Shown: positions 1 to 64,000 of the stretch, one piece after another
Layout of the letters: every line of letters begins with the position of its first letter
Numbering within the stretch: the first letter of the stretch is position 1
Assembly (NCBI GenBank): GCA_033182465.1
Contig: CP137325.1
Span: 1,488,001 to 1,552,000, forward strand
Source of the DNA: Sanghuangporus weigelae
Lineage: Eukaryota; Basidiomycota; Agaricomycetes; Hymenochaetales; Hymenochaetaceae
Direction of reading: 5' to 3'
DNA: 64,000 bases
Program-made: the position numbers and the translations under genes
Notes under the pieces: model-generated
The model's database searches: none
What the model saw: only the letters and a program-made list of their open reading frames with translations
Told to the model about the DNA's origin: nothing

Positions 1-1001
1 AGAGCTTAGTGGAGAGTGATCGAAGGAGTATGGACACATTGGAGCATCCTCGCAGCTTGCCTTGTTGCCTTGTTCAGGATCTGACGTTGGCACTTATGAT
101 GGGTTATCGCGGTTTCATGAGGCCCCTCAGCCCTTTGTCTTCAATTCACTATCAAATATTCAGGCAACTAGTCCCTCGGATCTATCCTTTCGTTCCTTGG
201 GATGTGGCGCTATGAAAAAGGCGAGCCGGTACCTTTACATGCGATCATTTCGAATTGACGGTTGTGCTGGAACTCAGAGGTACGTCTATGATTCTGTATT
301 CATTATCCCGGAAATGTACGAAAGGGTCACATCCTGGATGACTCGAGAAGAACGACGTCGTTTTCTGCGTCTTGTCATGGTTGGTATATACTTCGAGGAG
401 GATTGATGCTACCTGCGTCTTTACTTGAGGGAAAAGAATCCACTTAGAACTCTTCTCTGGTCTGCCACATTACACGCTCAAACTGCACGAAGCAACGGCA
501 GTCTAACTCCTCACGGCATTTTCTTCAAGTTTTTGACCACACAGGTCGGCGACTGGCATCGCATAACTCCGACCATCATATTGTTGGCTTGGTCGAATGG
601 TTCAAAATAGTCCTCAAGCTTTCCGGTGTCAGCCGTACCTCGAACCCAGTTTGTTCCACTGCTTCCTGATAGTTCGCTTCTGTCTTTGGAGCTGAAGATG
701 GGCATCCCGAAAGCACGTTGTTTCCGGCATTGTTTCCGGCATTGCTGCTTATTCTATACTGATATATTCACCTTGAATTCATCGGTCCTGCACCACCGTG
801 CTGGTATCGGACTCTTTACCAACCCTGTACCTGTCTGGTCTTGGGTGCATTGAAGCGTCGCAATGACATCGGGCCTGTCAAGGCTATCCATTTTTGTTGC
901 CTTTCGGCGCTGTTTTCCGGGAAAGATCTCCTGTGGCTTCATGGAGGGCTCCGTAAGGGAATTACTTCTCGCAACTCTCCGGTTGGCCTGTCTCTCAGCG
1001 G

Positions 1002-1007
1002 TATAAA
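1002..1007 (+). promoter_or_regulatory. TATA box of hydrophobin gene 1
   Basis: TATAAA lies in GCGGTATAAATTGCAG about 94 bp before the ATG. The same GCGGTATAAA context is kept in the second copy at 5513-5518. A strong TATA box fits a highly expressed, stage-specific hydrophobin. Confidence 0.7.
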
Positions 1008-1100
1008 TTGCAGCGTTTCTGGACTCTCAACTGACACTCATCCATCGAGAACCCAACGACTCTTGAACTAGTATCGACCTTCAACTCTTGACTTATCATA

Positions 1101-1631
1101 ATGCTTTTCACCAAGTACACTTCTGTCCTCGCTCTCCCGCTCCTTGCAGTCGCCACGCCCTGGGTTACGCCCACCACCAAGGCTACAAGTACGACTACCG
1201 TCACCGTTACTGCGACGGCCACCGCGACAGAGCCAGCGAGTCAGTGCAACACAGGCCCGATCCAGTGCTGCAATACTGTTCAATCAGCTGATACCCCCGC
1301 CGTCTCGACCCTTCTGGGTCTGTTGGGCATCGTTCTTGAAGACCTCGACGTTCTCGTGGGCTTGACCTGCGATCCGATTTCTGTTATCGGTATTGGAAGT
1401 TCTGGCTGGTAAGTCACTCCTGCAGCGCGGTTTTGGAACTAAAAATGGGATGTGTTCTTATGGCACGCTGTTTTCTCTTTATAAAGCGATGCTCACCCTG
1501 TTTGCTGCGAGAACAATAGCTTCGGTAAGTATAACATCACACTTACTACTGTAGTATTCTTTCCGTACTGATGTTTATTCCTAGATGGCCTCATTTCTAT
1601 CGGCTGCGTCCCGGTCAATATCGAGTTGTAA
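1101..1631 (+). CDS. Class I hydrophobin, copy 1
   Basis: Small secreted amphipathic protein expected to self-assemble at hyphal or fruit-body surfaces. Three exons are read as 1101-1408, 1487-1524 and 1585-1631, giving 130 residues. Both introns have GT and AG ends, and the splices restore the cysteine pattern. A signal peptide covers about residues 1-18 ([20 protein letters not shown]) and is followed by a Thr-rich stretch. The eight cysteines follow C-X6-CC-X32-C-X12-C-X5-CC-X12-C, a class I spacing, and the protein ends VPVNIEL. The first splice falls inside the fifth cysteine codon. Copy 2 at 5612 is almost identical after the signal peptide, so this is a recent tandem paralogue. Confidence in the family is high; the role of the individual copy is inferred. 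Confidence 0.95.
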
Positions 1632-1967
1632 GCGTCGTTCGGCGAGAATGAAAGCGACGCTTCGTCGAGAAGGTTGTTATTGAGAAACTATTGGTGGCCT
1701 AGGATTTGTGTTGTTGACTTTGAACTGCCTGTCTGCTGAGAATATGATTGCCAATAAGGCACTGCTTGAAAGAAATACATAATTTTTTGTGTCGTGGAGA
1801 ACCACTTCCTTTGGAAAGAGAAGATGAACGTTCTTTTATTTCATTCCTGAGGTGAAACGCGTGAGGATGAAACATTTCGTCACGCGTGCTCGTACTCGTA
1901 CATATAACATAACTGTTAATTTTGCGTATGTATGCTCTATCATCACGAAGAAACGCAGCGGGGCGAG

Positions 1968-2933
1968 TTATCCGAGATTACATGCACCCGCAGCAACGTG
2001 ACCTACATCGATTAGCTCAAATAAATTATCCTGCTCCCAGCACAAGCCGAGCGGACAAGGTGGAGCGCATGTACTATTTTCTTTCTGAAATAGAGGACAC
2101 ATCGTGGTCCAACCTTGTGATAACGAAGTCACGAGTATAAGCATCCTTAATCGGGTTATTGATGCCCATCTCAAAAGATTACATCGCCAGAGCGCGACAG
2201 GATAGTCCATCTCTGCCCCCTTGTCCAAGTTCTGCAAAAAATCAGTCATTTCATCCTGCAGCCAATGAGAATCCTGACTAAGAGTCTCGTTACCTGAGTC
2301 CTCCACCAACCAACGAAAAGCACCTCCATATGCCGACAAAATTCCGCCCTGGAAGGTGCTTCTGCGTCATATTGCGACGCACCCTTCTCTGGATCAACGT
2401 CTCCGATGGCACGGAACTTGGTGAGAACATAGAGCGGAAACTGCAAACAGAGTAGCGTACCTGCTTCCAGCCCAGCATGCCCATTCAGCATTTCGCATGA
2501 CGTCGGCATTTAGATGCACAGGCTTCTGTCCACAAAGTGTATCCTTTTCCTTCGCATAATCTCACTGCGTAACTTTCACATCATTTATACGTCTTAATGT
2601 ACGAATATCAAGAACGAAGCAGACACCTGCGTCTCTTGCGGCATCAGAAACCATGCGACGAACGATCTTCCTAGGAAAGGCATTGACGTTGTGCTGACAG
2701 CAATTGCGCTGTATGTTCGAGGCCTGCTCGATGATGATCGGCCAAAGTTTCTCGTACATGGCGTTGGTTGGCGACTATGCCTCAATCATTCTTGAAGAAA
2801 ACTGGATAGGTGGCTGGAGCCTGGTCAGCTTCGAAGCTGAATCGTCTTCGGACTCTGACGACTCGGTTTCCTTGATGCTCTCGGTCCTGCTTTGACCGCT
2901 GGATTCTTCGTCGACGTCTCTATAGGGCGCCAT
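1968..2933 (-). pseudogene. Decayed copy of the unknown companion gene
   Basis: Minus-strand relic homologous to the intact gene at 6541-7440. Matching pieces read, in order, around MYEKLWPIIIEQAS (2700-2760), the DVRTLRHMSDV-like block (about 2560-2640), the ADVMRNAEWA-like block (2480-2520), IGDVDPEKGASQYDAEAP (about 2370-2420) and the ADKVERMYYFLSEIEDTSW end (2050-2110). The pieces lie in different frames, so several frame breaks are present. The start codon context at 2933 matches the intact paralogue. The gene type is unknown. Confidence 0.8.
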
Positions 2934-3224
2934 GATGGGACTAGAGAGAGAGAAAGTTTTCTCGTGTGTGCTCCGGTCAGACTAAGAGATCTAAGCAGAT
3001 AAGATCCAGCACGTCCCCTTCGGGGTGACAGACAAAATAAAAGGTCCAGTGCAGGGGGCAACAGACGATATCTGTGTGATAGATATAACAGCGATAATGG
3101 ATGGAACATTTAGAGCTCAAACGACTTTCTCAAGCAACTTCAAAAAGAGAACACCAATTCCATGTGTCAGCGAAGTTTTGTCATATATTACGTAATTAAC
3201 TCAATATAGTAATAGTAGAGCTAG

Positions 3225-3345
3225 TCGACGCATTCTTTGCCTATTTTTAAGCATAGGCATCTTCGTTCGGAGAATGAAACTATTTCGAATAAGTATCACA
3301 TCTCTGGTACGCGAGATAATTATCCAAATTCTTGGGAACGTCAAG
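3225..3345 (-). pseudogene. Short fragment of the same companion family
   Basis: The stretch GCATAGGCATCTTCGTTCGG and the sequence after it resemble 6658-6735 in the intact gene, which encodes the RTEDVIFETSFHNPNEDAYAH region. Only about 100 bp are preserved. It shows a further partial copy lay between the two tandem units. Confidence 0.6.
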
Positions 3346-4512
3346 TACTTCTACGACATCAGCGTTACTCACTATGATTGTGAGTATGTGAAAAAAGGTG
3401 TGTCGGCGTGATTTCGGAGCATGCTCGCCTTTGCTGGTGAGCAATATTAATGTTCGACAGGACTACGGGCTCAACTTCAAGGACGATTATCTTCATGAGC
3501 TGCTTCCTATTCCGATACTGCTTTATTTGCCTGTTTCTTCTCGTGGGGCATGCCGCCTAAATGACAGCATCCAGCGAGTGGCGGGCCCGAATTACCACAG
3601 TCTCCACCTAATCCTTCAGAGCGCCCGCATGGTTATCAGACTATATCTGTCGACAGCGACTTGCAATACGAGTGGACACGCAAGGAGAACGATCCAAACA
3701 AGGTCAAAAAGGGCAAAATTGGACGCATTATCTTGGTACGGTACCGTGGCTCTTGGCAATCAATGGGAAGCATCATACGCACTACACGTCAGGCTGGAGG
3801 TTGGTGGACAGTGAGCTGTTCGCGCGAAGTTGTATAATGCAACGGGTGCTGATTTCGATTTTAATGCCGAGGGTACGGATTCTTCTGGCTTTGTATTCCA
3901 TGACTTGGTCGTCTAATTCAACTTCAGTTGGTTTGACGTCAGGTTCCGCTGCTGCATATCAGCTCGGTGCGGACTATCCGGTTAAGGACTAGGACAGGTA
4001 AGCAAGCTTGCATCTCGGCAAGAATAGCTACTTGAAATTTTCAACCAATCAAGCGCTCGACACCTTTTCGCCCTTATTCTGGAGGCGATGCATCTGTCAA
4101 AGGATCTGGGAGAATGATAGGAGAGGGAAGATATTATAACAAATGAGACGATAGGATCGGAGGAGACTTTTTCTTCGTCCTGTTCACGTGCGCTCGTATA
4201 AAACACTGTGATTGAAACTGACCGTGCCTTTGACTTCCCGGCTTTCGCTTCACCGCCTACTTTCAATGGCTTTCCAAATGGTTTTCCATCCTGCTGTTTC
4301 TCTCTTGATGAATCTATGTAAATCACGTATGGTTTGTTCTTCATTCAAAAAAGAGAAGGTGCATCTTTTCTAGGAACCGCCCAGTTGGAGCGACGTAACG
4401 GCTCCAAGGTGAGTATTTGTAGTTTGCCCGACGAAATTTTCTGATGTTTCTCAGGATGAACGAATCCCTAAGCGACGTTCTTTTTCTTGCGGTGATCGCC
4501 ATTGATGTTTGC
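3346..4512. other. Spacer between tandem units; unresolved coding-like patches
   Basis: No gene is recognised. One plus-strand patch near 3650-3800 reads in pieces as a basic, gene-like peptide (…EWTRKENDPNKVKKGKIGRI…) but is not sustained. A minus-strand 120-codon open frame (3982-4344) has no recognisable domain. A GTGAGT…TTTCTCAG intron-like stretch lies at 4410-4456. This could be the remains of a gene interrupted by the duplication breakpoint. Confidence 0.3.
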
Positions 4513-5512
4513 AGAGCTTAGCGGAGACTGATCAAAGGGACATGGACACATTCGAGCATCCTCGTAGCTTCTTGACCAAAACCCAGTATGATGGCTTAGT
4601 ATGGCCTCACGAGACCCCTCACCCTCTTCTCTTCAACCCATAATCGGTTCTTTTGAAAACGTTCTTGCACTGCGCAACGGCTGAACGAATCAAAAGCTGA
4701 GGCGACTAGTCTCTCGGATTTTCCCTTTCGCTCATTGATATGTGGCGCAATGTGAAAGCTGAGCCGGTACCTTTATATACGATCATTTCAAACTGACGGT
4801 CGTGCTAGAATTCTTGGGGAGGGACGTCGATGGTTCCGTAATCATTGTCCCAGAAACGTGCGAAGCGACCACATCCTCGATGAGTCGAGTCGCTTTCTGC
4901 GTTTTATGAAGGTTATTATATACTTCGAGGGGGATTGATTCCGCCTCTGTTGTTAACTGGGAAGAAGGATGCACTTGGGACCCTTCTCCGGTCCACCATA
5001 ATATATGCCCAGGCTACTGGAAGCAGCAGGAGACTCACAGCATTTTCCTTAAGTCTCTGACCACATACATCGTCAACCGGTATCATGTAATTACGACCAT
5101 CACGTTGTCGGCTTGGTCGAATGGTTCAAATATAGGTCTCAAACCTTCTGGAGTTAGCCGTACCTTGAACCCAGTTTGTTCCATTGCTCCCTGATAGTTC
5201 TCTTCCATCTTTCGGACTGAAGATAGGCAGCCCCGAAAGTAAACTTTTTCCGACATTCCTGCTTATTCTATGCTAATATATTCGCCTTGAATACATGGCC
5301 TTGCATCACCGTGCTAGAACCGGACTCTTTTCCAAGCCTGTACCTGTTTGGTGTCGGGTGCATTAAAACATTGAAATGACATCGGGCCTGCTCAAAGCTA
5401 TCCGCTTCTGTTGCTTTTCGGCGCTGTATTCCGGGAAATTTCCTATGGCTCCGCGAGGGACTCCGTAAGCGAATTACTTCTCGCAACTATCCGATTGGCC
5501 TGTTCGTAGCGG

Positions 5513-5518
5513 TATAAA
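5513..5518 (+). promoter_or_regulatory. TATA box of hydrophobin gene 2
   Basis: TATAAA in GCGGTATAAAGAGCAG, 94 bp before the ATG. An inverted CCAAT (ATTGG) lies just upstream at about 5493. The position matches that in copy 1. Confidence 0.7.
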
Positions 5519-5611
5519 GAGCAGCATGTTTGGATTCTCAACTAATACTCGTCCCTCGAGAACTCAACGGCTCTTGAACTAGTCTCGATCTTCAACTCTT
5601 GACTTATCATA

Positions 5612-6138
5612 ATGCTTTTCACCAAGTACGCTTCCCTCATTGCTTCCCCTCTCCTTGCGGTCGCCACGCCCTGGGTTACGACCACCACCAAGGCCACAAG
5701 TACGACTACCATCACCGTTACTGCGACGGCCACCGCGACAGAGCCAGCGAGTCAGTGCAACACAGGCCCGATCCAGTGCTGCAGTACTGTTCAATCAGCT
5801 GATACCCCCGCCGTCTCGACCCTTCTGGGTCTGTTGGGCATCGTTCTTGAAGACCTCGACGTTCTCGTGGGCTTGACCTGCGATCCGATTTCTGTTATCG
5901 GTGTCGGAAGTTCTGGCTGGTAAGTCACTCCTGCAGCGCGGCTTTCAAGATAAAATGAGATATGATCTAATACGGGCGCGTTGTTTTCCCTCATAAAGCG
6001 ATGCTCATCCTGTTTGCTGCGAGAACAACGACTTCAGTAGCTACAATACCACGCTTATCATTCTCCTTTCCGCTCTGACCCTCATTCCTAGACGGCCTCA
6101 TTTCCATTGGCTGCGTCCCGGTCAATATCGAGTTGTAA
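5612..6138 (+). CDS. Class I hydrophobin, copy 2
   Basis: Second tandem hydrophobin, with exons 5612-5919, 5999-6036 and 6092-6138 (130 residues). Exon lengths (308, 38 and 47) are identical to copy 1. The signal peptide differs slightly ([20 protein letters not shown]). The mature part differs from copy 1 at only a few sites, such as QCCST for QCCNT and ENNDFNG for ENNSFDG. The cysteine pattern is identical. The second intron starts GTAGCT, a weaker but usable donor. Differences concentrated in the signal peptide and introns suggest selection or conversion on the mature domain. The expected role is cell-wall surface coating, as for copy 1. Confidence 0.95.
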
Positions 6139-6540
6139 GCGTCGTTCGGCGAGAATGAAAGCGACGCTTCTCCGAGACAGTTGTCGCGGAAGTATTAGTG
6201 GTTCGGGATCTGTGTTGTTAAATTTGAACTATCACCTGGTTCATTGTTGTAAGAAATGATTGTGAATAACGGATTCCTTGAAGGAAATATAAATCATGTC
6301 TTGGCAGCTCACTTTTAGTGGCGGGAGGAGTTCGTCGATTTGGTATTTTAATCGGCAACTCAAAGAAAAGTAGTACAGGATTCAAAAATTTCAAAAACAA
6401 ACCTTCTTAACTGGGGAATGCGTGAGAATGACGCCTCGCGTCAAGCGTTTTGATCTCATACTAGGCTCCTGATTTCGAATACACGTTTGCTCTATCACGA
6501 AGAAACACATCGGATTGAGGGATACTCTGTTTTTATTGAT

Positions 6541-7440
6541 TCATATGAAACTTCTGTCTCCAAATTCGAGCCGATCCCAAGACGTGTCCTCTGAATCAGA
6601 GAAGAACTCGTACATGCGTTTCACCTTGTCCGCTCGGCCTGTGATACCGAAGAGATGAGCATAAGCATCTTCGTTTGGGTTATGAAAGCTCGTTTCAAAG
6701 ATCACGTCCTCGGTGCGTGAGATGAATATCCAAGATAGCTCAGGTATGTTCAGCAGGCGACGACGAGCCGCTTTCTCCGGGTCGGGTTTAATCCCGAACA
6801 TCGCGTTGAAAGGCGCTTGCGCATCGTATTGCGATGCGCCCTTTTCTGGATCGACGTCTCCGATGGCACAAAACCTGTGGAAGTTCTCAACTGTCCCAAA
6901 CTCCAACCTGAAGAAGCAGTAGGATAGTTTGGTGAGTGTATAGAATGGAAGCTGGAAAACAGCGATAGTGTACCTCTTACCACCCCAGCACGCCCATTCA
7001 GCATTTCGCATGACATCGGCATTTAGATGCACGGGCTTATGTCCATAAAGCGGATCCTCTTCCATCATGTAATACCACTGCGTAAAAGTCACGTCACTCA
7101 TATGTCTTAATGTACGAACATCAAGAACAAAGCAACCACCCACTTCTCTTACAGCATCAGAATCGATGCGACGGACGATCTTCTCAAAGAAGGTATTTAC
7201 ATTGCGTAGGCAGTGATTGCGTTGTCTATCCGTGGCCTGCTCGATGATGATAGGCCAAAGTGTTTCGTACATGTTGCCGGTCGGCGAAAGCGCCTCAGTC
7301 ATCCTTGCAGAGGGCTGGGTAGGTGGTTGATCAGGCCTCGAAGCCGAGTCAGACCTGAGCTCTGAGCGCCCTGTACCCTCCGCGCCGCTGCTGCGTTTGG
7401 CCTTGGATTCTTCTTCTCTGAAATCTGTGTCTGATGCCAT
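6541..7440 (-). CDS. Unknown basidiomycete protein, hydrophobin companion
   Basis: I do not recognise the family. The start at 7440 (MASDTDF) is preferred over an upstream ATG at 7500 because the paralogue at 9489 begins MADHFDT. One phase-2 intron is read at 6908-6973 (66 bp, GTACAC…TTCTTCAG), giving exons 6974-7440 and 6541-6907 and 277 residues. The intron is a multiple of three with no stop, so retention would give a 299-residue form. The N-terminal 50 residues are charged and low in complexity. The conserved core includes LWPIIIEQATDRQRNHCLRNVN and, after it, WGGKR, ENFHRFCAIGDVDPEKGASQYD, a WIFISRTEDVIFETS strand-like block and an acidic end. No signal peptide or membrane segment is visible. 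It lies tail-to-tail with hydrophobin 2. Confidence 0.8.
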   Translation of the reverse strand: MASDTDFREEESKAKRSSGAEGTGRSELRSDSASRPDQPPTQPSARMTEALSPTGNMYETLWPIIIEQATDRQRNHCLRNVNTFFEKIVRRIDSDAVREVGGCFVLDVRTLRHMSDVTFTQWYYMMEEDPLYGHKPVHLNADVMRNAEWACWGGKRYTIAVFQLPFYTLTKLSYCFFRLEFGTVENFHRFCAIGDVDPEKGASQYDAQAPFNAMFGIKPDPEKAARRRLLNIPELSWIFISRTEDVIFETSFHNPNEDAYAHLFGITGRADKVKRMYEFFSDSEDTSWDRLEFGDRSFI

Positions 7441-8729
7441 GATGATACCAGAATGAGAGCAAGTTCTTTTCGGTGGCTCTGATCGATCGGAGAAAAGCAA
7501 ATAGTAACCGGCAAAAGCCGAACATACAATATCTATGCGTGATTGTTCCTGATTACGTAAAATATGATCGCTCTCGCTCTAGCGCGACGCTAGACTCGGG
7601 CTCGGGACTGCACAGCTCCACTATCTGCTCCTGAGCCTGCAAATTGCTGATTTGCTGACACCATACAGGACAGGGGAGCAACAGGTGGACTTGGGATTAG
7701 CTCGCTGAGTCACCTCGAGTAGAGAAAAGCTGTCTAAACGAGTACAGGGGTAAAACGTTAAGACGAGCAAAACCGGTCAAGGTGAGTCGATACCAGACAT
7801 TCTTAACGCGTGAATTTGCCACGACTCTGATCATTTGTGCTCGTATATTCTTAGGATTTCAATGCGCGAGAAAGTGAGGTCGGTATCGCTGCAATCTCAG
7901 ACGAGGAGCCAATGGAATTGGGAGGGAAGTCGAGAGTCATGGAACAAGCGAAGGCTGAGCGACTACGACGAGCCTCTCAAACACGTTTTGCTTGGTGATC
8001 CATTGTAGTCAGAAATTTCACACAACTGGAAGCCAGCTGAAGACGCTTTCAAGCACCGCTCAGAATCGCACGGATGCATCGCGCCAGCAGACGCGCGTGG
8101 AAGATGCAGATGGACCGGATAAGGTGTGTCGACCTTCCAGAAAGAAACCCCGCCTGGGAAAAGGCAATGGGAAGAGCCAATAAATTTTGACCACTACACC
8201 AGCACAACATTATATGCATCGTCTCTGAATATGATTTCAACTGCATTGATATCTTCGATTTTATTTTGTGAGTATCCTATACTAGAATCCGAATGAGGCT
8301 TCATATTAATTTGATGAGCTCGTACTCTTTAAAGAGAAGTCAAGACTACCTGCAGAGATGCAAAGGTCATTCATATCTGGACGTTTCCAGCTGTACAAGT
8401 AACTCATTCGATGGCAAAGCGAAAATAAAGCACAAAAAATCTATGTGTCGAAACGAATCCTGAGTGCCGAGAGGGTGAGTGAGCAATTGCATTTGTAGTA
8501 GGACCACATGTCTCGTCTGTTCTGAGAAGAGCATGTGTCGACATTTGCTGCCTTGCATCTGCGTTTTAATCCGATAATGATCAGTCGGAGTATGGCATGT
8601 ATATCTGCTGATAACGGAAGTGCATCAAAGAGCCTTGGAGACGGGAATTCTTGGAAGCTTATGTTAGGGCTCTTCACTCTCATTGTCAGTCAGAGTCGAT
8701 TTACAGGTCTTCAATTCTATGAGATTCTT
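7441..8729. other. Intergenic DNA with a possible gene remnant
   Basis: A plus-strand patch at about 7730-7990 looks coding: a donor/acceptor pair (GTGAGTCG…TATTCTTAG, about 7782-7859) is followed by an open frame reading ESEVGIAAISDEEPMELGG, then a basic AKAERLRRASQTRFA tail. A further basic open frame ends at 8183 (SRKKPRLGKGNGKSQ). I could not join these into a gene with a clear start. From 8240 to 8729 I see nothing supported. Confidence 0.25.
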
Positions 8730-9489
8730 CACATATAGACTCTATCTCCCCACATAAGCTCGTTCCAAGATACGTCGTTTTCAAACTGTCTGACGAAACG
8801 ATACATGCTCTCGAGTTTCGTTACTCTTCCAGTGATTCCAAAGTAGTGCGCATAGGTGAACTTCTCAGAGTCAGGATTTCGCCAGCTCATATCGAAAGTG
8901 ATGTCTCGCGTACGGGAAACGAAGGTCCATACAGGGAACCGAGGCTCAAGTAATGTCGCTTCTGGAAATAGGTCAAACTGGGCTCCACTATCAGGATCAA
9001 TGTCTCCGAGAGCACAAAATGCGCGAAAGTTGTCTGTGCTATTGAAGAAAATCCTACGAATTGGATTATTTCAGTAAAGGCAAGCAAAAGCTACACAAAA
9101 GCGGGTACCCTTTTCCTCCCCAAGACGTAACCTCTACATCCTTCAGTGATTCAAGATCGAGATGTAAAGGTCTGTGTTCCGAATATCTTTTACGGTAGAG
9201 CTGCTCGTAGAGGATAGCTTAGCACATTCGAACAGAGCATCCTGTCACGGAAACGTACGGCCTTCTGTTCATCAGATAGCAAACGAGATTTCACTCGTTT
9301 GGCATGCAACGCAAAGAAATGGTTCACATAGCGCAAACAGTGATCCCGTTGTCCATCGTCGACTTGTTCAATGACTATTGGCCATACTATGCTGTACAGA
9401 TAACCAGATGAGGAGAGGGCCTCAACGAGCCTTGGTGAAAGCGAAACTGGTGAAGATGCAGTCTCAGTAGTATCAAAATGGTCTGCCAT
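8730..9489 (-). pseudogene. Third relative of the companion family, probably damaged
   Basis: Starts MADHFDTTET at 9489 and shares IVWPIVIEQVDDGQRDHCLR and YVNHFF with the gene at 6541. It then shares PLHLDLE, WGGKG, DNFRAFCALGDIDP and VSWNELMWGDRVYM at the end. The intron after WGGK is at the same place and phase (9054-9108, GTACCC…TTCGTAG). Between about 9190 and 9230 the homology moves to another frame, so either a single frameshift or an extra unrecognised intron is present. It is divergently paired with the CUE3 gene, 148 bp away. Confidence 0.65.
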
Positions 9490-9637
9490 CGTGGATAGTA
9501 TGTATGTACTCAGACCGATCCAAGACACAAGTTTCGACCCGACCCGACAGACACCTTATGTAATCAAGTCGATTTCATCAGCAGCAGACTTTAACTCTAC
9601 TCTACTCCTCTCCTCACACTACAACCCAACGAGCAGA
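9490..9637. promoter_or_regulatory. Shared divergent promoter
   Basis: The 148 bp between the ATG of the minus-strand relic (9489) and the preferred ATG of the CUE3 gene (9638) must hold the start signals for both. The plus-strand frame is open through it back to 9491, so an N-terminally extended CUE3 form starting at ATG 9500 cannot be excluded. Confidence 0.5.
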
Positions 9638-11846
9638 ATGACCGTAAAGCTAGTTGACCTGCACTCTTTGCCTATTTTCCCATCGTCAACCACTCTTCGG
9701 AGTCTGCCACCGTCGCAACAGTCGGCTGTCCTGGAACATATTTCATCAACGCTATTTTACGCACTTTCTCTTCCAGATGAAAAACTGTCAAAGTTATTGT
9801 GCAATGATTTTATTGCATCGTATGCAAGGCAAGAAGTGACGAGGTCACTTGGCGAATTGATTTTTTCTTCGGGTGACCAGGGTGCAGAACGGAGGCCTCC
9901 GCAGGAGCGAGTCATTCGTAAACGTCTACTCAGTCTCGCTCTGCGCCTATCCAATTTGCCAAGGGCCGGAGGCCTTACGCTACCGAGTATTTTAGACCTC
10001 TGTGTTGTGTATGGCGCGAGAAATTCTTCGAGAGTTAAGGAACTCATGGAAAAGGCTGTGCGATCGCACTCGACCCTCCTTCAGGAGATACGCAACAGCG
10101 CAGTTCCATCCTTTGCATCAATCATCCTATCCACGGACAGTGGGCTGCATGCATTACGGAAGACAGCCTTCTGCCTCAAGTATCTATTGCAATGCTCTCC
10201 GCCTTCTGTGCTCGATGAATTCGTCAAGGATAACGACTTCGTGGTTGCACTCGCAAAGTGCTATGTCGGGCGTCTCTCTGCGATAGCGACAGGATATGGC
10301 GGAATCGATATTGATCGCGAGGATGATACCGAAACGACGACATCCTGGGTGGGATGTAAAGCCGATTTACTTGATTGCTTCCATGTGCTCCTCGAGCACA
10401 CATTGAACAATGTTCGCATAGACCCTCGAGCGAACGCGGAACGTGCGTTCAGCTTGGTGTTCGCTCTACTGAACATTCCGACATCCTCTGGCCAGTCGCA
10501 TGAATCAGAAATTTCATTTTTGAACCGAAGTCTGGTGGCGGATTATCAAGATGCATATGGACTATCCTCTACGCTGGCATCCGTTCTCTCATATAACGAT
10601 GACGCCCGGCTGGACGTTCTGGACGCAACTTTGAAGTCATTCGAGACAGTTGGTAGCGGCGATAAATGCGGTGCTCTCCGGATCATATTACGTAGCACAG
10701 GAGCGCCTTCTGGGACTGACTATCGAGGTATCGCCGGGCCAAAGGGGAAGGAACGCGCTCCTCCGCCACCCGAACCGCCTGTGAATGTGGTCCTCGATGC
10801 GGCAGTTTCAAGCGTCTTGAATATTCTTCCTGACCAAGAGCCTGCTTACATTCGCGCACTTATAGCCTCACCCCAATTTGGTGGGAACGCGGAACAAGTT
10901 ATAGCTGCTCTCCTCGAAGGTGAAGCTCCTCCACCATCTTCCGTGAACTCTGACTCGTTCCCTGAGCCATCCGTCACACCGGTTTCCCGGGATAATGCTC
11001 CGCCTATAGAGCGGCGGAACATCTTCAATGAACAACCCATCGAGACTACGAATGTGCAGATTGGAAAGCGGAGAGGTGATGCAGATACAGTATTGCAAGA
11101 CCGCGGGTTCCTCGACCAGATGAAGGCGGACATACTCCGCCGTGCGGCCGAATTAACTGACTCGGATGATGAGGACGGTCAGGACGTCGATGAATTAGAC
11201 GACCTGGAGTCAATATTGGATAGCGGAGTCAAAGTCATCGCGGACAAGGAAGACATCGAAGGAGAGTCGGACGAAGATGAAGATGAAGACACTGAAGGAG
11301 AAATGCCTCCACAGACTCCCGAGACGATATGCGAGCTGGCGTATCTCAAGGATCCGAAGTTATTTGATCGCGACGTAGAGACACGTCGGTCCAAAGCTCG
11401 TGCAAACTTGAAAGCCCAGACGGGCTGGACGGACGAGCAACTTGAGGGATGGCGCGTCATGTTGGAGCGAAATGTATGTCTCGTTTGCTTGTCTTCTTAG
11501 CTACATCAAAATGACTATGATCCTACTCTAGCCGAAGAAGGATAAAATCCTGCGCAAGCACGAATTTAAGGGAAACAAGAAGGGCCCAATACTTATTCAA
11601 GCTACTGATGAGCCTGGCAGCAGTTCGAGTGGAGGTCGCGGACGCGTAAGAGGACGTGGTGGAAATGGACGCGGCCGCGGAGGTGGCGGGCCCAGAAGAG
11701 GCGGGGCGGCTGGAACTGACGGTGGCGATGCTAGAGAGCGCGCATGGAAGGACAAAAACAAGGCCAGGCAAGCAAATCACAATCGCAAGAGAGGTCACGA
11801 CCGCAAGATGACTCGCGGGGGTGCTATTCCGGGACCATCGACATGA
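9638..11846 (+). CDS. CUE3: CUE-domain protein, Cue3/ASCC2 type (RQT complex subunit)
   Basis: In yeast and human this family (Cue3/Rqt3, ASCC2) binds ubiquitin on stalled ribosomes and works with the Slh1/ASCC3 helicase to split them. Exons 9638-11473 and 11532-11846 join in phase 0 (…MLERN then PKKDKILRKHEF) to give 716 residues. The N-terminal 350 residues are alpha-helical and match the ASCC2-type helical region by character. A CUE domain lies at about residues 388-428, with the ILPDQEPAYIRALIA motif. An acidic stretch follows (about 510-560), and the C-terminus is an RG-rich tail (GRGRVRGRGGNGRGRG) ending in basic residues. MTVKLVDLHSLP is chosen as the start because it gives a typical N-terminus and leaves room for the divergent promoter. 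The function is inferred from the family. Confidence 0.85.
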
Positions 11847-11958
11847 GATGCGTTTATGGAACTAATCTACAAAGTGTTTACGAACTGCGAGAATACAGGT
11901 GACGACACTGGTACAACAAACGCGAATGATACAAGAAGAAAAGAGATGAATAATCCAA

Positions 11959-14050
11959 TCAGATTTCTCGAGCTTGGTGTGATTCCCTTTTAAAGCTTCC
12001 GGCTGTAACATGGAACTTCGACAGTCGTTGAATGAACGGCAGCCAATCCTTGTCGCTCTTTACGGTCACCGGCTTTATCGACAACGTCTTCTGAGTTGCC
12101 CATCCTTCCTCTCCTGTCCAGCTAGAATCCCTATGCAAGGAATATTGCTCAATGTTCCCTACTTCGACGATAAATTCACCGTGGCGGGGCCCTTTCTTGA
12201 GGTTCAGTCGCCCGAGTTCAACATTGTTAAGTGCGAACGTGGATTCGCCGACGAGCTCTTCTGCAAGTTCGTGAAGGTTGAATAGGAGGCGCGAGGCGCA
12301 TATTGAGAGAATTACAGGAAGGAAGCTGAAATGTAAATGATGAGATTTCTCTCTGACACGGAGGACCCATGATACTCACCCAGAAAAAATTGCTGGAAAC
12401 GAGACCTATTCAATTGAAACACGGAATGGCGTTATTGAGCAATTGTTCCCAAGAGTTTATTTGACATACCCGCGGATGGTTCCACATTGCACTTCCTACA
12501 ACACCAAAGCCGACAGAGGCTGGACCGACATGTTTATCCTCATCAGTGCTCCAAAATGATGGATAGAAACCTACCACACACGCAGAAATAGAAAATGCAA
12601 CCACTGCAATCAAAGGGTCAGATATCGGGTCAGATATGCAATCTCCGGAGAATAAGAAGAGAAGAAATTCTCACTCGCGCATGAGACATTTCAACAGCTT
12701 GTTCTTGTAATCGCTTTTCTGCAACGGTCCTGCCACTCGAACGACGGTAAGCGCCACAAGGACAGCTAAGCAGATCCAGAGCTCGATGAACGTTCTTCGT
12801 GATTCATAGACTTATTGAACACTTACTTTCCATGACCTAGGTTTCAACAGAAATCAGGTGTCAGTCATGCCGTATCACGAAATATGGCAAATTCGCTTAA
12901 CGAAGGTCGGCACGAGCATTGCTACCGGGTAGTCGTAAGCGATTTGGGAATTTCAAATTTGATTCACGACACCGAGAAAGACGCACCCCAGTACAGACGA
13001 GCATTTGGTCCAGTGCTGATGTCGAAGCAACCGCGGAGTGGCGCTGAGAGAAGATCAATCAGCCGAGGCTTTTGGTTGGCCACTATTTTATCCGTAATCT
13101 GCTCACAAGGTAGAACGATAGAATCGGTATCCTAAGCGAAGGTAATCAATAGATGAATGTGCGGAAAATCCATTCGCATGTATACGTACTTCCATCACGA
13201 AGCCGAATACAATTGAAACGACGATGATGCAAAGTAGAAAGAAGCCAAAAACTCCTCGTTGTATCGACTGGTTCCACGTCCATAGATGCACCACACGAGC
13301 AACCAAAATGGCTATTCCAAAATAACTCCATGACCAAATCCTCACGCCCATTGTGAAATAGTTTGGGATTGCGCTTACCCTGCATGATGATCAGCTCAAA
13401 TACCGTGAAAGTGGCTGTTGAGACCGCGGCATTGTAGCAGCTTAATCAAGGTCAAGGTCAGAGAGGAGCTTGTGGTAATCAGTACATCGCAAAGAGACTG
13501 ACAACTAATACAGATTCATAAATGTCAGTATAATAATCGGCAAAAGGCTACATAGGACTTACACTCTGTGAAGGCTGTTCGCGAAAGAACCCTAAATGCA
13601 AATTCAAGACCCTCAGTGTTCTACGTGTCAAGTGACAACTTACAAGCTAACACGACCCTGATGCGGGACATTCCTAGGTTACTGTTTCCTGCTGATAGAT
13701 TCTTGTTCAGAACGACTCACAGGAAATTTATTGGAGGCAAGTATCGATTCTAGATGCCTATCAGCCCATATACGTCTGATGTAATCGTTGAAACACTTAC
13801 AAGGAAGAACAGGACCCTGGTTATAGTGAATTTAGCCCTCCAGAAAAGCTTTACCTATAAAATCATGAAGTCTTAAGAATACGAGCCGAAGGACAGTAAA
13901 TGAATTTCTAGCCTCTTGCTCTAGGGTTAGAAAGTAGTCATAAACGAGTAGTGCAAAGCACGCCACAGCCAGGTATTTCGTGGATTGCAGACTGTCTATC
14001 ACGGTGTACAGCTGACCCGAAGCAAGGATCTCGGGTAAGGATGCGTCCAT
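11959..14050 (-). CDS. DUF6533-type seven-helix membrane protein
   Basis: Typical agaricomycete multi-exon membrane gene of unknown function. It starts MDASLPEILASG at 14050. Exon 1 (13913-14050) ends in the DUF6533 signature KYLAVACFALLVYDYFLTLE. Exon 2 (13801-13854) reads VKLFWRAKFTITRVLFFL, and exon 3 (13721-13749) begins NRYLPP. Many small exons follow, with helices near 13400 (STATFTVFELIIM), 13190-13350 (FGFFLLCIIVVSIVFGFV), 12740-12800 (FIELWICLAVLVALTVVR) and 12550-12620 (LIAVVAFSISACVV). A last long exon (to 11959) starts LPVILSICASRLLFNLHE and adds a soluble tail of about 110 residues. The first intron appears to use a GC donor. It converges with CUE3, 112 bp apart. Exact middle exon borders are uncertain. 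Confidence 0.8.
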
Positions 14051-14966
14051 GCGAAGCCTTCAAAGTGTTTGAAGAGCAGTTCAGGCAGCTTCTTCAAGTC
14101 AGTCAAAGGATGAACGAGTGGAGCAGAGGTAGAGGGTATCCGAGCGTCAAGCAATGTTTCAAAGCGTATTTACAGCATTAGCCAGTTCCACCAGGCGCAC
14201 GGAGCTTTTCTCAGTGATGGTGGGTGACAGAGGGCGGTAACTGACGACGATAGAATCCTTGGGCGTGGTGATGTTCCCCGTACTCGATGACCCTGGAGTT
14301 CTCGTCCTCAGGCGCGTCGGAATCTAACCTTTATTCATCCATATCAAAGCCGGCTTTTAATTATAGATCTGCGTCTCCGGCGTCCTATCGACACTGATGC
14401 GACAACAGGTCCCTCGGTGATCGAACCATATGAAGCGTGGAACCCGTCGTCCGCGTGGACGAATTGCATTTTTCTGTCGGTTCGAACCGAAGTTCGGTCG
14501 GAGTCAATGCATCGACTCTTACGGTCGAGCGTGATACAGTAGTCGTCAAAATAGTCAGCACAATCTCAGAAGACGGCAAATATGCATCTGAGGACAACTC
14601 TACACTACAGTTCAAAATTAGTTCAAATGCCAGCGAAACTGGTGGAGTTGATCGCTTTCCCCAAGGAGATGATACACTCATCCCGGGGCTGGTCATGAAA
14701 CGAAACAATGATGCCAAATCAACTTATCGACGATGGCGACGCACTAAGTAAGTGATTCACTAGGTGGGGAATGGATCCTTTGAGGCCCGTTCTCCGCTCT
14801 ATGCGGAAGGGTCGGAATACAGAAGGGAAATCGCGTTGGTAGGAAGTACAATGCATTATGGGGGACGATGAAGCCTGCAATGCGACGGATAAAGCATGAT
14901 AGAAACATATACAGCACTGCCTGATTATGGCAGAGACAGAAGATATTCCGAGCATCGAATCCTGTA
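14051..14966. other. Intergenic region with one doubtful small frame
   Basis: A plus-strand frame of 104 codons (14437-14751, MEPVVRVDELHFSVGSN…) overlaps an antisense frame of similar length. Neither has a recognisable domain, and neither can be preferred. The rest holds no supported feature. Confidence 0.25.
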
Positions 14967-16321
14967 TTAAGAAATGAAAACTTTCCTTAAATCACTAAAC
15001 GTACAAGTCATCTTCGTTCGCGGACATGTCACGATTCCGTTTTCACGGGCAGCCATCTCCTCGAGTGCGTTGCGGGAGTAGACGTATCCATTTGGGAAAA
15101 CCATAGGTGGGTTATCCTCATCCATGATCTTTCCACTGATGTAGCATACGATGGTCGAGTTGACATGGTGACTAAATGGCACCTCCTTAGCAAGCTTGCC
15201 GAGGCCCGGTCCGTCGCAGATAGGGCAGTCTGAATTTGGCTTCTGCGTTGGGTCATAACAAACAGGAAGCTTGAGTGACGCAAGCCCGCCGTACAAAGCG
15301 AGGTGCAGGAGTGGTTCGGTCGGAAGGGCGTTCAGGTTGTAAACGGCAAGACGGAACGAATGAACAAGGATTCCCCAACGTTTCAGATCGTATAAACGTT
15401 TGTACGGTCCAAAGGCATTCGAAGGAGGGAAAGCAAGAAGAGCTGAAGCCTGTCGGATCTGTTTTAGATGAGTGTCTTGCCACAGGACCAGATGCCTCTT
15501 TGAATAAGCGATTGCCTCGATTGCCTTCCCAGACCGCGCAAGCTCAATATATTCTTGCAGACGCAAGTCGAACTCCAGGGTATTCTTTGCTTTCCGAAGA
15601 GCTGGCTTGTTTTCGCTACACCATGCAAGAGCCTCAGTGCAGCTATGTCGTCGCAAAGCGTCCTCAATCCGGCGTATGTCGGTGAAGAGATCAATGTCAA
15701 CGAGTTTCTGTCCGACCGTCAGCTTTGTTCTAGTGATCAATGAATCAGTAAGCTAACCTCAATGCCCTTGTCTTCTGCTAACTTCCTTGCTGTTTGCTCC
15801 TTCCCGTTTCTTAGAGCCCAATCAACTAGCCATCGATCTATTCTCGTGTCCGCCCATCTATTGAACCTCGGGTCGTCTCGGGTGGTGGAGTTCTCAAGCT
15901 CAGTGATATGCATGCACCTCTCTCGCATCACGTCCTGCGTTTGTAATCCAGAGTTCTCGTGCAAGTCCGAAAGCTATGGTAGCTATATCATGAATTGCCA
16001 GAGGCAGAAGATTCGAAGGTGTGCATACCTTGCGTTTTAGTCCCTCGACTTTGCCGATCACGTTGTCTATGGACTTGAGCGCCGCAGAAGGATCATAGTT
16101 TGACTTCGCCTGCTTTGAGATATCCTTAGAAGCTGCTTGTACTGCGCCGAGCTCCCGCTCGATGTACTTTTGAGAGGAGCGAAAGACCTTCCGATACGCC
16201 TCATAAGGCACCTGAGAAGATACGTTCAATTGATCAACCAAATAGTAAGAACAAGATTATGTACCCTCGCGAACGGCTGTTCAAACAACAGCGCCCCTTC
16301 AACATTGACTTTGTTACTCAT
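14967..16321 (-). CDS. FYV10: GID/CTLH E3 ligase subunit Gid9/Fyv10 (MAEA)
   Basis: RING-like catalytic subunit of the GID ubiquitin ligase, which in yeast targets gluconeogenic enzymes for degradation. Four exons are read: 16265-16321 (MSNKVNVEGALLFEQPFAR), 16029-16211, 15758-15973 and 14967-15707, all joined in phase 0, giving 398 residues. The third intron (15708-15757) uses GTTAGC…CGGACAG with a CTGAC branch site; this choice restores the family sequence DKGIE-KLVDIDLF. The domains in order are an N-terminal helical region, LisH (RIDRWLVDWALRNGKEQTARK, about 115-150), CTLH (VDIDLFTDIRRIEDALRRHS onward, about 153-210), CRA, and a degenerate RING with CPICDGPG, FSHHVNSTIVCYISG and CPRT near the end. 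Length is normal for the family. Confidence 0.92.
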
Positions 16322-16895
16322 GGTGCTGGCGCATTTGGAAGTGGCGGTGGTATATTACTGGTGGGTAAGGAAATCCCAGCCGGTCACATGACAGCCTTGA
16401 ACTCGCTAATTAAGTTACTTATACTAACAGTTATAGTTATAGTAATACTACGTATTAGTGATCGACTTGCTCTAGCTAGCTAGCGACTATCATGATATGT
16501 CCATCCATATTTGTTCCTACTGCGGCATGGCATGGGTAGCACTTGTACTGCTTATCCCGAGAAGATAGTCGCCGTACCAAGCAGGTGGTTGAAAATGACG
16601 GACGCTTTATCAGAAGGCACTTAGCTCAAAGTCCTCAGAGTAGAGTGCTGCCTAGTAATGGTAGCGACAGGACAAGACTATCTGTACCTCGAAGCTGTTT
16701 TAAAACCCCTGCAGGCGGTACGTAGGATGCTTAACAATTCAATCCTTCATTGATTGGAATGAGGGTAATTATTACAGTGTAACTCGACCGGTCCTAACTT
16801 TGCCATTTAGCCGTTGGACCATATTTGCATAACAGGCCCATGTTTCCTTAGTCTGCGGTGAAAAATTGGAGTCAGCCTTTTTCTTTTCCTGCTAT
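16322..16895. other. Intergenic region upstream of Gid9
   Basis: AT-rich spacer between the Gid9 start and the hAT-like MITE. I see no sustained frame or clear signal apart from short palindromic CTAGCTAGCTAGC near 16474. Confidence 0.4.
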
Positions 16896-17553
16896 TATGG
16901 TTCCGACCGTATCGTATACGGATACGGCCGTATAATTTAGACTCTATACGGATACGGCCGTATAGATACGACCGTATATTTGAGTGCTCAGACCTTTATA
17001 CGCATACGGGAGGCCCGTATACGGCTTATATGGCGCATACGGCAGCATACTTTTTTAGAAAAAATAAATAAATAAATTACACGGTCGCTCTAAGTGAATA
17101 AGTATCATAAGGTCCCTAATTGTTCCTGCCTTCAGTCTAGCACGTCAGAGAGCAATTGTGTCGCGTCCGCTTGAGAAAATACGCTCAACAGCAACGAGCC
17201 TGAACAATCTTAGTAAGCAATTAGTATAGTACGAAGGACAAAGCTTACCAGGAATACAATGAATGTCTCTGGCAAGACGAGATAAAATGGGAAATCGAGC
17301 ACGGTCTCACGGAACTTGTCAATGTGTGTGACACGAAGAAAAAAAACTCACCGGAACTCCTCTACTCAGTGCCGACTAGTACTGTGCCGTATATGGCGCA
17401 TATGCCGTATACGGCATTTCTTTCCCAACTCTATACGGGATACGGCCGTATATATACGGGCCGTATATTTTCTTCTTTTTCTCTTATACAATACGGCCGT
17501 ATTGCGTATACGGAAAGCCGTATACGCATTATACGCATACGGTCGGAACACTA
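16896..17553. mobile_element. hAT-like MITE 1 (CGTATACGG-rich)
   Basis: A 658-bp non-coding element. The ends are inverted repeats: TATGGTTCCGACCGTAT on the left, and the reverse complement of the right end is TAGTGTTCCGACCGTAT. It is flanked by a perfect 8-bp target duplication, CCTGCTAT (16888-16895 and 17554-17561). The subterminal parts are packed with CCGTAT/ATACGG palindromes, as expected for hAT transposase sites. A related element lies at 49567-50197. No transposase is encoded, so it is non-autonomous. Confidence 0.85.
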
Positions 17554-17601
17554 CCTGCTATGAACTGAATCTGCCACTGACCTTTACCCACTACTTGCTG
17601 G

Positions 17602-19033
17602 CTATGCTTCAAGTAATATCCCTTCGACCGATGATTGTCTGGACAAGTCTGAGCTGTCCGTGCTAATATCCACCTCGTCTCTATTAAGACACGCAAGAAA
17701 TTTAGCTCTTGCAATACCACACGACTTTTGCTCGATTTTCTCTTCCAAATCGTGCCTAGAATCAATTTTGGGCTTCACCCATTTGTGGTAAGCCTTGCTA
17801 TGAGATCCGCGCGTATAAAACTGAGGCAAATTCTTCTCTTCATTTGCAACAGAATTGTATGCATCAAAAAATCCTGCACATCCAGCGCATGACAGCTTGG
17901 AATCGCCAATGTATCCACAAGGTTTTTCCTTCAGTATGTCATAATTATTGATGAAGTAGGCCAGCACGACGCATTCACAGTGAGGATACGCATTTCCGTC
18001 CATTTCCCAAAGATTTTTCTTGATATTTGCTTTGGCTAGTTCTTCTTTCCACTTATCCTCGAACGTCTGCGGCTTGTATTCGGCTTCATTAAGGCAATCT
18101 ATGATCATATTGTCTGTTAAGATGTTGTACTTCAAATGCCGGGTGTTCGCGTGAATGGGAATGAGATTTATATCCTTTCCGAGGATGAAGTGCAAAGGAT
18201 CGGAGGGTACTAAGAGGCGAAGCACATCTTGAATTGCATGCTCGGTCGTGCATAGCTTTTCCAAGAATCTTATAAAACCATTGGCAAATGGCATTTGGCT
18301 CGCGGTCTCCCGTTCTACTACAACAGAGTTAGTTTATTTGTAACACGCTTATCAAGGAAGACCTACAAGCAGCATTCCAACTGTTGTCAACTTCATTGCT
18401 GATTTTTATGGATCGAAGGAGACTATCAAGTGTCCCCAAATGCTTCGCAAGTTCCCGGAGGTTATCGTCAGACTTCTGCTCCTTGTACTGCTCTGTGACG
18501 CTGCACACCTCCTTGAGAGATCGCAAAATGTTGCATTGATCGTCAGGAAGTGCTTGCACTGAATCGCTGGCGAAGAACTTCTCGAGCTTGGCACCACGCC
18601 GGTATTTCTCGTACCGCTTGTGATGCTTCTTCCACGAATAATTGTAGACAACACGCCTGAGTTCTAACCTTTCTTTTGCGAACTCTGGACTTTCGATTCC
18701 TCCTGTCTGTAGATGTGTTCCCATTGTTTCAATGCCTTTATTCGCATTTGAAGAAACATAAATATTGAAGTTAGTTGGACCCAGGGAGGATGCAACTGCG
18801 ACAACTTGAGATTTCGGCTCATTAATCAGAAGTCGTGCAAGAGCATCATGGAATGCAATAACACGGTCGTGGAGTTTTGACAGGTCTTCAGAGCTGTCTA
18901 ATTGCATGGAATAAGGAGCGGTCTGTGCAAGATATCGCTTTGCATCTTCCCTGCGGTCCCGCTCGTCATTGGTGAGTGCACCGAATACTTGCTGGTCCAC
19001 GGCTGCGATGAATTTCTCGTAGGAGGAGGCCAT
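17602..19033 (-). CDS. OTT_1508-like deaminase family protein, copy A
   Basis: Intact member of the local family. Exons 18367-19033 and 17602-18317 flank a 49-bp intron (18318-18366, GTAGGT…GTTGTAG), giving 460 residues. The N-terminal half is alpha-helical and contains the family motif YSWKKHHKRYEKY (about residue 145). The C-terminal half carries the deaminase-like signature: AYPHCECVVLAYF (His-x-Glu), GYIGDSKLSCAGCAGFF (Cys-x-x-Cys) and FYTRGSHSKAYHKW. In the deaminase superfamily, H/C and the two cysteines hold zinc and the glutamate acts in catalysis. The substrate in fungi is not established, so nucleic-acid or nucleotide deamination is only a family inference. This copy is the most divergent from the others here. 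Confidence 0.75.
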
Positions 19034-19876
19034 TTTCAGGAAATGTTACAATATGAAGATGAGACTCAGGATGGGTCCATGATGCATGGGGAAAGCGCAG
19101 AATTTATAATTTTGCTGGATGAGCCACATAACTGATTGGGCTGCTTTACTAGTACTCATTCTACAACAAGATTTCCCGGCACCATGTACCAAGCCAGTGA
19201 ATTGGAATGGGTATCAAATTGCACATGTTTCGAGAACAAGGACAAGCATGTTAGGTGGAAATTAATGGCCGTTCGCATTGATTGAGCTGATACCCAAATA
19301 AGTCATCGGAAAATTATAGAACAACTGCGGCAAATTCCATTGGTTCGATTGAGGCATTCTGAATTTTTGTCATTAATCTTTGGCCACATATGCTAGTATT
19401 ATGGAGATGACTTCCATTATTTCTCATCTTCACGGTGAATAGATAGAAACAAAAGATCGATAATGGAAAATCATGGTTATGTGATTTTGAAAGAGCACGT
19501 CGTTAATGAATCATGATACTTATATCATAACACCTACGTAAGTACTTATAGATCGATGGTCCGAATACTCGGTCTCTTTTCTTCTATAAGGAGCTGAGGG
19601 TGCCGAACAACGTAGACTGTTTACAGCAAAGGAATTTGCAAATAAATGTGCCACATAAACATTCGCAAACCTGGTTGATGTCCATTCGGGCTCCAGACGT
19701 CGAATAATTAATTGCTTTACAACGCTGCCTAGCAGCGAGAATGGAGAATCTGAATCAGACGTACTATGAGTGTATTATGACAATTGCAAGAAGTATATTG
19801 AATCCGCATAGAAGTTAAACTTGCTGATATCATCTAGCAGTTCCGAATGAAGGAATTATATTTACTAGCAGCACCT
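19034..19876. other. Spacer between deaminase copies A and B (empty MITE site)
   Basis: No gene seen. The sequence from about 19500 aligns with 49300-50340, at visibly lower identity than the neighbouring coding regions. The position 19725-19732 (CTGCCTAG) corresponds to the target duplication CTGTTTAG of the hAT-like MITE at 49567-50197, so this is the unoccupied site. Confidence 0.7.
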
Positions 19877-21392
19877 TCAAGTATCTTCAGCTCCATCGAT
19901 TTTCCCGATTCGCCAAGGGACAGCCTCCCCGGAATCGATTAAATCTTTGGTCAGATCCAGCGCCTCGTCGAGAAGTGATCTCGCACGAGTACAAAGTCGT
20001 GACTCGAAGTCTTGGCTGAGCTCCTCGCGAGAAATTTCAGGCTTCGCCCATGGATGGCAAGTATCTGCGTTGAACTTGGACATATAGAACTTGGGAAGTC
20101 CGGCTTTCTCCGCAACATCATTGTATGCCGAGAAATAAAGCGAGCATCCGGTACAGGACCCATTGGAAACACCGATGAACCCGAAAGGCTTAGTATCTTC
20201 CTTCATAGTTGGAATATTTGTGACGAGATGAGCCAGTAATGCGCATTCACAATGAGGGTACACGGTTCTTTCGAGTCTCCAGACACCTTTCCCGTCTGAT
20301 ACGGCCCTCTTCCACAGATCTTCAAACATCCGCGCTGTCCAATGAGCCTGTGCTACTATTCTATAAAGGCCAGGATCGTTGAGCAGATCGTACTGGAGTA
20401 GAACAGGGCGAATGGTGACGGGAACAATATTAATATCTCTGTCCAGAATGGCGCCCAAATGTCGGGAATACGGAAGATGAAGAATCTCCCGAACAGTATG
20501 TTCAACAATGCATATCTTTTCAATTGAAGATGGGAGAGGATGTAGACGAAATTTGCCAGATATGCCATAAACTATTGAGACAAAAGACGCTATTTAGTTA
20601 AGTCCAATTCGCAGAAGGGAAACATCAGAACGTACGAACTCTCATCCACCTAATGATGGCGTCTTGCTTTATAGTCTTTAACTGGTGAACAAGATGAACC
20701 GTATTCAAGATATAGTCATCAAGACCAACGCTATCAAGTGCATTCGCGCTCTCGCATCTGTCCATGAATCGACACACGGCTCCGAAGCGTCTGATAGCTT
20801 CCATTTCGGTAGGATGGATATACGTCCCATCGTCTGAAGGCGAGTCTGTTACGTGGAGCGACTGATTAAGCACCTCATAAAAGAAACGAGGGAGATCCGG
20901 ATCCTTGTAGTTGTTGTAACGTTGCATATGCTTATTCTAGGAGTACTGATAGACTAAACGCCGCAATTCCAACTCCCTTTCGGACCTCTCGGAAAGCTCT
21001 CCGGTGGCGACTCGAGGGGGGTCGTCTCTGCTTTTGAATATTTGTTGAAGAGTAGTCCATACTTTTCGCAGGTGCTCTGCTATGAGATCCAGCTCCTTGT
21101 TCTCGTCTGAAGCAACGAAAATAATGAGCCCATGAGCTGATAATGCAGATCCTATCGCGACAGCTCCGGATTGGTCTTCACGAACAAGAAGTTCAGCGAG
21201 AGCATCATGGAGAGTAATTGCGCGTTCATGGCTTCTAATTCTGTTGCGACCGGATATCGGTAGAGAGTAGGGAGCCTGCATCGTTTGCAGGGAAATTTTT
21301 TCGGCAACGGATATATCAACCCTCTTCTTCCATGGATAAGAGCAGAGAACGTTCTGGCTGATAGCAGCAATAATCGTCTCGGAAAGTGTCAT
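19877..21392 (-). CDS. OTT_1508-like deaminase family protein, copy B (one in-frame UAG)
   Basis: Exons 20636-21392 and 19877-20571, with the same lengths (757 and 695 nt) and intron place as intact copy F. It starts MTLSETIIAAISQ. The signature reads VYPHCECALLAHLV, FIGVSNGSCTGC and CHPWAKPE. The only interruption I find is codon 152, TAG (20937-20939), where copies A, C, D and F have TGG in the motif YSWNK. Both splice sites and all other codons look sound. The copy is either a very young pseudogene or a gene recoded at that codon; copy E shares the same UAG. Coding identity to copy F is much higher than that of the flanks. Confidence 0.7.
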
Positions 21393-22549
21393 GCTGATGG
21401 GGTAGAGTGGCTGCGGAACGTGAGCCGCAGAAAGTTACTTCTTATATGGCTCTCCTCTTGATCTCGTGATTCCTCTAAGATAAGCCTCATCGTGCTCTCC
21501 CATTGCACAGTTTGCAATCGACCTCAAATTTATTCGCATAATCTTGAAGCCTTGTATTGAAGTACTGTGTAATTTTCTCAGGCCACGAAAAGTTCTGGAT
21601 GAATTTATAGAGAATAGATAAAATAAGAGGGTTCCCAAGCCGAAATCCATTACTGTAGTAAATCATAGTGTCACGCAGCCAACCTTGCCGAGCAGTTCTT
21701 TTTGTTACCTCACACGTAGGCTTTATTTATTAATTCTATACGAGTTCGAATCCTTGCTCAAGTTATCTGTGATAAATGTCTGAGATACGTTTCTTCCTTC
21801 CTATGTGGCTCGAATTCTCAAAATATGTCCTTGAAATAGAGGATAATTTGAGGATGGAAGAGGTAGATGATTTTTATTGCAATTTTCTCAGTTTTGATAG
21901 ATCTGTCCAGTTATGCAGAACTGTAATTCACAGCGCGTGGCCTAGGATGGCCTAAGGGCTCACTGGCAGGTCCGTGATCAGCAAGCCCGAGCCTTCCACT
22001 ATGCCAAACTTGAATTGTCAAGTAGTGACATATGAACAATTGATTTTGCGAAATGCAACCTTTTGTCGGAGAGGAGACAAGATCGACTACCGGGATGGGA
22101 CCTAAATACGTGGCGTTGACTCTCTTTGACTCGCGGCATGAAGACTCAAACAAGAGAACTCTTTTGAGCTTGAATTCTTCGACACGTCACTTTGACTTCC
22201 CTGGGATCATGCTTTTCTTGATGCCATTCTGTGTCATACTTAGCTAGAGAAGGAGATTTTCGAAATCTCCCTTGCACAAGCGATTATCTGTTATATATGT
22301 TTCCTTCCTTTGAATGTCTTAGACATATGCAGTGAGAGCGGGAGCAGGAATTTTACAATTGAGAATGTTCTCACAACACAATACCTTGCAATTTATTCCA
22401 ACAGTCAAAGAGAGCGAGAATTGTGAAGAACCGTGCACCAGAAAATCCTATTCTCTTCGATGATGACCTGACTGAGCTATATAGGTAAACCTTCGCTATT
22501 GATGGCTGGGTTTCAAATTATATTATAGGTTATTCGTTCTTTTAAAAAA
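21393..22549. other. Intergenic stretch; no supported gene
   Basis: AT-rich. Short open frames on both strands have no family features. The part near 22440-22550 resembles 47440-47530 (the 3' flank of copy E), so the duplicated block begins about here. Confidence 0.4.
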
Positions 22550-23085
22550 AGGAATGAGTGAAGAGCACTCGTCAAGAATTCCTTCACTCACCATCAACTC
22601 TGTCTTCTCGTCTGTCTCGTTGCACGTTCATTTCACGAAACCAATCTCTGTATTGGAGCTGCTTTTTGGACACATGCAGATCGTCGTCAAGAAGGGACCT
22701 TGCACGAGCATATGGTCATGATTCCAAATTCTTGCTGAGCTCCTCGTGCACAATTTCCGGTTTTGTTTATGGATACCATGGATGACAGTAATATGTGTGG
22801 GACTTTTGATCATGTCAAACCTGGGAAGTCCGGCTTCCTCAGCGACGTCGTTGCACACCACACCGAGAAATATAGCCAACATCCGACACACGAATTACTA
22901 GCAATACAAAAATACCCGTAAGGCTGAGTATCTTCCGGCGTTCATGGGATGTTCGTGGCACGTCACACCAGTAAAGCGCATTCGCAATGTGAATGAACGA
23001 TTCGTTCGAGTTTCGAAATACCCTTCCCGATTGATACTTCCAACGCCTTATAATTCCGAAATACTGCTTACACACCAACTTCGAT
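22550..23085 (-). pseudogene. Deaminase-family fragment C1 (C-terminal half only)
   Basis: Minus-strand remains of the C-terminal half of a family member, closest to copy E: a DVAEEAGLPRF-like block, cysteine-containing block and Cys-rich neighbours are recognisable in more than one frame. The N-terminal half is missing; its place is taken by the oppositely oriented copy C2. Clearly broken, with several breaks. Confidence 0.7.
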
Positions 23086-23213
23086 TATTTTTTGTATGCT
23101 TATACCAGGGTTTCCAACGGCCGTTTCATTTGCGACACAAGACTATTGTCATGTAAATACTCTCCTCTCTTTCCGTGCTACTGTATTTCACGTCCCGATA
23201 CTACTCCACTCTC

Positions 23214-24017
23214 ATGACACTCTCAGAGATGATTATTGCCGCCATCAATCAAAGGATGTTCTTGAAGCATGCGACTGTAAGTCGGAGATGTCTCGAAATG
23301 ACCTCGAAGACTCCTCCGAACTTGGAGCGCCGCGCATTTGATAGCCACAAGCGCTCGATTGCTCTCAATGATGCATTCGCTGAGCTTCTCGTTCACGAAG
23401 AGAAGTCCGAATCTGTCGCGTTGGGATCAGCCTTGTCAGCCCAAGGACTCAGATTCTTCATTGCTGCAGACCAGAACAAGAATCTCGATGTCTTGGGAGC
23501 ATGACTTCGAGAAGTATGGGATTGGCTTCAGGGCATAAAAATGGCTATCTACGGTTCTCCTGATGCAAGAACTGAACTCGCCAAAACGAAGAAACAAAGC
23601 ACGGATTTCAGACGCTTTGTGTACGAATATTCTTGGAATAAGTACGTGCAACGGTACAATAAATACAAGATCCCGGATCTTGCGCGTTTCTTTGAGGAAG
23701 TCCTGGATAACTCGATCCACGTAGTAGATTCAGCTCCAGAGGATACGGATGAATATATCCTTCCAGGTGAGTTGAAAGCTATCGCGTGCGTTCGGACCAC
23801 GTGTCGAATCACAGACAAATGCAAGTGCGCGGAAGAACACGATGGCGATGATCTCAAGACCCTTGCATTGTTCATAGATAGAATATCTGAACCACTTACT
23901 GAAGGACTTAAAGCAAGACGCAGTCACCAGATGGGGTTTAGTCCGTACGTCCGATCTTTCCTTCCAAAAGGTTGTCTGAATAGAGCATCATTATTCTTGC
24001 TGTGGTCATCAGGATAA
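23214..24017 (+). pseudogene. Deaminase-family fragment C2 (N-terminal half)
   Basis: Starts MTLSEMIIAAINQ at 23214 and runs through the helical N-terminal half, including YSWNKYVQRYNKY with its tryptophan intact. It ends near 23950 without a deaminase-like half. It is broken, with at least two breaks. It is nearly identical to copy D (42332-43090), including upstream DNA, so the two are a segmental duplication. Its promoter is free of the two MITEs found in copy D. Confidence 0.75.
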
Positions 24018-24204
24018 CCAATACTTTGCGGTATTTTGCGATTCGGTCTGTGATAGCGGCATAGAAACAATCAGTGAAATCAAGATGCTTTTACATGTAC
24101 AGTAAGCATGAATTATGAGAAGAGACTGTATGAGAGATACCCCACCGGCGGGTCTAGAGGCTAATGATGAAGATCGTTACTTCGTTACTGGACAGGAAGC
24201 CTGT

Positions 24205-24726
24205 GCAAGTCGCTACAGATACAGATAACAGAATTTGTTGAGACTACAGTGGGAGGGCACCCACTCATTGACACTCCAGGGATCCGGGCTACACGGCACA
24301 GTTGCAATTGCGGCGGCACCCGTCTCAATTTAGGGGGCAAACCACCAGGACCAGGTTTCTTGTGCGTGTCATCGAACCCCCATTGGTCCATGTTGTTGAG
24401 AGGATCTTCAGCCACGCTGTAGTGATCGACATAAGATTTACGTTGCTGGCACCTTTGACAGGTGGACTCTCGAGTTGAGTTGGCGATCGAATTACAGTAA
24501 CATGTCACTGTGTCAGAGAGGTTCCGCTCTATTGGGGGTGGGACTGCCACAGGGTGGATATATAAGTGACGATCACAGCCTGAGGAATTCACAGTACAAG
24601 TACATGCGATCAAGGCGCAAACTGAGCCTCGGAACTCCCCGAGCCCGCCGCAGCTAATGAAGGCGTACGTACCGATGCTATGAGACGGAGTGGTGCAGAA
24701 CGAGCAGGAGGATGTGGTGCTGGCAT
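24205..24726 (-). CDS. Possible small Cys-rich protein, uncertain model
   Basis: A minus-strand frame stays open for about 185 codons (24185-24742) and contains paired cysteines (TVTCYCNS, TCQRCQQ, VICICSD) and a proline-rich stretch. An ATG at 24726 (MPAPHPPARS) follows a TAAATA-like box at about 24770. GT/AG pairs such as GTACGTACG near 24670 suggest introns, so the true exons are unclear. I do not recognise the family. It could be a divergent secreted protein or non-coding. Confidence 0.3.
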
Positions 24727-25034
24727 GGTGCAAGTTGATCAAGCTAGCAAATACTTATGGAGCAGCTTTATTTAGGGGTTCATCTTGCTCGTCCGTGTCG
24801 CGCTTTTGAATTGTTCATGTTCAGACGTGATGAGGTCAAAGTCTGGTTTCACGGAAAGGAAAACTACGCGTTATAATCACGCTCTCTCTTTTACATGTAG
24901 GTCCGTGCTGGCTATTAGATCCCTCCATGCCGTGTCTTGGGAGCGCGAGGCTCTCCCTGCGCTCACTCTACTTTTCCTTCCCGAGCTCCACCGCTACCCG
25001 GACGCGTTCGCTGCCACGTTGCGCCTTCTCCATC

Positions 25035-26759
25035 ATGGCGCATTCTCGAAACGACCTTTTTGACTACACGTCAGGGCGGTGGATGTAAAAGTCTCTCATA
25101 CATGTTGTTCTGTAGGGATATATCTCTAACCCGTAATCTTTACATGTCCAGAATCAACGATGCTCTTCGTCACACAGAGCGCAGACGTGTCTTCAACGTC
25201 GATGGGCTATGTCGACTTGCAGCACAGTCCGTCGATCGGAGTCCTGATGATGTCGTCGACCTAGAAAAACTCGCCGAGGGCGGGTTCAACCGTGCCTTCC
25301 TCATCACCATGCGCGGTGGTTTCCAAATGGTGGCGCGCATTCCGTACCCGGTCACGGTTCCCAAGTACTTTGCCATCGCCAGTGAAGTGGCTACTATGAC
25401 CTACCTCCGTTCCTCTGGGCTACCTATACCTCGGGTATACGGATACTCTCCCGAGTCAGATAACGTGGCAGAGACGGAGTATATCTCCATGGAGTTCCTC
25501 CGAGGAACTAAGCTAGCCGACATCTGGTTTGAGCTCAAAGAAGAAGAAATCATCTCTGTCTTCCGTCAACTTGCGGAGCTCGAGTCGAAAATGATGACGA
25601 TTGCTTTCCCAGCGGGCGGAAGCCTGTACTACGCTCAAGACTTGGAGAAGGTGACCGGGAAGCCCGGCATCCCGCTAGAGGATGCGCGTTTCTGCGTCGG
25701 TCCAGACACAAGGCTGCCTCTGTGGTATGGCCGGAGATCACAGCTTGTCGTAGATCGAGGACCATGTAGGCCGCTCTCCGCCTTTCTCTTCCCATTACTC
25801 CCTTAAGCTAACTGATAACCATAGACGAAAGCGCCGAAGCAGCGCTCGTGAGAGCAGCCGAGAAGGAGCTGGCTTATCTGAAGGAGTTTGGTCGTCCGTT
25901 GTTGCCGTTCCAGCGCATGCGGAGGGAAGGTTATCAGTACCAGGAGCAGCCGCCGTCGGACCACATCGAGAACCTGAACCGCTATCTCCTCATCGCGCCG
26001 TCACTCATCCCCGGGAACCCAGCCCTCGGCCGTTTCAGCATCCGCCATCCCGACCTCCAGGAGAGCAATATTATCGTCTCGAGGTCGCCTAACTCCAACT
26101 TGCGCATCGTCGGCCTGTTCGACTGGCAACACACCTCGATCCTGCCCCTGTTTCTCCTTGCCGGCATACCCGGACAGTTCCAGAACTACGGCGATCCTGT
26201 CTCGGAATATATGATGCCGCCTTTGTTACCGGAGAGTTTGGACGGCTTGGACGAAGCCGCGCAAGACCGCGAGAAGGAACTCTACCGTCGCCGCCTCGTC
26301 CATTACCACTACGTCAGGAACACGGAGGAGTACAACGCGCTCCATTACGCGGCGTTGGCGGACCCCATGGGCGTGCTTCGCCGCCGCCTCTTCTGCCACG
26401 CCGGTGACCTGTGGGAGGGCGAAACGCTCGCGCTGAAGATTGCGCTGATAGAAGCAACGAAGAACTGGAAGGCACTCACGGGGGGAGACGTGCCGTGTCC
26501 TGTCGTGTTCGACGACGAGGACGTACGCAGGACGATGGAGCTGGATAAAGTGCAGAGAGGAGCGGACAAGGTGTTACAGAAAATTATTATCGTCTTCGGG
26601 CCGGAGGGCTGGGTGCCCACCGAGCACTACGAGGAGGCTGTGGCATTCAGCAAACAGCTGAAGGAGCGTGCATTGGCAGCAGCTGAGTCAGACAAGGAAC
26701 GGGCCGAGATCGTGGCACACTGGCCTTTGGACGACATGGACGAAAAGGATTACATGTAA
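25035..26759 (+). CDS. AIM9/aminoglycoside-phosphotransferase-like kinase
   Basis: Fungal APH-superfamily protein (PF01636 type), a group often expanded in mushrooms and related to mitochondrial Aim9; substrates are mostly unknown. Three exons (25035-25084, 25152-25765, 25825-26759) give 532 residues. The splices restore YTSGRWI-INDALRHTERRRVFNV, a typical N-terminus. Kinase motifs: a nucleotide loop with LAEGGFNRAFLI (about 55), ARIPYP (about 72), the catalytic loop FSIRHPDLQESNII (about 293-305; Asp and Asn of HxDxxxxN) and the metal-binding Asp in GLFDWQH (about 320). The C-terminal 200 residues are helical, as usual in the family. It sits between deaminase-family remnants and a Harbinger-like element, and its GC content looks higher than its neighbours'. 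Confidence 0.85.
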
Positions 26760-27249
26760 TGAATCGAGCTAGATATTCGGCTGTGTTGTATCTTGCCTGC
26801 TGTATTATGGCCGGCTGGCGCCTCGTAAGAACCCCCATCCCATCCCGTTCGCCTTGGGAGCGAGGAGTAATATCAGCAGGAAACTTCGGCGAGGAATCCG
26901 TCGATGCCGCCGTCGTTTAGCTTCCTCAACATGTTCATGTTTGATCACACTCGATTGCAATCCTGCGTTAGCTGTACCGTTACCCGTATGGCCTCGTCTG
27001 GTCATATGGTTGCCCAATATATAGATTACATGTAAGTGATCGCCGATGTGATATGCCTTTCCGGCCCGTTGCCAATTACTTAGCACAAACTTGTACAAAT
27101 GACTTGTACAAATGTGGCTACAATTATCCAGTGGCCACGACATACAGAACTCTTCGTCGGCCCCGTTTGGGGAAGCGACTCGGATTTGCGCACCGTATAA
27201 TGAAGGAAATAGCGCCGATCTATACCAACCGGCGCTTTTAAGTACCTTA
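26760..27249. other. Intergenic region after the kinase gene
   Basis: No supported gene. It contains the TTA (27247-27249) that serves as the left target duplication of the next element. Confidence 0.4.
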
Positions 27250-27943
27250 GAGCCTGTTTGGGTGCAGTAACTCACGCAATCTCTATCTTGCTCTATCTCT
27301 ATCTGGCACTTTGCAAGATAGAGATAGAGGTAGAGGATCATGTGTACCGAACAGTCTATTTCTGATGTGACGCACTGATGTGACATGATTGTTCCTGCCG
27401 AGACTTGTGTATTATATAATATACTTTATTACAAATCTCTTCACTGCAAAATGCCCCCTCCCTCGATGTCGACACTGAAGAAGAACAATCCAATGCCTCG
27501 ACGACCAGCTCAAAAGCAGTGTTCTTCAATCTGGACTCCGACTGCAGACCGGCTTCCCTTGCCTTCTTGAGCATGTTAAGGAGGATGGTCTCTTGGTGGC
27601 TGTTCCATGAACAGGGAGTGGACATCACGTAGTCGCCGATCGTCAAGCGAGTCATCTCGGAGTCATCGTTGGTCATAGATCAGTCAATTGATAACAGCCG
27701 TTGATGGAGGGAGAGGGAGAGAGATAGTATGGAGAGGGGAAAGGCATTGCAGAGGCCATGCCAAGAGATTGAGATTGCACGAATGAGATGCAGGTCAGAC
27801 CTGTATCTCGGCCGTGACAAGTTTTGGCAGGGAGATAGAGGTTACAGATAGAGATAGCAAGTTGAGATAGAGGCAGCCGAACAACTCGTGATCTCTTTTT
27901 TTGGCGCACGCTATCTCGCGAGTTACTGCACCCGAACAGGCTC
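27250..27943. mobile_element. PIF/Harbinger-like element carrying a Myb/SANT frame
   Basis: A 694-bp element with terminal inverted repeats GAGCCTGTTYGGGTGCAG extending to AACTC, and a TTA target duplication (27247-27249 and 27944-27946). GATAGAGATAGAG-type subterminal repeats occur inside both ends. TTA plus GRGCCTGTT ends are typical of PIF/Harbinger and Tourist-like MITEs. The interior holds a minus-strand Myb/SANT-like frame but no DDE transposase, so the element is a deletion derivative. Confidence 0.82.
27356..27676 (-). CDS. Myb/SANT-like DNA-binding domain protein fragment
   Basis: 106-codon frame reading WNSHQETILLNMLKKAREAG followed by LKNTAFELVVEAL, which fits the Myb_DNA-bind_3 type domain (Trp, then a hydrophobic helix, then a second helix). 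Autonomous PIF/Harbinger elements encode such a Myb-like partner alongside their transposase. The frame lies wholly inside the element at 27250-27943 and is shorter than a full Myb-like partner. Whether it is expressed is unknown. Confidence 0.6.
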   Translation of the reverse strand: MTNDDSEMTRLTIGDYVMSTPCSWNSHQETILLNMLKKAREAGLQSESRLKNTAFELVVEALDCSSSVSTSREGAFCSEEICNKVYYIIHKSRQEQSCHISASHQK

Positions 27944-28462
27944 TTATTCTTCATCACAAAACATGATATTAAGAAAAAGGCATGAAAATTCACAAAATGT
28001 CCAATTTTGCACCTCACCCTTCTTCCCGTGTACATTTCCGTTCCCATTCCCAGTGTCCAAAGGCAACGGAATATGTACAGAAGAAGTGCTGATTCACTGC
28101 TGAAAGGGCACATCTAGAAACGCGCCGATCACCTTCCGAAAACGGGGGACCATCTGCAATATTTCAGTATACACAGCAGGCAAACAGGTATTTAGACACG
28201 GACTAAATCCATTACTAGATGACAAATGAAATTTGAAATATAATAATGCATTTAGTTGCACAATATATTTGATGTCTTTTCCTTAGCTAAATGCTAAACT
28301 ATAATTGAAATAACAAAAGGGATTTAGATTCGGATTTGGTAAACAAAGAAATAACTATAATTACTAAACTAAAAAGTATAGTTATTTCTTTGTTTACCAA
28401 ATCAAAATCAAAATACCTTTTGTTATTTCAAATATAGTTTAACATCTAGTCAAAGAACAAAT

Positions 28463-29974
28463 TGAAAGGATCCGCTCAAAAACTCGCATCAGGATCGACA
28501 CGATCAACAGATCTACACGATCAGCTTTCCAAACGCGACCGGTAACCAAGCCAGCTATCAAAGGCCCAAGCAATCGAGCGGCCTAGGCAACAGTAACCCG
28601 TTACCACCCGAGCGCTAGAAGCACCGAAGCGGATACGTAATCCCGCTAACAGCTAACACCGCCGACCGCCTATTACCGCGGACTACCACTCTAACGCCGC
28701 CGACCAAGCAACCAGAGCGACCTCGATCAAAAGAAGCGATCAAACTTCTTAGAAGTCCAGAAGCACAACTACTAAAGCCTAAACGCTAAAAGGCTAAAGG
28801 CTAATAAGGTTTATGGAGACCTCACTGGCATTTCAGCACTGTCAAGTCTGTGCACGAGTTTACATGGTCCTTTATGAAGTATACTACTTAGTATGCACGG
28901 CAACGGTTGGTACGCGTGACTGTCACATCGAAACCGAGCGACACCTTCAGGATACAATGCATTCCAATCCACCAAGCCCAATAGTACCCAAGAAACGAGA
29001 GGAACTCACGATCACAACTCGGACCCCTCGAACTGCGAACCCGATAACTTGGAGAATGATTGGATGGTATAGACCGGAGTTGCACACACCATGTCCAGCA
29101 TCTACGATACAGGCAAACCTTTATTTACCGAGAGATGCGAACCTGGAAACCAAGCAATTACAACTCCTTATACAACGAAGGATATGGCGCTACATTCGAG
29201 ATATACGATACGAAGGCAAAGCATGGCTAGTCACCAGAACCCAGCAGAACCCACCAGCAGAGCTTATGCAGTTCATGATATGCCTTGGACCATACTCTAC
29301 ACCGACCCGACACCTTAACACTGACGTGCGAGTTATGCTTACCCTCGCTGGACCTCGAGATGAATTCCGAAGAATCACATACCGAGCAGCCTACATCGCT
29401 CCAAGAGCAAAGATGCCACTCAATGACGGCAATGACATCGTTATGGAGTACTGACAGTGGAGCATTCCATATCGGAGCACCACCTCTATTGTCTCAGTCA
29501 GCAACTCCAAAGAATTCTGTCATAGTGGAGACGACCTTACAAAGATTGGAGCAAAGTGGAGCGAAGCGCAGCAGGATGACAAAGGAACAGATGTAATGGT
29601 GGAGGAAAGTGGAGTAAAGTGGAGACAGGATGAGTAAGAAATAGGACGGAAAATGGAATATCTGGGAGCATAAATAGTTGTAGGATTAGGCCCTCATTTC
29701 CCCATCTTTCGATCCTCTTAACACACTGGTGTAAAGCTTGCCCTACAGCGAGCTATTACTGTGTGCTTTGTACTATCACGCCTCTTGGAAATCCCAATCT
29801 GCTTTACTATTACCTCGTATCTGAAAGCATCCATAACTCGGACCGCGACTAGGAAGGCTAGTAAGGGACCGCGTGGTACAGCCAGACGTGGGTAGATAAG
29901 ATCACCTCTGCACAACACACCGCTGCTTAGGCAAAAGGATCAAACCGGTGTAACTCCGGGCCTACTCCCTAACA
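28463..29974 (+). repeat. 5' LTR of the chromovirus
   Basis: Begins TGAAAGGATCCGCTC and ends CTCCCTAACA. It is the same length as the 3' LTR and nearly identical to it. It contains a long open frame (28813-29454) and a TAAATAG box-like stretch near 29670. The LTR is long for a fungal Ty3 element. Confidence 0.95.
28813..29454 (+). CDS. Open reading frame inside the LTR
   Basis: A 213-codon frame lies wholly within the 5' LTR. The same reading is open over a shorter 165-codon stretch in the 3' LTR (39735-40232). The protein is basic, with WRMIGWYRPELHTP and RRIWRYIRDIRYEGKAWLV stretches, and has no recognised domain. It could be an accessory protein or chance. LTR-encoded proteins are rare in Ty3 elements. 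Confidence 0.4.
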   Translation: METSLAFQHCQVCARVYMVLYEVYYLVCTATVGTRDCHIETERHLQDTMHSNPPSPIVPKKREELTITTRTPRTANPITWRMIGWYRPELHTPCPASTIQANLYLPRDANLETKQLQLLIQRRIWRYIRDIRYEGKAWLVTRTQQNPPAELMQFMICLGPYSTPTRHLNTDVRVMLTLAGPRDEFRRITYRAAYIAPRAKMPLNDGNDIVMEY

Positions 29975-30035
29975 TTGGATCGAAAGATCACTTGCTAGTT
30001 TTACCACCACCTCTCACGGGCAAGGTTCTTGGCTA

Positions 30036-31408
30036 GTGTTTTATCGAGGCGAGGACCGTCGACCTCAAGTCCCTATCGACGTCACTAGTTTCGAGACTAG
30101 TACCCATATCGAATCCTCAGGACAAGTGCACATCCTGGAGAACGACAAACCCGATTCACTTAAATCACATATCTACTATCATAACCCCTACAACGACGAA
30201 GTGTACCTAATAGCAAAGGCATCTGGTAGCCCTGCAGTTGGGAGCACGCAAACAACAACCACGAAAGTAGCAGCAGTCCCTTCCACTATTGCTACATTCG
30301 ACGAGAAAGGAACTACTTGGTTAACAGCACCAAGGAACAATAACCCTGAAGCATCAGGCGAGAAACGAAGTTCATGAACCGATCAGGAAACGCCAACAAC
30401 AGAAGTAACGGTCATCGAACGAACGAACGGGCGAACGATAATCAAACGAGGTTCACACCTAGATCCCTCGACGAACGAGTTCAACATATCACCAACAGGC
30501 TACGTAGTCTGGAAAGCGATCACGACATACTATACGCGACAACGAACCACAGCATATTGTATCCACCAGTGATCAGAAGGCTACAAGAAAGGGTTGAAAG
30601 ACTGGAAGAACGAACTGCAAACACGGGGCAGTCAAACAGTCTACCAACCGGAGCATACGCGACAGCAGTAGGAGATCGATTCGAAGCACTCGAAACAACT
30701 ACTCGAAGAATTGGAGCACAGGTAGCAGCTCTAGAGAGATATACTCTGGAATTGGATCGAGCAGCAGGGGCACTCAATCAACGGGTCATAGACGGAAACG
30801 GAGTACTTGACCGAGAGCTCAACGCTATCCGGAACAGGATTACTGCTCAGGAACAACAACTACAAACGATTGAGACGAGAGTCGGAGAGCTTAACAGGAC
30901 AGCTCTAGATCAACCAAGGATTGTTCAAGACATCCATAACCTGCGAGAAGCCCTACTCCAACTAGGACAAACAATCGAGTCGAGTCAACGCACCTACGCA
31001 GCTATACTCACATCGGTACAGACAACCGAAACCACCTCGAGGAACATACTCGAACACGCTCAACGAATTCGAGAAGTAGCTCAGGCAGCACAACGCTGGG
31101 AATACTTTCTACCAAGAGAGAGAGCCCAACAGGAACAGAGTTCTGACGAATCAGTGTCCTCAGACGAAGAAGCATCACGAAGGCCATTCTTACTCAGAAC
31201 CCCACCTCGAACGGTTATTATCCAAGTACCAACAGTACCTGCAGTACCAACGAGTGGTTCAGTAGCAACCCAAGCGCCAGAGAATCCACCACCACCATCC
31301 TATTCACCACCAGCAGTGCCCATAAGCACTTACGATCATGTCGACAACCGACCAGAAGGTGCAAGCACTGGAGCAGCAACTACAGACTCTTCAGACACAA
31401 CTCTCTAA
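30036..31408 (+). CDS. Chromovirus leader ORFs (short ORF plus coiled-coil ORF)
   Basis: Two abutting frames: 30036-30377 (113 codons, no known domain) and 30374-31408 (344 codons). The second overlaps gag by about 70 nt. The 344-codon product is predicted to be a long coiled coil: ALERYTLELDRAAGALNQRV and similar heptads across residues 50-230. It ends with an acidic Ser-rich and then Pro-rich tail (PPPPSYSPP). It may be a structural partner of Gag or an N-terminal Gag module. No homology is claimed. Confidence 0.55.
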
Positions 31409-32426
31409 ACACAGCATCAAGCTTCCGAAGTACTATGGCAAGCGAAGCGAAGATATTGATCTGTGGATTAGTCGATGTATCTCGAAGCTGGCACAGCATG
31501 GAGTCAAGGACGAGGAGGAAATCGCAAAGAGCCTATTTGCGGCACTAGAAGGCGACAGCTACGATTGGTTTGCAGAGAAGAATACCCTAACATCATTCGA
31601 TGCCAATGGGAAACTGAAACCAGTACCTGCGATTATCGCTGCAACAAATGGAATGTTCGCATCACTCAAGGACATGCTGAACTGGATGAGGATCCGAGCA
31701 GGACATCCGATCATTGGAGAACAGGAAGCCCTATTCCAACTACTATGCATCCAGCAGAAAGGAGCAAGCATTAGGGCGTACAACGACGAATTCCGACGAC
31801 TCAAAGCACGAGCACCAGACACGATGGATAAGCAGATGCTCAAGTACATCTATGTCAAAGGACTAGACATGTGGGTCAAACGACGAGTCGAATCTGTACA
31901 ACCCGACGCTTTCGAGAAGAACGACCTCGATGCATGGATGGAATGGACAAGCAACCTAGCAAACTCTGATGCCAGGCAAAGGCTCATGGGTAGTCAAACA
32001 TACACCCCGAGATTCAAATCGAATGGACAGTCATCTTTCCGACCACCAGTACAAACAACGAAACGAGATCCAGACGCCATGGATGTAGATGCACTCCGAG
32101 GCTTGCCGAAGAAGGGAGGCAAATGCTACAACTGTGAAAAGTCAGGACATTACGCAAAGGAGTGCAAGGCACCAAGGAAGCAAAAGGGTTCTTCCTCTAA
32201 GCGGCCGAAGAAGACTAATGGTGTAAAACGGAGGACGATGACAACACGAACAATCGATTTCAAGGAAACATGTCCCGATCCACACTGCCGAAGGCCAGTC
32301 CACTACGACCATGTAGCATGGGCTAAAGGCGATGAATCAGCAGGATGGACTTGCAAGCATGACGAAGAATACCGAAACAACATTCGCAAATCCCTAGCAA
32401 GTAAAGAGCAACAGGGAAAAGATTAA
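31338..32426 (+). CDS. gag: Gag of the chromovirus
   Basis: 362 codons. The N-terminal part has a short coiled coil (VQALEQQLQTLQTQLSKHSI) then the Ty3-type capsid region (KYYGKRSEDIDLWI … IRAYNDEFRRLKARAP). A CCHC zinc knuckle, CYNCEKSGHYAKEC, is at about residue 263. A second Cys/His-rich stretch follows (CPDPHCRRPVHYDH). It lies in a different frame from pol, which starts about 100 nt downstream. Confidence 0.9.
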   Translation: MSTTDQKVQALEQQLQTLQTQLSKHSIKLPKYYGKRSEDIDLWISRCISKLAQHGVKDEEEIAKSLFAALEGDSYDWFAEKNTLTSFDANGKLKPVPAIIAATNGMFASLKDMLNWMRIRAGHPIIGEQEALFQLLCIQQKGASIRAYNDEFRRLKARAPDTMDKQMLKYIYVKGLDMWVKRRVESVQPDAFEKNDLDAWMEWTSNLANSDARQRLMGSQTYTPRFKSNGQSSFRPPVQTTKRDPDAMDVDALRGLPKKGGKCYNCEKSGHYAKECKAPRKQKGSSSKRPKKTNGVKRRTMTTRTIDFKETCPDPHCRRPVHYDHVAWAKGDESAGWTCKHDEEYRNNIRKSLASKEQQGKD

Positions 32427-32530
32427 GACCTCCATCGAACGAGACTGCGCGATGTGAGTGTGACAAGGGTGACGAGAAAGGTTTCAACAACCAGTGTTTC
32501 AAACCTCCTGGGTTCAACCCCAGTGAAGCG

Positions 32531-35500
32531 ATGTACAATAAGCGATTGCCAATACAAGCATTGCATCCCCGATTACCTATTCGAGTGAAGGTTGGAACAA
32601 AGACCCTAGCAGTCAAAGCATTAATCGATTCCGGAGCTACATGCAGCACGATACACCCCAACTTGGTACGACACTACAGCCTATTCAAAAAGAGGCTTGA
32701 TCACCCTCGACCTTTGAATAATGCGGATGGAAGTCCCAACCAAGGAGGAGCAATCACGCACGAGGTCTACACATTAATTTTTGATGGACCTAAACCGCAG
32801 CCACAAACGTTGGCAGTAGCAACCACAGGACAGGATCAAGTGATCCTAGGAATTGACTATTTGGCCAAAGTCAATCCCGAAATTGATTGGAAGAATCAAG
32901 TATGGAATCGGAATGGTAATTCGATACCATTCGAGCTCAACGTCATACGAGCTACCAAGAAGCGAAGGCACAGGAAGCGCAAACGGAAACGGCAAACGAA
33001 AGGCAAACCTGACAAGACAAGACCTAGGCATAACACGAAGCAACAGGCTCAGGACAGAGACAACTATCGACACTCTGGAGCACCAGGAATAATATTTGCG
33101 CCAAGGAGAGACAACAACGGACACTCTCACGAAACGAAGCCACAAGCGAAGCCGGAAACCAGACCAGCAACACCAAGACTGGAACAGGCAAAACAGACGC
33201 CAGAAGTGAAGAGTCCGAGCACGGAAAATATACCAGACTCTGCAACAAAACAGCCACAACAGGAAACGGCAAACAAGCATCATCGAGATGAGGAGGAAAT
33301 AAACTACACTCCCAAGCGATGGAAGAAACAGGCACCACAAGGAACGAGTATAGTGCAACGACGACCAAGGCACATACCGAGACGGATGATCCCAGCACGG
33401 CAACTGTACCAGACATCCGAAGGTGAAACACAAGATGTAACAGGCAAGCATAGCCTAGACGAACAGGAGGAAATAAACGACTCTCCGAAACGTTGGAAGA
33501 AACAACCACCACAGAAGATACACCCACTGAGGCAAAACATGCCGGAAGATGAAGAACTCTGGCCATCACCAGAAGAAAACCCGGGCATGAAGTATAGGAT
33601 ACGACCACGAAAGACACGGTATCCAGAGAAGCCAGTGGCAGGCATTATACGACCGAGAACGGCATCGTTAATGCGAGGAGCTAGTCCCACACCGAAGCGT
33701 ACAAGATGGGCAGACAACGAAAGCGATATCGAGATGCAAGACGAGCAGGAGACAACAGAAGACACTCCTATGCACGATATAGAGCCAGAAGACATTGAAA
33801 GTCTTAGGACGACCAACCAACCAGCTACCCTTACCAGAAAGGAAGAGCTCGCTGCAAAGCTAGAGCTAGACATCAATCGAAATTGGTCACCAAGGCAGCA
33901 GAACCAAGTCTCACAGCCTCTGAACAAAGCGAGTTCAGTATCCCAGCAGTATTCTCAACAAAAGGCAGCTGCAGAAGGACTACTAGGAACACAGAAACGA
34001 GATTGGCGAAAACTCCTACCAAAGGAAATAGAAGACTACGCAGATGTCTTTGATCCTGACAAGTCAAGAAGGTTACCCAAGCATACGAAATGGGATATGG
34101 CGATTAACCTCAAAGAAGGAGTACCATTACCGAAACCAAGGCCTATTATCAAGCTCACACGAGAAGAGCAGGCAGCACTCGATGCTTACGTCAAAGAGTT
34201 ACTTGACAAAGGATGGATTGAAAAGGTTCAACCACATGAACCATGTCCGGTAGCAGCACCAGTCTTCTTTGTAGGAAAGAAAGACGGAGGAGCACGAGCA
34301 GTAACCGATTACCGAGACATCAACGACACGACAGTATCAGATCCATACCCGATACCGATCATGAGTGTTCTCCCAGAGAAACTGGAGAAAGGAAAATTCT
34401 TCTTTACACTCGACATGCGATCAGGTTACAACAACCTGCGAATCCGAGAAGGAGACGAGTGGAAGGCAGCATTCCGAGTTGGCAATGCAGTCTACAAGCC
34501 AAAGGTCATGATGTTTGGAATGAAGAACTCACCGGCAGTATTCCAACGATTCATGAATGACAACTTCGAATATTGGCTCAGGACAGAAGAAGCACTCAAC
34601 TATTTGGACGACCTTATTAGTCAAGCACAAACTGAAGAGGAACATTGGAAACTCCTCAGGGCAATTCTACAGAAATGCCGAGAGCTCGACATCTACCTCA
34701 AAATTGAGAAATGTCACTTCCTCCAAACCCAGCTCGACTACTTGGGATTTGTAGTAGGAACAAAAGGCATCCAGATGGATCCTTATAAGCTCAAAGCTAT
34801 TCACGAATGGCCAGTGCCAAAGACGAAACGACAAGTTCGAAAGTTCCAAGGATTTTGTAACTTCTACCGAAGATTCATCAGGAACTATGCCGATACATTC
34901 GCACCTATTGGCGACCTTATCAAAAAGGATCGCAAGTTCATATGGGCAGAGGCACAAGACAAGGCATTCGAAAGTATCAAGAAGGCATTCGAAACGGAAG
35001 TCGCATTGGCAATGCCAAAGCCAGACAAATCATACACATTGGAAACCGACGCATCCGATGTAGCGATTGGTGCAGTCTTACAACAAGAAGACAACCAAGG
35101 AGAACTGAGACCTTTAGGTTTCATGTCGAAAACTCTAACAAACACCCAACGAAACTATCCGACGCATGACAAAGAGATGCTAGCAATCATGGAAGCACTC
35201 AAGCATTGGAGACACCTATTGGAGGGAACCAAAGAACCAGTAACAATCCGAAGCGATCATGCAAATCTCCGATACTTCATGACAGCTCAGAATCTATCGA
35301 GACGTCAAGCGAGATGGGCACTAGAGTTATCACGATATAACTTCAAGATTCTCCATTGGCCAGGCAAGAAGAACCAAGCTGACGAGCTATCACGACGATC
35401 CGACTATATGCCAGAGGACAAGGACAACTTAGGAGTTACCTTGTTACCTCCTGATACGATCAAGCAACAAACATTGCGACGAACGGAAATCAATGGTCTA

Positions 35501-37009
35501 TACAAGCTAGAAACTGAAATGGTCACTATCTCTGATCCTATTATCCGAACGATCAAGAGGAACTACAATACCGAGGAGGCTAAGAAGGAAATTCAGGCGA
35601 TCAAGCAGAGCAACGGCTACAGTTACAGGAACGGCTTGCACTACGTAACCAATGCATTATATATCCCGCCGTCCGCCAACCTACGAGCGTTGCTAATCCG
35701 AAGGCGCCATGATCACAAACTTGCAGGCCACCCAGGAGCAGAAAAGACCATAGAGCTTGTAAAGCGATCATACTATTGGCCGAAGATGGAAGAAATGATC
35801 CGAGCATATACCGCAACCTGCGACATATGTCAGCGTGCAAAACCGATTCGACAGTTTCGAAATCCGCCGCTCCAACCGTTGGAGGCACCACATCAACCAT
35901 GGGAAACCATAACCTGTGACCTGATTACCGACTTACCAGTCAGCAATGAAGGCTACAGTGCGATACTCGTTATAGTGGACAAACTCACTAAAATGGGGAA
36001 GTTCATTCCTTGCCAAGGAATACCCAATGCTAAGCAGTTGGCACGTTTGTTCCGCCAACATGTCTTCAAATACTACGGGGCCCCTAAACGAGTAATCTCC
36101 GACCGAGGTAGCAACTTCACCGCGCAATTCCTCAAGGAGTTCTGCAGACTCATCGATGTCGATTGGAAAACTAGTACAGCGTATCATCCACAAACCGATG
36201 GTCAAACCGAGCGACTAAATCAAGAGCTTGAACAGTACTTACGCTGCTATGTGTCCTACCGACAAACAGATTGGGCAGAGTACATCGATATAGCAGAATT
36301 CGCCTACAACAACAGGAAGCACAGTACTACACATCAGTCACCATTCTATACACTGTATGGATGGCATCCTCACCTGGACGTTGCGGAGACCGGTGATTCA
36401 AACGTCCCAGAAGCAATAAATCACCTAGAGGAGCTTCGACAAGTACAGCAAGAAGCCTATAATTCGATTAGGCAAGCGAATGAGGCAATGAAGCTTTATG
36501 CAGACCTGCATCGAGGCAAACTGCCAGAGTACAAGCCAGGAGACGAAGTGTTACTAGACATGAGGAATCTCAGTCGATTGGAACCAACGAAGAAACTTGC
36601 AATGAAATGGGCAGGGCCTTATAAAGTCGAGAAGGCAGTCGGACAAGTGTCATTCAGATTACGCTTACCCGAAACCCTTCCGATCCACCCAGTGTTTCAT
36701 GCGAGTCTTCTCAGGCCTTACAAACGAAAGGAATACCCTGGAAGACCCACTTTGGATGAACCACCACCTATTGAAGTGGAGGGAGAAGCAGAGTACGAAG
36801 TGGAGACAATTCATAACACAAGACGTCATCGGAGCAAGGTCCAATACCTTATCCAATGGAAAGGATACCAGGAGCGAACATGGGAGCCACTTGACAACCT
36901 CAAGAACTCCTATCAAATGATCGAAGCATTCCATAAAAAGTATCCTCAGGCAATCCAGCCACCGAACCTTAACCAATGGATCGCCGCACGAAAACGAATG
37001 AGGCAATAG
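32531..37009 (+). CDS. pol: Pol polyprotein with chromodomain integrase
   Basis: 1,492 codons, open throughout. Parts in order: aspartic protease (IDSGATCS at about 32), a long basic linker rich in RR/KR and Pro (about 140-480), reverse transcriptase with YLDD at about 691, RNase H (ETDASDVAIGAV at about 838), an integrase HHCC zinc domain (HDHKLAGHPG … CDICQRA, about 1060-1105), the catalytic D,D,E region (ITCDLITDLP, VISDRGSNFT, HPQTDGQTERLNQELE) and a C-terminal chromodomain (YEVETIHNTRR … YLIQWKGYQERTWEPLDNL, about 1419-1460). The chromodomain places it in the chromoviruses, which target chromatin marks. Confidence 0.95.
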   Translation: MYNKRLPIQALHPRLPIRVKVGTKTLAVKALIDSGATCSTIHPNLVRHYSLFKKRLDHPRPLNNADGSPNQGGAITHEVYTLIFDGPKPQPQTLAVATTGQDQVILGIDYLAKVNPEIDWKNQVWNRNGNSIPFELNVIRATKKRRHRKRKRKRQTKGKPDKTRPRHNTKQQAQDRDNYRHSGAPGIIFAPRRDNNGHSHETKPQAKPETRPATPRLEQAKQTPEVKSPSTENIPDSATKQPQQETANKHHRDEEEINYTPKRWKKQAPQGTSIVQRRPRHIPRRMIPARQLYQTSEGETQDVTGKHSLDEQEEINDSPKRWKKQPPQKIHPLRQNMPEDEELWPSPEENPGMKYRIRPRKTRYPEKPVAGIIRPRTASLMRGASPTPKRTRWADNESDIEMQDEQETTEDTPMHDIEPEDIESLRTTNQPATLTRKEELAAKLELDINRNWSPRQQNQVSQPLNKASSVSQQYSQQKAAAEGLLGTQKRDWRKLLPKEIEDYADVFDPDKSRRLPKHTKWDMAINLKEGVPLPKPRPIIKLTREEQAALDAYVKELLDKGWIEKVQPHEPCPVAAPVFFVGKKDGGARAVTDYRDINDTTVSDPYPIPIMSVLPEKLEKGKFFFTLDMRSGYNNLRIREGDEWKAAFRVGNAVYKPKVMMFGMKNSPAVFQRFMNDNFEYWLRTEEALNYLDDLISQAQTEEEHWKLLRAILQKCRELDIYLKIEKCHFLQTQLDYLGFVVGTKGIQMDPYKLKAIHEWPVPKTKRQVRKFQGFCNFYRRFIRNYADTFAPIGDLIKKDRKFIWAEAQDKAFESIKKAFETEVALAMPKPDKSYTLETDASDVAIGAVLQQEDNQGELRPLGFMSKTLTNTQRNYPTHDKEMLAIMEALKHWRHLLEGTKEPVTIRSDHANLRYFMTAQNLSRRQARWALELSRYNFKILHWPGKKNQADELSRRSDYMPEDKDNLGVTLLPPDTIKQQTLRRTEINGLYKLETEMVTISDPIIRTIKRNYNTEEAKKEIQAIKQSNGYSYRNGLHYVTNALYIPPSANLRALLIRRRHDHKLAGHPGAEKTIELVKRSYYWPKMEEMIRAYTATCDICQRAKPIRQFRNPPLQPLEAPHQPWETITCDLITDLPVSNEGYSAILVIVDKLTKMGKFIPCQGIPNAKQLARLFRQHVFKYYGAPKRVISDRGSNFTAQFLKEFCRLIDVDWKTSTAYHPQTDGQTERLNQELEQYLRCYVSYRQTDWAEYIDIAEFAYNNRKHSTTHQSPFYTLYGWHPHLDVAETGDSNVPEAINHLEELRQVQQEAYNSIRQANEAMKLYADLHRGKLPEYKPGDEVLLDMRNLSRLEPTKKLAMKWAGPYKVEKAVGQVSFRLRLPETLPIHPVFHASLLRPYKRKEYPGRPTLDEPPPIEVEGEAEYEVETIHNTRRHRSKVQYLIQWKGYQERTWEPLDNLKNSYQMIEAFHKKYPQAIQPPNLNQWIAARKRMRQ

Positions 37010-37263
37010 TTGCATCACATGCACTCCACCCGATGGAGCCGCTTATGGATCCACAATAGAGACGATGAGTAAGGTCCCCAATGACCTTACCAAGCGATGA
37101 CATCAATGTGGCACACCAAAGCGAGAGCAGAGATAGAAGAATTAGGCAAGACATCGCCGACATACCAACAAGATGGTATAAAACATGGAGAACTTCGAGC
37201 TAAGGAACAACAACTTGAATCTCAACAAGCTCTACTTCACTGCAGACGAACCACTACTCAGCT

Positions 37264-38262
37264 ATGCCTATTTTCGACGAGCTACATGCATTCTGTCAAC
37301 CAGAAGATGCACCAGAATGGACATTTACACTCAGGCCACCGACCGAACGTTATCAATGGCCACAGCTGTGCAATCGATTCAACGAAGAGAACTACGAAGA
37401 TGAGATTGTACCCCTATGCCCAGGGAAGTACTTCGATGATCTATTCGACAAGTGGAACGCAGTCCACCACAACCGAGACGAAATACCCCACCTTATGATG
37501 GCGAATCACTCAGACGAGTGGTTATTCAAACTCAGTAACCCTCGAGACGCAGCATTACGCCGACTCAATGATGATGCATTTCTAACCTACGCGATCGAAC
37601 TCGAAACACAAGCATTACATCGAGGCAAGATCGACTTTAGGCACGAAACGACATACAAGAACATCATGGGCATCTATCATTCGGCAATTCAAATTTGCGC
37701 CTACCGACGAGACATGACTACCACAATTCTTAACCGAATGATGCGATGGAGTCACTATCATCCGATGAGCATCGATGCGATGAAGTACATTATATACATA
37801 GCCGACCAGACGGGCTTCTATGCATCCCACACCATGCAGTTCATGACGGTACTCAACATGACGAAGTATTACGAAGGAACGAGATACCGAACGGTTATTG
37901 AAGCGAGGAACTCTACTACGGACGAGGTACCACTCGACAACATCGAGCACCACGTAGTCGAAGGCAAAGAGGTTAACTACGACCCTCATTACCTTATGGA
38001 ACTCAACAACCGAGAGGAAGAAGCCAGAGAAAAACTACAGGCTACACGACACCCCTTGCTGGAAGATCTGATGATCTCAGTCTACCAGTACCCGAACGAA
38101 CTCTACCAGCCGGACGAGATGCTTACTATGTCGGAACAGGAGGACATGTACATACACTCCGACGATACAGAGTCAAGTGAAGAAGGTGAAAGTAGGGAAC
38201 TATATACCCCAGCGAACTCGGCCCAGACTACACCTGAGGCTGAAGAATCCGAAGATTTGTAA
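37264..38262 (+). CDS. Extra ORF in the env position
   Basis: 332 codons between pol and the 3' LTR. It starts MPIFDELHAFCQPE and ends in an acidic Ser/Glu-rich tail (SDDTESSEEGES). No signal peptide or membrane segment is visible, so it is not an obvious envelope. The frame is open along its whole length, which argues for function in the element. Not recognised. Confidence 0.6.
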   Translation: MPIFDELHAFCQPEDAPEWTFTLRPPTERYQWPQLCNRFNEENYEDEIVPLCPGKYFDDLFDKWNAVHHNRDEIPHLMMANHSDEWLFKLSNPRDAALRRLNDDAFLTYAIELETQALHRGKIDFRHETTYKNIMGIYHSAIQICAYRRDMTTTILNRMMRWSHYHPMSIDAMKYIIYIADQTGFYASHTMQFMTVLNMTKYYEGTRYRTVIEARNSTTDEVPLDNIEHHVVEGKEVNYDPHYLMELNNREEEAREKLQATRHPLLEDLMISVYQYPNELYQPDEMLTMSEQEDMYIHSDDTESSEEGESRELYTPANSAQTTPEAEESEDL

Positions 38263-38579
38263 ACAACTCTTCTTTTATGCAACCCCTTTCCCATATCGTG
38301 ACCCGACATGGTCAATTATGCATTTCATTCTTACCTTATGATATTTATGGTCACATCCGACCAAATTATGCTTTATGCACCTCTTTATTTCACGCTTATT
38401 CGGCCAACCAGCACAAATGAAGCACTATGCAGAAGTGTCAAAGAACCTACAAGGGCCTAGACATTTTGTATATTGTTTTATTGTGCCGGCTCCGAATTAG
38501 CAGATTATGCCTACCTTTTATTATCCTCTATGCAACGGAGAAGCCAAAAGTTTACGTGAAGTCACTCCCTTGCATCATG

Positions 38580-39120
38580 CTAGGATGTGCCTTCACGCTG
38601 AAAGGCACTCCAATTACACTCTTTCTTCGAAAAACTCCATTTGGGGGTTGAAGAGCCGTAGGTAAACACCTGGAACTTCACTCCCAAATTGGTATAAAAC
38701 TTATTCATTAACGACTTTATGATTTCTTTCTTATCACTTTCAATTGCGTCATATTCTTTACATGATGCACATTTCATATTCATATCCCTTCCCACCACCC
38801 TTTACAAGTCAATGTCTTCCCAGACACCCTTTTCACGACGTTCCTGCGAAGCAATACCTGCATTTTCGACGACTGGATCGATAACCTCAACGTCATAACC
38901 GAGCGCGAGGTGAACTCGAAGCGCGACAGTACTAACATCGCGCTGGAACGATTGCATTTCGAAGTCAGCCTCCTAGAGGATGATTAACAACTCGAAACGG
39001 CACAGAGCATGCATCACTACCTGAGCACGCCTCTTACGCTCCAAAATCCAATGATTTATGCCGAAAATCGCGACAATAACGACAAAAACAGTAACAGCAG
39101 CGGCGACTTTCGACATTTTG
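38580..39120 (-). other. Antisense coding-like stretch before the 3' LTR
   Basis: On the minus strand a short frame starts near 39117 with a membrane-helix-like segment (VTVFVVIVAIFGINHWIL), followed by further coding-like segments to about 38580. Antisense ORFs in this place are reported for some large plant Ty3 elements. Here it may equally be captured host DNA. No product is recognised. Confidence 0.3.
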
Positions 39121-39240
39121 GAGCAGAGATGATGATGGTTTGATAGCAAAAATCAACCATCACTAGGCGACCCTTTATCCGAGCTTTCTCACGGATTAGG
39201 ATGAACATTTCTCCGAAAGTTCATCTTAGGGGGGGTGTAG

Positions 39241-40752
39241 TGAAAGGATCCGCTCAAAAACTCGCATCAGGATCGACACGATCAACAGATCTACACGATC
39301 AGCTTTCCAAACGCGACCGGTAACCAAGCCAGCTATCAAAGGCCCAAGCAATCGAGCGGCCTAGGCAACAGTAACCCGTTACCACCCGAGCGCTAGAAGC
39401 ACCGAAGCGGATACGTAATCCCGCTAACAGCTAACACCGCCGACCGCCTATTACCGCGGACTACCACTCTAACGCCGCCGACCAAGCAACCAGAGCGACC
39501 TCGATCAAAAGAAGCGATCAAACTTCTTAGAAGTCCAGAAGCACAACTACTAAAGCCTAAACGCTAAAAGGCTAAAGGCTAATAAGGTTTATGGAGACCT
39601 CACTGGCATTTCAGCACTGTCAAGTCTGTGCACGAGTTTACATGGTCCTTTATGAAGTATACTACTTAGTATGCACGGCAACGGTTGGTACGCGTGACTG
39701 TCACATCGAAACCGAGTGACACCTTCAGGATACAATGCATTCCAATCCACCAAGCCCAATAGTACCCAAGAAACGAGAGGAACTCACGATCACAACTCGG
39801 ACCCCTCGAACTGCGAACCCGATAACTTGGAGAATGATTGGATGGTATAGACCGGAGTTGCACACACCATGTCCAGCATCTACGATACAGGCAAACCTTT
39901 ATTTACCGAGAGATGCGAACCTGGAAACCAAGCAATTACAACTCCTTATACAACGAAGGATATGGCGCTACATTCGTGATATACGATACGAAGGCAAAGC
40001 ATGGCTAGTCACCAGAACCCAGCAGAACCCACCAGCAGAGCTTATGCAGTTCATGATATGCCTTGGACCATACTCTACACCGACCCGACACCTTAACACT
40101 GACGTGCGAGTTATGCTTACCCTCGCTGGGCCTCGAGATGAATTCCGAAGAATCACATACCGAGCAGCCTACATCGCTCCAAGAGCAAAGATGCCACTCA
40201 ATGACGGCAATGACATCGTTATGGAGTACTGACAGTGGAGCATTCCATATCGGAGCACCACCTCTATTGTCTCAGTCAGCAACTCCAAAGAATTCTGTCA
40301 TAGTGGAGACGACCTTACAAAGATTGGAGCAAAGTGGAGCGAAGCGCAGCAGGATGACAAAGGAACAGATGTAATGGTGGAGGAAAGTGGAGTAAAGTGG
40401 AGACAGGATGAGTAAGAAATAGGACGGAAAATGGAATATCTGGGAGCATAAATAGTTGTAGGATTAGGCCCTCATTTCCCCATCTTTCGATCCTCTTAAC
40501 ACACTGGTGTAAAGCTTGCCCTACAGCGAGCTATTACTGTGTGCTTTGTACTATCACGCCTCTTGGAAATCCCAATCTGCTTTACTATTACCTCGTATCT
40601 GAAAGCATCCATAACTCGGACCGCGACTAGGAAGGCTAGTAAGGGACCGCGTGGTACAGCCAGACGTGGGTAGATAAGATCACCTCTGCACAACACACCG
40701 CTGCTTAGGCAAAAGGATCAAACCGGTGTAACTCCGGGCCTACTCCCTAACA
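39241..40752 (+). repeat. 3' LTR of the chromovirus
   Basis: 1,512 bp, the direct repeat of 28463-29974. It is followed directly by the CAAAT duplication and the right arm of the fold-back MITE. Confidence 0.95.
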
Positions 40753-41042
40753 CAAATATAAAATATACTACATGACTAAATGCATTATTATATTTCAAAT
40801 TTCATTTGTCATCTAGTAATGGATTTAGTCCGTGTCTAAATAACTGTTTGCCCACTGTGAGTAATAGCCGTGTGGACACGTGTATCACTCATACCATACA
40901 GATGCTATAAGTAGTCTTGGATATTGTGAGAAGCTCAGACATATTGATATCCTTTCCCATGCATGTGTGTTGCACTAATAAACTTTTATAACTCCAAAAT
41001 ATTGCTTACAAACAAACAACTTTGATTATTACTAATTCTGTA

Positions 41043-41710
41043 CAGTCATTTACCGGTCCTTTGAACACCCAATACAGATGCACTTACCCAGCTCACCACA
41101 CAGAAGATTTATAACTTTCAAGTACATATTCTGATAGCCCTTAACGAGGGCAACATTTACTAATTTTTCAAAGCTGTAAATTGTATAAGAAAAATTATTA
41201 GAGGTGAAAGAAAAAAGATGCAAGAATGTCACAAAAACCGCTCCTTTGAACACCATGTGACATTAGAATTTGCCGTCACGGCGCTAGTTCTCGGTACGGC
41301 AAAATATGACCGCCGATCTTAGCATGTAAAAATCCCTCCTCCCATCTGTCACACTTTCTGTTTGTTTCCCCTGCATTAATTCGTAGAGTAACTGTTTTCT
41401 CTTCAAACTTTGCACAGATGCACCCATGGCAATACTTTAGTGATATGTACAGCTATCTTCTATGTAAATGGGCCAGAACAAGCTCAAGAGCAATTGTTGC
41501 AAGTTAAACTCAACCAAATACAACCAAATTAGCCAGTGCATAATTTCTCTACACTGAACACCTCACTCAAATCTTCTGAAATTTGGTATTATAATTGGTA
41601 CATATTCTCTGCATCTGTGTGATTTTTTTCATGACAAGGAAAGAAGAATTGAGGGAGAAACTTCGAGTGTTCAAAGGAACGGTACTGTTTAAAGGACCGG
41701 TAAATGACTG
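41043..41710. mobile_element. Tc1/mariner-like MITE
   Basis: A 668-bp element with ends CAGTCATTTACCGGTCCTTT on both sides (inverted), flanked by TA (41041-41042 and 41711-41712). CAGT ends plus TA duplication are typical of Tc1/mariner. The interior is AT-rich with further inverted stretches (TTCAAAGGA / TCCTTTGAA) and no transposase. The duplicated sister site is unoccupied at 23095-23096. Confidence 0.85.
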
Positions 41711-41762
41711 TATGCTTATACTAGGCTTTCCCATGGGCATTCCATTTGCGACACAAGACTTA

Positions 41763-42262
41763 GGGCCTGTTCGGCTGCAGCGTGATCTGAGATATTCCCT
41801 GCCAAAAAATGCCGCATGATTTGAGATGATGTAGAGGTGTGATCTGAAGTTGAGGTGAGTGTTCGGTGCACTTTCAGAAATCACGTTCTCACATCACTTC
41901 CCTGCCAAATTGACCTCTATCTCAAAAACAGCTCAGACCTGTTTTTCAGATAGCGGTATCTCACATCATCTGCCACTATCTCATCCATACACAACAACTC
42001 AACCACAAAAACATTAATTAAAAATTACAAAAATAATCTATCCATACGGGCACACTGTTCACCAGTTGAAATTGAATTTTTACATGCCTGCAATGTGGTG
42101 CTATGGGCTCTCAGCAAAAGTGAGGGTTTGGGACCAGCCGCGAGATGGGGAGTGCAAAAACATTCCCACGGTTGAGGTACTCAACTTGCCTCAACTTGCA
42201 CACTTGCATGTTGCGATTGAGGGAAATCACGATCTCACATCACGCTGCAGCCGAACAGGCTC
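41763..42262. mobile_element. PIF/Harbinger-like MITE (Tourist type)
   Basis: A 500-bp element with inverted ends GGGCCTGTTCGGCTGCAG and GAGCCTGTTCGGCTGCAG, both continuing CGTGAT, with TTA at both sides (41760-41762 and 42263-42265). It is non-coding. It sits about 50 bp from the Tc1-like MITE, in the upstream region of deaminase copy D. The sister locus C2 lacks it (near 23140). Confidence 0.87.
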
Positions 42263-42331
42263 TTAGACTATTGTCTCATCCTCTCATTCCGCGCTACTGT
42301 AGGTTCACGCCCCGGGTACTATTCCACTTTC

Positions 42332-43813
42332 ATGACACCTTCAGAGACGATTATTGCCACCATCAATTAAAGGACGTTCTTGAAGCATGCGATTGTAAGT
42401 CATGCCTCGAAATGACCTCGAAGACTCCTCCGAACTTGGAGCGCCGCGCATTTGGTAGCCACATGCGCTCGATTGCTCTCAATGATGCATTTGCTGAGCT
42501 TCTTGTTCACGAAGAGGAGTCCGAAATTGTCACGTTGGGATCAGCCTTCTCAGCCCAAGGACTCAGATTCTTCCTTGCTGCAGACCAGAACAAGAATCTC
42601 GATGTCTTGGGGGCACGACTTCGAGAAGTATGGGATCGGCTTCAGGGAATAAAAACGGCTGTCTACGGTTCTCCTGATGCCAGAACTGAACTCGCCAAAA
42701 CGAAGAAACAAAGCACAGATTTCAGACGCTTTGTATACGAATATTCTTGGAATAAGTACGTGCAACGGTACAATAAATACAAGATCCCGGATCTTGCGCG
42801 TTTCTTTGAGGAAGTCCTGGATAACTCGATCCACGTAGTAGATTCAGCTCCAGAGGATACGGATGAATATATCCTTCCAGGTGAGTTGAAAGCTATCGCG
42901 TGCGTTCGGACCGCGTGTCGAATCACAGACAAATGCAAGTGCGCGGAAGAACACGATGGCGATGATCTCAAGACCCTTGCATTGTCCATAGAATATCTGA
43001 ACCACTTATTGAAGGACTTAAGGCAAGACGCTGTCACCAGATGGGGTTTAGTCCGTACGTCCGATCTCTCCCTTCAGAGATTTGTCTAAACAGAGCATCA
43101 TCTTTCTTACTATAGTCATCGGGATAACCCATACGAGTTCACGAGTCGCACTTCCGAACTTCATTGAGAAGTTAACCTCGATAGAGAGTGCAGTTTGAGA
43201 GGTACTTCGCATCCCATATTCCTGACATTATCGTGCCGTTTTGGATGGCCATTTAGATATTGATCTTGTCGCTATTCGGCCCGTTTTGCTGAAGTATGAT
43301 TTGCTTAATGATCTGGATTTTTGCAATATCACAAAGCAATCTCCTTCCACGGCCCAGATATTTCAGGATACATGGAGGGGGAACGTTTCGAATGACCACG
43401 AGCCTTGGAAGTTTGAGGGAACTGTATACCCTCATTGCGAATGTGCTTTGTTAGCGTACCTTATCTCGAAGGACAACATGAGTGGCACTACACCTTATGG
43501 CTGCATTGGTGTCTCCAGATCATCGTGCACCGGATGTTGGCTATTCCTGTCGGCGTACAATGACACCGCAGATCGATATGGCCTCCCGAAGTTCTACATC
43601 AGCGAATCTCATTCACAGACCTACGCACAATGGACAAAACCAGACATTTCAGATAAAAGACTCGATTTACTTATCGAATCTAAACTATGTGCTCACGGGA
43701 AGGATATTCTCAGAAGAGCTCTTGACAGGGAGGCGAAGACCAGGCAAGAGCGTATTCTTGCTGAGGCTCGTCGCCAGGAAATGCTGAAATTTGGTGAAAT
43801 CGCCAGTAAGTGA
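42332..43813 (+). pseudogene. Deaminase family copy D (full-length but broken)
   Basis: Covers both halves: the helical N-terminal half (LERRAFGSHMRSIALNDAFA, YSWNKYVQRYNKY) and, after an intron-like gap near 43060-43135, the deaminase-like half with VYPHCECALLAYL, GCIGVSRSSCTGCWLF and TYAQWTKPD, ending in a basic helical tail. It looks broken, with about two or three breaks, all outside the signature motifs. The upstream region carries two MITEs. It is the sister of C2. Confidence 0.75.
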
Positions 43814-44507
43814 AATTAATCTCCTAAAGTACACATAACTGATCCTCGGATCAAGAATATTTTGATGAAATTGGCTTACAATGTCTCACTACTTTGAGTA
43901 ACAAATCTTTATGCTGATTCAATGATTCGATGCACAAGGAATTCTGGGGTTGGACGAGGAGACTCAAATAATGCTCCTACGGCCCTGAAAGACACCGACT
44001 TTGATTCAGATGCACAACAGTACATGTGGAAGAATGCTCTGAACAATAATGGAACCATCAATGAGCTCTAGAAACATGACAGCAGTGAAATTCCTCACCG
44101 TGAATGCGTAGCGCTAGCACACCTTGTCAAGATTGTATGCAAGGAGCCAAAGGATCCTGTGCTTTGTATAGGCATTCACACCGGGCAAAGAGTTATTATA
44201 ATCTAAAAGAAATTTATAATTAGCTGACAAACAAGATTTGAAATTAAATACTGCATTTAATTACGTGAAATATTTCATGTTTGTTCCTTGATAGAACTTG
44301 AAATAACAATAAGGATTTAGATTCAGATTAGGAAAACAAAGAGATTTCAAATAATGTCGTGTGAGGAACAACACATAAAGAAACTTGAAGTCTTAGAAAA
44401 GCAAAAATGGTTAAGTTTAGTTATTGCCGAAATTTTATGTCTTTGATAGGAAGAAATTTAAAATTCTTTTTATTATTCTGACAAAGAAAAAATAAGTTTG
44501 ACTCTCA

Positions 44508-44618
44508 GTGGGCGCTCAGCGGGCGATCGGTGGGCGATCGGCGGGCGATCCGAGGGCGCTCAGCGGGCGCTCAGAGGATGCTCAGCGGGTACTCAGAGGG
44601 CGATCGGCGGGCAATAGG
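44508..44618. repeat. 11-bp tandem repeat, left arm
   Basis: About ten units of a (G)CGGGCGATCG / GAGGGCGCTCA pattern with period 11. It forms the inner edge of the left inverted repeat. Confidence 0.8.
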
Positions 44619-46000
44619 AAGGAAGCCACCTTCGGATCTGTAACATCGACACGGTAGCGATGCTCGAATTCGCGATCATTGATACCGAACGTTTTAATGC
44701 TCTGTCTCTCAATGAAAGTCTCATCCATGCCACCTTTGCCATAGACGAACTGTATGAGATTACCCAACGAGTTCCGAACAGTCCCGTCATAATGTACCAT
44801 GGTCTTCTAGAGTCTTGACAAGCCGCCGTTGGATGTAGCCAATCTCCGCCGTCTTGACAGCCGTGTCAATTAATCCCTCGCGACCCGCCATGGCGTGAAA
44901 GAAGAACTCTTGCGGTGTTAATCCACGCAAGTAGGAATTCTCAATGAAACCCGGCGCCTCTGGACTGAAATCATCCTTCATGAAGTGCGGTAGTGTTCGA
45001 TGTCTGAAGCCGAACGGGATACACTTCCCTTCCAAGGATTGCTGACCGACGCAAATAGACATCTGGGAGATGTTGATGAAGGAACCCTGGGAACCAGCGA
45101 CTACCATCTGCTTGGCATTATTGTCCTCTTTGTGGTTCTCCTGAGCATATTGACCAGAGGGATCACGAGCCAAATTGAGCTCCCGTTCGACTTGACTCTC
45201 GAAGGATTCGTGGATAGTCATACCCGGAGCTGCTTTCAGGCGATCCATGGCCGCATCTTCTATGACTTTGGCAACATTCTGTTTCCGCATCTTAATCTGC
45301 TCCGTGATGTACGCCATCGTTTTTCTGTCTGCAACCGTATCGCCGATACCGATACTGAATCCATTGTGGAACAGCCAATAATTGACGATATTCTGCAGAC
45401 CCGTAAAGAGCGATCGTGTAGCTTCAGGACCTTTCTCTCGGAAAACAACGTGCATCAGGCCGCCATGGGATGCGCCAACGGTCTTCTTTCTCAACAATAC
45501 CAAAGATGATCTCGCCATTCTCGATCAGTATGCCATCATCGAAGACAGGACTCCATGACTTGTTCTCGGGCGACCGGAAAATGTTGATCCCACGCGGGAT
45601 TGTCATGCTAAGAATTTGCTTGCCCGTCCATAAAAAATTGGGTTTCAAAATGGTTGGTGTTGGGATCGTGCCGTCCCAATTCGGTACCCAAAGCAGTATA
45701 TTCTGTACTTGTTGCCAATCAAGGGAACAACCTCGCAAGGTGAACTTGCGGATACCGCAAAGAGTATCCTGCACGATACCAATAACGGGCTTGTTCGCTT
45801 GGGGCGAAATGATCTGCCTGGGGACCCATTCTATTTGACTGAGCTCGGCCCGAGTCTCCTCGCTCTGGGGGACACTACACGAAGATGAGAAACGGCAGCA
45901 CAAGGCGGCAGTGATACGACGTACTGCATGTTCATTTCATCACCATCGAAGTCGGCATTGTACGGAGGAGTAATGGAAAGATTGAGACGAACGGTTGCAT
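44590..46000 (-). pseudogene. RPB1: Captured RPB1 fragment (RNA polymerase II largest subunit)
   Basis: Minus-strand blocks match the middle of Rpb1. They include the catalytic metal site [11 protein letters not shown] (near 45940), then [102 protein letters not shown] (before the bridge/trigger region) and [10 protein letters not shown]. The rest of the gene, including the N-terminal clamp and the C-terminal heptad repeats, is absent. The blocks lie in at least three frames, so this is not a working subunit. It overlaps the left tandem repeat edge. Some frame changes may be retained introns of the donor gene. Confidence 0.85.
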
Positions 46001-46313
46001 AGAATTGGTCAGAGTTCAGACATGAACATATAGGTCGAGCACGCACTTGAATAGGGCATTAGTCGGATCCTGTGACACATCATACCTTTGTGTGTGCAAT
46101 TATGGCTGTCTGTTGAAGAGGACATAATTGCGTTGATAGATAAATGAGACTAGATCAGGCGCTACTGAATGGTAGACTTACTCTCCGTTCATTAAGTGCC
46201 TTTCAAAGATCCATCCATACTGAAGAAATGCATCTGCATGCTTATTTTATTGAAGAGCTATATAGAGGATGCATGGACTTGTTAAGCATTGTATGTATGG
46301 TGAACTATCAGGA

Positions 46314-46468
46314 TTGCCCGCTGAGCACCCTCTGAGCACCCTCTGATCGCCCGCTGAGTGCCCTCTGAGTGCCCGCTGAGCATCCTCTGAGCGCCCACTG
46401 AGCGCCCTCGGATCACCCTCGGATTGCCCGCCGATCGCCCACCGATCGCCCGCTGAGCACCCACTGAG
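46314..46468. repeat. 11-bp tandem repeat, right arm
   Basis: About fourteen units, the inverse of the left-arm repeat (CCCGCTGAGCA, CCCTCTGATCG and similar, period 11). The copy number differs from the left arm. Confidence 0.8.
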
Positions 46469-46900
46469 AGTCAAACTTATTTTTTCTTTGTCAGAATAAT
46501 AAAAAGAATTTTAAATTTCTTCCTATCAAAGACATAAAATTTCGGCAATAACTAAACTTAACCATTTTTGCTTTTCTAAGACTTCGAGTTTCTTTATGTG
46601 TTCCTCACACGACATTATTTGAAATCTCTTTGTTTTCCTAATCCGAATCTAAATCCTTATTGTTATTTCAAGTTCTATCAAGGAACAAACATGAAATATT
46701 TCACGTAATTAAATGCAGTATTTAATTTCAAATCTTGTTTGTCAGCTAATTATAAATTTCTTTTAGATTATAATAACTCTTTGCCCGGTGTGCATTAGTG
46801 TTTCCAAGTTGTCATGCAGTGAATACTTGCTATATTTTTGGCGTACAATGTAATGGCATGGATTCCATACGAAAGTTTACCAGCCATAGGTCAAGCCTAA

Positions 46901-47532
46901 AGTTGGCATCAAAATGATTGATATAGATGTCGAAACCAACCTGAATATTAATATCCTTGCAAAGGACAAGCTTGTTGACCATCTTAGGCAGGAGCAAAGG
47001 CTAGTAGACACAAATAGCTCAGACATTTCCAAATGCTCTTATTTGTCTGACTCGTCATTTCGGAATATACATGAGAAGCCCAGAGGAGAAACGGTCGGCA
47101 ACAAGTCCATCGTCACTACAAGCTGCTGAAATTTTATTTATGTGTGCAGGATTCATAAATCGTTTCTATGATCAAGTCGTCACTTGAAGTTTAGTTTCAT
47201 ACCGGATTCCTCTGCCACGCTCCTTCGCCCTTTCTGCCTCATGTCAGTTTTTCTCGGCTTTGGAACAGATGAATAATCGACATAAAACAACTTCAATGGC
47301 AATAAATTTCACGTTTTATCGAACATAATTAACTTCAACTTGATGCCTGTTTCAGGGAAAATGTTTACTATACTCAGACCCTCGTAGACATCACTGATAA
47401 TGCATTTACTTCAATATTGTGAAGATGAACCATGCATTAGAATGTTCTATACTCTATAATGATGACCCAACTGAGCTAGAAGTGCATTCATCGATAATTT
47501 CTTCACTTACCATCAGTTCAAATTTCCGAGCT
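46901..47532. other. Intergenic stretch before copy E
   Basis: No supported gene. The stretch near 47440-47530 matches 22440-22550 at the 3' flank of fragment C1. Confidence 0.4.
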
Positions 47533-49008
47533 TCATTTGATTTGAAGAAGAAACCGCGTGGAATCAAGCATCCATTTGGCCTGCTCCAGACCCTTGTCAA
47601 GAAGGGTCCTCGCACGAGCACATAGTCGCGATTCTAGATTCGCGTCGAGCTGCTCGTGAGCAATTTCCGGCTTTGCCCACGGATGGCCAATATGTGCGTG
47701 GGACCTGGACATATAAATTTTTGGGAGTCTGGCTTTCTCTGCAACATCATTGTACGCCGAAAAATATAGCAAGCATCCGGTGCACGAATTGTCAGAAACA
47801 CTAACACATCTATAAGGCTTTGTATCTTCCGGCATACGTGGAATGTTCACGGCAAGGTGAGCCAGCAAAGCGCATTCGCAATGGAGATACGCAATTTGTT
47901 CGAGTCTCCAGACCCCCTTCCCCTCTGATGCGGCTTTCTTCCACGTATCTTCGAACATTTTGGCAGTCCAATCAGCCTGTTCTACCAGTTCACGAAGGTC
48001 CAGATCGTCGAGCAGATTGTACTTGAGCAAGACCGGCTCTATAGTGACAGGAATAAGAATAATGTCTTTATATAGGATAGCACCCAGATGTCGAGACTGC
48101 GGCAGACAGAGGACCTCCTGAATAGTACGTTCAACGAAAGATATCTTTTCAAAGAAAATTGAGAGCGGATAACGGGGAGTCCTGCCAATCATCTTATAAA
48201 CCACGGTTCAAAGAATAATATTTAGTTCAGTTCACCTCGCAACAGGGAAATAGAACGTACGGACTCTGCTCCACCTGATGGATGCGTCCTGCTTCAAACC
48301 GTCTAACTTGTGTAAAAAATGCGCGATGTACAATGCGTGGTCATTGAGACCATCACCATCAAGCGCATTTGCACTCTTGCATCTATCTATGAATCGACAT
48401 ATGGCTCTAAGGTGTTGGATAGCTTCCACTTCGCTCGAATGGATGTAGTACCCATTATCAGGGTGTGTATTTGTAACGTGGCGCGAGTTATTGAGCACCT
48501 CTTCAAAGAAATGAGGGAGCTCTGGATCCTTGTAATTATTGTACCGTCGCATGTGCTTGTTCTAAGAATACTCATAGACCAAGCGCCGAAATTCCAATTG
48601 TCTTTTTGCCCTTTCGGAGTGCTGGTCAGTAGCGGAGTCGAGCTTGGTTCTGAAGATTTGTTGAAGACTAGCCCAGATGTTTCGTAGATGCCCTGCTATA
48701 AGTTCTAATTCTTTATTCTTGTCCGAAGCAACGAAAACAATGAGCCCCTGAGTTGATAAGGCAGATGCTATCGCGACAGCTCCAGCCTGATCTTTGCGAA
48801 CAAGAAGCTCAGCGAGGGCATAGTGAAGAGCGATCACACGCTCATGACTTTTGAGTCTGTGGTTCCGGGATATCGGCAAGGAGTAGGGTGCCTGCATCAT
48901 CGTAAAGGTCATCTCTTCGGCAACGGATCTATCATCCCCCTTCTCCCACCAGCAAGGGCGGAGCACTGTCTGATTGATAGCAGCAATGACCATCTCGGAA
49001 AGTGTCAT
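47533..49008 (-). pseudogene. Deaminase family copy E (UAG and altered splice site)
   Basis: Exons expected at 48261-49008 and 47533-48200 by alignment with copy F, 471 codons if read through. It starts MTLSEMVIAAINQTV. The signature is AYLHCECALLAHLA, VSVSDNSCTGCLLYF and IGHPWAKPE. Codon 149 (48562-48564) is TAG at the same conserved Trp position as in copy B. The expected acceptor before TTTATAAG reads GG instead of AG. Two lesions make a pseudogene likely, though the rest of the frame is fully open. Copies E and F together mirror the A-B pair in order and orientation. Confidence 0.7.
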
Positions 49009-49566
49009 GTCAATGGGGCAGAGCGGCTGAAATGTAGACTACTGTGGAAAGTTATGCGGGCCAGCGTACCTAATCTACTTATTCAATTCTTGCCTTGATC
49101 TTGTGATTCCTTGGCATAAGCCACAGCATTTGATTGCTCAATTGCATGTTATACAACCAAATATTTAGTAGAGAAGATCTGTACAATCATGCAGAATTGT
49201 GATTACCAGTGGACCGCCGATCCGAAGAAAAGTCTCCATGGTCAACTGGTAACTTAGGGTAGAATTTTGAAAGGCATAATCAATTAGTATGATTATGACA
49301 GAGCACTTCATTCGTGGTAGTAAATCATGCCACTAATATCATATCTATCTATGTAAGTCTTATAGATCAAACGATCTGAATACTCATGCTCTCCTCTTTC
49401 ATAAAGGGCTGACCTAGCTGAGGATGCCGAACAGTCTAGACTGTTTGTGGAAAAGGAATTCGCAAGCAGAAAATGTGCCACCATAAACATTCGAAGACCC
49501 AGATAAACCTGATTGATGGTGATTTGGGCTCCAGAAATCGAATGCTTGCTTTACAGCACTGTTTAG
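49009..49566. other. Spacer between copies E and F
   Basis: No gene seen. It aligns with 19450-19732 at moderate identity and ends at the target duplication CTGTTTAG (49559-49566). Confidence 0.5.
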
Positions 49567-50197
49567 TAGGGCTCTGACCGTATGCGTATAACCCGTATAC
49601 GGGCTGTCCGTATATGGGTACGGCCATATCCGTATGACACAATAAGAGCAAAATATATGGGCCGTATATATGCGGACGTCTCCGTATTCAAAGGTTTGAA
49701 AATTTGACGTTTACGGCTTATATGCCGTATACGGGAGCTAAGGTCCCGTGTCTCCCGGTAGCATAGAATTAGGTATACTTTATGCCATTTTTGGTGATTT
49801 GGTAGATCACTTACTTGAAAAATATATTCCCGGGCTATCAAAGTGAGGAAGGGACTGCCGGATTCAATACAGTACTGTTCCCACGCATCTCCTTTCTATC
49901 GCGGTCCACTGAATTTGCCTCAGCCTCAGACTCCGCTGCGCCCTTCCTGGCAGGGGTGAACAACTTGAAAGTGCTGTATTTGCGCTATGTAAGGTCCAGA
50001 TAACTCGAAATGAACATGTTCAACTCATTTTATTTCCATTCTACGGTTTCTGCTCTGTAACTGCCGTATACGGCGTATTCCCCGTATACGGGCTGTCCGT
50101 ATCCGTATAACGGTCTGGTGTGCCATATATACGCCCGTATCCGTATGAAGGTTCTTATATACGACCGTACCCGTATACGGATACGGTCGGAGCCCTA
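49567..50197. mobile_element. hAT-like MITE 2 (CGTATACGG-rich)
   Basis: A 631-bp element with inverted ends TAGGGCTCYGACCGTAT and a perfect 8-bp target duplication CTGTTTAG (49559-49566 and 50198-50205). It is full of CCGTAT/ATACGG palindromes like the element at 16896. The homologous spacer at 19725-19732 is unoccupied, so insertion followed the local duplication. Confidence 0.9.
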
Positions 50198-50347
50198 CTG
50201 TTTAGCAGCGAGAATGAAGAATCGCGATTACATATACTAATACTATAAGAGCGTTATAACTGTCACAAGAACTGTATTAGATCCGCACAAGAGTCAAACT
50301 TGCTGATATATTTACGGATGAATGAGTTATACTTACTGGTGGCACCT

Positions 50348-51863
50348 TCAAGTATCTTCAATCCCGTCGGTTCTCCCGATTTTCCAAGGGACAGCCTCCC
50401 CGGAATCGATCAGATCTTTGGTCAGATCCAGTGCCTCGTCGATAAGTGACCTCGCACGAGTACAAAGTCGTGACTCGAAGTCTTGGCTGAGCTCCTCGCG
50501 AGAAATTTCAGGCTTCGCCCATGGATGGCAAGTATCTGCGTTGAACTTGGACATATAGAACTTGGGAAGTCCGGCTTTCTCCGCAACATCATTGTATGCC
50601 GAGAAATAAAGCGAGCATCCGGTACAGGACCCATTGGAAACACCGATGAACCCGTAAGGCTTAGTATCTTCCTTCATAGTTGGAATATCTGTGACGAGAT
50701 GAGCCAGTAATGCGCATTCACAATGAGGGTACACGGTTCTTTCGAGTCTCCAGACACCTTTCCCGTCTGATACGGCCCTCTTCCACAGATCTTCAAACAT
50801 CCGCGCTGTCCAATGAGCCTGTGCTACTATTCTACAAAGGCTAGGATCGTTGAGCAGATCGTACTGGAGTAGAACAGGGCGAATGGTGACGGGAACGACA
50901 TTAATATCTCTGTCCAGAATGGCGCCCAAATGTCGGGAATACGGAAGATGAAGGATCGCCTGAACAGTACGTTCAACAATGCATATCTTTTCAATGAAAG
51001 ATGGGAGAGGATGTAGACGAAATTTGCCAGATATGCCATAAACTATTGAGACGAAAGACGATATTTAGTTAAGTCCAATTCGCAGAAGGGAAACATCAGA
51101 ACGTACGGACTCTCATCCACCTAATGATGGCGTCTTGCTTTATAGTCTTTACCTGGTGAACAAGATGAACCGTATTCAAGATATAGTCATCAAGACCAAC
51201 GCTATCAAGTGCATTCGCGCTCTCGCATCTGTCCATGAATCGACACACGGCTCCGAAGCGTCTGATAGCTTCCATTTCGCTAGGATGGATATACGTCCCA
51301 TCGTCTGAAGGCGAGTCTGTTACGTGGAGCGACTGATTAAGCACCTCATCAAAGAAACGAGGGAGATCCGGATCCTTGTAGTTGTTGTAACGTTGCATAT
51401 GCTTATTCCAGGAGTACTGATAGACTAAGCGCCGCAATTCTAATTCCCTTTTGGATCTCTCGGAAAACTCCCCGGTGGAAACTCGAGGAGGGTCGTCTCT
51501 GTTTCTGAGGATTTGTTGAAGACTAGTCCATACCTTTCGCAGGTGCTCTGCTATGAGATCCAGCTCCTTGTTCTCGTCTGAAGCAACGAAAATAATGAGC
51601 CCATGAGCTGATAATGCAGATCCTATCGCGACAGCTCCGGATTGGTCTTCACGAACAAGAAGTTCAGCGAGAGCATCATGGAGAGTAATTGCGCGTTCAT
51701 GGCTTCTAATTCTGTTGCGCCCGAATATCGGCAGAGCATAGGGAGCCTGCATCGTCTCAGCAACCATCTTTTCGGCAACAGATATATTAACCGTCTTATT
51801 CCATGGGTAAGAGCAAAGTACGCTCTGGCTGATAGCAGCAATAATCGTCTCGGAAAGTGTCAT
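50348..51863 (-). CDS. OTT_1508-like deaminase family protein, copy F (intact)
   Basis: Exons 51107-51863 and 50348-51042 with a 64-bp intron (GTACGT…CTCAATAG), 483 residues. It starts MTLSETIIAAISQSVL. The N-terminal half is helical, with ERAITLHDALAELLVRED and YSWNKHMQRYNNY (Trp at codon 152). The C-terminal half has ERTVYPHCECALLAHLV, GFIGVSNGSCTGCSLYF and CHPWAKPEI, the HxE and CxxC signature expected of a zinc-dependent deaminase fold. It is the best-preserved member of the B/C/D/E/F subgroup. Biochemical activity and substrate are unknown; the deaminase reading is by motif. Confidence 0.78.
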
Positions 51864-52249
51864 GATGACAGGGTATCACCGGATCGTGGGCAGTGGAAAA
51901 GCTACTGTGCGACTGCGTTGATTTTTTGTCCTAATCTCGGAATTCCTTTGTATAATTTACAGAGACTCAGCCGCAGATTATCTGGCCGGATATTTCTATG
52001 CAAAACGTAGAAGTCTGCAATCACTAGCGGCGGCCTCTAGGTCAAGGAGGATAAGATGCCAGCTTGGATAGACCGCCGCCGGCCGGCCGTGACCCTCGCG
52101 TAATATTAATTCATTATTACTATTGGCACGTGACTCTTATTTACTTTCCTTCACAAAATTTCTCAGTGTCATGAGCGCGGTGTTGGGCTAGTCTCATACC
52201 ACTCTCGTCTAGTTTGACGCCGTAGAAACGAGCCGATACGATACGAGAG
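51864..52249. other. Spacer and promoter region of the CGS gene
   Basis: Includes a GC-rich CCGCCGGCCGGCC stretch near 52075-52090 and the regulatory motif cluster at 52121-52136. No gene seen. Confidence 0.5.
52121..52136 (+). promoter_or_regulatory. ATTGG, CACGTG and TGACTC cluster upstream of CGS
   Basis: ATTGG (inverted CCAAT) is followed directly by CACGTG (52127-52132), which overlaps TGACTC (52131-52136), 114 bp before the ATG. In other fungi CACGTG is the Cbf1 site of sulphur genes and TGACTC the Gcn4/CPC1 site of amino-acid control. The placement before a methionine-pathway gene suggests dual sulphur and general amino-acid control. This is inference from motif only. Confidence 0.5.
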
Positions 52250-54230
52250 ATGACTGCGATAATGACACAGACATTAGGTCAACCAGTGCCTCCCTTCACG
52301 GCTCATGCAATTTCAGTTTCACTGCCGACATGGAGAGATAACGTCGGATATGAAGAGGGGGAGAAAAGAGTGGTCAATTCTATGGTTACTGGATATCCAA
52401 GATTTTTCATCCACAAGAGCATCCAAAAGGTGTCGTAGTTCACTTCGTGCGTCATCGAGTGCCTATTGACTCGATCGTTCAGCTTGCAAGTATATGCGAG
52501 AGAAAGTTTGGTTCGCAGGGAGAACGATGCATGCTATTCTCCTCAAAGAAGACCGCAGAGTTCTGTCGTGAATTCATGACCAACCACTCTCCAAATCCTC
52601 AATCTCCTGTCCCCGTTCGGTTGATCGAATTCGTAGTCTGTCCGGATGAAATTACTGCACCGTCGGATTCCAGATGTATCGACCTCCATATCGTGTTGTT
52701 TCCTGCAGATGCCTTCCCAATCGCAAAGAAATTCTGGCAACACACCGGAATGGGGATTTCCAGCCGCACCGCGGTAAGGTGTTTGACGAGGATGTCAGAT
52801 TCTCCGACAAGTCCGACGAAGCGCGACCATCCTCCCGCGCTTAACAGGTTGCCATCTAAACCTCAAAATAGACATTATGTCGTCAAATCGCCTCCACCAA
52901 TCCCGCGTGAGGAAGAAGTAGAGGATGTGAACTCTTATTTGGAGGAACGGTATGGGCGAAACTTGCCATTAGGCTACGCGGCTGCTGCCAAACGCGCGCT
53001 ACGCCGTAGGATTGCAGGAGTTCTCGTACATGATCAATGTAATAATATCCAAGACACCCAACGTCTTCCCGAGGCGGGTGGAGATGAAGCGGTGTTGGGA
53101 CCAAGCTCGCGTGGTGTGGAGAACGTCACCGAGGACGACGTATTTCTTTATCCGACTGGAATGTCAGCGATCTGGTGGGCACACCATCTGGCCCTCCTAA
53201 CGAGACCTCAACAAAAGAGCGTCTGTTTCGGGTTTCCTTATACAGATAGTTTGAAGATACTTGAGAAATGGGGTCCTGGGTGTTATCATTTCGGACATGG
53301 ACTTGATAGTGATATTGATGCGCTAGAGAAGCTCCTCGAGGAGCTTTCGCCGAACCACTCGTTGTCGTCCCCTCCACCAATCCTGATCTTATTCACTGAG
53401 TTCCCGTCCAATCCACTTCTTCGCTCGGCGAACCTCCCACGTCTTCGTGCGCTTGCGGACAAATCCGGTTTCTTAATTGTCGTGGACGAGACTATCGGCA
53501 ATTTCGTCAATGTATCCGTACTACCGTATGCAGACATCGTCGTGAGTAGCTTGACGAAGGTGTTCAGCGGAGATTCGAACGTTATGGGTGGAAGGTATGT
53601 TGTATTGGTCGTGGCATCCGTACTTTCTAATTCTCTTTTGATAGTTTGGTTCTGAATCCAAATGGAAGGCACTATGCTGCTCTGAAATCTACCTTACAAA
53701 AAGAATTTGACGACATCTACTTTGATGAGGATGCCATCTTCATGGAGCGGAACTCGCGCAACTTTCGTCGACGGGTCCAGACTATCAACGAAAATGCCGA
53801 AGCAGTCTGCGACTTCCTCAGATCGTTCTCCTCGTCGACTACTGGCGAACCTCCCCTAGTCAAAGAAGTATACTATCCGAAATTCATTACTCGAGAAAAC
53901 TACGATACATGCCGCACGGCGGATCTCGCGCCTAATGTTTCCGCATTTGGTGGTCTGTTTAGTGTGACGTTCACACAGCTCGCTGCATCTCATGCATTTT
54001 TCGATGCGTTGGAATGTATGAAGGGACCTTCGTTAGGCACGAGTTTTACTTTGGCCTGTCCGTATACGATCATTGCACATTACGGAGAGCTTGACTGGGC
54101 TGGGAATTGGGGTGTAGAGAAGGGGCTGGTGCGTGTCAGTGTTGGGACGGAGGAGAAAGACGAGTTGTTGTCGGTATTTAAGAAGGCGCTTGAGGCTGCT
54201 GAAGCTGCTGTTAGAACCTTGAATGCTTGA
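52250..54230 (+). CDS. STR2: Cystathionine gamma-synthase
   Basis: PLP-dependent enzyme that joins an O-acyl-homoserine with cysteine to make cystathionine, on the route to homocysteine and methionine. Exons 52250-52429, 52483-53594 and 53645-54230 give 625 residues. The fungal-type N-terminal extension begins MTAIMTQTLGQPVPPF and includes a VGYEEGEKRVVNSMVTGYPR block. The PLP fold carries FLYPTGMSAIWWAH (about 285), a VVDETIGNF Asp (about 405) and the Schiff-base lysine in SSLTKVFSGDSNVMGG (about 420). The last exon starts SLVLNPNGRHY and ends with the C-terminal domain (VRVSVGTEEKDELL). Length and intron phases are normal. Confidence 0.9.
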
Positions 54231-55840
54231 GTCGAACGAGAAGAGAAGTAACTAGATTGTATTTGTTTATATTTTCATGAGTAGTTTTAGCACTCTTGTC
54301 GGGATTTCAACACTCTTTGATAATTTCGTATTTTCAGGATACTCGTAACTCGTGTGCCTTGAGAAGAGAACTGAACCGCGATGGTGTCGACGGAAGTAAA
54401 TTTTTCCCTATTCGGTGAACACCGAAACTCACGTGATGCAACCTTTCCGATAAAGGGTGACTTGACGACCTTTTCTCTTCTTTTTCTTGTTCTTTTACGA
54501 CGCAGCAGATTCAAGGCCGCGATGCTCGCTACAAACAAGCTTGAAGCCTCTTTTGAGGTTTTCGCTCTCCCTTGCGAGCGGGAAGGTCTGAGCCTTTTAA
54601 TCCCTCTTGATCGACTCCAAACGAGTCTGGACGTTTATTGTCCAAGCCACGTGGCAGCTTTGCAGCAAGCAAACCTGCGCCACTTCTTCGCTCGTCGGAA
54701 CACCATAGTCTCCAATTTTTTTGTTGAGCGCGTCTTCCTTGATAGGCATTCCTGGGACCCTCTCAAGAGGCGAGGAAAGGAGCGGATCGCATTGGCATAC
54801 GTGGAAGCGATTGGGTGAGGTTTTTATCCGTTTTTTTCAGCTGGTCTAGTCTCTTCCCTGCCGCACGGGCGTCCATCGCCTTTACCCTTACGGGAGGGCA
54901 CACGGTGGTAAATAAATAAAGTGTCTATGGGTCGCTTCTTGTTCCCCCCGTGTTTGTCTGGACTCTAGGCCCCGCCTCCGCCCGCCTCTCCGTCCTCGAC
55001 CGCAGCAAAATCCCAGCCGTTGATGAGGTAGATCTTCTAAGACGCCGATTCCGTTTGCGGTCATATCGTATCACGGCCCTCTGAGATGAAAATTAGCCAA
55101 ACTCCTCCCCGCTGAAGGGTTGAGTGAGCAGCGCTTGGGAATCCCTCCCCGCTATCCGTTAGGGAGACAAAGATGGGCGTCATCATGGCCGTTGGGCTGC
55201 AAACAAATGCCCTCGTGTTACGGACCGAATAGAGAAACGTGACAATTCCAACGAAGGTCGAGGACCGGACGCACCGGCGGTTGTCAGAGACTATTATGGC
55301 CCCTGGACGGGACTTCATCCTCCAGTTCAATTCGCAGGCGCGCATTGGTTACCTTTCCGCCTTTTGATGACGGATAGCGTACTTGCGTAACTCAGCTCAG
55401 ACTACTCTGGGTCTGCTGTGTCTACACCAATTTTTTTTCACTTCCAGTCCTTCGTGGACACTTCCTATTGTGTAGTTAAGTTCTAGTCGTAGTACTTAAT
55501 TGTAATTTACGACTTGTACGTGCAGTGCAGGTCGACAAATATCATCCGGCGATTTCAACGGTGTATTGAACTGTCCTTTGTCCTTTTGATTCTTTGCCAA
55601 TGGCGTGCAGTAAGATAGCCATGAATATTTCATAGTGTTGCTTCAATAACTGCACAGTAAATATTGTCATGATGGACGGAAATATTCAGATGCCGATCAC
55701 GTGAACTACCACCCTTGTGTCCGACGTGTCTTCTACCTCTACCACGAAGTACTAACAACCAAAGATAGCGAACCAATGTGCTGTTAACTGGGACTGCGAT
55801 TTTTCTTGAGGGATTAATTTGGTGTCAAAGTTGAAGCTCG
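54231..55840. other. Intergenic region with a doubtful small frame
   Basis: A 145-codon plus-strand frame (54381-54818, inner start MLATNKLEASFEVFALPCER) has no recognised domain; a smaller protein starting at the inner ATG is possible. From 54819 to 55840 no gene is supported. GC-rich and pyrimidine-rich stretches near 54960-55010 and an AGTACTTAATTGTAATTTACG stretch near 55495 are unexplained. Confidence 0.3.
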
Positions 55841-58800
55841 ATGGCGTTCGCGTCGGCGAGCTCGCCTGATGTCCCGCCCTTCCAGCTCCAGCAACTCGTT
55901 CCACTCGTCTTTGATGTCGACGTTCCGGATTCTGGTCTTGGTGAGCACGCGTTGTCGACATTTTTTCTTTGCGTCACTGACTTGAGGAACTTGGCAGGTT
56001 TTAGAAGCCCTTCACCATCAGGTAGTGGGTTGCCGAGGGTAACATGTGCGCAGGCGGTTGGTGCGTGGTCTGCATCAGTTCTGTCGATGCATTTGATTGT
56101 TCAATTCTCTCTGTTGCCGTAGGCTCTGAAATCTACGTTGGTTGTTCGGATGGCACGTTATTGCGATACGCACTTCAGGCTAATGGACCAGATTCGGTGA
56201 GCATCGTGCCTAGGTTCCATGCTATGTCGTATTGAACTGCCGAAGCCAGATTCATATACGCTCCTCTCCCGCCAAACCCTCCCGACGAACAAGGCGATAG
56301 AAGAGATTGCTTTATGTCCGAGTATATCAAGGGCGCTTATCCTCAGTGGTACGTACTTATTTCGTTTCTTTGCTTGGAGAATGATACATTCGTGTCAAAT
56401 AATTGTTTTCAGACCACCAAGTCCACTTTTACATCATTCCCTCCCTCGACCCCGTTCACCCTTCTGTCATCCGACCAATTCGAAATGTGATTTCACTCGC
56501 TGTAGACGAGCAGCACATGCAGTTACCGCTGTCGACCGATCCCTATGCGCAAATCGAACCTATTGAGTTCTGCGTGATAAAACGGACGAATATTGCTATG
56601 TATTCGCTTAAGGAGCGACTCGTTTTGCAAAGAGTATGTACTTCTCGTGCATGTTCCTGTCAAGTTTAGTCGTCCTCAGGATGTGATTCATAGGAGCTTC
56701 CAAACGCTTTGAACATTCGCTATGGTCGACGTACGGGGAGATATCTCTGCGCAGCGGATGCTGAGAATTACGACATGATCGATCTGATGGCTGCAACCTC
56801 CTTCCCTTTACTTCCTTACAACCAAGTGCCCGATGAGACGACTCAGCCAAAGCCGTCTATAGTCCCTATAAGCGATGAGGAGTTCTTGCTCACAACTAAC
56901 ATGGGCGCGAGCGCGATGGGCGTTTTCATCACTGGAAATGGTGATCCTGTCCGAGGGACACTTGAATGGCAGGGTTATCCTGAGTCATTATGTATGTGAT
57001 TGCTACTTTGATCAAACATGACATCGTACTGACTTTGCTGGGAAAGGTCTGGACTATCCCTACATCGCAGCCCTCTTACCAAACCATACGATAGAGATCC
57101 ATTCAGTAGAGACTCAAGCTATAGCTCAAGTAATTCCGGAAGCAACCACATCAGACGCACGTATCATCCTCCCGTCGCTTCCAGGCTTCCTTGTACCTGC
57201 GACCGAACGGACGGATAAACTGAAGCTTGTCACTATCCGACTCAATGCCGATTCATCAGGCTCAGATGTCGATCCTGCTCCATCAAAATCATCTGCCCGA
57301 CCTCCTCTATTTCCCCGATGTAACACTCTCGTCCTTTCCGATAACTCAATCCAAGCATTACTTCCATCTACTCTAATTTCGCAAGCGGAGTCATTACTCG
57401 AATCGCATCGGATTGACGAAGTTGTGGACTTGGCGGACCAGAGCCAGCGTAAATTGCTTGGGACTGGTCCTGGGGACGAGGACCTGACGGAGGAAATTCG
57501 CTATGTCTATCAGCGAGTAGGCTTCCAGTGTCTGTCCGAGACGCTCTTTGAGGATGCCGGGCGACACCTTCTCGCAGGAGAGACGGATCCTCGACTGCTT
57601 GTGCGATATTTCCCTGACCTGCGCGGGGACGTTTTGCGTGCCGCACCGTCCGCGGATGTCTATGCAGGCATAGCAGCGCATCTCCCTCGGGAAGCTTCCA
57701 TCGACGAGATCGGTAAGTTAATCTCCTTCCCCACCATCGCACACCTCCCCTATCCTCTCTTTCGCCTATTCTCTTTCTTCGCGCCCTACTCCGCTCACAT
57801 AAGGCAATTCAATACCTTTGCTGATGACAGTCGTGGCCAACTTAGTTAAGAACTATGAGCCGCATATCGAACCTGACGTCGAGTCCGCCCCTCCTACCGC
57901 TGAGCTCCGAAGGATACTGAATATGACTGCTCGTGACATGCTCGCGTCGTATTTGAGGAAATATAGGACGAGGAGATTATTAGCGCGCCCTGGGTCTTCT
58001 GTGCCGCAGAGTGTCGCAGTCAACGCTGTGAGTATTTCTTGACTGTTCAAGGTTTTGATGATACTGTGGATGTTGAGGACGCTATAATGTGACAGGTTGT
58101 GGATACAGTCCTTGCAAAGATCTTAGCTGAGGCGGACGATACTGCAGAGCTGTACACGCTAGTTGACGAGACGAACGATATTGTTCTTGAAGAAGTTGAG
58201 GCGACGTTCGAGAAGAATGGACAGTACAACGCTTTGTGCAAATTGTACGAGAAGGCTGGTAAAGAAGATAAGCTCCTTGAGGCTTGGTCGAAGTACATTA
58301 AATGGCTCTGCGCATTGTTTTCTTATCATGCTGATCAAACATGTTTGCATAGGTTGGTCGATGGAATCTGGACGGACGAAGATATCAGAGATCCGCTGGC
58401 GAAGATGACGGAGCGGCTTTATAAGACGTCTAATCGAGAACAGGTGCAAAGATGGGGCCTCTGGCTGACAAAGAAAGATCCCGATCTTGGTTTAAAGGTA
58501 TAGCTTGTTTCTGCTGTAATATCGCAGGTGATTAGTTTATGACTGTGTAGCTCATTACGTCTCGCGAATCGAAACGGAGCTCTCCTGCAGATGAGTCAGC
58601 ACTTCTGGAGAAGATCAGAGAAGCAAGTATGTCAGCTGGCATCAAATACTTGGAATATTTGGTGCTGCAAAAGCGACCACAGGTATGTATCCGTCATATT
58701 TTTTGATCGAGGGTTACCGATCCGCATTTTAGGATCGGAATCTGCATAGTCAGCTGGTAGATGTCTACGTCGACCAGACTCTTCAGTTCATAAACGACGA

Positions 58801-61091
58801 GACGATTGCGAAACTATGGAGGGCCAAAGGTTCGTTATGTTCCATTTATCATATACCTAAGTATTTATGTGGCGTTTTCTTAGCCTCTTCATATGCATCC
58901 AGCCATAACGACGTCCCATTCTTATTGTACTTCGCATCTACGACACCGGAATCGGAGAGCAGAAACACTCGACTGAAGACTGCGCTCCTTCTTCAAGGTT
59001 CTAGTTTGTATAACGTCGAGGAGGTGATTGCTCGAATTCGAGAGCACGAGAAGATACTTAAGATCGAGATGGCAATTCTCTATGGCAAGGTTCGTGACCG
59101 CACGTACGCTTTACATGAACAATGTGCTAAATGCTCTCTGAAATTATGATCAGCTCGGTCGACACGAAGAAGCCATCGCGACACTCGTTCGCGACGTGCA
59201 CGATCCGACGTCTGCGGAAGCCTACTGCACACTCGGCGGCGACGTCATCCCGAGCAAAGTTGCGTGGTCGATTGGCGAGCGGTGCGGCCTCCAGCGGTGG
59301 GCGGCGCTCGTTACGAATGCGGGTTCGCCTTCACTTGGATTAAATGCAAGTGCCAGTATGGGCTCCAACGTTGGCTCGGGTGTAGGTCTGAACGGGAACT
59401 TGAAGGTCGTGGATGAGAGTACTAGGAAGGAGTTGCTAAGGGTCTTGTTGGGTGTTTATATGGGCGGCGGGTGTGTCTTATTCTCCGATGTTACTGAACC
59501 ACTCTTGCTTACACTTGATATGGATTGCTCAGCGAGTCAAGCATAAACCGTACTTCTCGACTATTAAACTCGCAAGCTATCAACCTCGACGTGGCAGACG
59601 TACGTCCTTCTCTTCCGACCTGCCTATATGATAGTGAACTGACTAAACAACTCACCACACCTTTCTTCCCATGGTGGCACGTGTAGGTCATCGAGCTCGT
59701 CCCGCCAGACTGGCCTCTCAACTCAATGTCCTCCTTCCTCGCACGATCGTTTCGCCGTACATTGCACATTCGACACGAGGGGCAGATCATCAAGGCTATC
59801 AGCGCCGGACAGAATCTTGAGGTATGTCTTTCTGTCTTCACTCGTACTTTTGTTATCATTTCCTTTCCTTTTCGGACGTGCGTTTCCTACTCCTTCTTCC
59901 TTTGTTTCCTTTGTCTATTGTTCTTCTCGTCTCAGACCAAGAATCACTCGGGAACAAAGTCGGGTGGAGAACGAAGGCATCATCATTTTTTTCTGTTCAG
60001 TCTTGAGGTACCTCGTGGAATTTGGGATGGAACTGGGCCAGGCGTAAACCGGAACGAAAGGGAAAGAAAGGGGTGGAGGGAGAATAATCACATGTTTTCC
60101 CCTCTTTTTTTTCCCTGCCGGCCGGCTGTCGTTCTCCGTCAGTATGTTTTTCCGTGATCCGTGCTCGTCAGGGTCCTCCGAGACTCCGAGAAAGCTCCGT
60201 TTCCGGACTCCGGACTCTTTTTTGATGGCTTTAGTAATTTCTGAGACTGCCGAAAACGGAAAACGGAAAGCGGAAAACGGAAAACGGAAAACAGAGGACA
60301 CATCTGAAAACAGGATGGAAAAATAAAAATGTCTTTGCTCCGGCTCTGGTGACCGCCTGTTGTCAAGTCCGGAGAGACGGGCGGGGAGAGTTCTTGGGGC
60401 TTTACCGTTTCGCTCGCTTCGCACGTGCATTTTCGAAGTTTCTGTCGTCAAGATTTTCATGTGCTTGCTTGGGCTCGAAAGTTTACTTCTTCTACGGTGT
60501 CATAGATTCGGATGTCTTCAGTCTTCTTCCTTTCTTTCATTTTCACAATTTTCCATTATTTTTTTCCCCCTCGCTCCCTCTTCTTCTTCTGTCTGTGTAA
60601 AACACGAGATTATACGCTAACGCTAACAACCCTCTCTTCTCCTATCCCTATCCGTTCTCATCCCCGGTTATACGCATTCGCCTCGATTCGATTTTCGGGA
60701 AAACCAAAACCAAAACCAAAACCAAAAAAAGACGGTGGAGAACGCGTGGTATGCACTGCGCGAGCAGGGGTTCGTCGTCGAGGAGCCGCTTTCCTCTCCT
60801 GCTTCGTCTGATGGCGAGTCCGTCGACTCCGGCTCGAACACGAACACGAACTCGGAGGTGGAGGTGGAGGTTGTATTGGACGAAAAGACTGGTTTACACG
60901 ACGGCGACGACGGCGAACCGGACGACGAAGATGTGGGAGGAGGGGGTGTGGATGCGGAAGAGGATGGAGAGCGGGGAGGAGGAGCGGGAGCGGGAGTGGG
61001 AGTGGGAGTGGCGGAGATCCGAGTCGGGAGTATGAGCAGCAGTAGCGTCGGGAGTAGAGTTGTCAACGGTACTGGAACTGGGATGCGATAG
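55841..61091 (+). CDS. Vps39/Vps3-type vacuolar sorting subunit (HOPS/CORVET)
   Basis: Large tethering-complex subunit for endosome or vacuole fusion; the family has a CNH beta-propeller followed by clathrin-repeat-like helices and Vps39 domains. It starts MAFASASSPDVPPFQLQQLV and is cut by about twelve introns. CNH parts: GSEIYVGCSDGTLLRYAL (56130), IEEIALCPSISRALILS, DHQVHFYIIPSLDP, RRTGRYLCAADAENYDMIDL (56725) and EEFLLTTNMGASAMG. Helical parts run from 57070 to 59570, with LYNVEEVIARIREHEKILKI (59010) and LGRHEEAIATLVRDVHDPTS, then SEAYCTL-like and KVAWSIGERCGL. The Vps39-type end is SFLARSFRRTLHIRHEGQII then AISAGQNLE, joined across a 910-bp intron to TVENAWYALREQGFVVEE and an acidic, Gly-rich tail. 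I cannot separate Vps39 from Vps3/TGFBRAP1 by eye. Some middle exon borders are uncertain. Confidence 0.8.
59822..60731 (+). other. Unusually long intron of the Vps gene
   Basis: Donor GTATGTC at 59822, acceptor CCAAAAAAAG at 60731; phase 0 between GQNLE and TVENAW. At 910 bp it is over ten times the usual intron here. It holds GGAAAACGGAAA-type purine repeats (60250-60300), pyrimidine tracts and an AACCAA repeat before the acceptor. No gene is recognised inside. Confidence 0.65.
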
Positions 61092-61111
61092 CGCTCTATT
61101 CATTTTCTCCT

Positions 61112-61161
<50 letters not shown>

Positions 61162-62016
61162 TTATACGTCTTTTCTTCCAGTACCTTTCTTTCCGTTTCC
61201 GTTTTGTCTTTTTGAACTTGGTCTTGCTTCTCTTTTTTGTTCCCTCCGGCTTATCTGGTCGTACGCATCACTTTCTCTCGCCTTACTCCTTTCTCCTTTC
61301 TCCTTTCTCCTTTCTCCTTACTCCTTTCTCCTTACGCCTTATCCCTTCTACCCATCTCTCCAACAATACAATACAAATACAATACAAATACAAATACAAT
61401 ACAATACGAATCAAATGCATTCTACATCATCGTATACATACAGTATATACCAGACCAGAACCATCGATATACAACACATCGATATACAACACATACATAC
61501 ACTCCCCCCTCCCTCCCTCTTCCAGTTACCGAATTCGAACCTGAATTCAGGTTCAGAGTTAGTTTGGGGTTCGGGAGTACGGTACAGCGCAGCGATCATG
61601 AAGAATCGTTGAAAGAAGTGTAGCGTAGCGTAGCGCAGAACAAACAACACACACGCATACGCATGCACTGTAAGTTTGATGTGGTACACTATACTTGCTG
61701 TATATAAAGCGCGATCGCGATCGCGATGATCGTGTGGGAAGCATCCCGAATCAATTCAAATCCAATACATGAACTGAAAACGAAAGCCGATTCTAATATA
61801 ATACTTGATCGTTGTTTGGGGGAACGGAGACGGGAAATGGAGACGCGGAGACACGGAGACACGGAGAGGTGCGGATCGTCTGTGTATGTATGTGTGTATG
61901 TATACTATGACAATGAGGCAAGGAGAAGGGTGTACAATTCTACACATAAGTTTTCGTGACTGACTGACTAGCTACCAAACAAGAGAAACGAGAGAAAACG
62001 AGAGAAAAAAGAACGC
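61092..62016. repeat. Simple-repeat-rich 3' intergenic region
   Basis: Contains a (CT)n run at about 61119-61158, CTTTCTC(CTTTCTC)n at 61285-61335, an AATAC-rich run at 61365-61410, and GCGATCGCGATCGCGATGATCG at about 61710. It lies between two convergent genes. No coding gene is seen. Confidence 0.75.
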
Positions 62017-63282
62017 CTAGTGGGAATTCCCATTCACCGCTTCCGCCGGGGGCGTCTCCGGCGCGTTCATCGTCCCATTCACGCCATTCACCGCCGACTT
62101 GGCGCTGTCAGCTCCCTCAACTGCCCTCGCGCGCACGGCATTCACCGCACCCTGCACCCTCGCCGTCGCGCCCTCCAAAATGGGCTTCACGCTCTCCTCC
62201 ACGACCTTCCTCAACTTCCCCACCTTCTCCTTCACGGGCGCCTCGCTCTTTAGCACGTCCTTCACCTCCCCGATCACCGGCGCGAGTTTTTCTTGCAGGT
62301 TGTTGAGGCCCAAAGCGGAGGGAAGTGCGGCGGCGGAAGCCTGCAGGGAGTGCAGCTCATTGAGCATGCTGTCCGAAAGCGCGTGTATGCGCGCGGAGGC
62401 GGACTCGACGGAGGAGGAGATGGTCTGCGTGATGGAGTGTGCTGTCAACGTCGCGCGTTGGCTGGGCAGAGTTATCAAGTCAGCATATGCGCATATATGC
62501 AAATAGAACGAATACAAATATAGATAGAATGAGAGATAAGATTGAATTGACTTACACGAGGACATTATGTTCCTGGATCTGTTTGACTTGTTCGTTGGTG
62601 AGGACGTAGAGCGTGTCCTTCAGGTCCACAGAGAGGCGATAAGCGCGCTTGTATTGGTACTCATCCTTCGGAGTCCCGGGCACGGATCCCGAGGTGGTGT
62701 CCTGTCCTGGTGCCTCCGCAGCAACAGAAGATTGCTTTGAATGGATTGAGTTCACGACGTAGGCAAAGCGGTCGACGACGGGCGCGAAGCGCTATAATGA
62801 GATGAAGAAATAGATATGAGTACACCACACCCCAATATCGAATCTAGGCTCACCTGGTCTATGCCGTGAACGATCCCATAAGCCGGTGCGCGAACCTTAT
62901 CGTCGATTGTCTTGTTGGCAAACCCATAGGCATGTTCGCTGTGGGCCTTGATGGTGCCGTATATCTCCTCTGTGGGTGCGTGGAATGGGTAGGGATAGCG
63001 GCTCTCGACGACGTCGACGGCCTTGTTGGCGAGCCCGTCGGCCCCCCGGATGACGGGCGCGAGACGGACTTGAATTGGCTCTGTGACGCTTATAGCGTAT
63101 GAGGAGAGAGCCTGGGCTGTCGAGTAGGGTGTTTTTGTGAGGCTGTTGTTGAGGAGAGTGGAGTGGAGGGACGTGAGCGAGTCGTTTATGAGTGGGATGG
63201 AAGCGACGCGAGTGAGGACAGTGAGCTGTGGCGGGCCCGTCGTCGTCGTCGGTGGAGAAGCGGACTGCGATTCTGTTGCCAT
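62017..63282 (-). CDS. Perilipin-like lipid-droplet protein
   Basis: Fungal perilipin-family protein (Mpl1/Cap20-like) that coats lipid droplets and controls lipolysis. Three exons (62854-63282, 62556-62791, 62017-62461) give 369 residues. The N-terminal PAT-like region reads LTVLTRVASIPLINDSLTSL, followed by TPYSTAQALSSYA, VIRGADGLANKAVDVVESRY and YGIVHGIDQ. The C-terminal third is rich in amphipathic 11-mer-like helices (VKDVLKSEAPVKEKVGKLRK, ATARVQGAVNAVRARA), which is how such proteins bind droplets. The start MATESQS at 63282 is chosen; an in-frame ATG at 63378 would add 32 residues. Confidence 0.8.
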
Positions 63283-64000
63283 TGGTGAGGATGGGAGTTG
63301 ACGATGAAGAGACGAGTCTGTTGAAGATAAACAGGGACTGACAATGGCATGTGATTGTGATTGTCGTCGATCACTCATCGGAGCATCGGACCGTCGACGA
63401 ATGTAATGATGTCATCTCTGTCATGTACAAACCGCTACTTCCTGGAACTCCAATATTAATGCCGCCCTCCTTTTCCCGCCGCTCCGTAGCTAAACGGTGT
63501 ATCAATCGGTGAATGAAAGTCTATATACAGTCATCGACCAGTGTTACGGAGCGCATGTAAGTACACTATGGCACGTACCAATAGCGAAAATAAAAATAAA
63601 AGCCGCTGAACATTCCAATGACTCGGACTACACCAGTTCTATAAGCTTGAGCTGACGTGCTCGGACAGCCTCCTTCAAAAATGGGTTTCGTGTTCAGTCA
63701 AGGAACTCAAATCCTGATTTTCGAGAGAAGGATACCCTGGATGGAAAAAAAGAAGCTTTGGCCAGTCAGGGGTGTGTGCAGTACGTACGCACGAAGTAAA
63801 AATAAAAAAAGACCTGACTGATTCAGAGATCATCGGGATAAGCGGAAGGCGGGCGACCTCACGTAGACTCTTGGACAAACAGAAGCCTTTTCCTGAGCAG
63901 GCCTGAATATTTCTCAGTCTCTGGGAGTTTTACACAACTCACACAAGGATCAGGCGTACGTACGGTAGTACCCGGTATGCTAAACTTGCCCCTGCCACAA
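63283..64000. other. Upstream region to window end; no supported gene
   Basis: Holds the promoter side of the perilipin-like gene. A short minus-strand frame at 63675-63878 has no support. Confidence 0.4.

Follow-up and report, generated by a model that had tools for sequence, protein, structure and literature searches.

A probable Pack-CACTA-like transposon with a multiplied RPB1 cargo in the mushroom Sanghuangporus weigelae

Results

The window analysed here is a stretch of 64,000 nucleotides of the Sanghuangporus weigelae genome (contig CP137325.1, positions 1,488,001 to 1,552,000), and it contains a 2.6-kb element in which inverted arms of about 440 bp flank a reverse-oriented 1.65-kb piece of the RNA polymerase II largest-subunit gene, RPB1, as revealed by a repeat search and an alignment to the host gene (Table 1). 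In the repeat search, the outer arms (44174-44370 and 46599-46795, 197 bp) were 99% complementary and the inner arms (44370-44613 and 46359-46602, 244 bp) were 93% complementary. The element starts with CACACCGGGCAAAGAG, the reverse complement of which forms the other end; the RPB1 piece adjoins the left arm directly, and 83 bp separate it from the right arm. The 16-bp end was found 20 times in the genome and its reversed control was not found at all, which rules out chance. The long inverted repeats that the original prediction had described were thus borne out by the repeat search, and its CATT duplications were upheld in part: CATT is present on both sides of the window copy, but a 4-bp duplication is atypical of the family, which shows 3 bp. 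No transposase candidate was detected among the frames of the element, with the Pfam scan covering its 245-codon frame.

Elsewhere in the window, an OTT_1508-like deaminase domain (PF14441) was detected by scanning in the frames at 17602-18333 and 43226-43813, and similar-looking frames at 19877-20593, 47533-48207 and 50348-51064 lie on both sides of the element; these observations suggest that the PF14441-like frames form a local gene family. The window also holds a Gypsy-type LTR retrotransposon (LTRs at 28463-29974 and 39241-40752, 99.8% identical; pol frame at 32405-37009), which appears to be nested in a short CACTA-type element with ends at 28172 and 40859 and without a 3-bp duplication.

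Table 1. Features of the RPB1-bearing element in window coordinates. H numbering is that of the reverse complement of the host RPB1 locus L021; the window coordinates of the introns were converted by hand from H numbering.
Feature	Position	Strand	Basis or remark
Whole non-autonomous CACTA-type element, family A	44177..46792	.	ends, arms, copies
CATT flank, left	44173..44176	+	
Left inverted arm	44177..44615	+	repeat search; self-match of element bases 1-439 vs 2170-2616
GC-rich subterminal repeats, 11-bp spacing, inner left arm	44504..44618	+	
Captured RPB1 piece	44616..46262	-	H4114-5761 of the host gene, 92.6% identical
Open frame of 245 codons, RPB1 domains 3, 4 and 5	44787..45524	-	both termini in frameshifted sequence
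Retained RPB1 intron, GT..AG intact	45875..45924	-	from H4451-4500
Metal-site codons (11 residues)	45927..45959	-	
Retained RPB1 intron, 3' AG changed to AA	45995..46046	-	from H4329-4380
Retained RPB1 intron, 3' AG changed to AA	46128..46181	-	from H4195-4248
GC-rich subterminal repeats, 11-bp spacing, inner right arm	46312..46468	-	repeat search
Right inverted arm	46346..46792	-	repeat search and self-match
CATT flank, right	46793..46796	+	

The intact host RPB1 gene (locus L021) is located on the minus strand of contig C1, where an open stretch of 1216 codons that includes CTD heptads extends to about H8086 and the whole of PF04992 is present. The spliced part of this gene is 98.6% identical to Sanghuangporus vaninii RPO21_1 over 1514 residues and about 90% identical to the Pyrrhoderma and Coniferiporia proteins. 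It was singled out by PF04992 together with a protein search and not by the RPB1 profile PF00623, as introns split that domain; PF00623 gave 46 matches, those of Pol I and Pol III included, and the seven matches of the RPB2 control profile PF00562 fell at three places, the number expected from Pol I, II and III. Two other loci were rejected as donors: C4:2544092 is only about 60% identical over 99 residues to the 245-residue frame of the element, its frames presumably being those of Pol III by their motifs, and C4:830618 is 36% identical over 179 residues.

Alignment to the host gene confirmed that the arms enclose the centre of RPB1 with its metal site, and the homology stops inside the arms rather than continuing beyond them as a normal paralogue would. 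The same alignment, which had been suggested as a check on introns, showed that three were kept, two of them with a damaged 3' AG; the source was therefore genomic DNA and not a transcript copy. As coding sequence the RPB1 piece is broken: the family-A majority (family A being that of the window copy) has two premature stops, Y318* and S349* (in partial numbering), and two frameshifts, caused by an inserted G after H4884 and the loss of 2 nt at H5573-5574. Changes private to family A, polarised with the old copy L022, comprise 12 synonymous changes at 330 sites and 26 nonsynonymous changes at 1162 sites (Fisher P = 0.17), a pattern in which selection is not significant and which is compatible with absent selection on the cargo protein.

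Copies were sought across the genome (33.87 Mb, 13 contigs). Four other copies align across all 2616 bases of the element (96-99% identity) and three align over most of it (93-99%), so that near-full family-A copies range from 93 to 99% identity to the window copy. These other copies sit at different places with different flanks and share the same junctions, which argues that the arms are not an assembly artefact, the doubt that had been attached to the original prediction. A 5.9-kb host-gene query returned at least 46 matches, namely the gene itself and 45 fragments; the number is a lower bound, as 40 of 48 candidates were scored. By hand grouping, the fragments fall at about 34 places: 16 of family A, four each of families B, C and D, two lying further 5' and four not assigned. 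The families carry overlapping parts of RPB1 (A, H4114-5761; B, H2960-4200; C, H3699-4649; D, H3385-4594) between arms that differ from one family to another, and none of the matches to the 5.9-kb query derives from beyond H5761. Two diverged 5' pieces of RPB1, H2270-3278 and H2579-3452 (75-78% identity), lie at C10:1797852-1798718 and C2:2767179-2768149 and are perhaps older captures.

Several observations were made on individual copies. The old family-A copies L022 and L023 have 56 changes in common relative to the host and family A, 46 of which are C-to-T or G-to-A (hand count), as if they had undergone RIP-like or methylation-like decay. Two family-A copies (L037:3693-3822 and L035:1190-1319) each contain an insertion of a 130-bp element that has CACACCGGGCAAAAACTC ends and 3-bp duplications, and many pairs of CACACCGGGCAAAAACTC ends at the spacing of this element are present in the genome. 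One family-D RPB1 piece is broken up by opposite-oriented copies of a 1.5-kb sequence (L025:1717-3222 and L025:3674-5179).

Repeated subterminal motifs are a criterion of CACTA/EnSpm elements, and target duplications are 8 bp in hAT elements and about 9 bp in Mutator-like elements (Pack-MULE). The window copy ends in CACACC..GGTGTG and so has CAC..GTG termini, and family D ends in CACTACGGGCAA, which starts with CACTAC. Identical 3-bp flanks were present in 13 of the 17 elements with both ends read, the exceptions being the window copy (with the 4-bp CATT instead), L005, L036 and the 28172-40859 pair; among RPB1-bearing elements the fraction was 9 of 12 (A, 6/9; B, 2/2; D, 1/1). GC-rich subterminal repeats similar to those of family A were seen by eye in the arms of B, C, D and a further element, L043; for A-B and A-C the similarity was supported by BLAST. 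Fungal EnSpm elements are described, in the portion of the source available, as having CAC..GTG ends and 3-bp duplications (PMC12730594), and these data indicate that the window element is of CACTA/EnSpm type, given its CAC..GTG ends, the 3-bp duplications in 13 of 17 elements and the subterminal repeats. Rice and maize CACTA elements differ in having 5-nt target duplications according to the accessible text of PMC8903248. The 3-bp duplications do not fit hAT or Mutator-like (Pack-MULE) assignments for the elements examined. A Plavaka assignment was rejected, and Plavaka elements gained no support as the origin of the transposase: the accessible text of PMC12730594 gives Plavaka ends as TGT..ACA or CATCA..TGATG, the element ends in CAC..GTG, and the Plavaka profile matches are distant from the ends listed. 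In the accessible portion of the S. weigelae genome paper, the repeat table has 'DNA/others', 'MITE' and 'Unclassified' and no CACTA/EnSpm class (PMC10803629).

A genome profile search matched Transposase_21 (PF02992) at three places only. Two of these lie between paired family-C ends, in elements of 19-20 kb (C1:195805-215722 and C6:2027145-2045731) that are 98% identical across the 5.8-kb stretches compared and that both contain RPB1 H3699-4649. The C1 element was read over 196 bp of its left end, a 1.5-kb stretch that includes the transposase, and its rightmost 6.2 kb; its Transposase_21 frame has 443 codons (E 2.4e-12), its left and right ends are identical across the 196 bp read, and it is flanked on both sides by TTT, a low-complexity triplet. 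The third place, C5:367674, lies 3 kb from a family-C-like stretch. By this profile evidence, one RPB1-carrying CACTA-type family has a Transposase_21 frame, and with it a predicted transposase. Adjoining the left end of the long C1 element, at L045:1-25 (C1:195781-195805), is an end like those of family D (CACTACGGGCAATTTAGTA, minus strand).

The original prediction had also proposed a search for elements with different cargo. The 20 exact A-type ends include eight inverted pairs, seven with RPB1 and one (C2:3932441-3933201) that matches in the arms only. Among the 53 CACAGCGGGCAAA ends, 14 pairs are inverted and close together: the two long family-C elements, L044 and 11 short elements of 0.39-0.66 kb. 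In the elements of several kb that were examined, RPB1 is thus the main cargo that could be recognised. L043:340-4675 and L044:274-5137 are related elements of 4.3-4.9 kb that have similar ends, 3-bp duplications and no recognised cargo, with no Pfam match in the three frames tested; their internal segments are inverted relative to each other.

The relationship of the families was assessed in the overlaps of their RPB1 windows, with gap columns dropped and with L022 and L023 treated separately from the A majority. Host-only sites were synonymous or intronic in 14 of 14 cases in the A/C/D overlap and in 13 of 14 in the B/C/D overlap, whereas, of the changes private to one fragment family, 33 of 61 and 48 of 76, respectively, were nonsynonymous; the contrast between host-only and private changes has a P of about 2e-5 in each overlap. 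Since a neutral shared stem would leave nonsynonymous damage and all but one of the host-only sites lack it, a long shared pseudogene history is rejected, and the host-only differences are changes of the host gene after capture. The H4884 insertion is common to A, L022 and L023, which indicates that these stem from one capture. C and D have 11 sites in common, three of them nonsynonymous, and so may also stem from one capture. P278Q is common to B, C and D at a position where P is retained by the three further fungal RPB1 proteins compared, which allows for a very short shared stem. An outgroup-free tree that left out the duplicate loci L006, L012-L018 and L040-L042 and the rows under 70% coverage gave support of 100 for A, 97 for C/D with L024, and 100 for B, with deeper nodes weak at 66-72. 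From these comparisons we conclude that the fragments probably represent at least three captures (A, B and C/D), or else one short early burst.

Discussion

The data presented here make it probable that the window element is a non-autonomous, Pack-CACTA-like transposon whose RPB1 cargo has been multiplied, and we propose repeated capture for the families as a whole. As in Pack-TYPE (Pack-CACTA) elements, a piece of a host gene, RPB1 H4114-5761, lies between the arms, and the donor is intact on C1. The original prediction, a Pack-type TIR element with a captured part of RPB1, is supported by the arms, the duplications at sister copies, the intact donor, the introns and the amplification. In the mechanism envisaged, a transposase from a family-C-type element would act in trans on the window element through their similar CACA[C/G]CGGGCAA ends, and the cargo would have been taken from the RPB1 locus as DNA, either between two nearby CACTA ends or as a template for the repair of an excision gap. 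Capture would have occurred more than once (at least for A, B and C/D) and within a fairly short period. The RPB1 cargo itself is most likely a passenger without a function in the cell.

A single founding event, in which one long stretch of RPB1, or a transient second copy of the gene, was acquired once and then rapidly divided among the terminal types through deletions and exchanged ends, is a possibility on the unlikely side. The families branch close together in a star-like manner, their overlapping windows lie in one gene, and P278Q in B, C and D and the three nonsynonymous C/D sites would fit such an origin; however, the junctions and arms differ between families, the frameshift indels of A are absent from C and D and vice versa, and none of the 14 host-only sites in the A/C/D overlap is nonsynonymous. 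Construction of the element in another species, with arrival by horizontal transfer and an RPB1 donor other than that of this host, would account for host-only synonymous differences that are many relative to A-private changes outside the 5' third of A, but we regard it as very improbable, as the fragments are far closer to the host RPB1 than to the other proteins found (80% at best outside Sanghuangporus) and the host-only pattern is common to all families. That the locus is just a truncated RPB1 paralogue between inverted repeats, or an artefact of assembly, is barely conceivable, since independent copies that differ in their flanks have the same junctions and the multi-copy ends have a control count of zero.

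The element shares 454 of 2596 21-mers with the host RPB1 locus, the longest identical run being 70 bases, so small-RNA action is possible in principle, and the many copies with long inverted arms would suit an RNA-mediated effect on the host; nevertheless, tuning of host RPB1 by these elements through antisense or small RNAs seems improbable to us, as the coding damage and the non-significant selection on the cargo require no host function. It is likewise doubtful, if slightly less so, that preference or selection explains the RPB1 cargo, with several CACTA lineages having acquired overlapping parts of the gene independently because they gain from it, for example through costly silencing or through dampened Pol II-dependent control of the element.

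Plants are the best-known setting for gene capture by TIR transposons. In mushrooms, the Helitrons of Pleurotus ostreatus reportedly capture genes and would likewise be a case of gene capture by DNA transposons, but Helitrons are rolling-circle elements, whereas the window element has long inverted arms and target duplications. Plant Pack-CACTA/Pack-TYPE elements, as portrayed in the accessible text of PMC8903248, share with it the non-autonomous TIR structure, CACTA-like ends and host gene DNA that includes introns or exons, and mobilisation in trans would be a further likeness; the S. weigelae case differs in that the host is a mushroom, one essential gene is carried in overlapping windows by several terminal types, and an element with a transposase frame itself carries a gene piece. 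Animal Pack-TIRs are also TIR elements with captured DNA, and those of them with several copies have spread by transposing, as their distinct target duplications show; the elements covered in the available part of PMC8277862 are mostly single-copy and belong to other superfamilies, in contrast to the reuse of one gene by CACTA elements here.

The clearest capture of a fungal housekeeping gene that we found is that of histone H3 by hAT elements in ascomycetes of the class Dothideomycetes where, according to the accessible sections of PMC6710886, the gene was transduplicated from a transcript, multiplied and inactivated by RIP while the original stayed intact. The RPB1 case is alike in that a housekeeping gene was captured, multiplied and inactivated with the original intact; it differs in that genomic RPB1 with introns was captured, by CACTA elements and in a basidiomycete, and strong C-to-T decay is confined to two old copies. 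Literature searches of open-licence PMC listed no paper on the capture of RPB1 by a transposon. The best label is Pack-CACTA-like elements in a mushroom, unusual for their recurrence on one essential gene. Several CACTA terminal types with overlapping RPB1 windows form a natural series for questions of capture mechanism and silencing.

The annotation of RPB1 is affected as well. RPO21_3 (P0017), a 183-residue S. weigelae protein, shares 95.6% identity with the A-type copy L036. Its last residues are HGTL, which is how the window frame reads after the 2-nt deletion of family A; the best 120 of 203 matches to RPO21_3 included no other Sanghuangporus protein. Short RPB1 'paralogues' in mushroom annotations, such as RPO21_3, can thus be transposon cargo.
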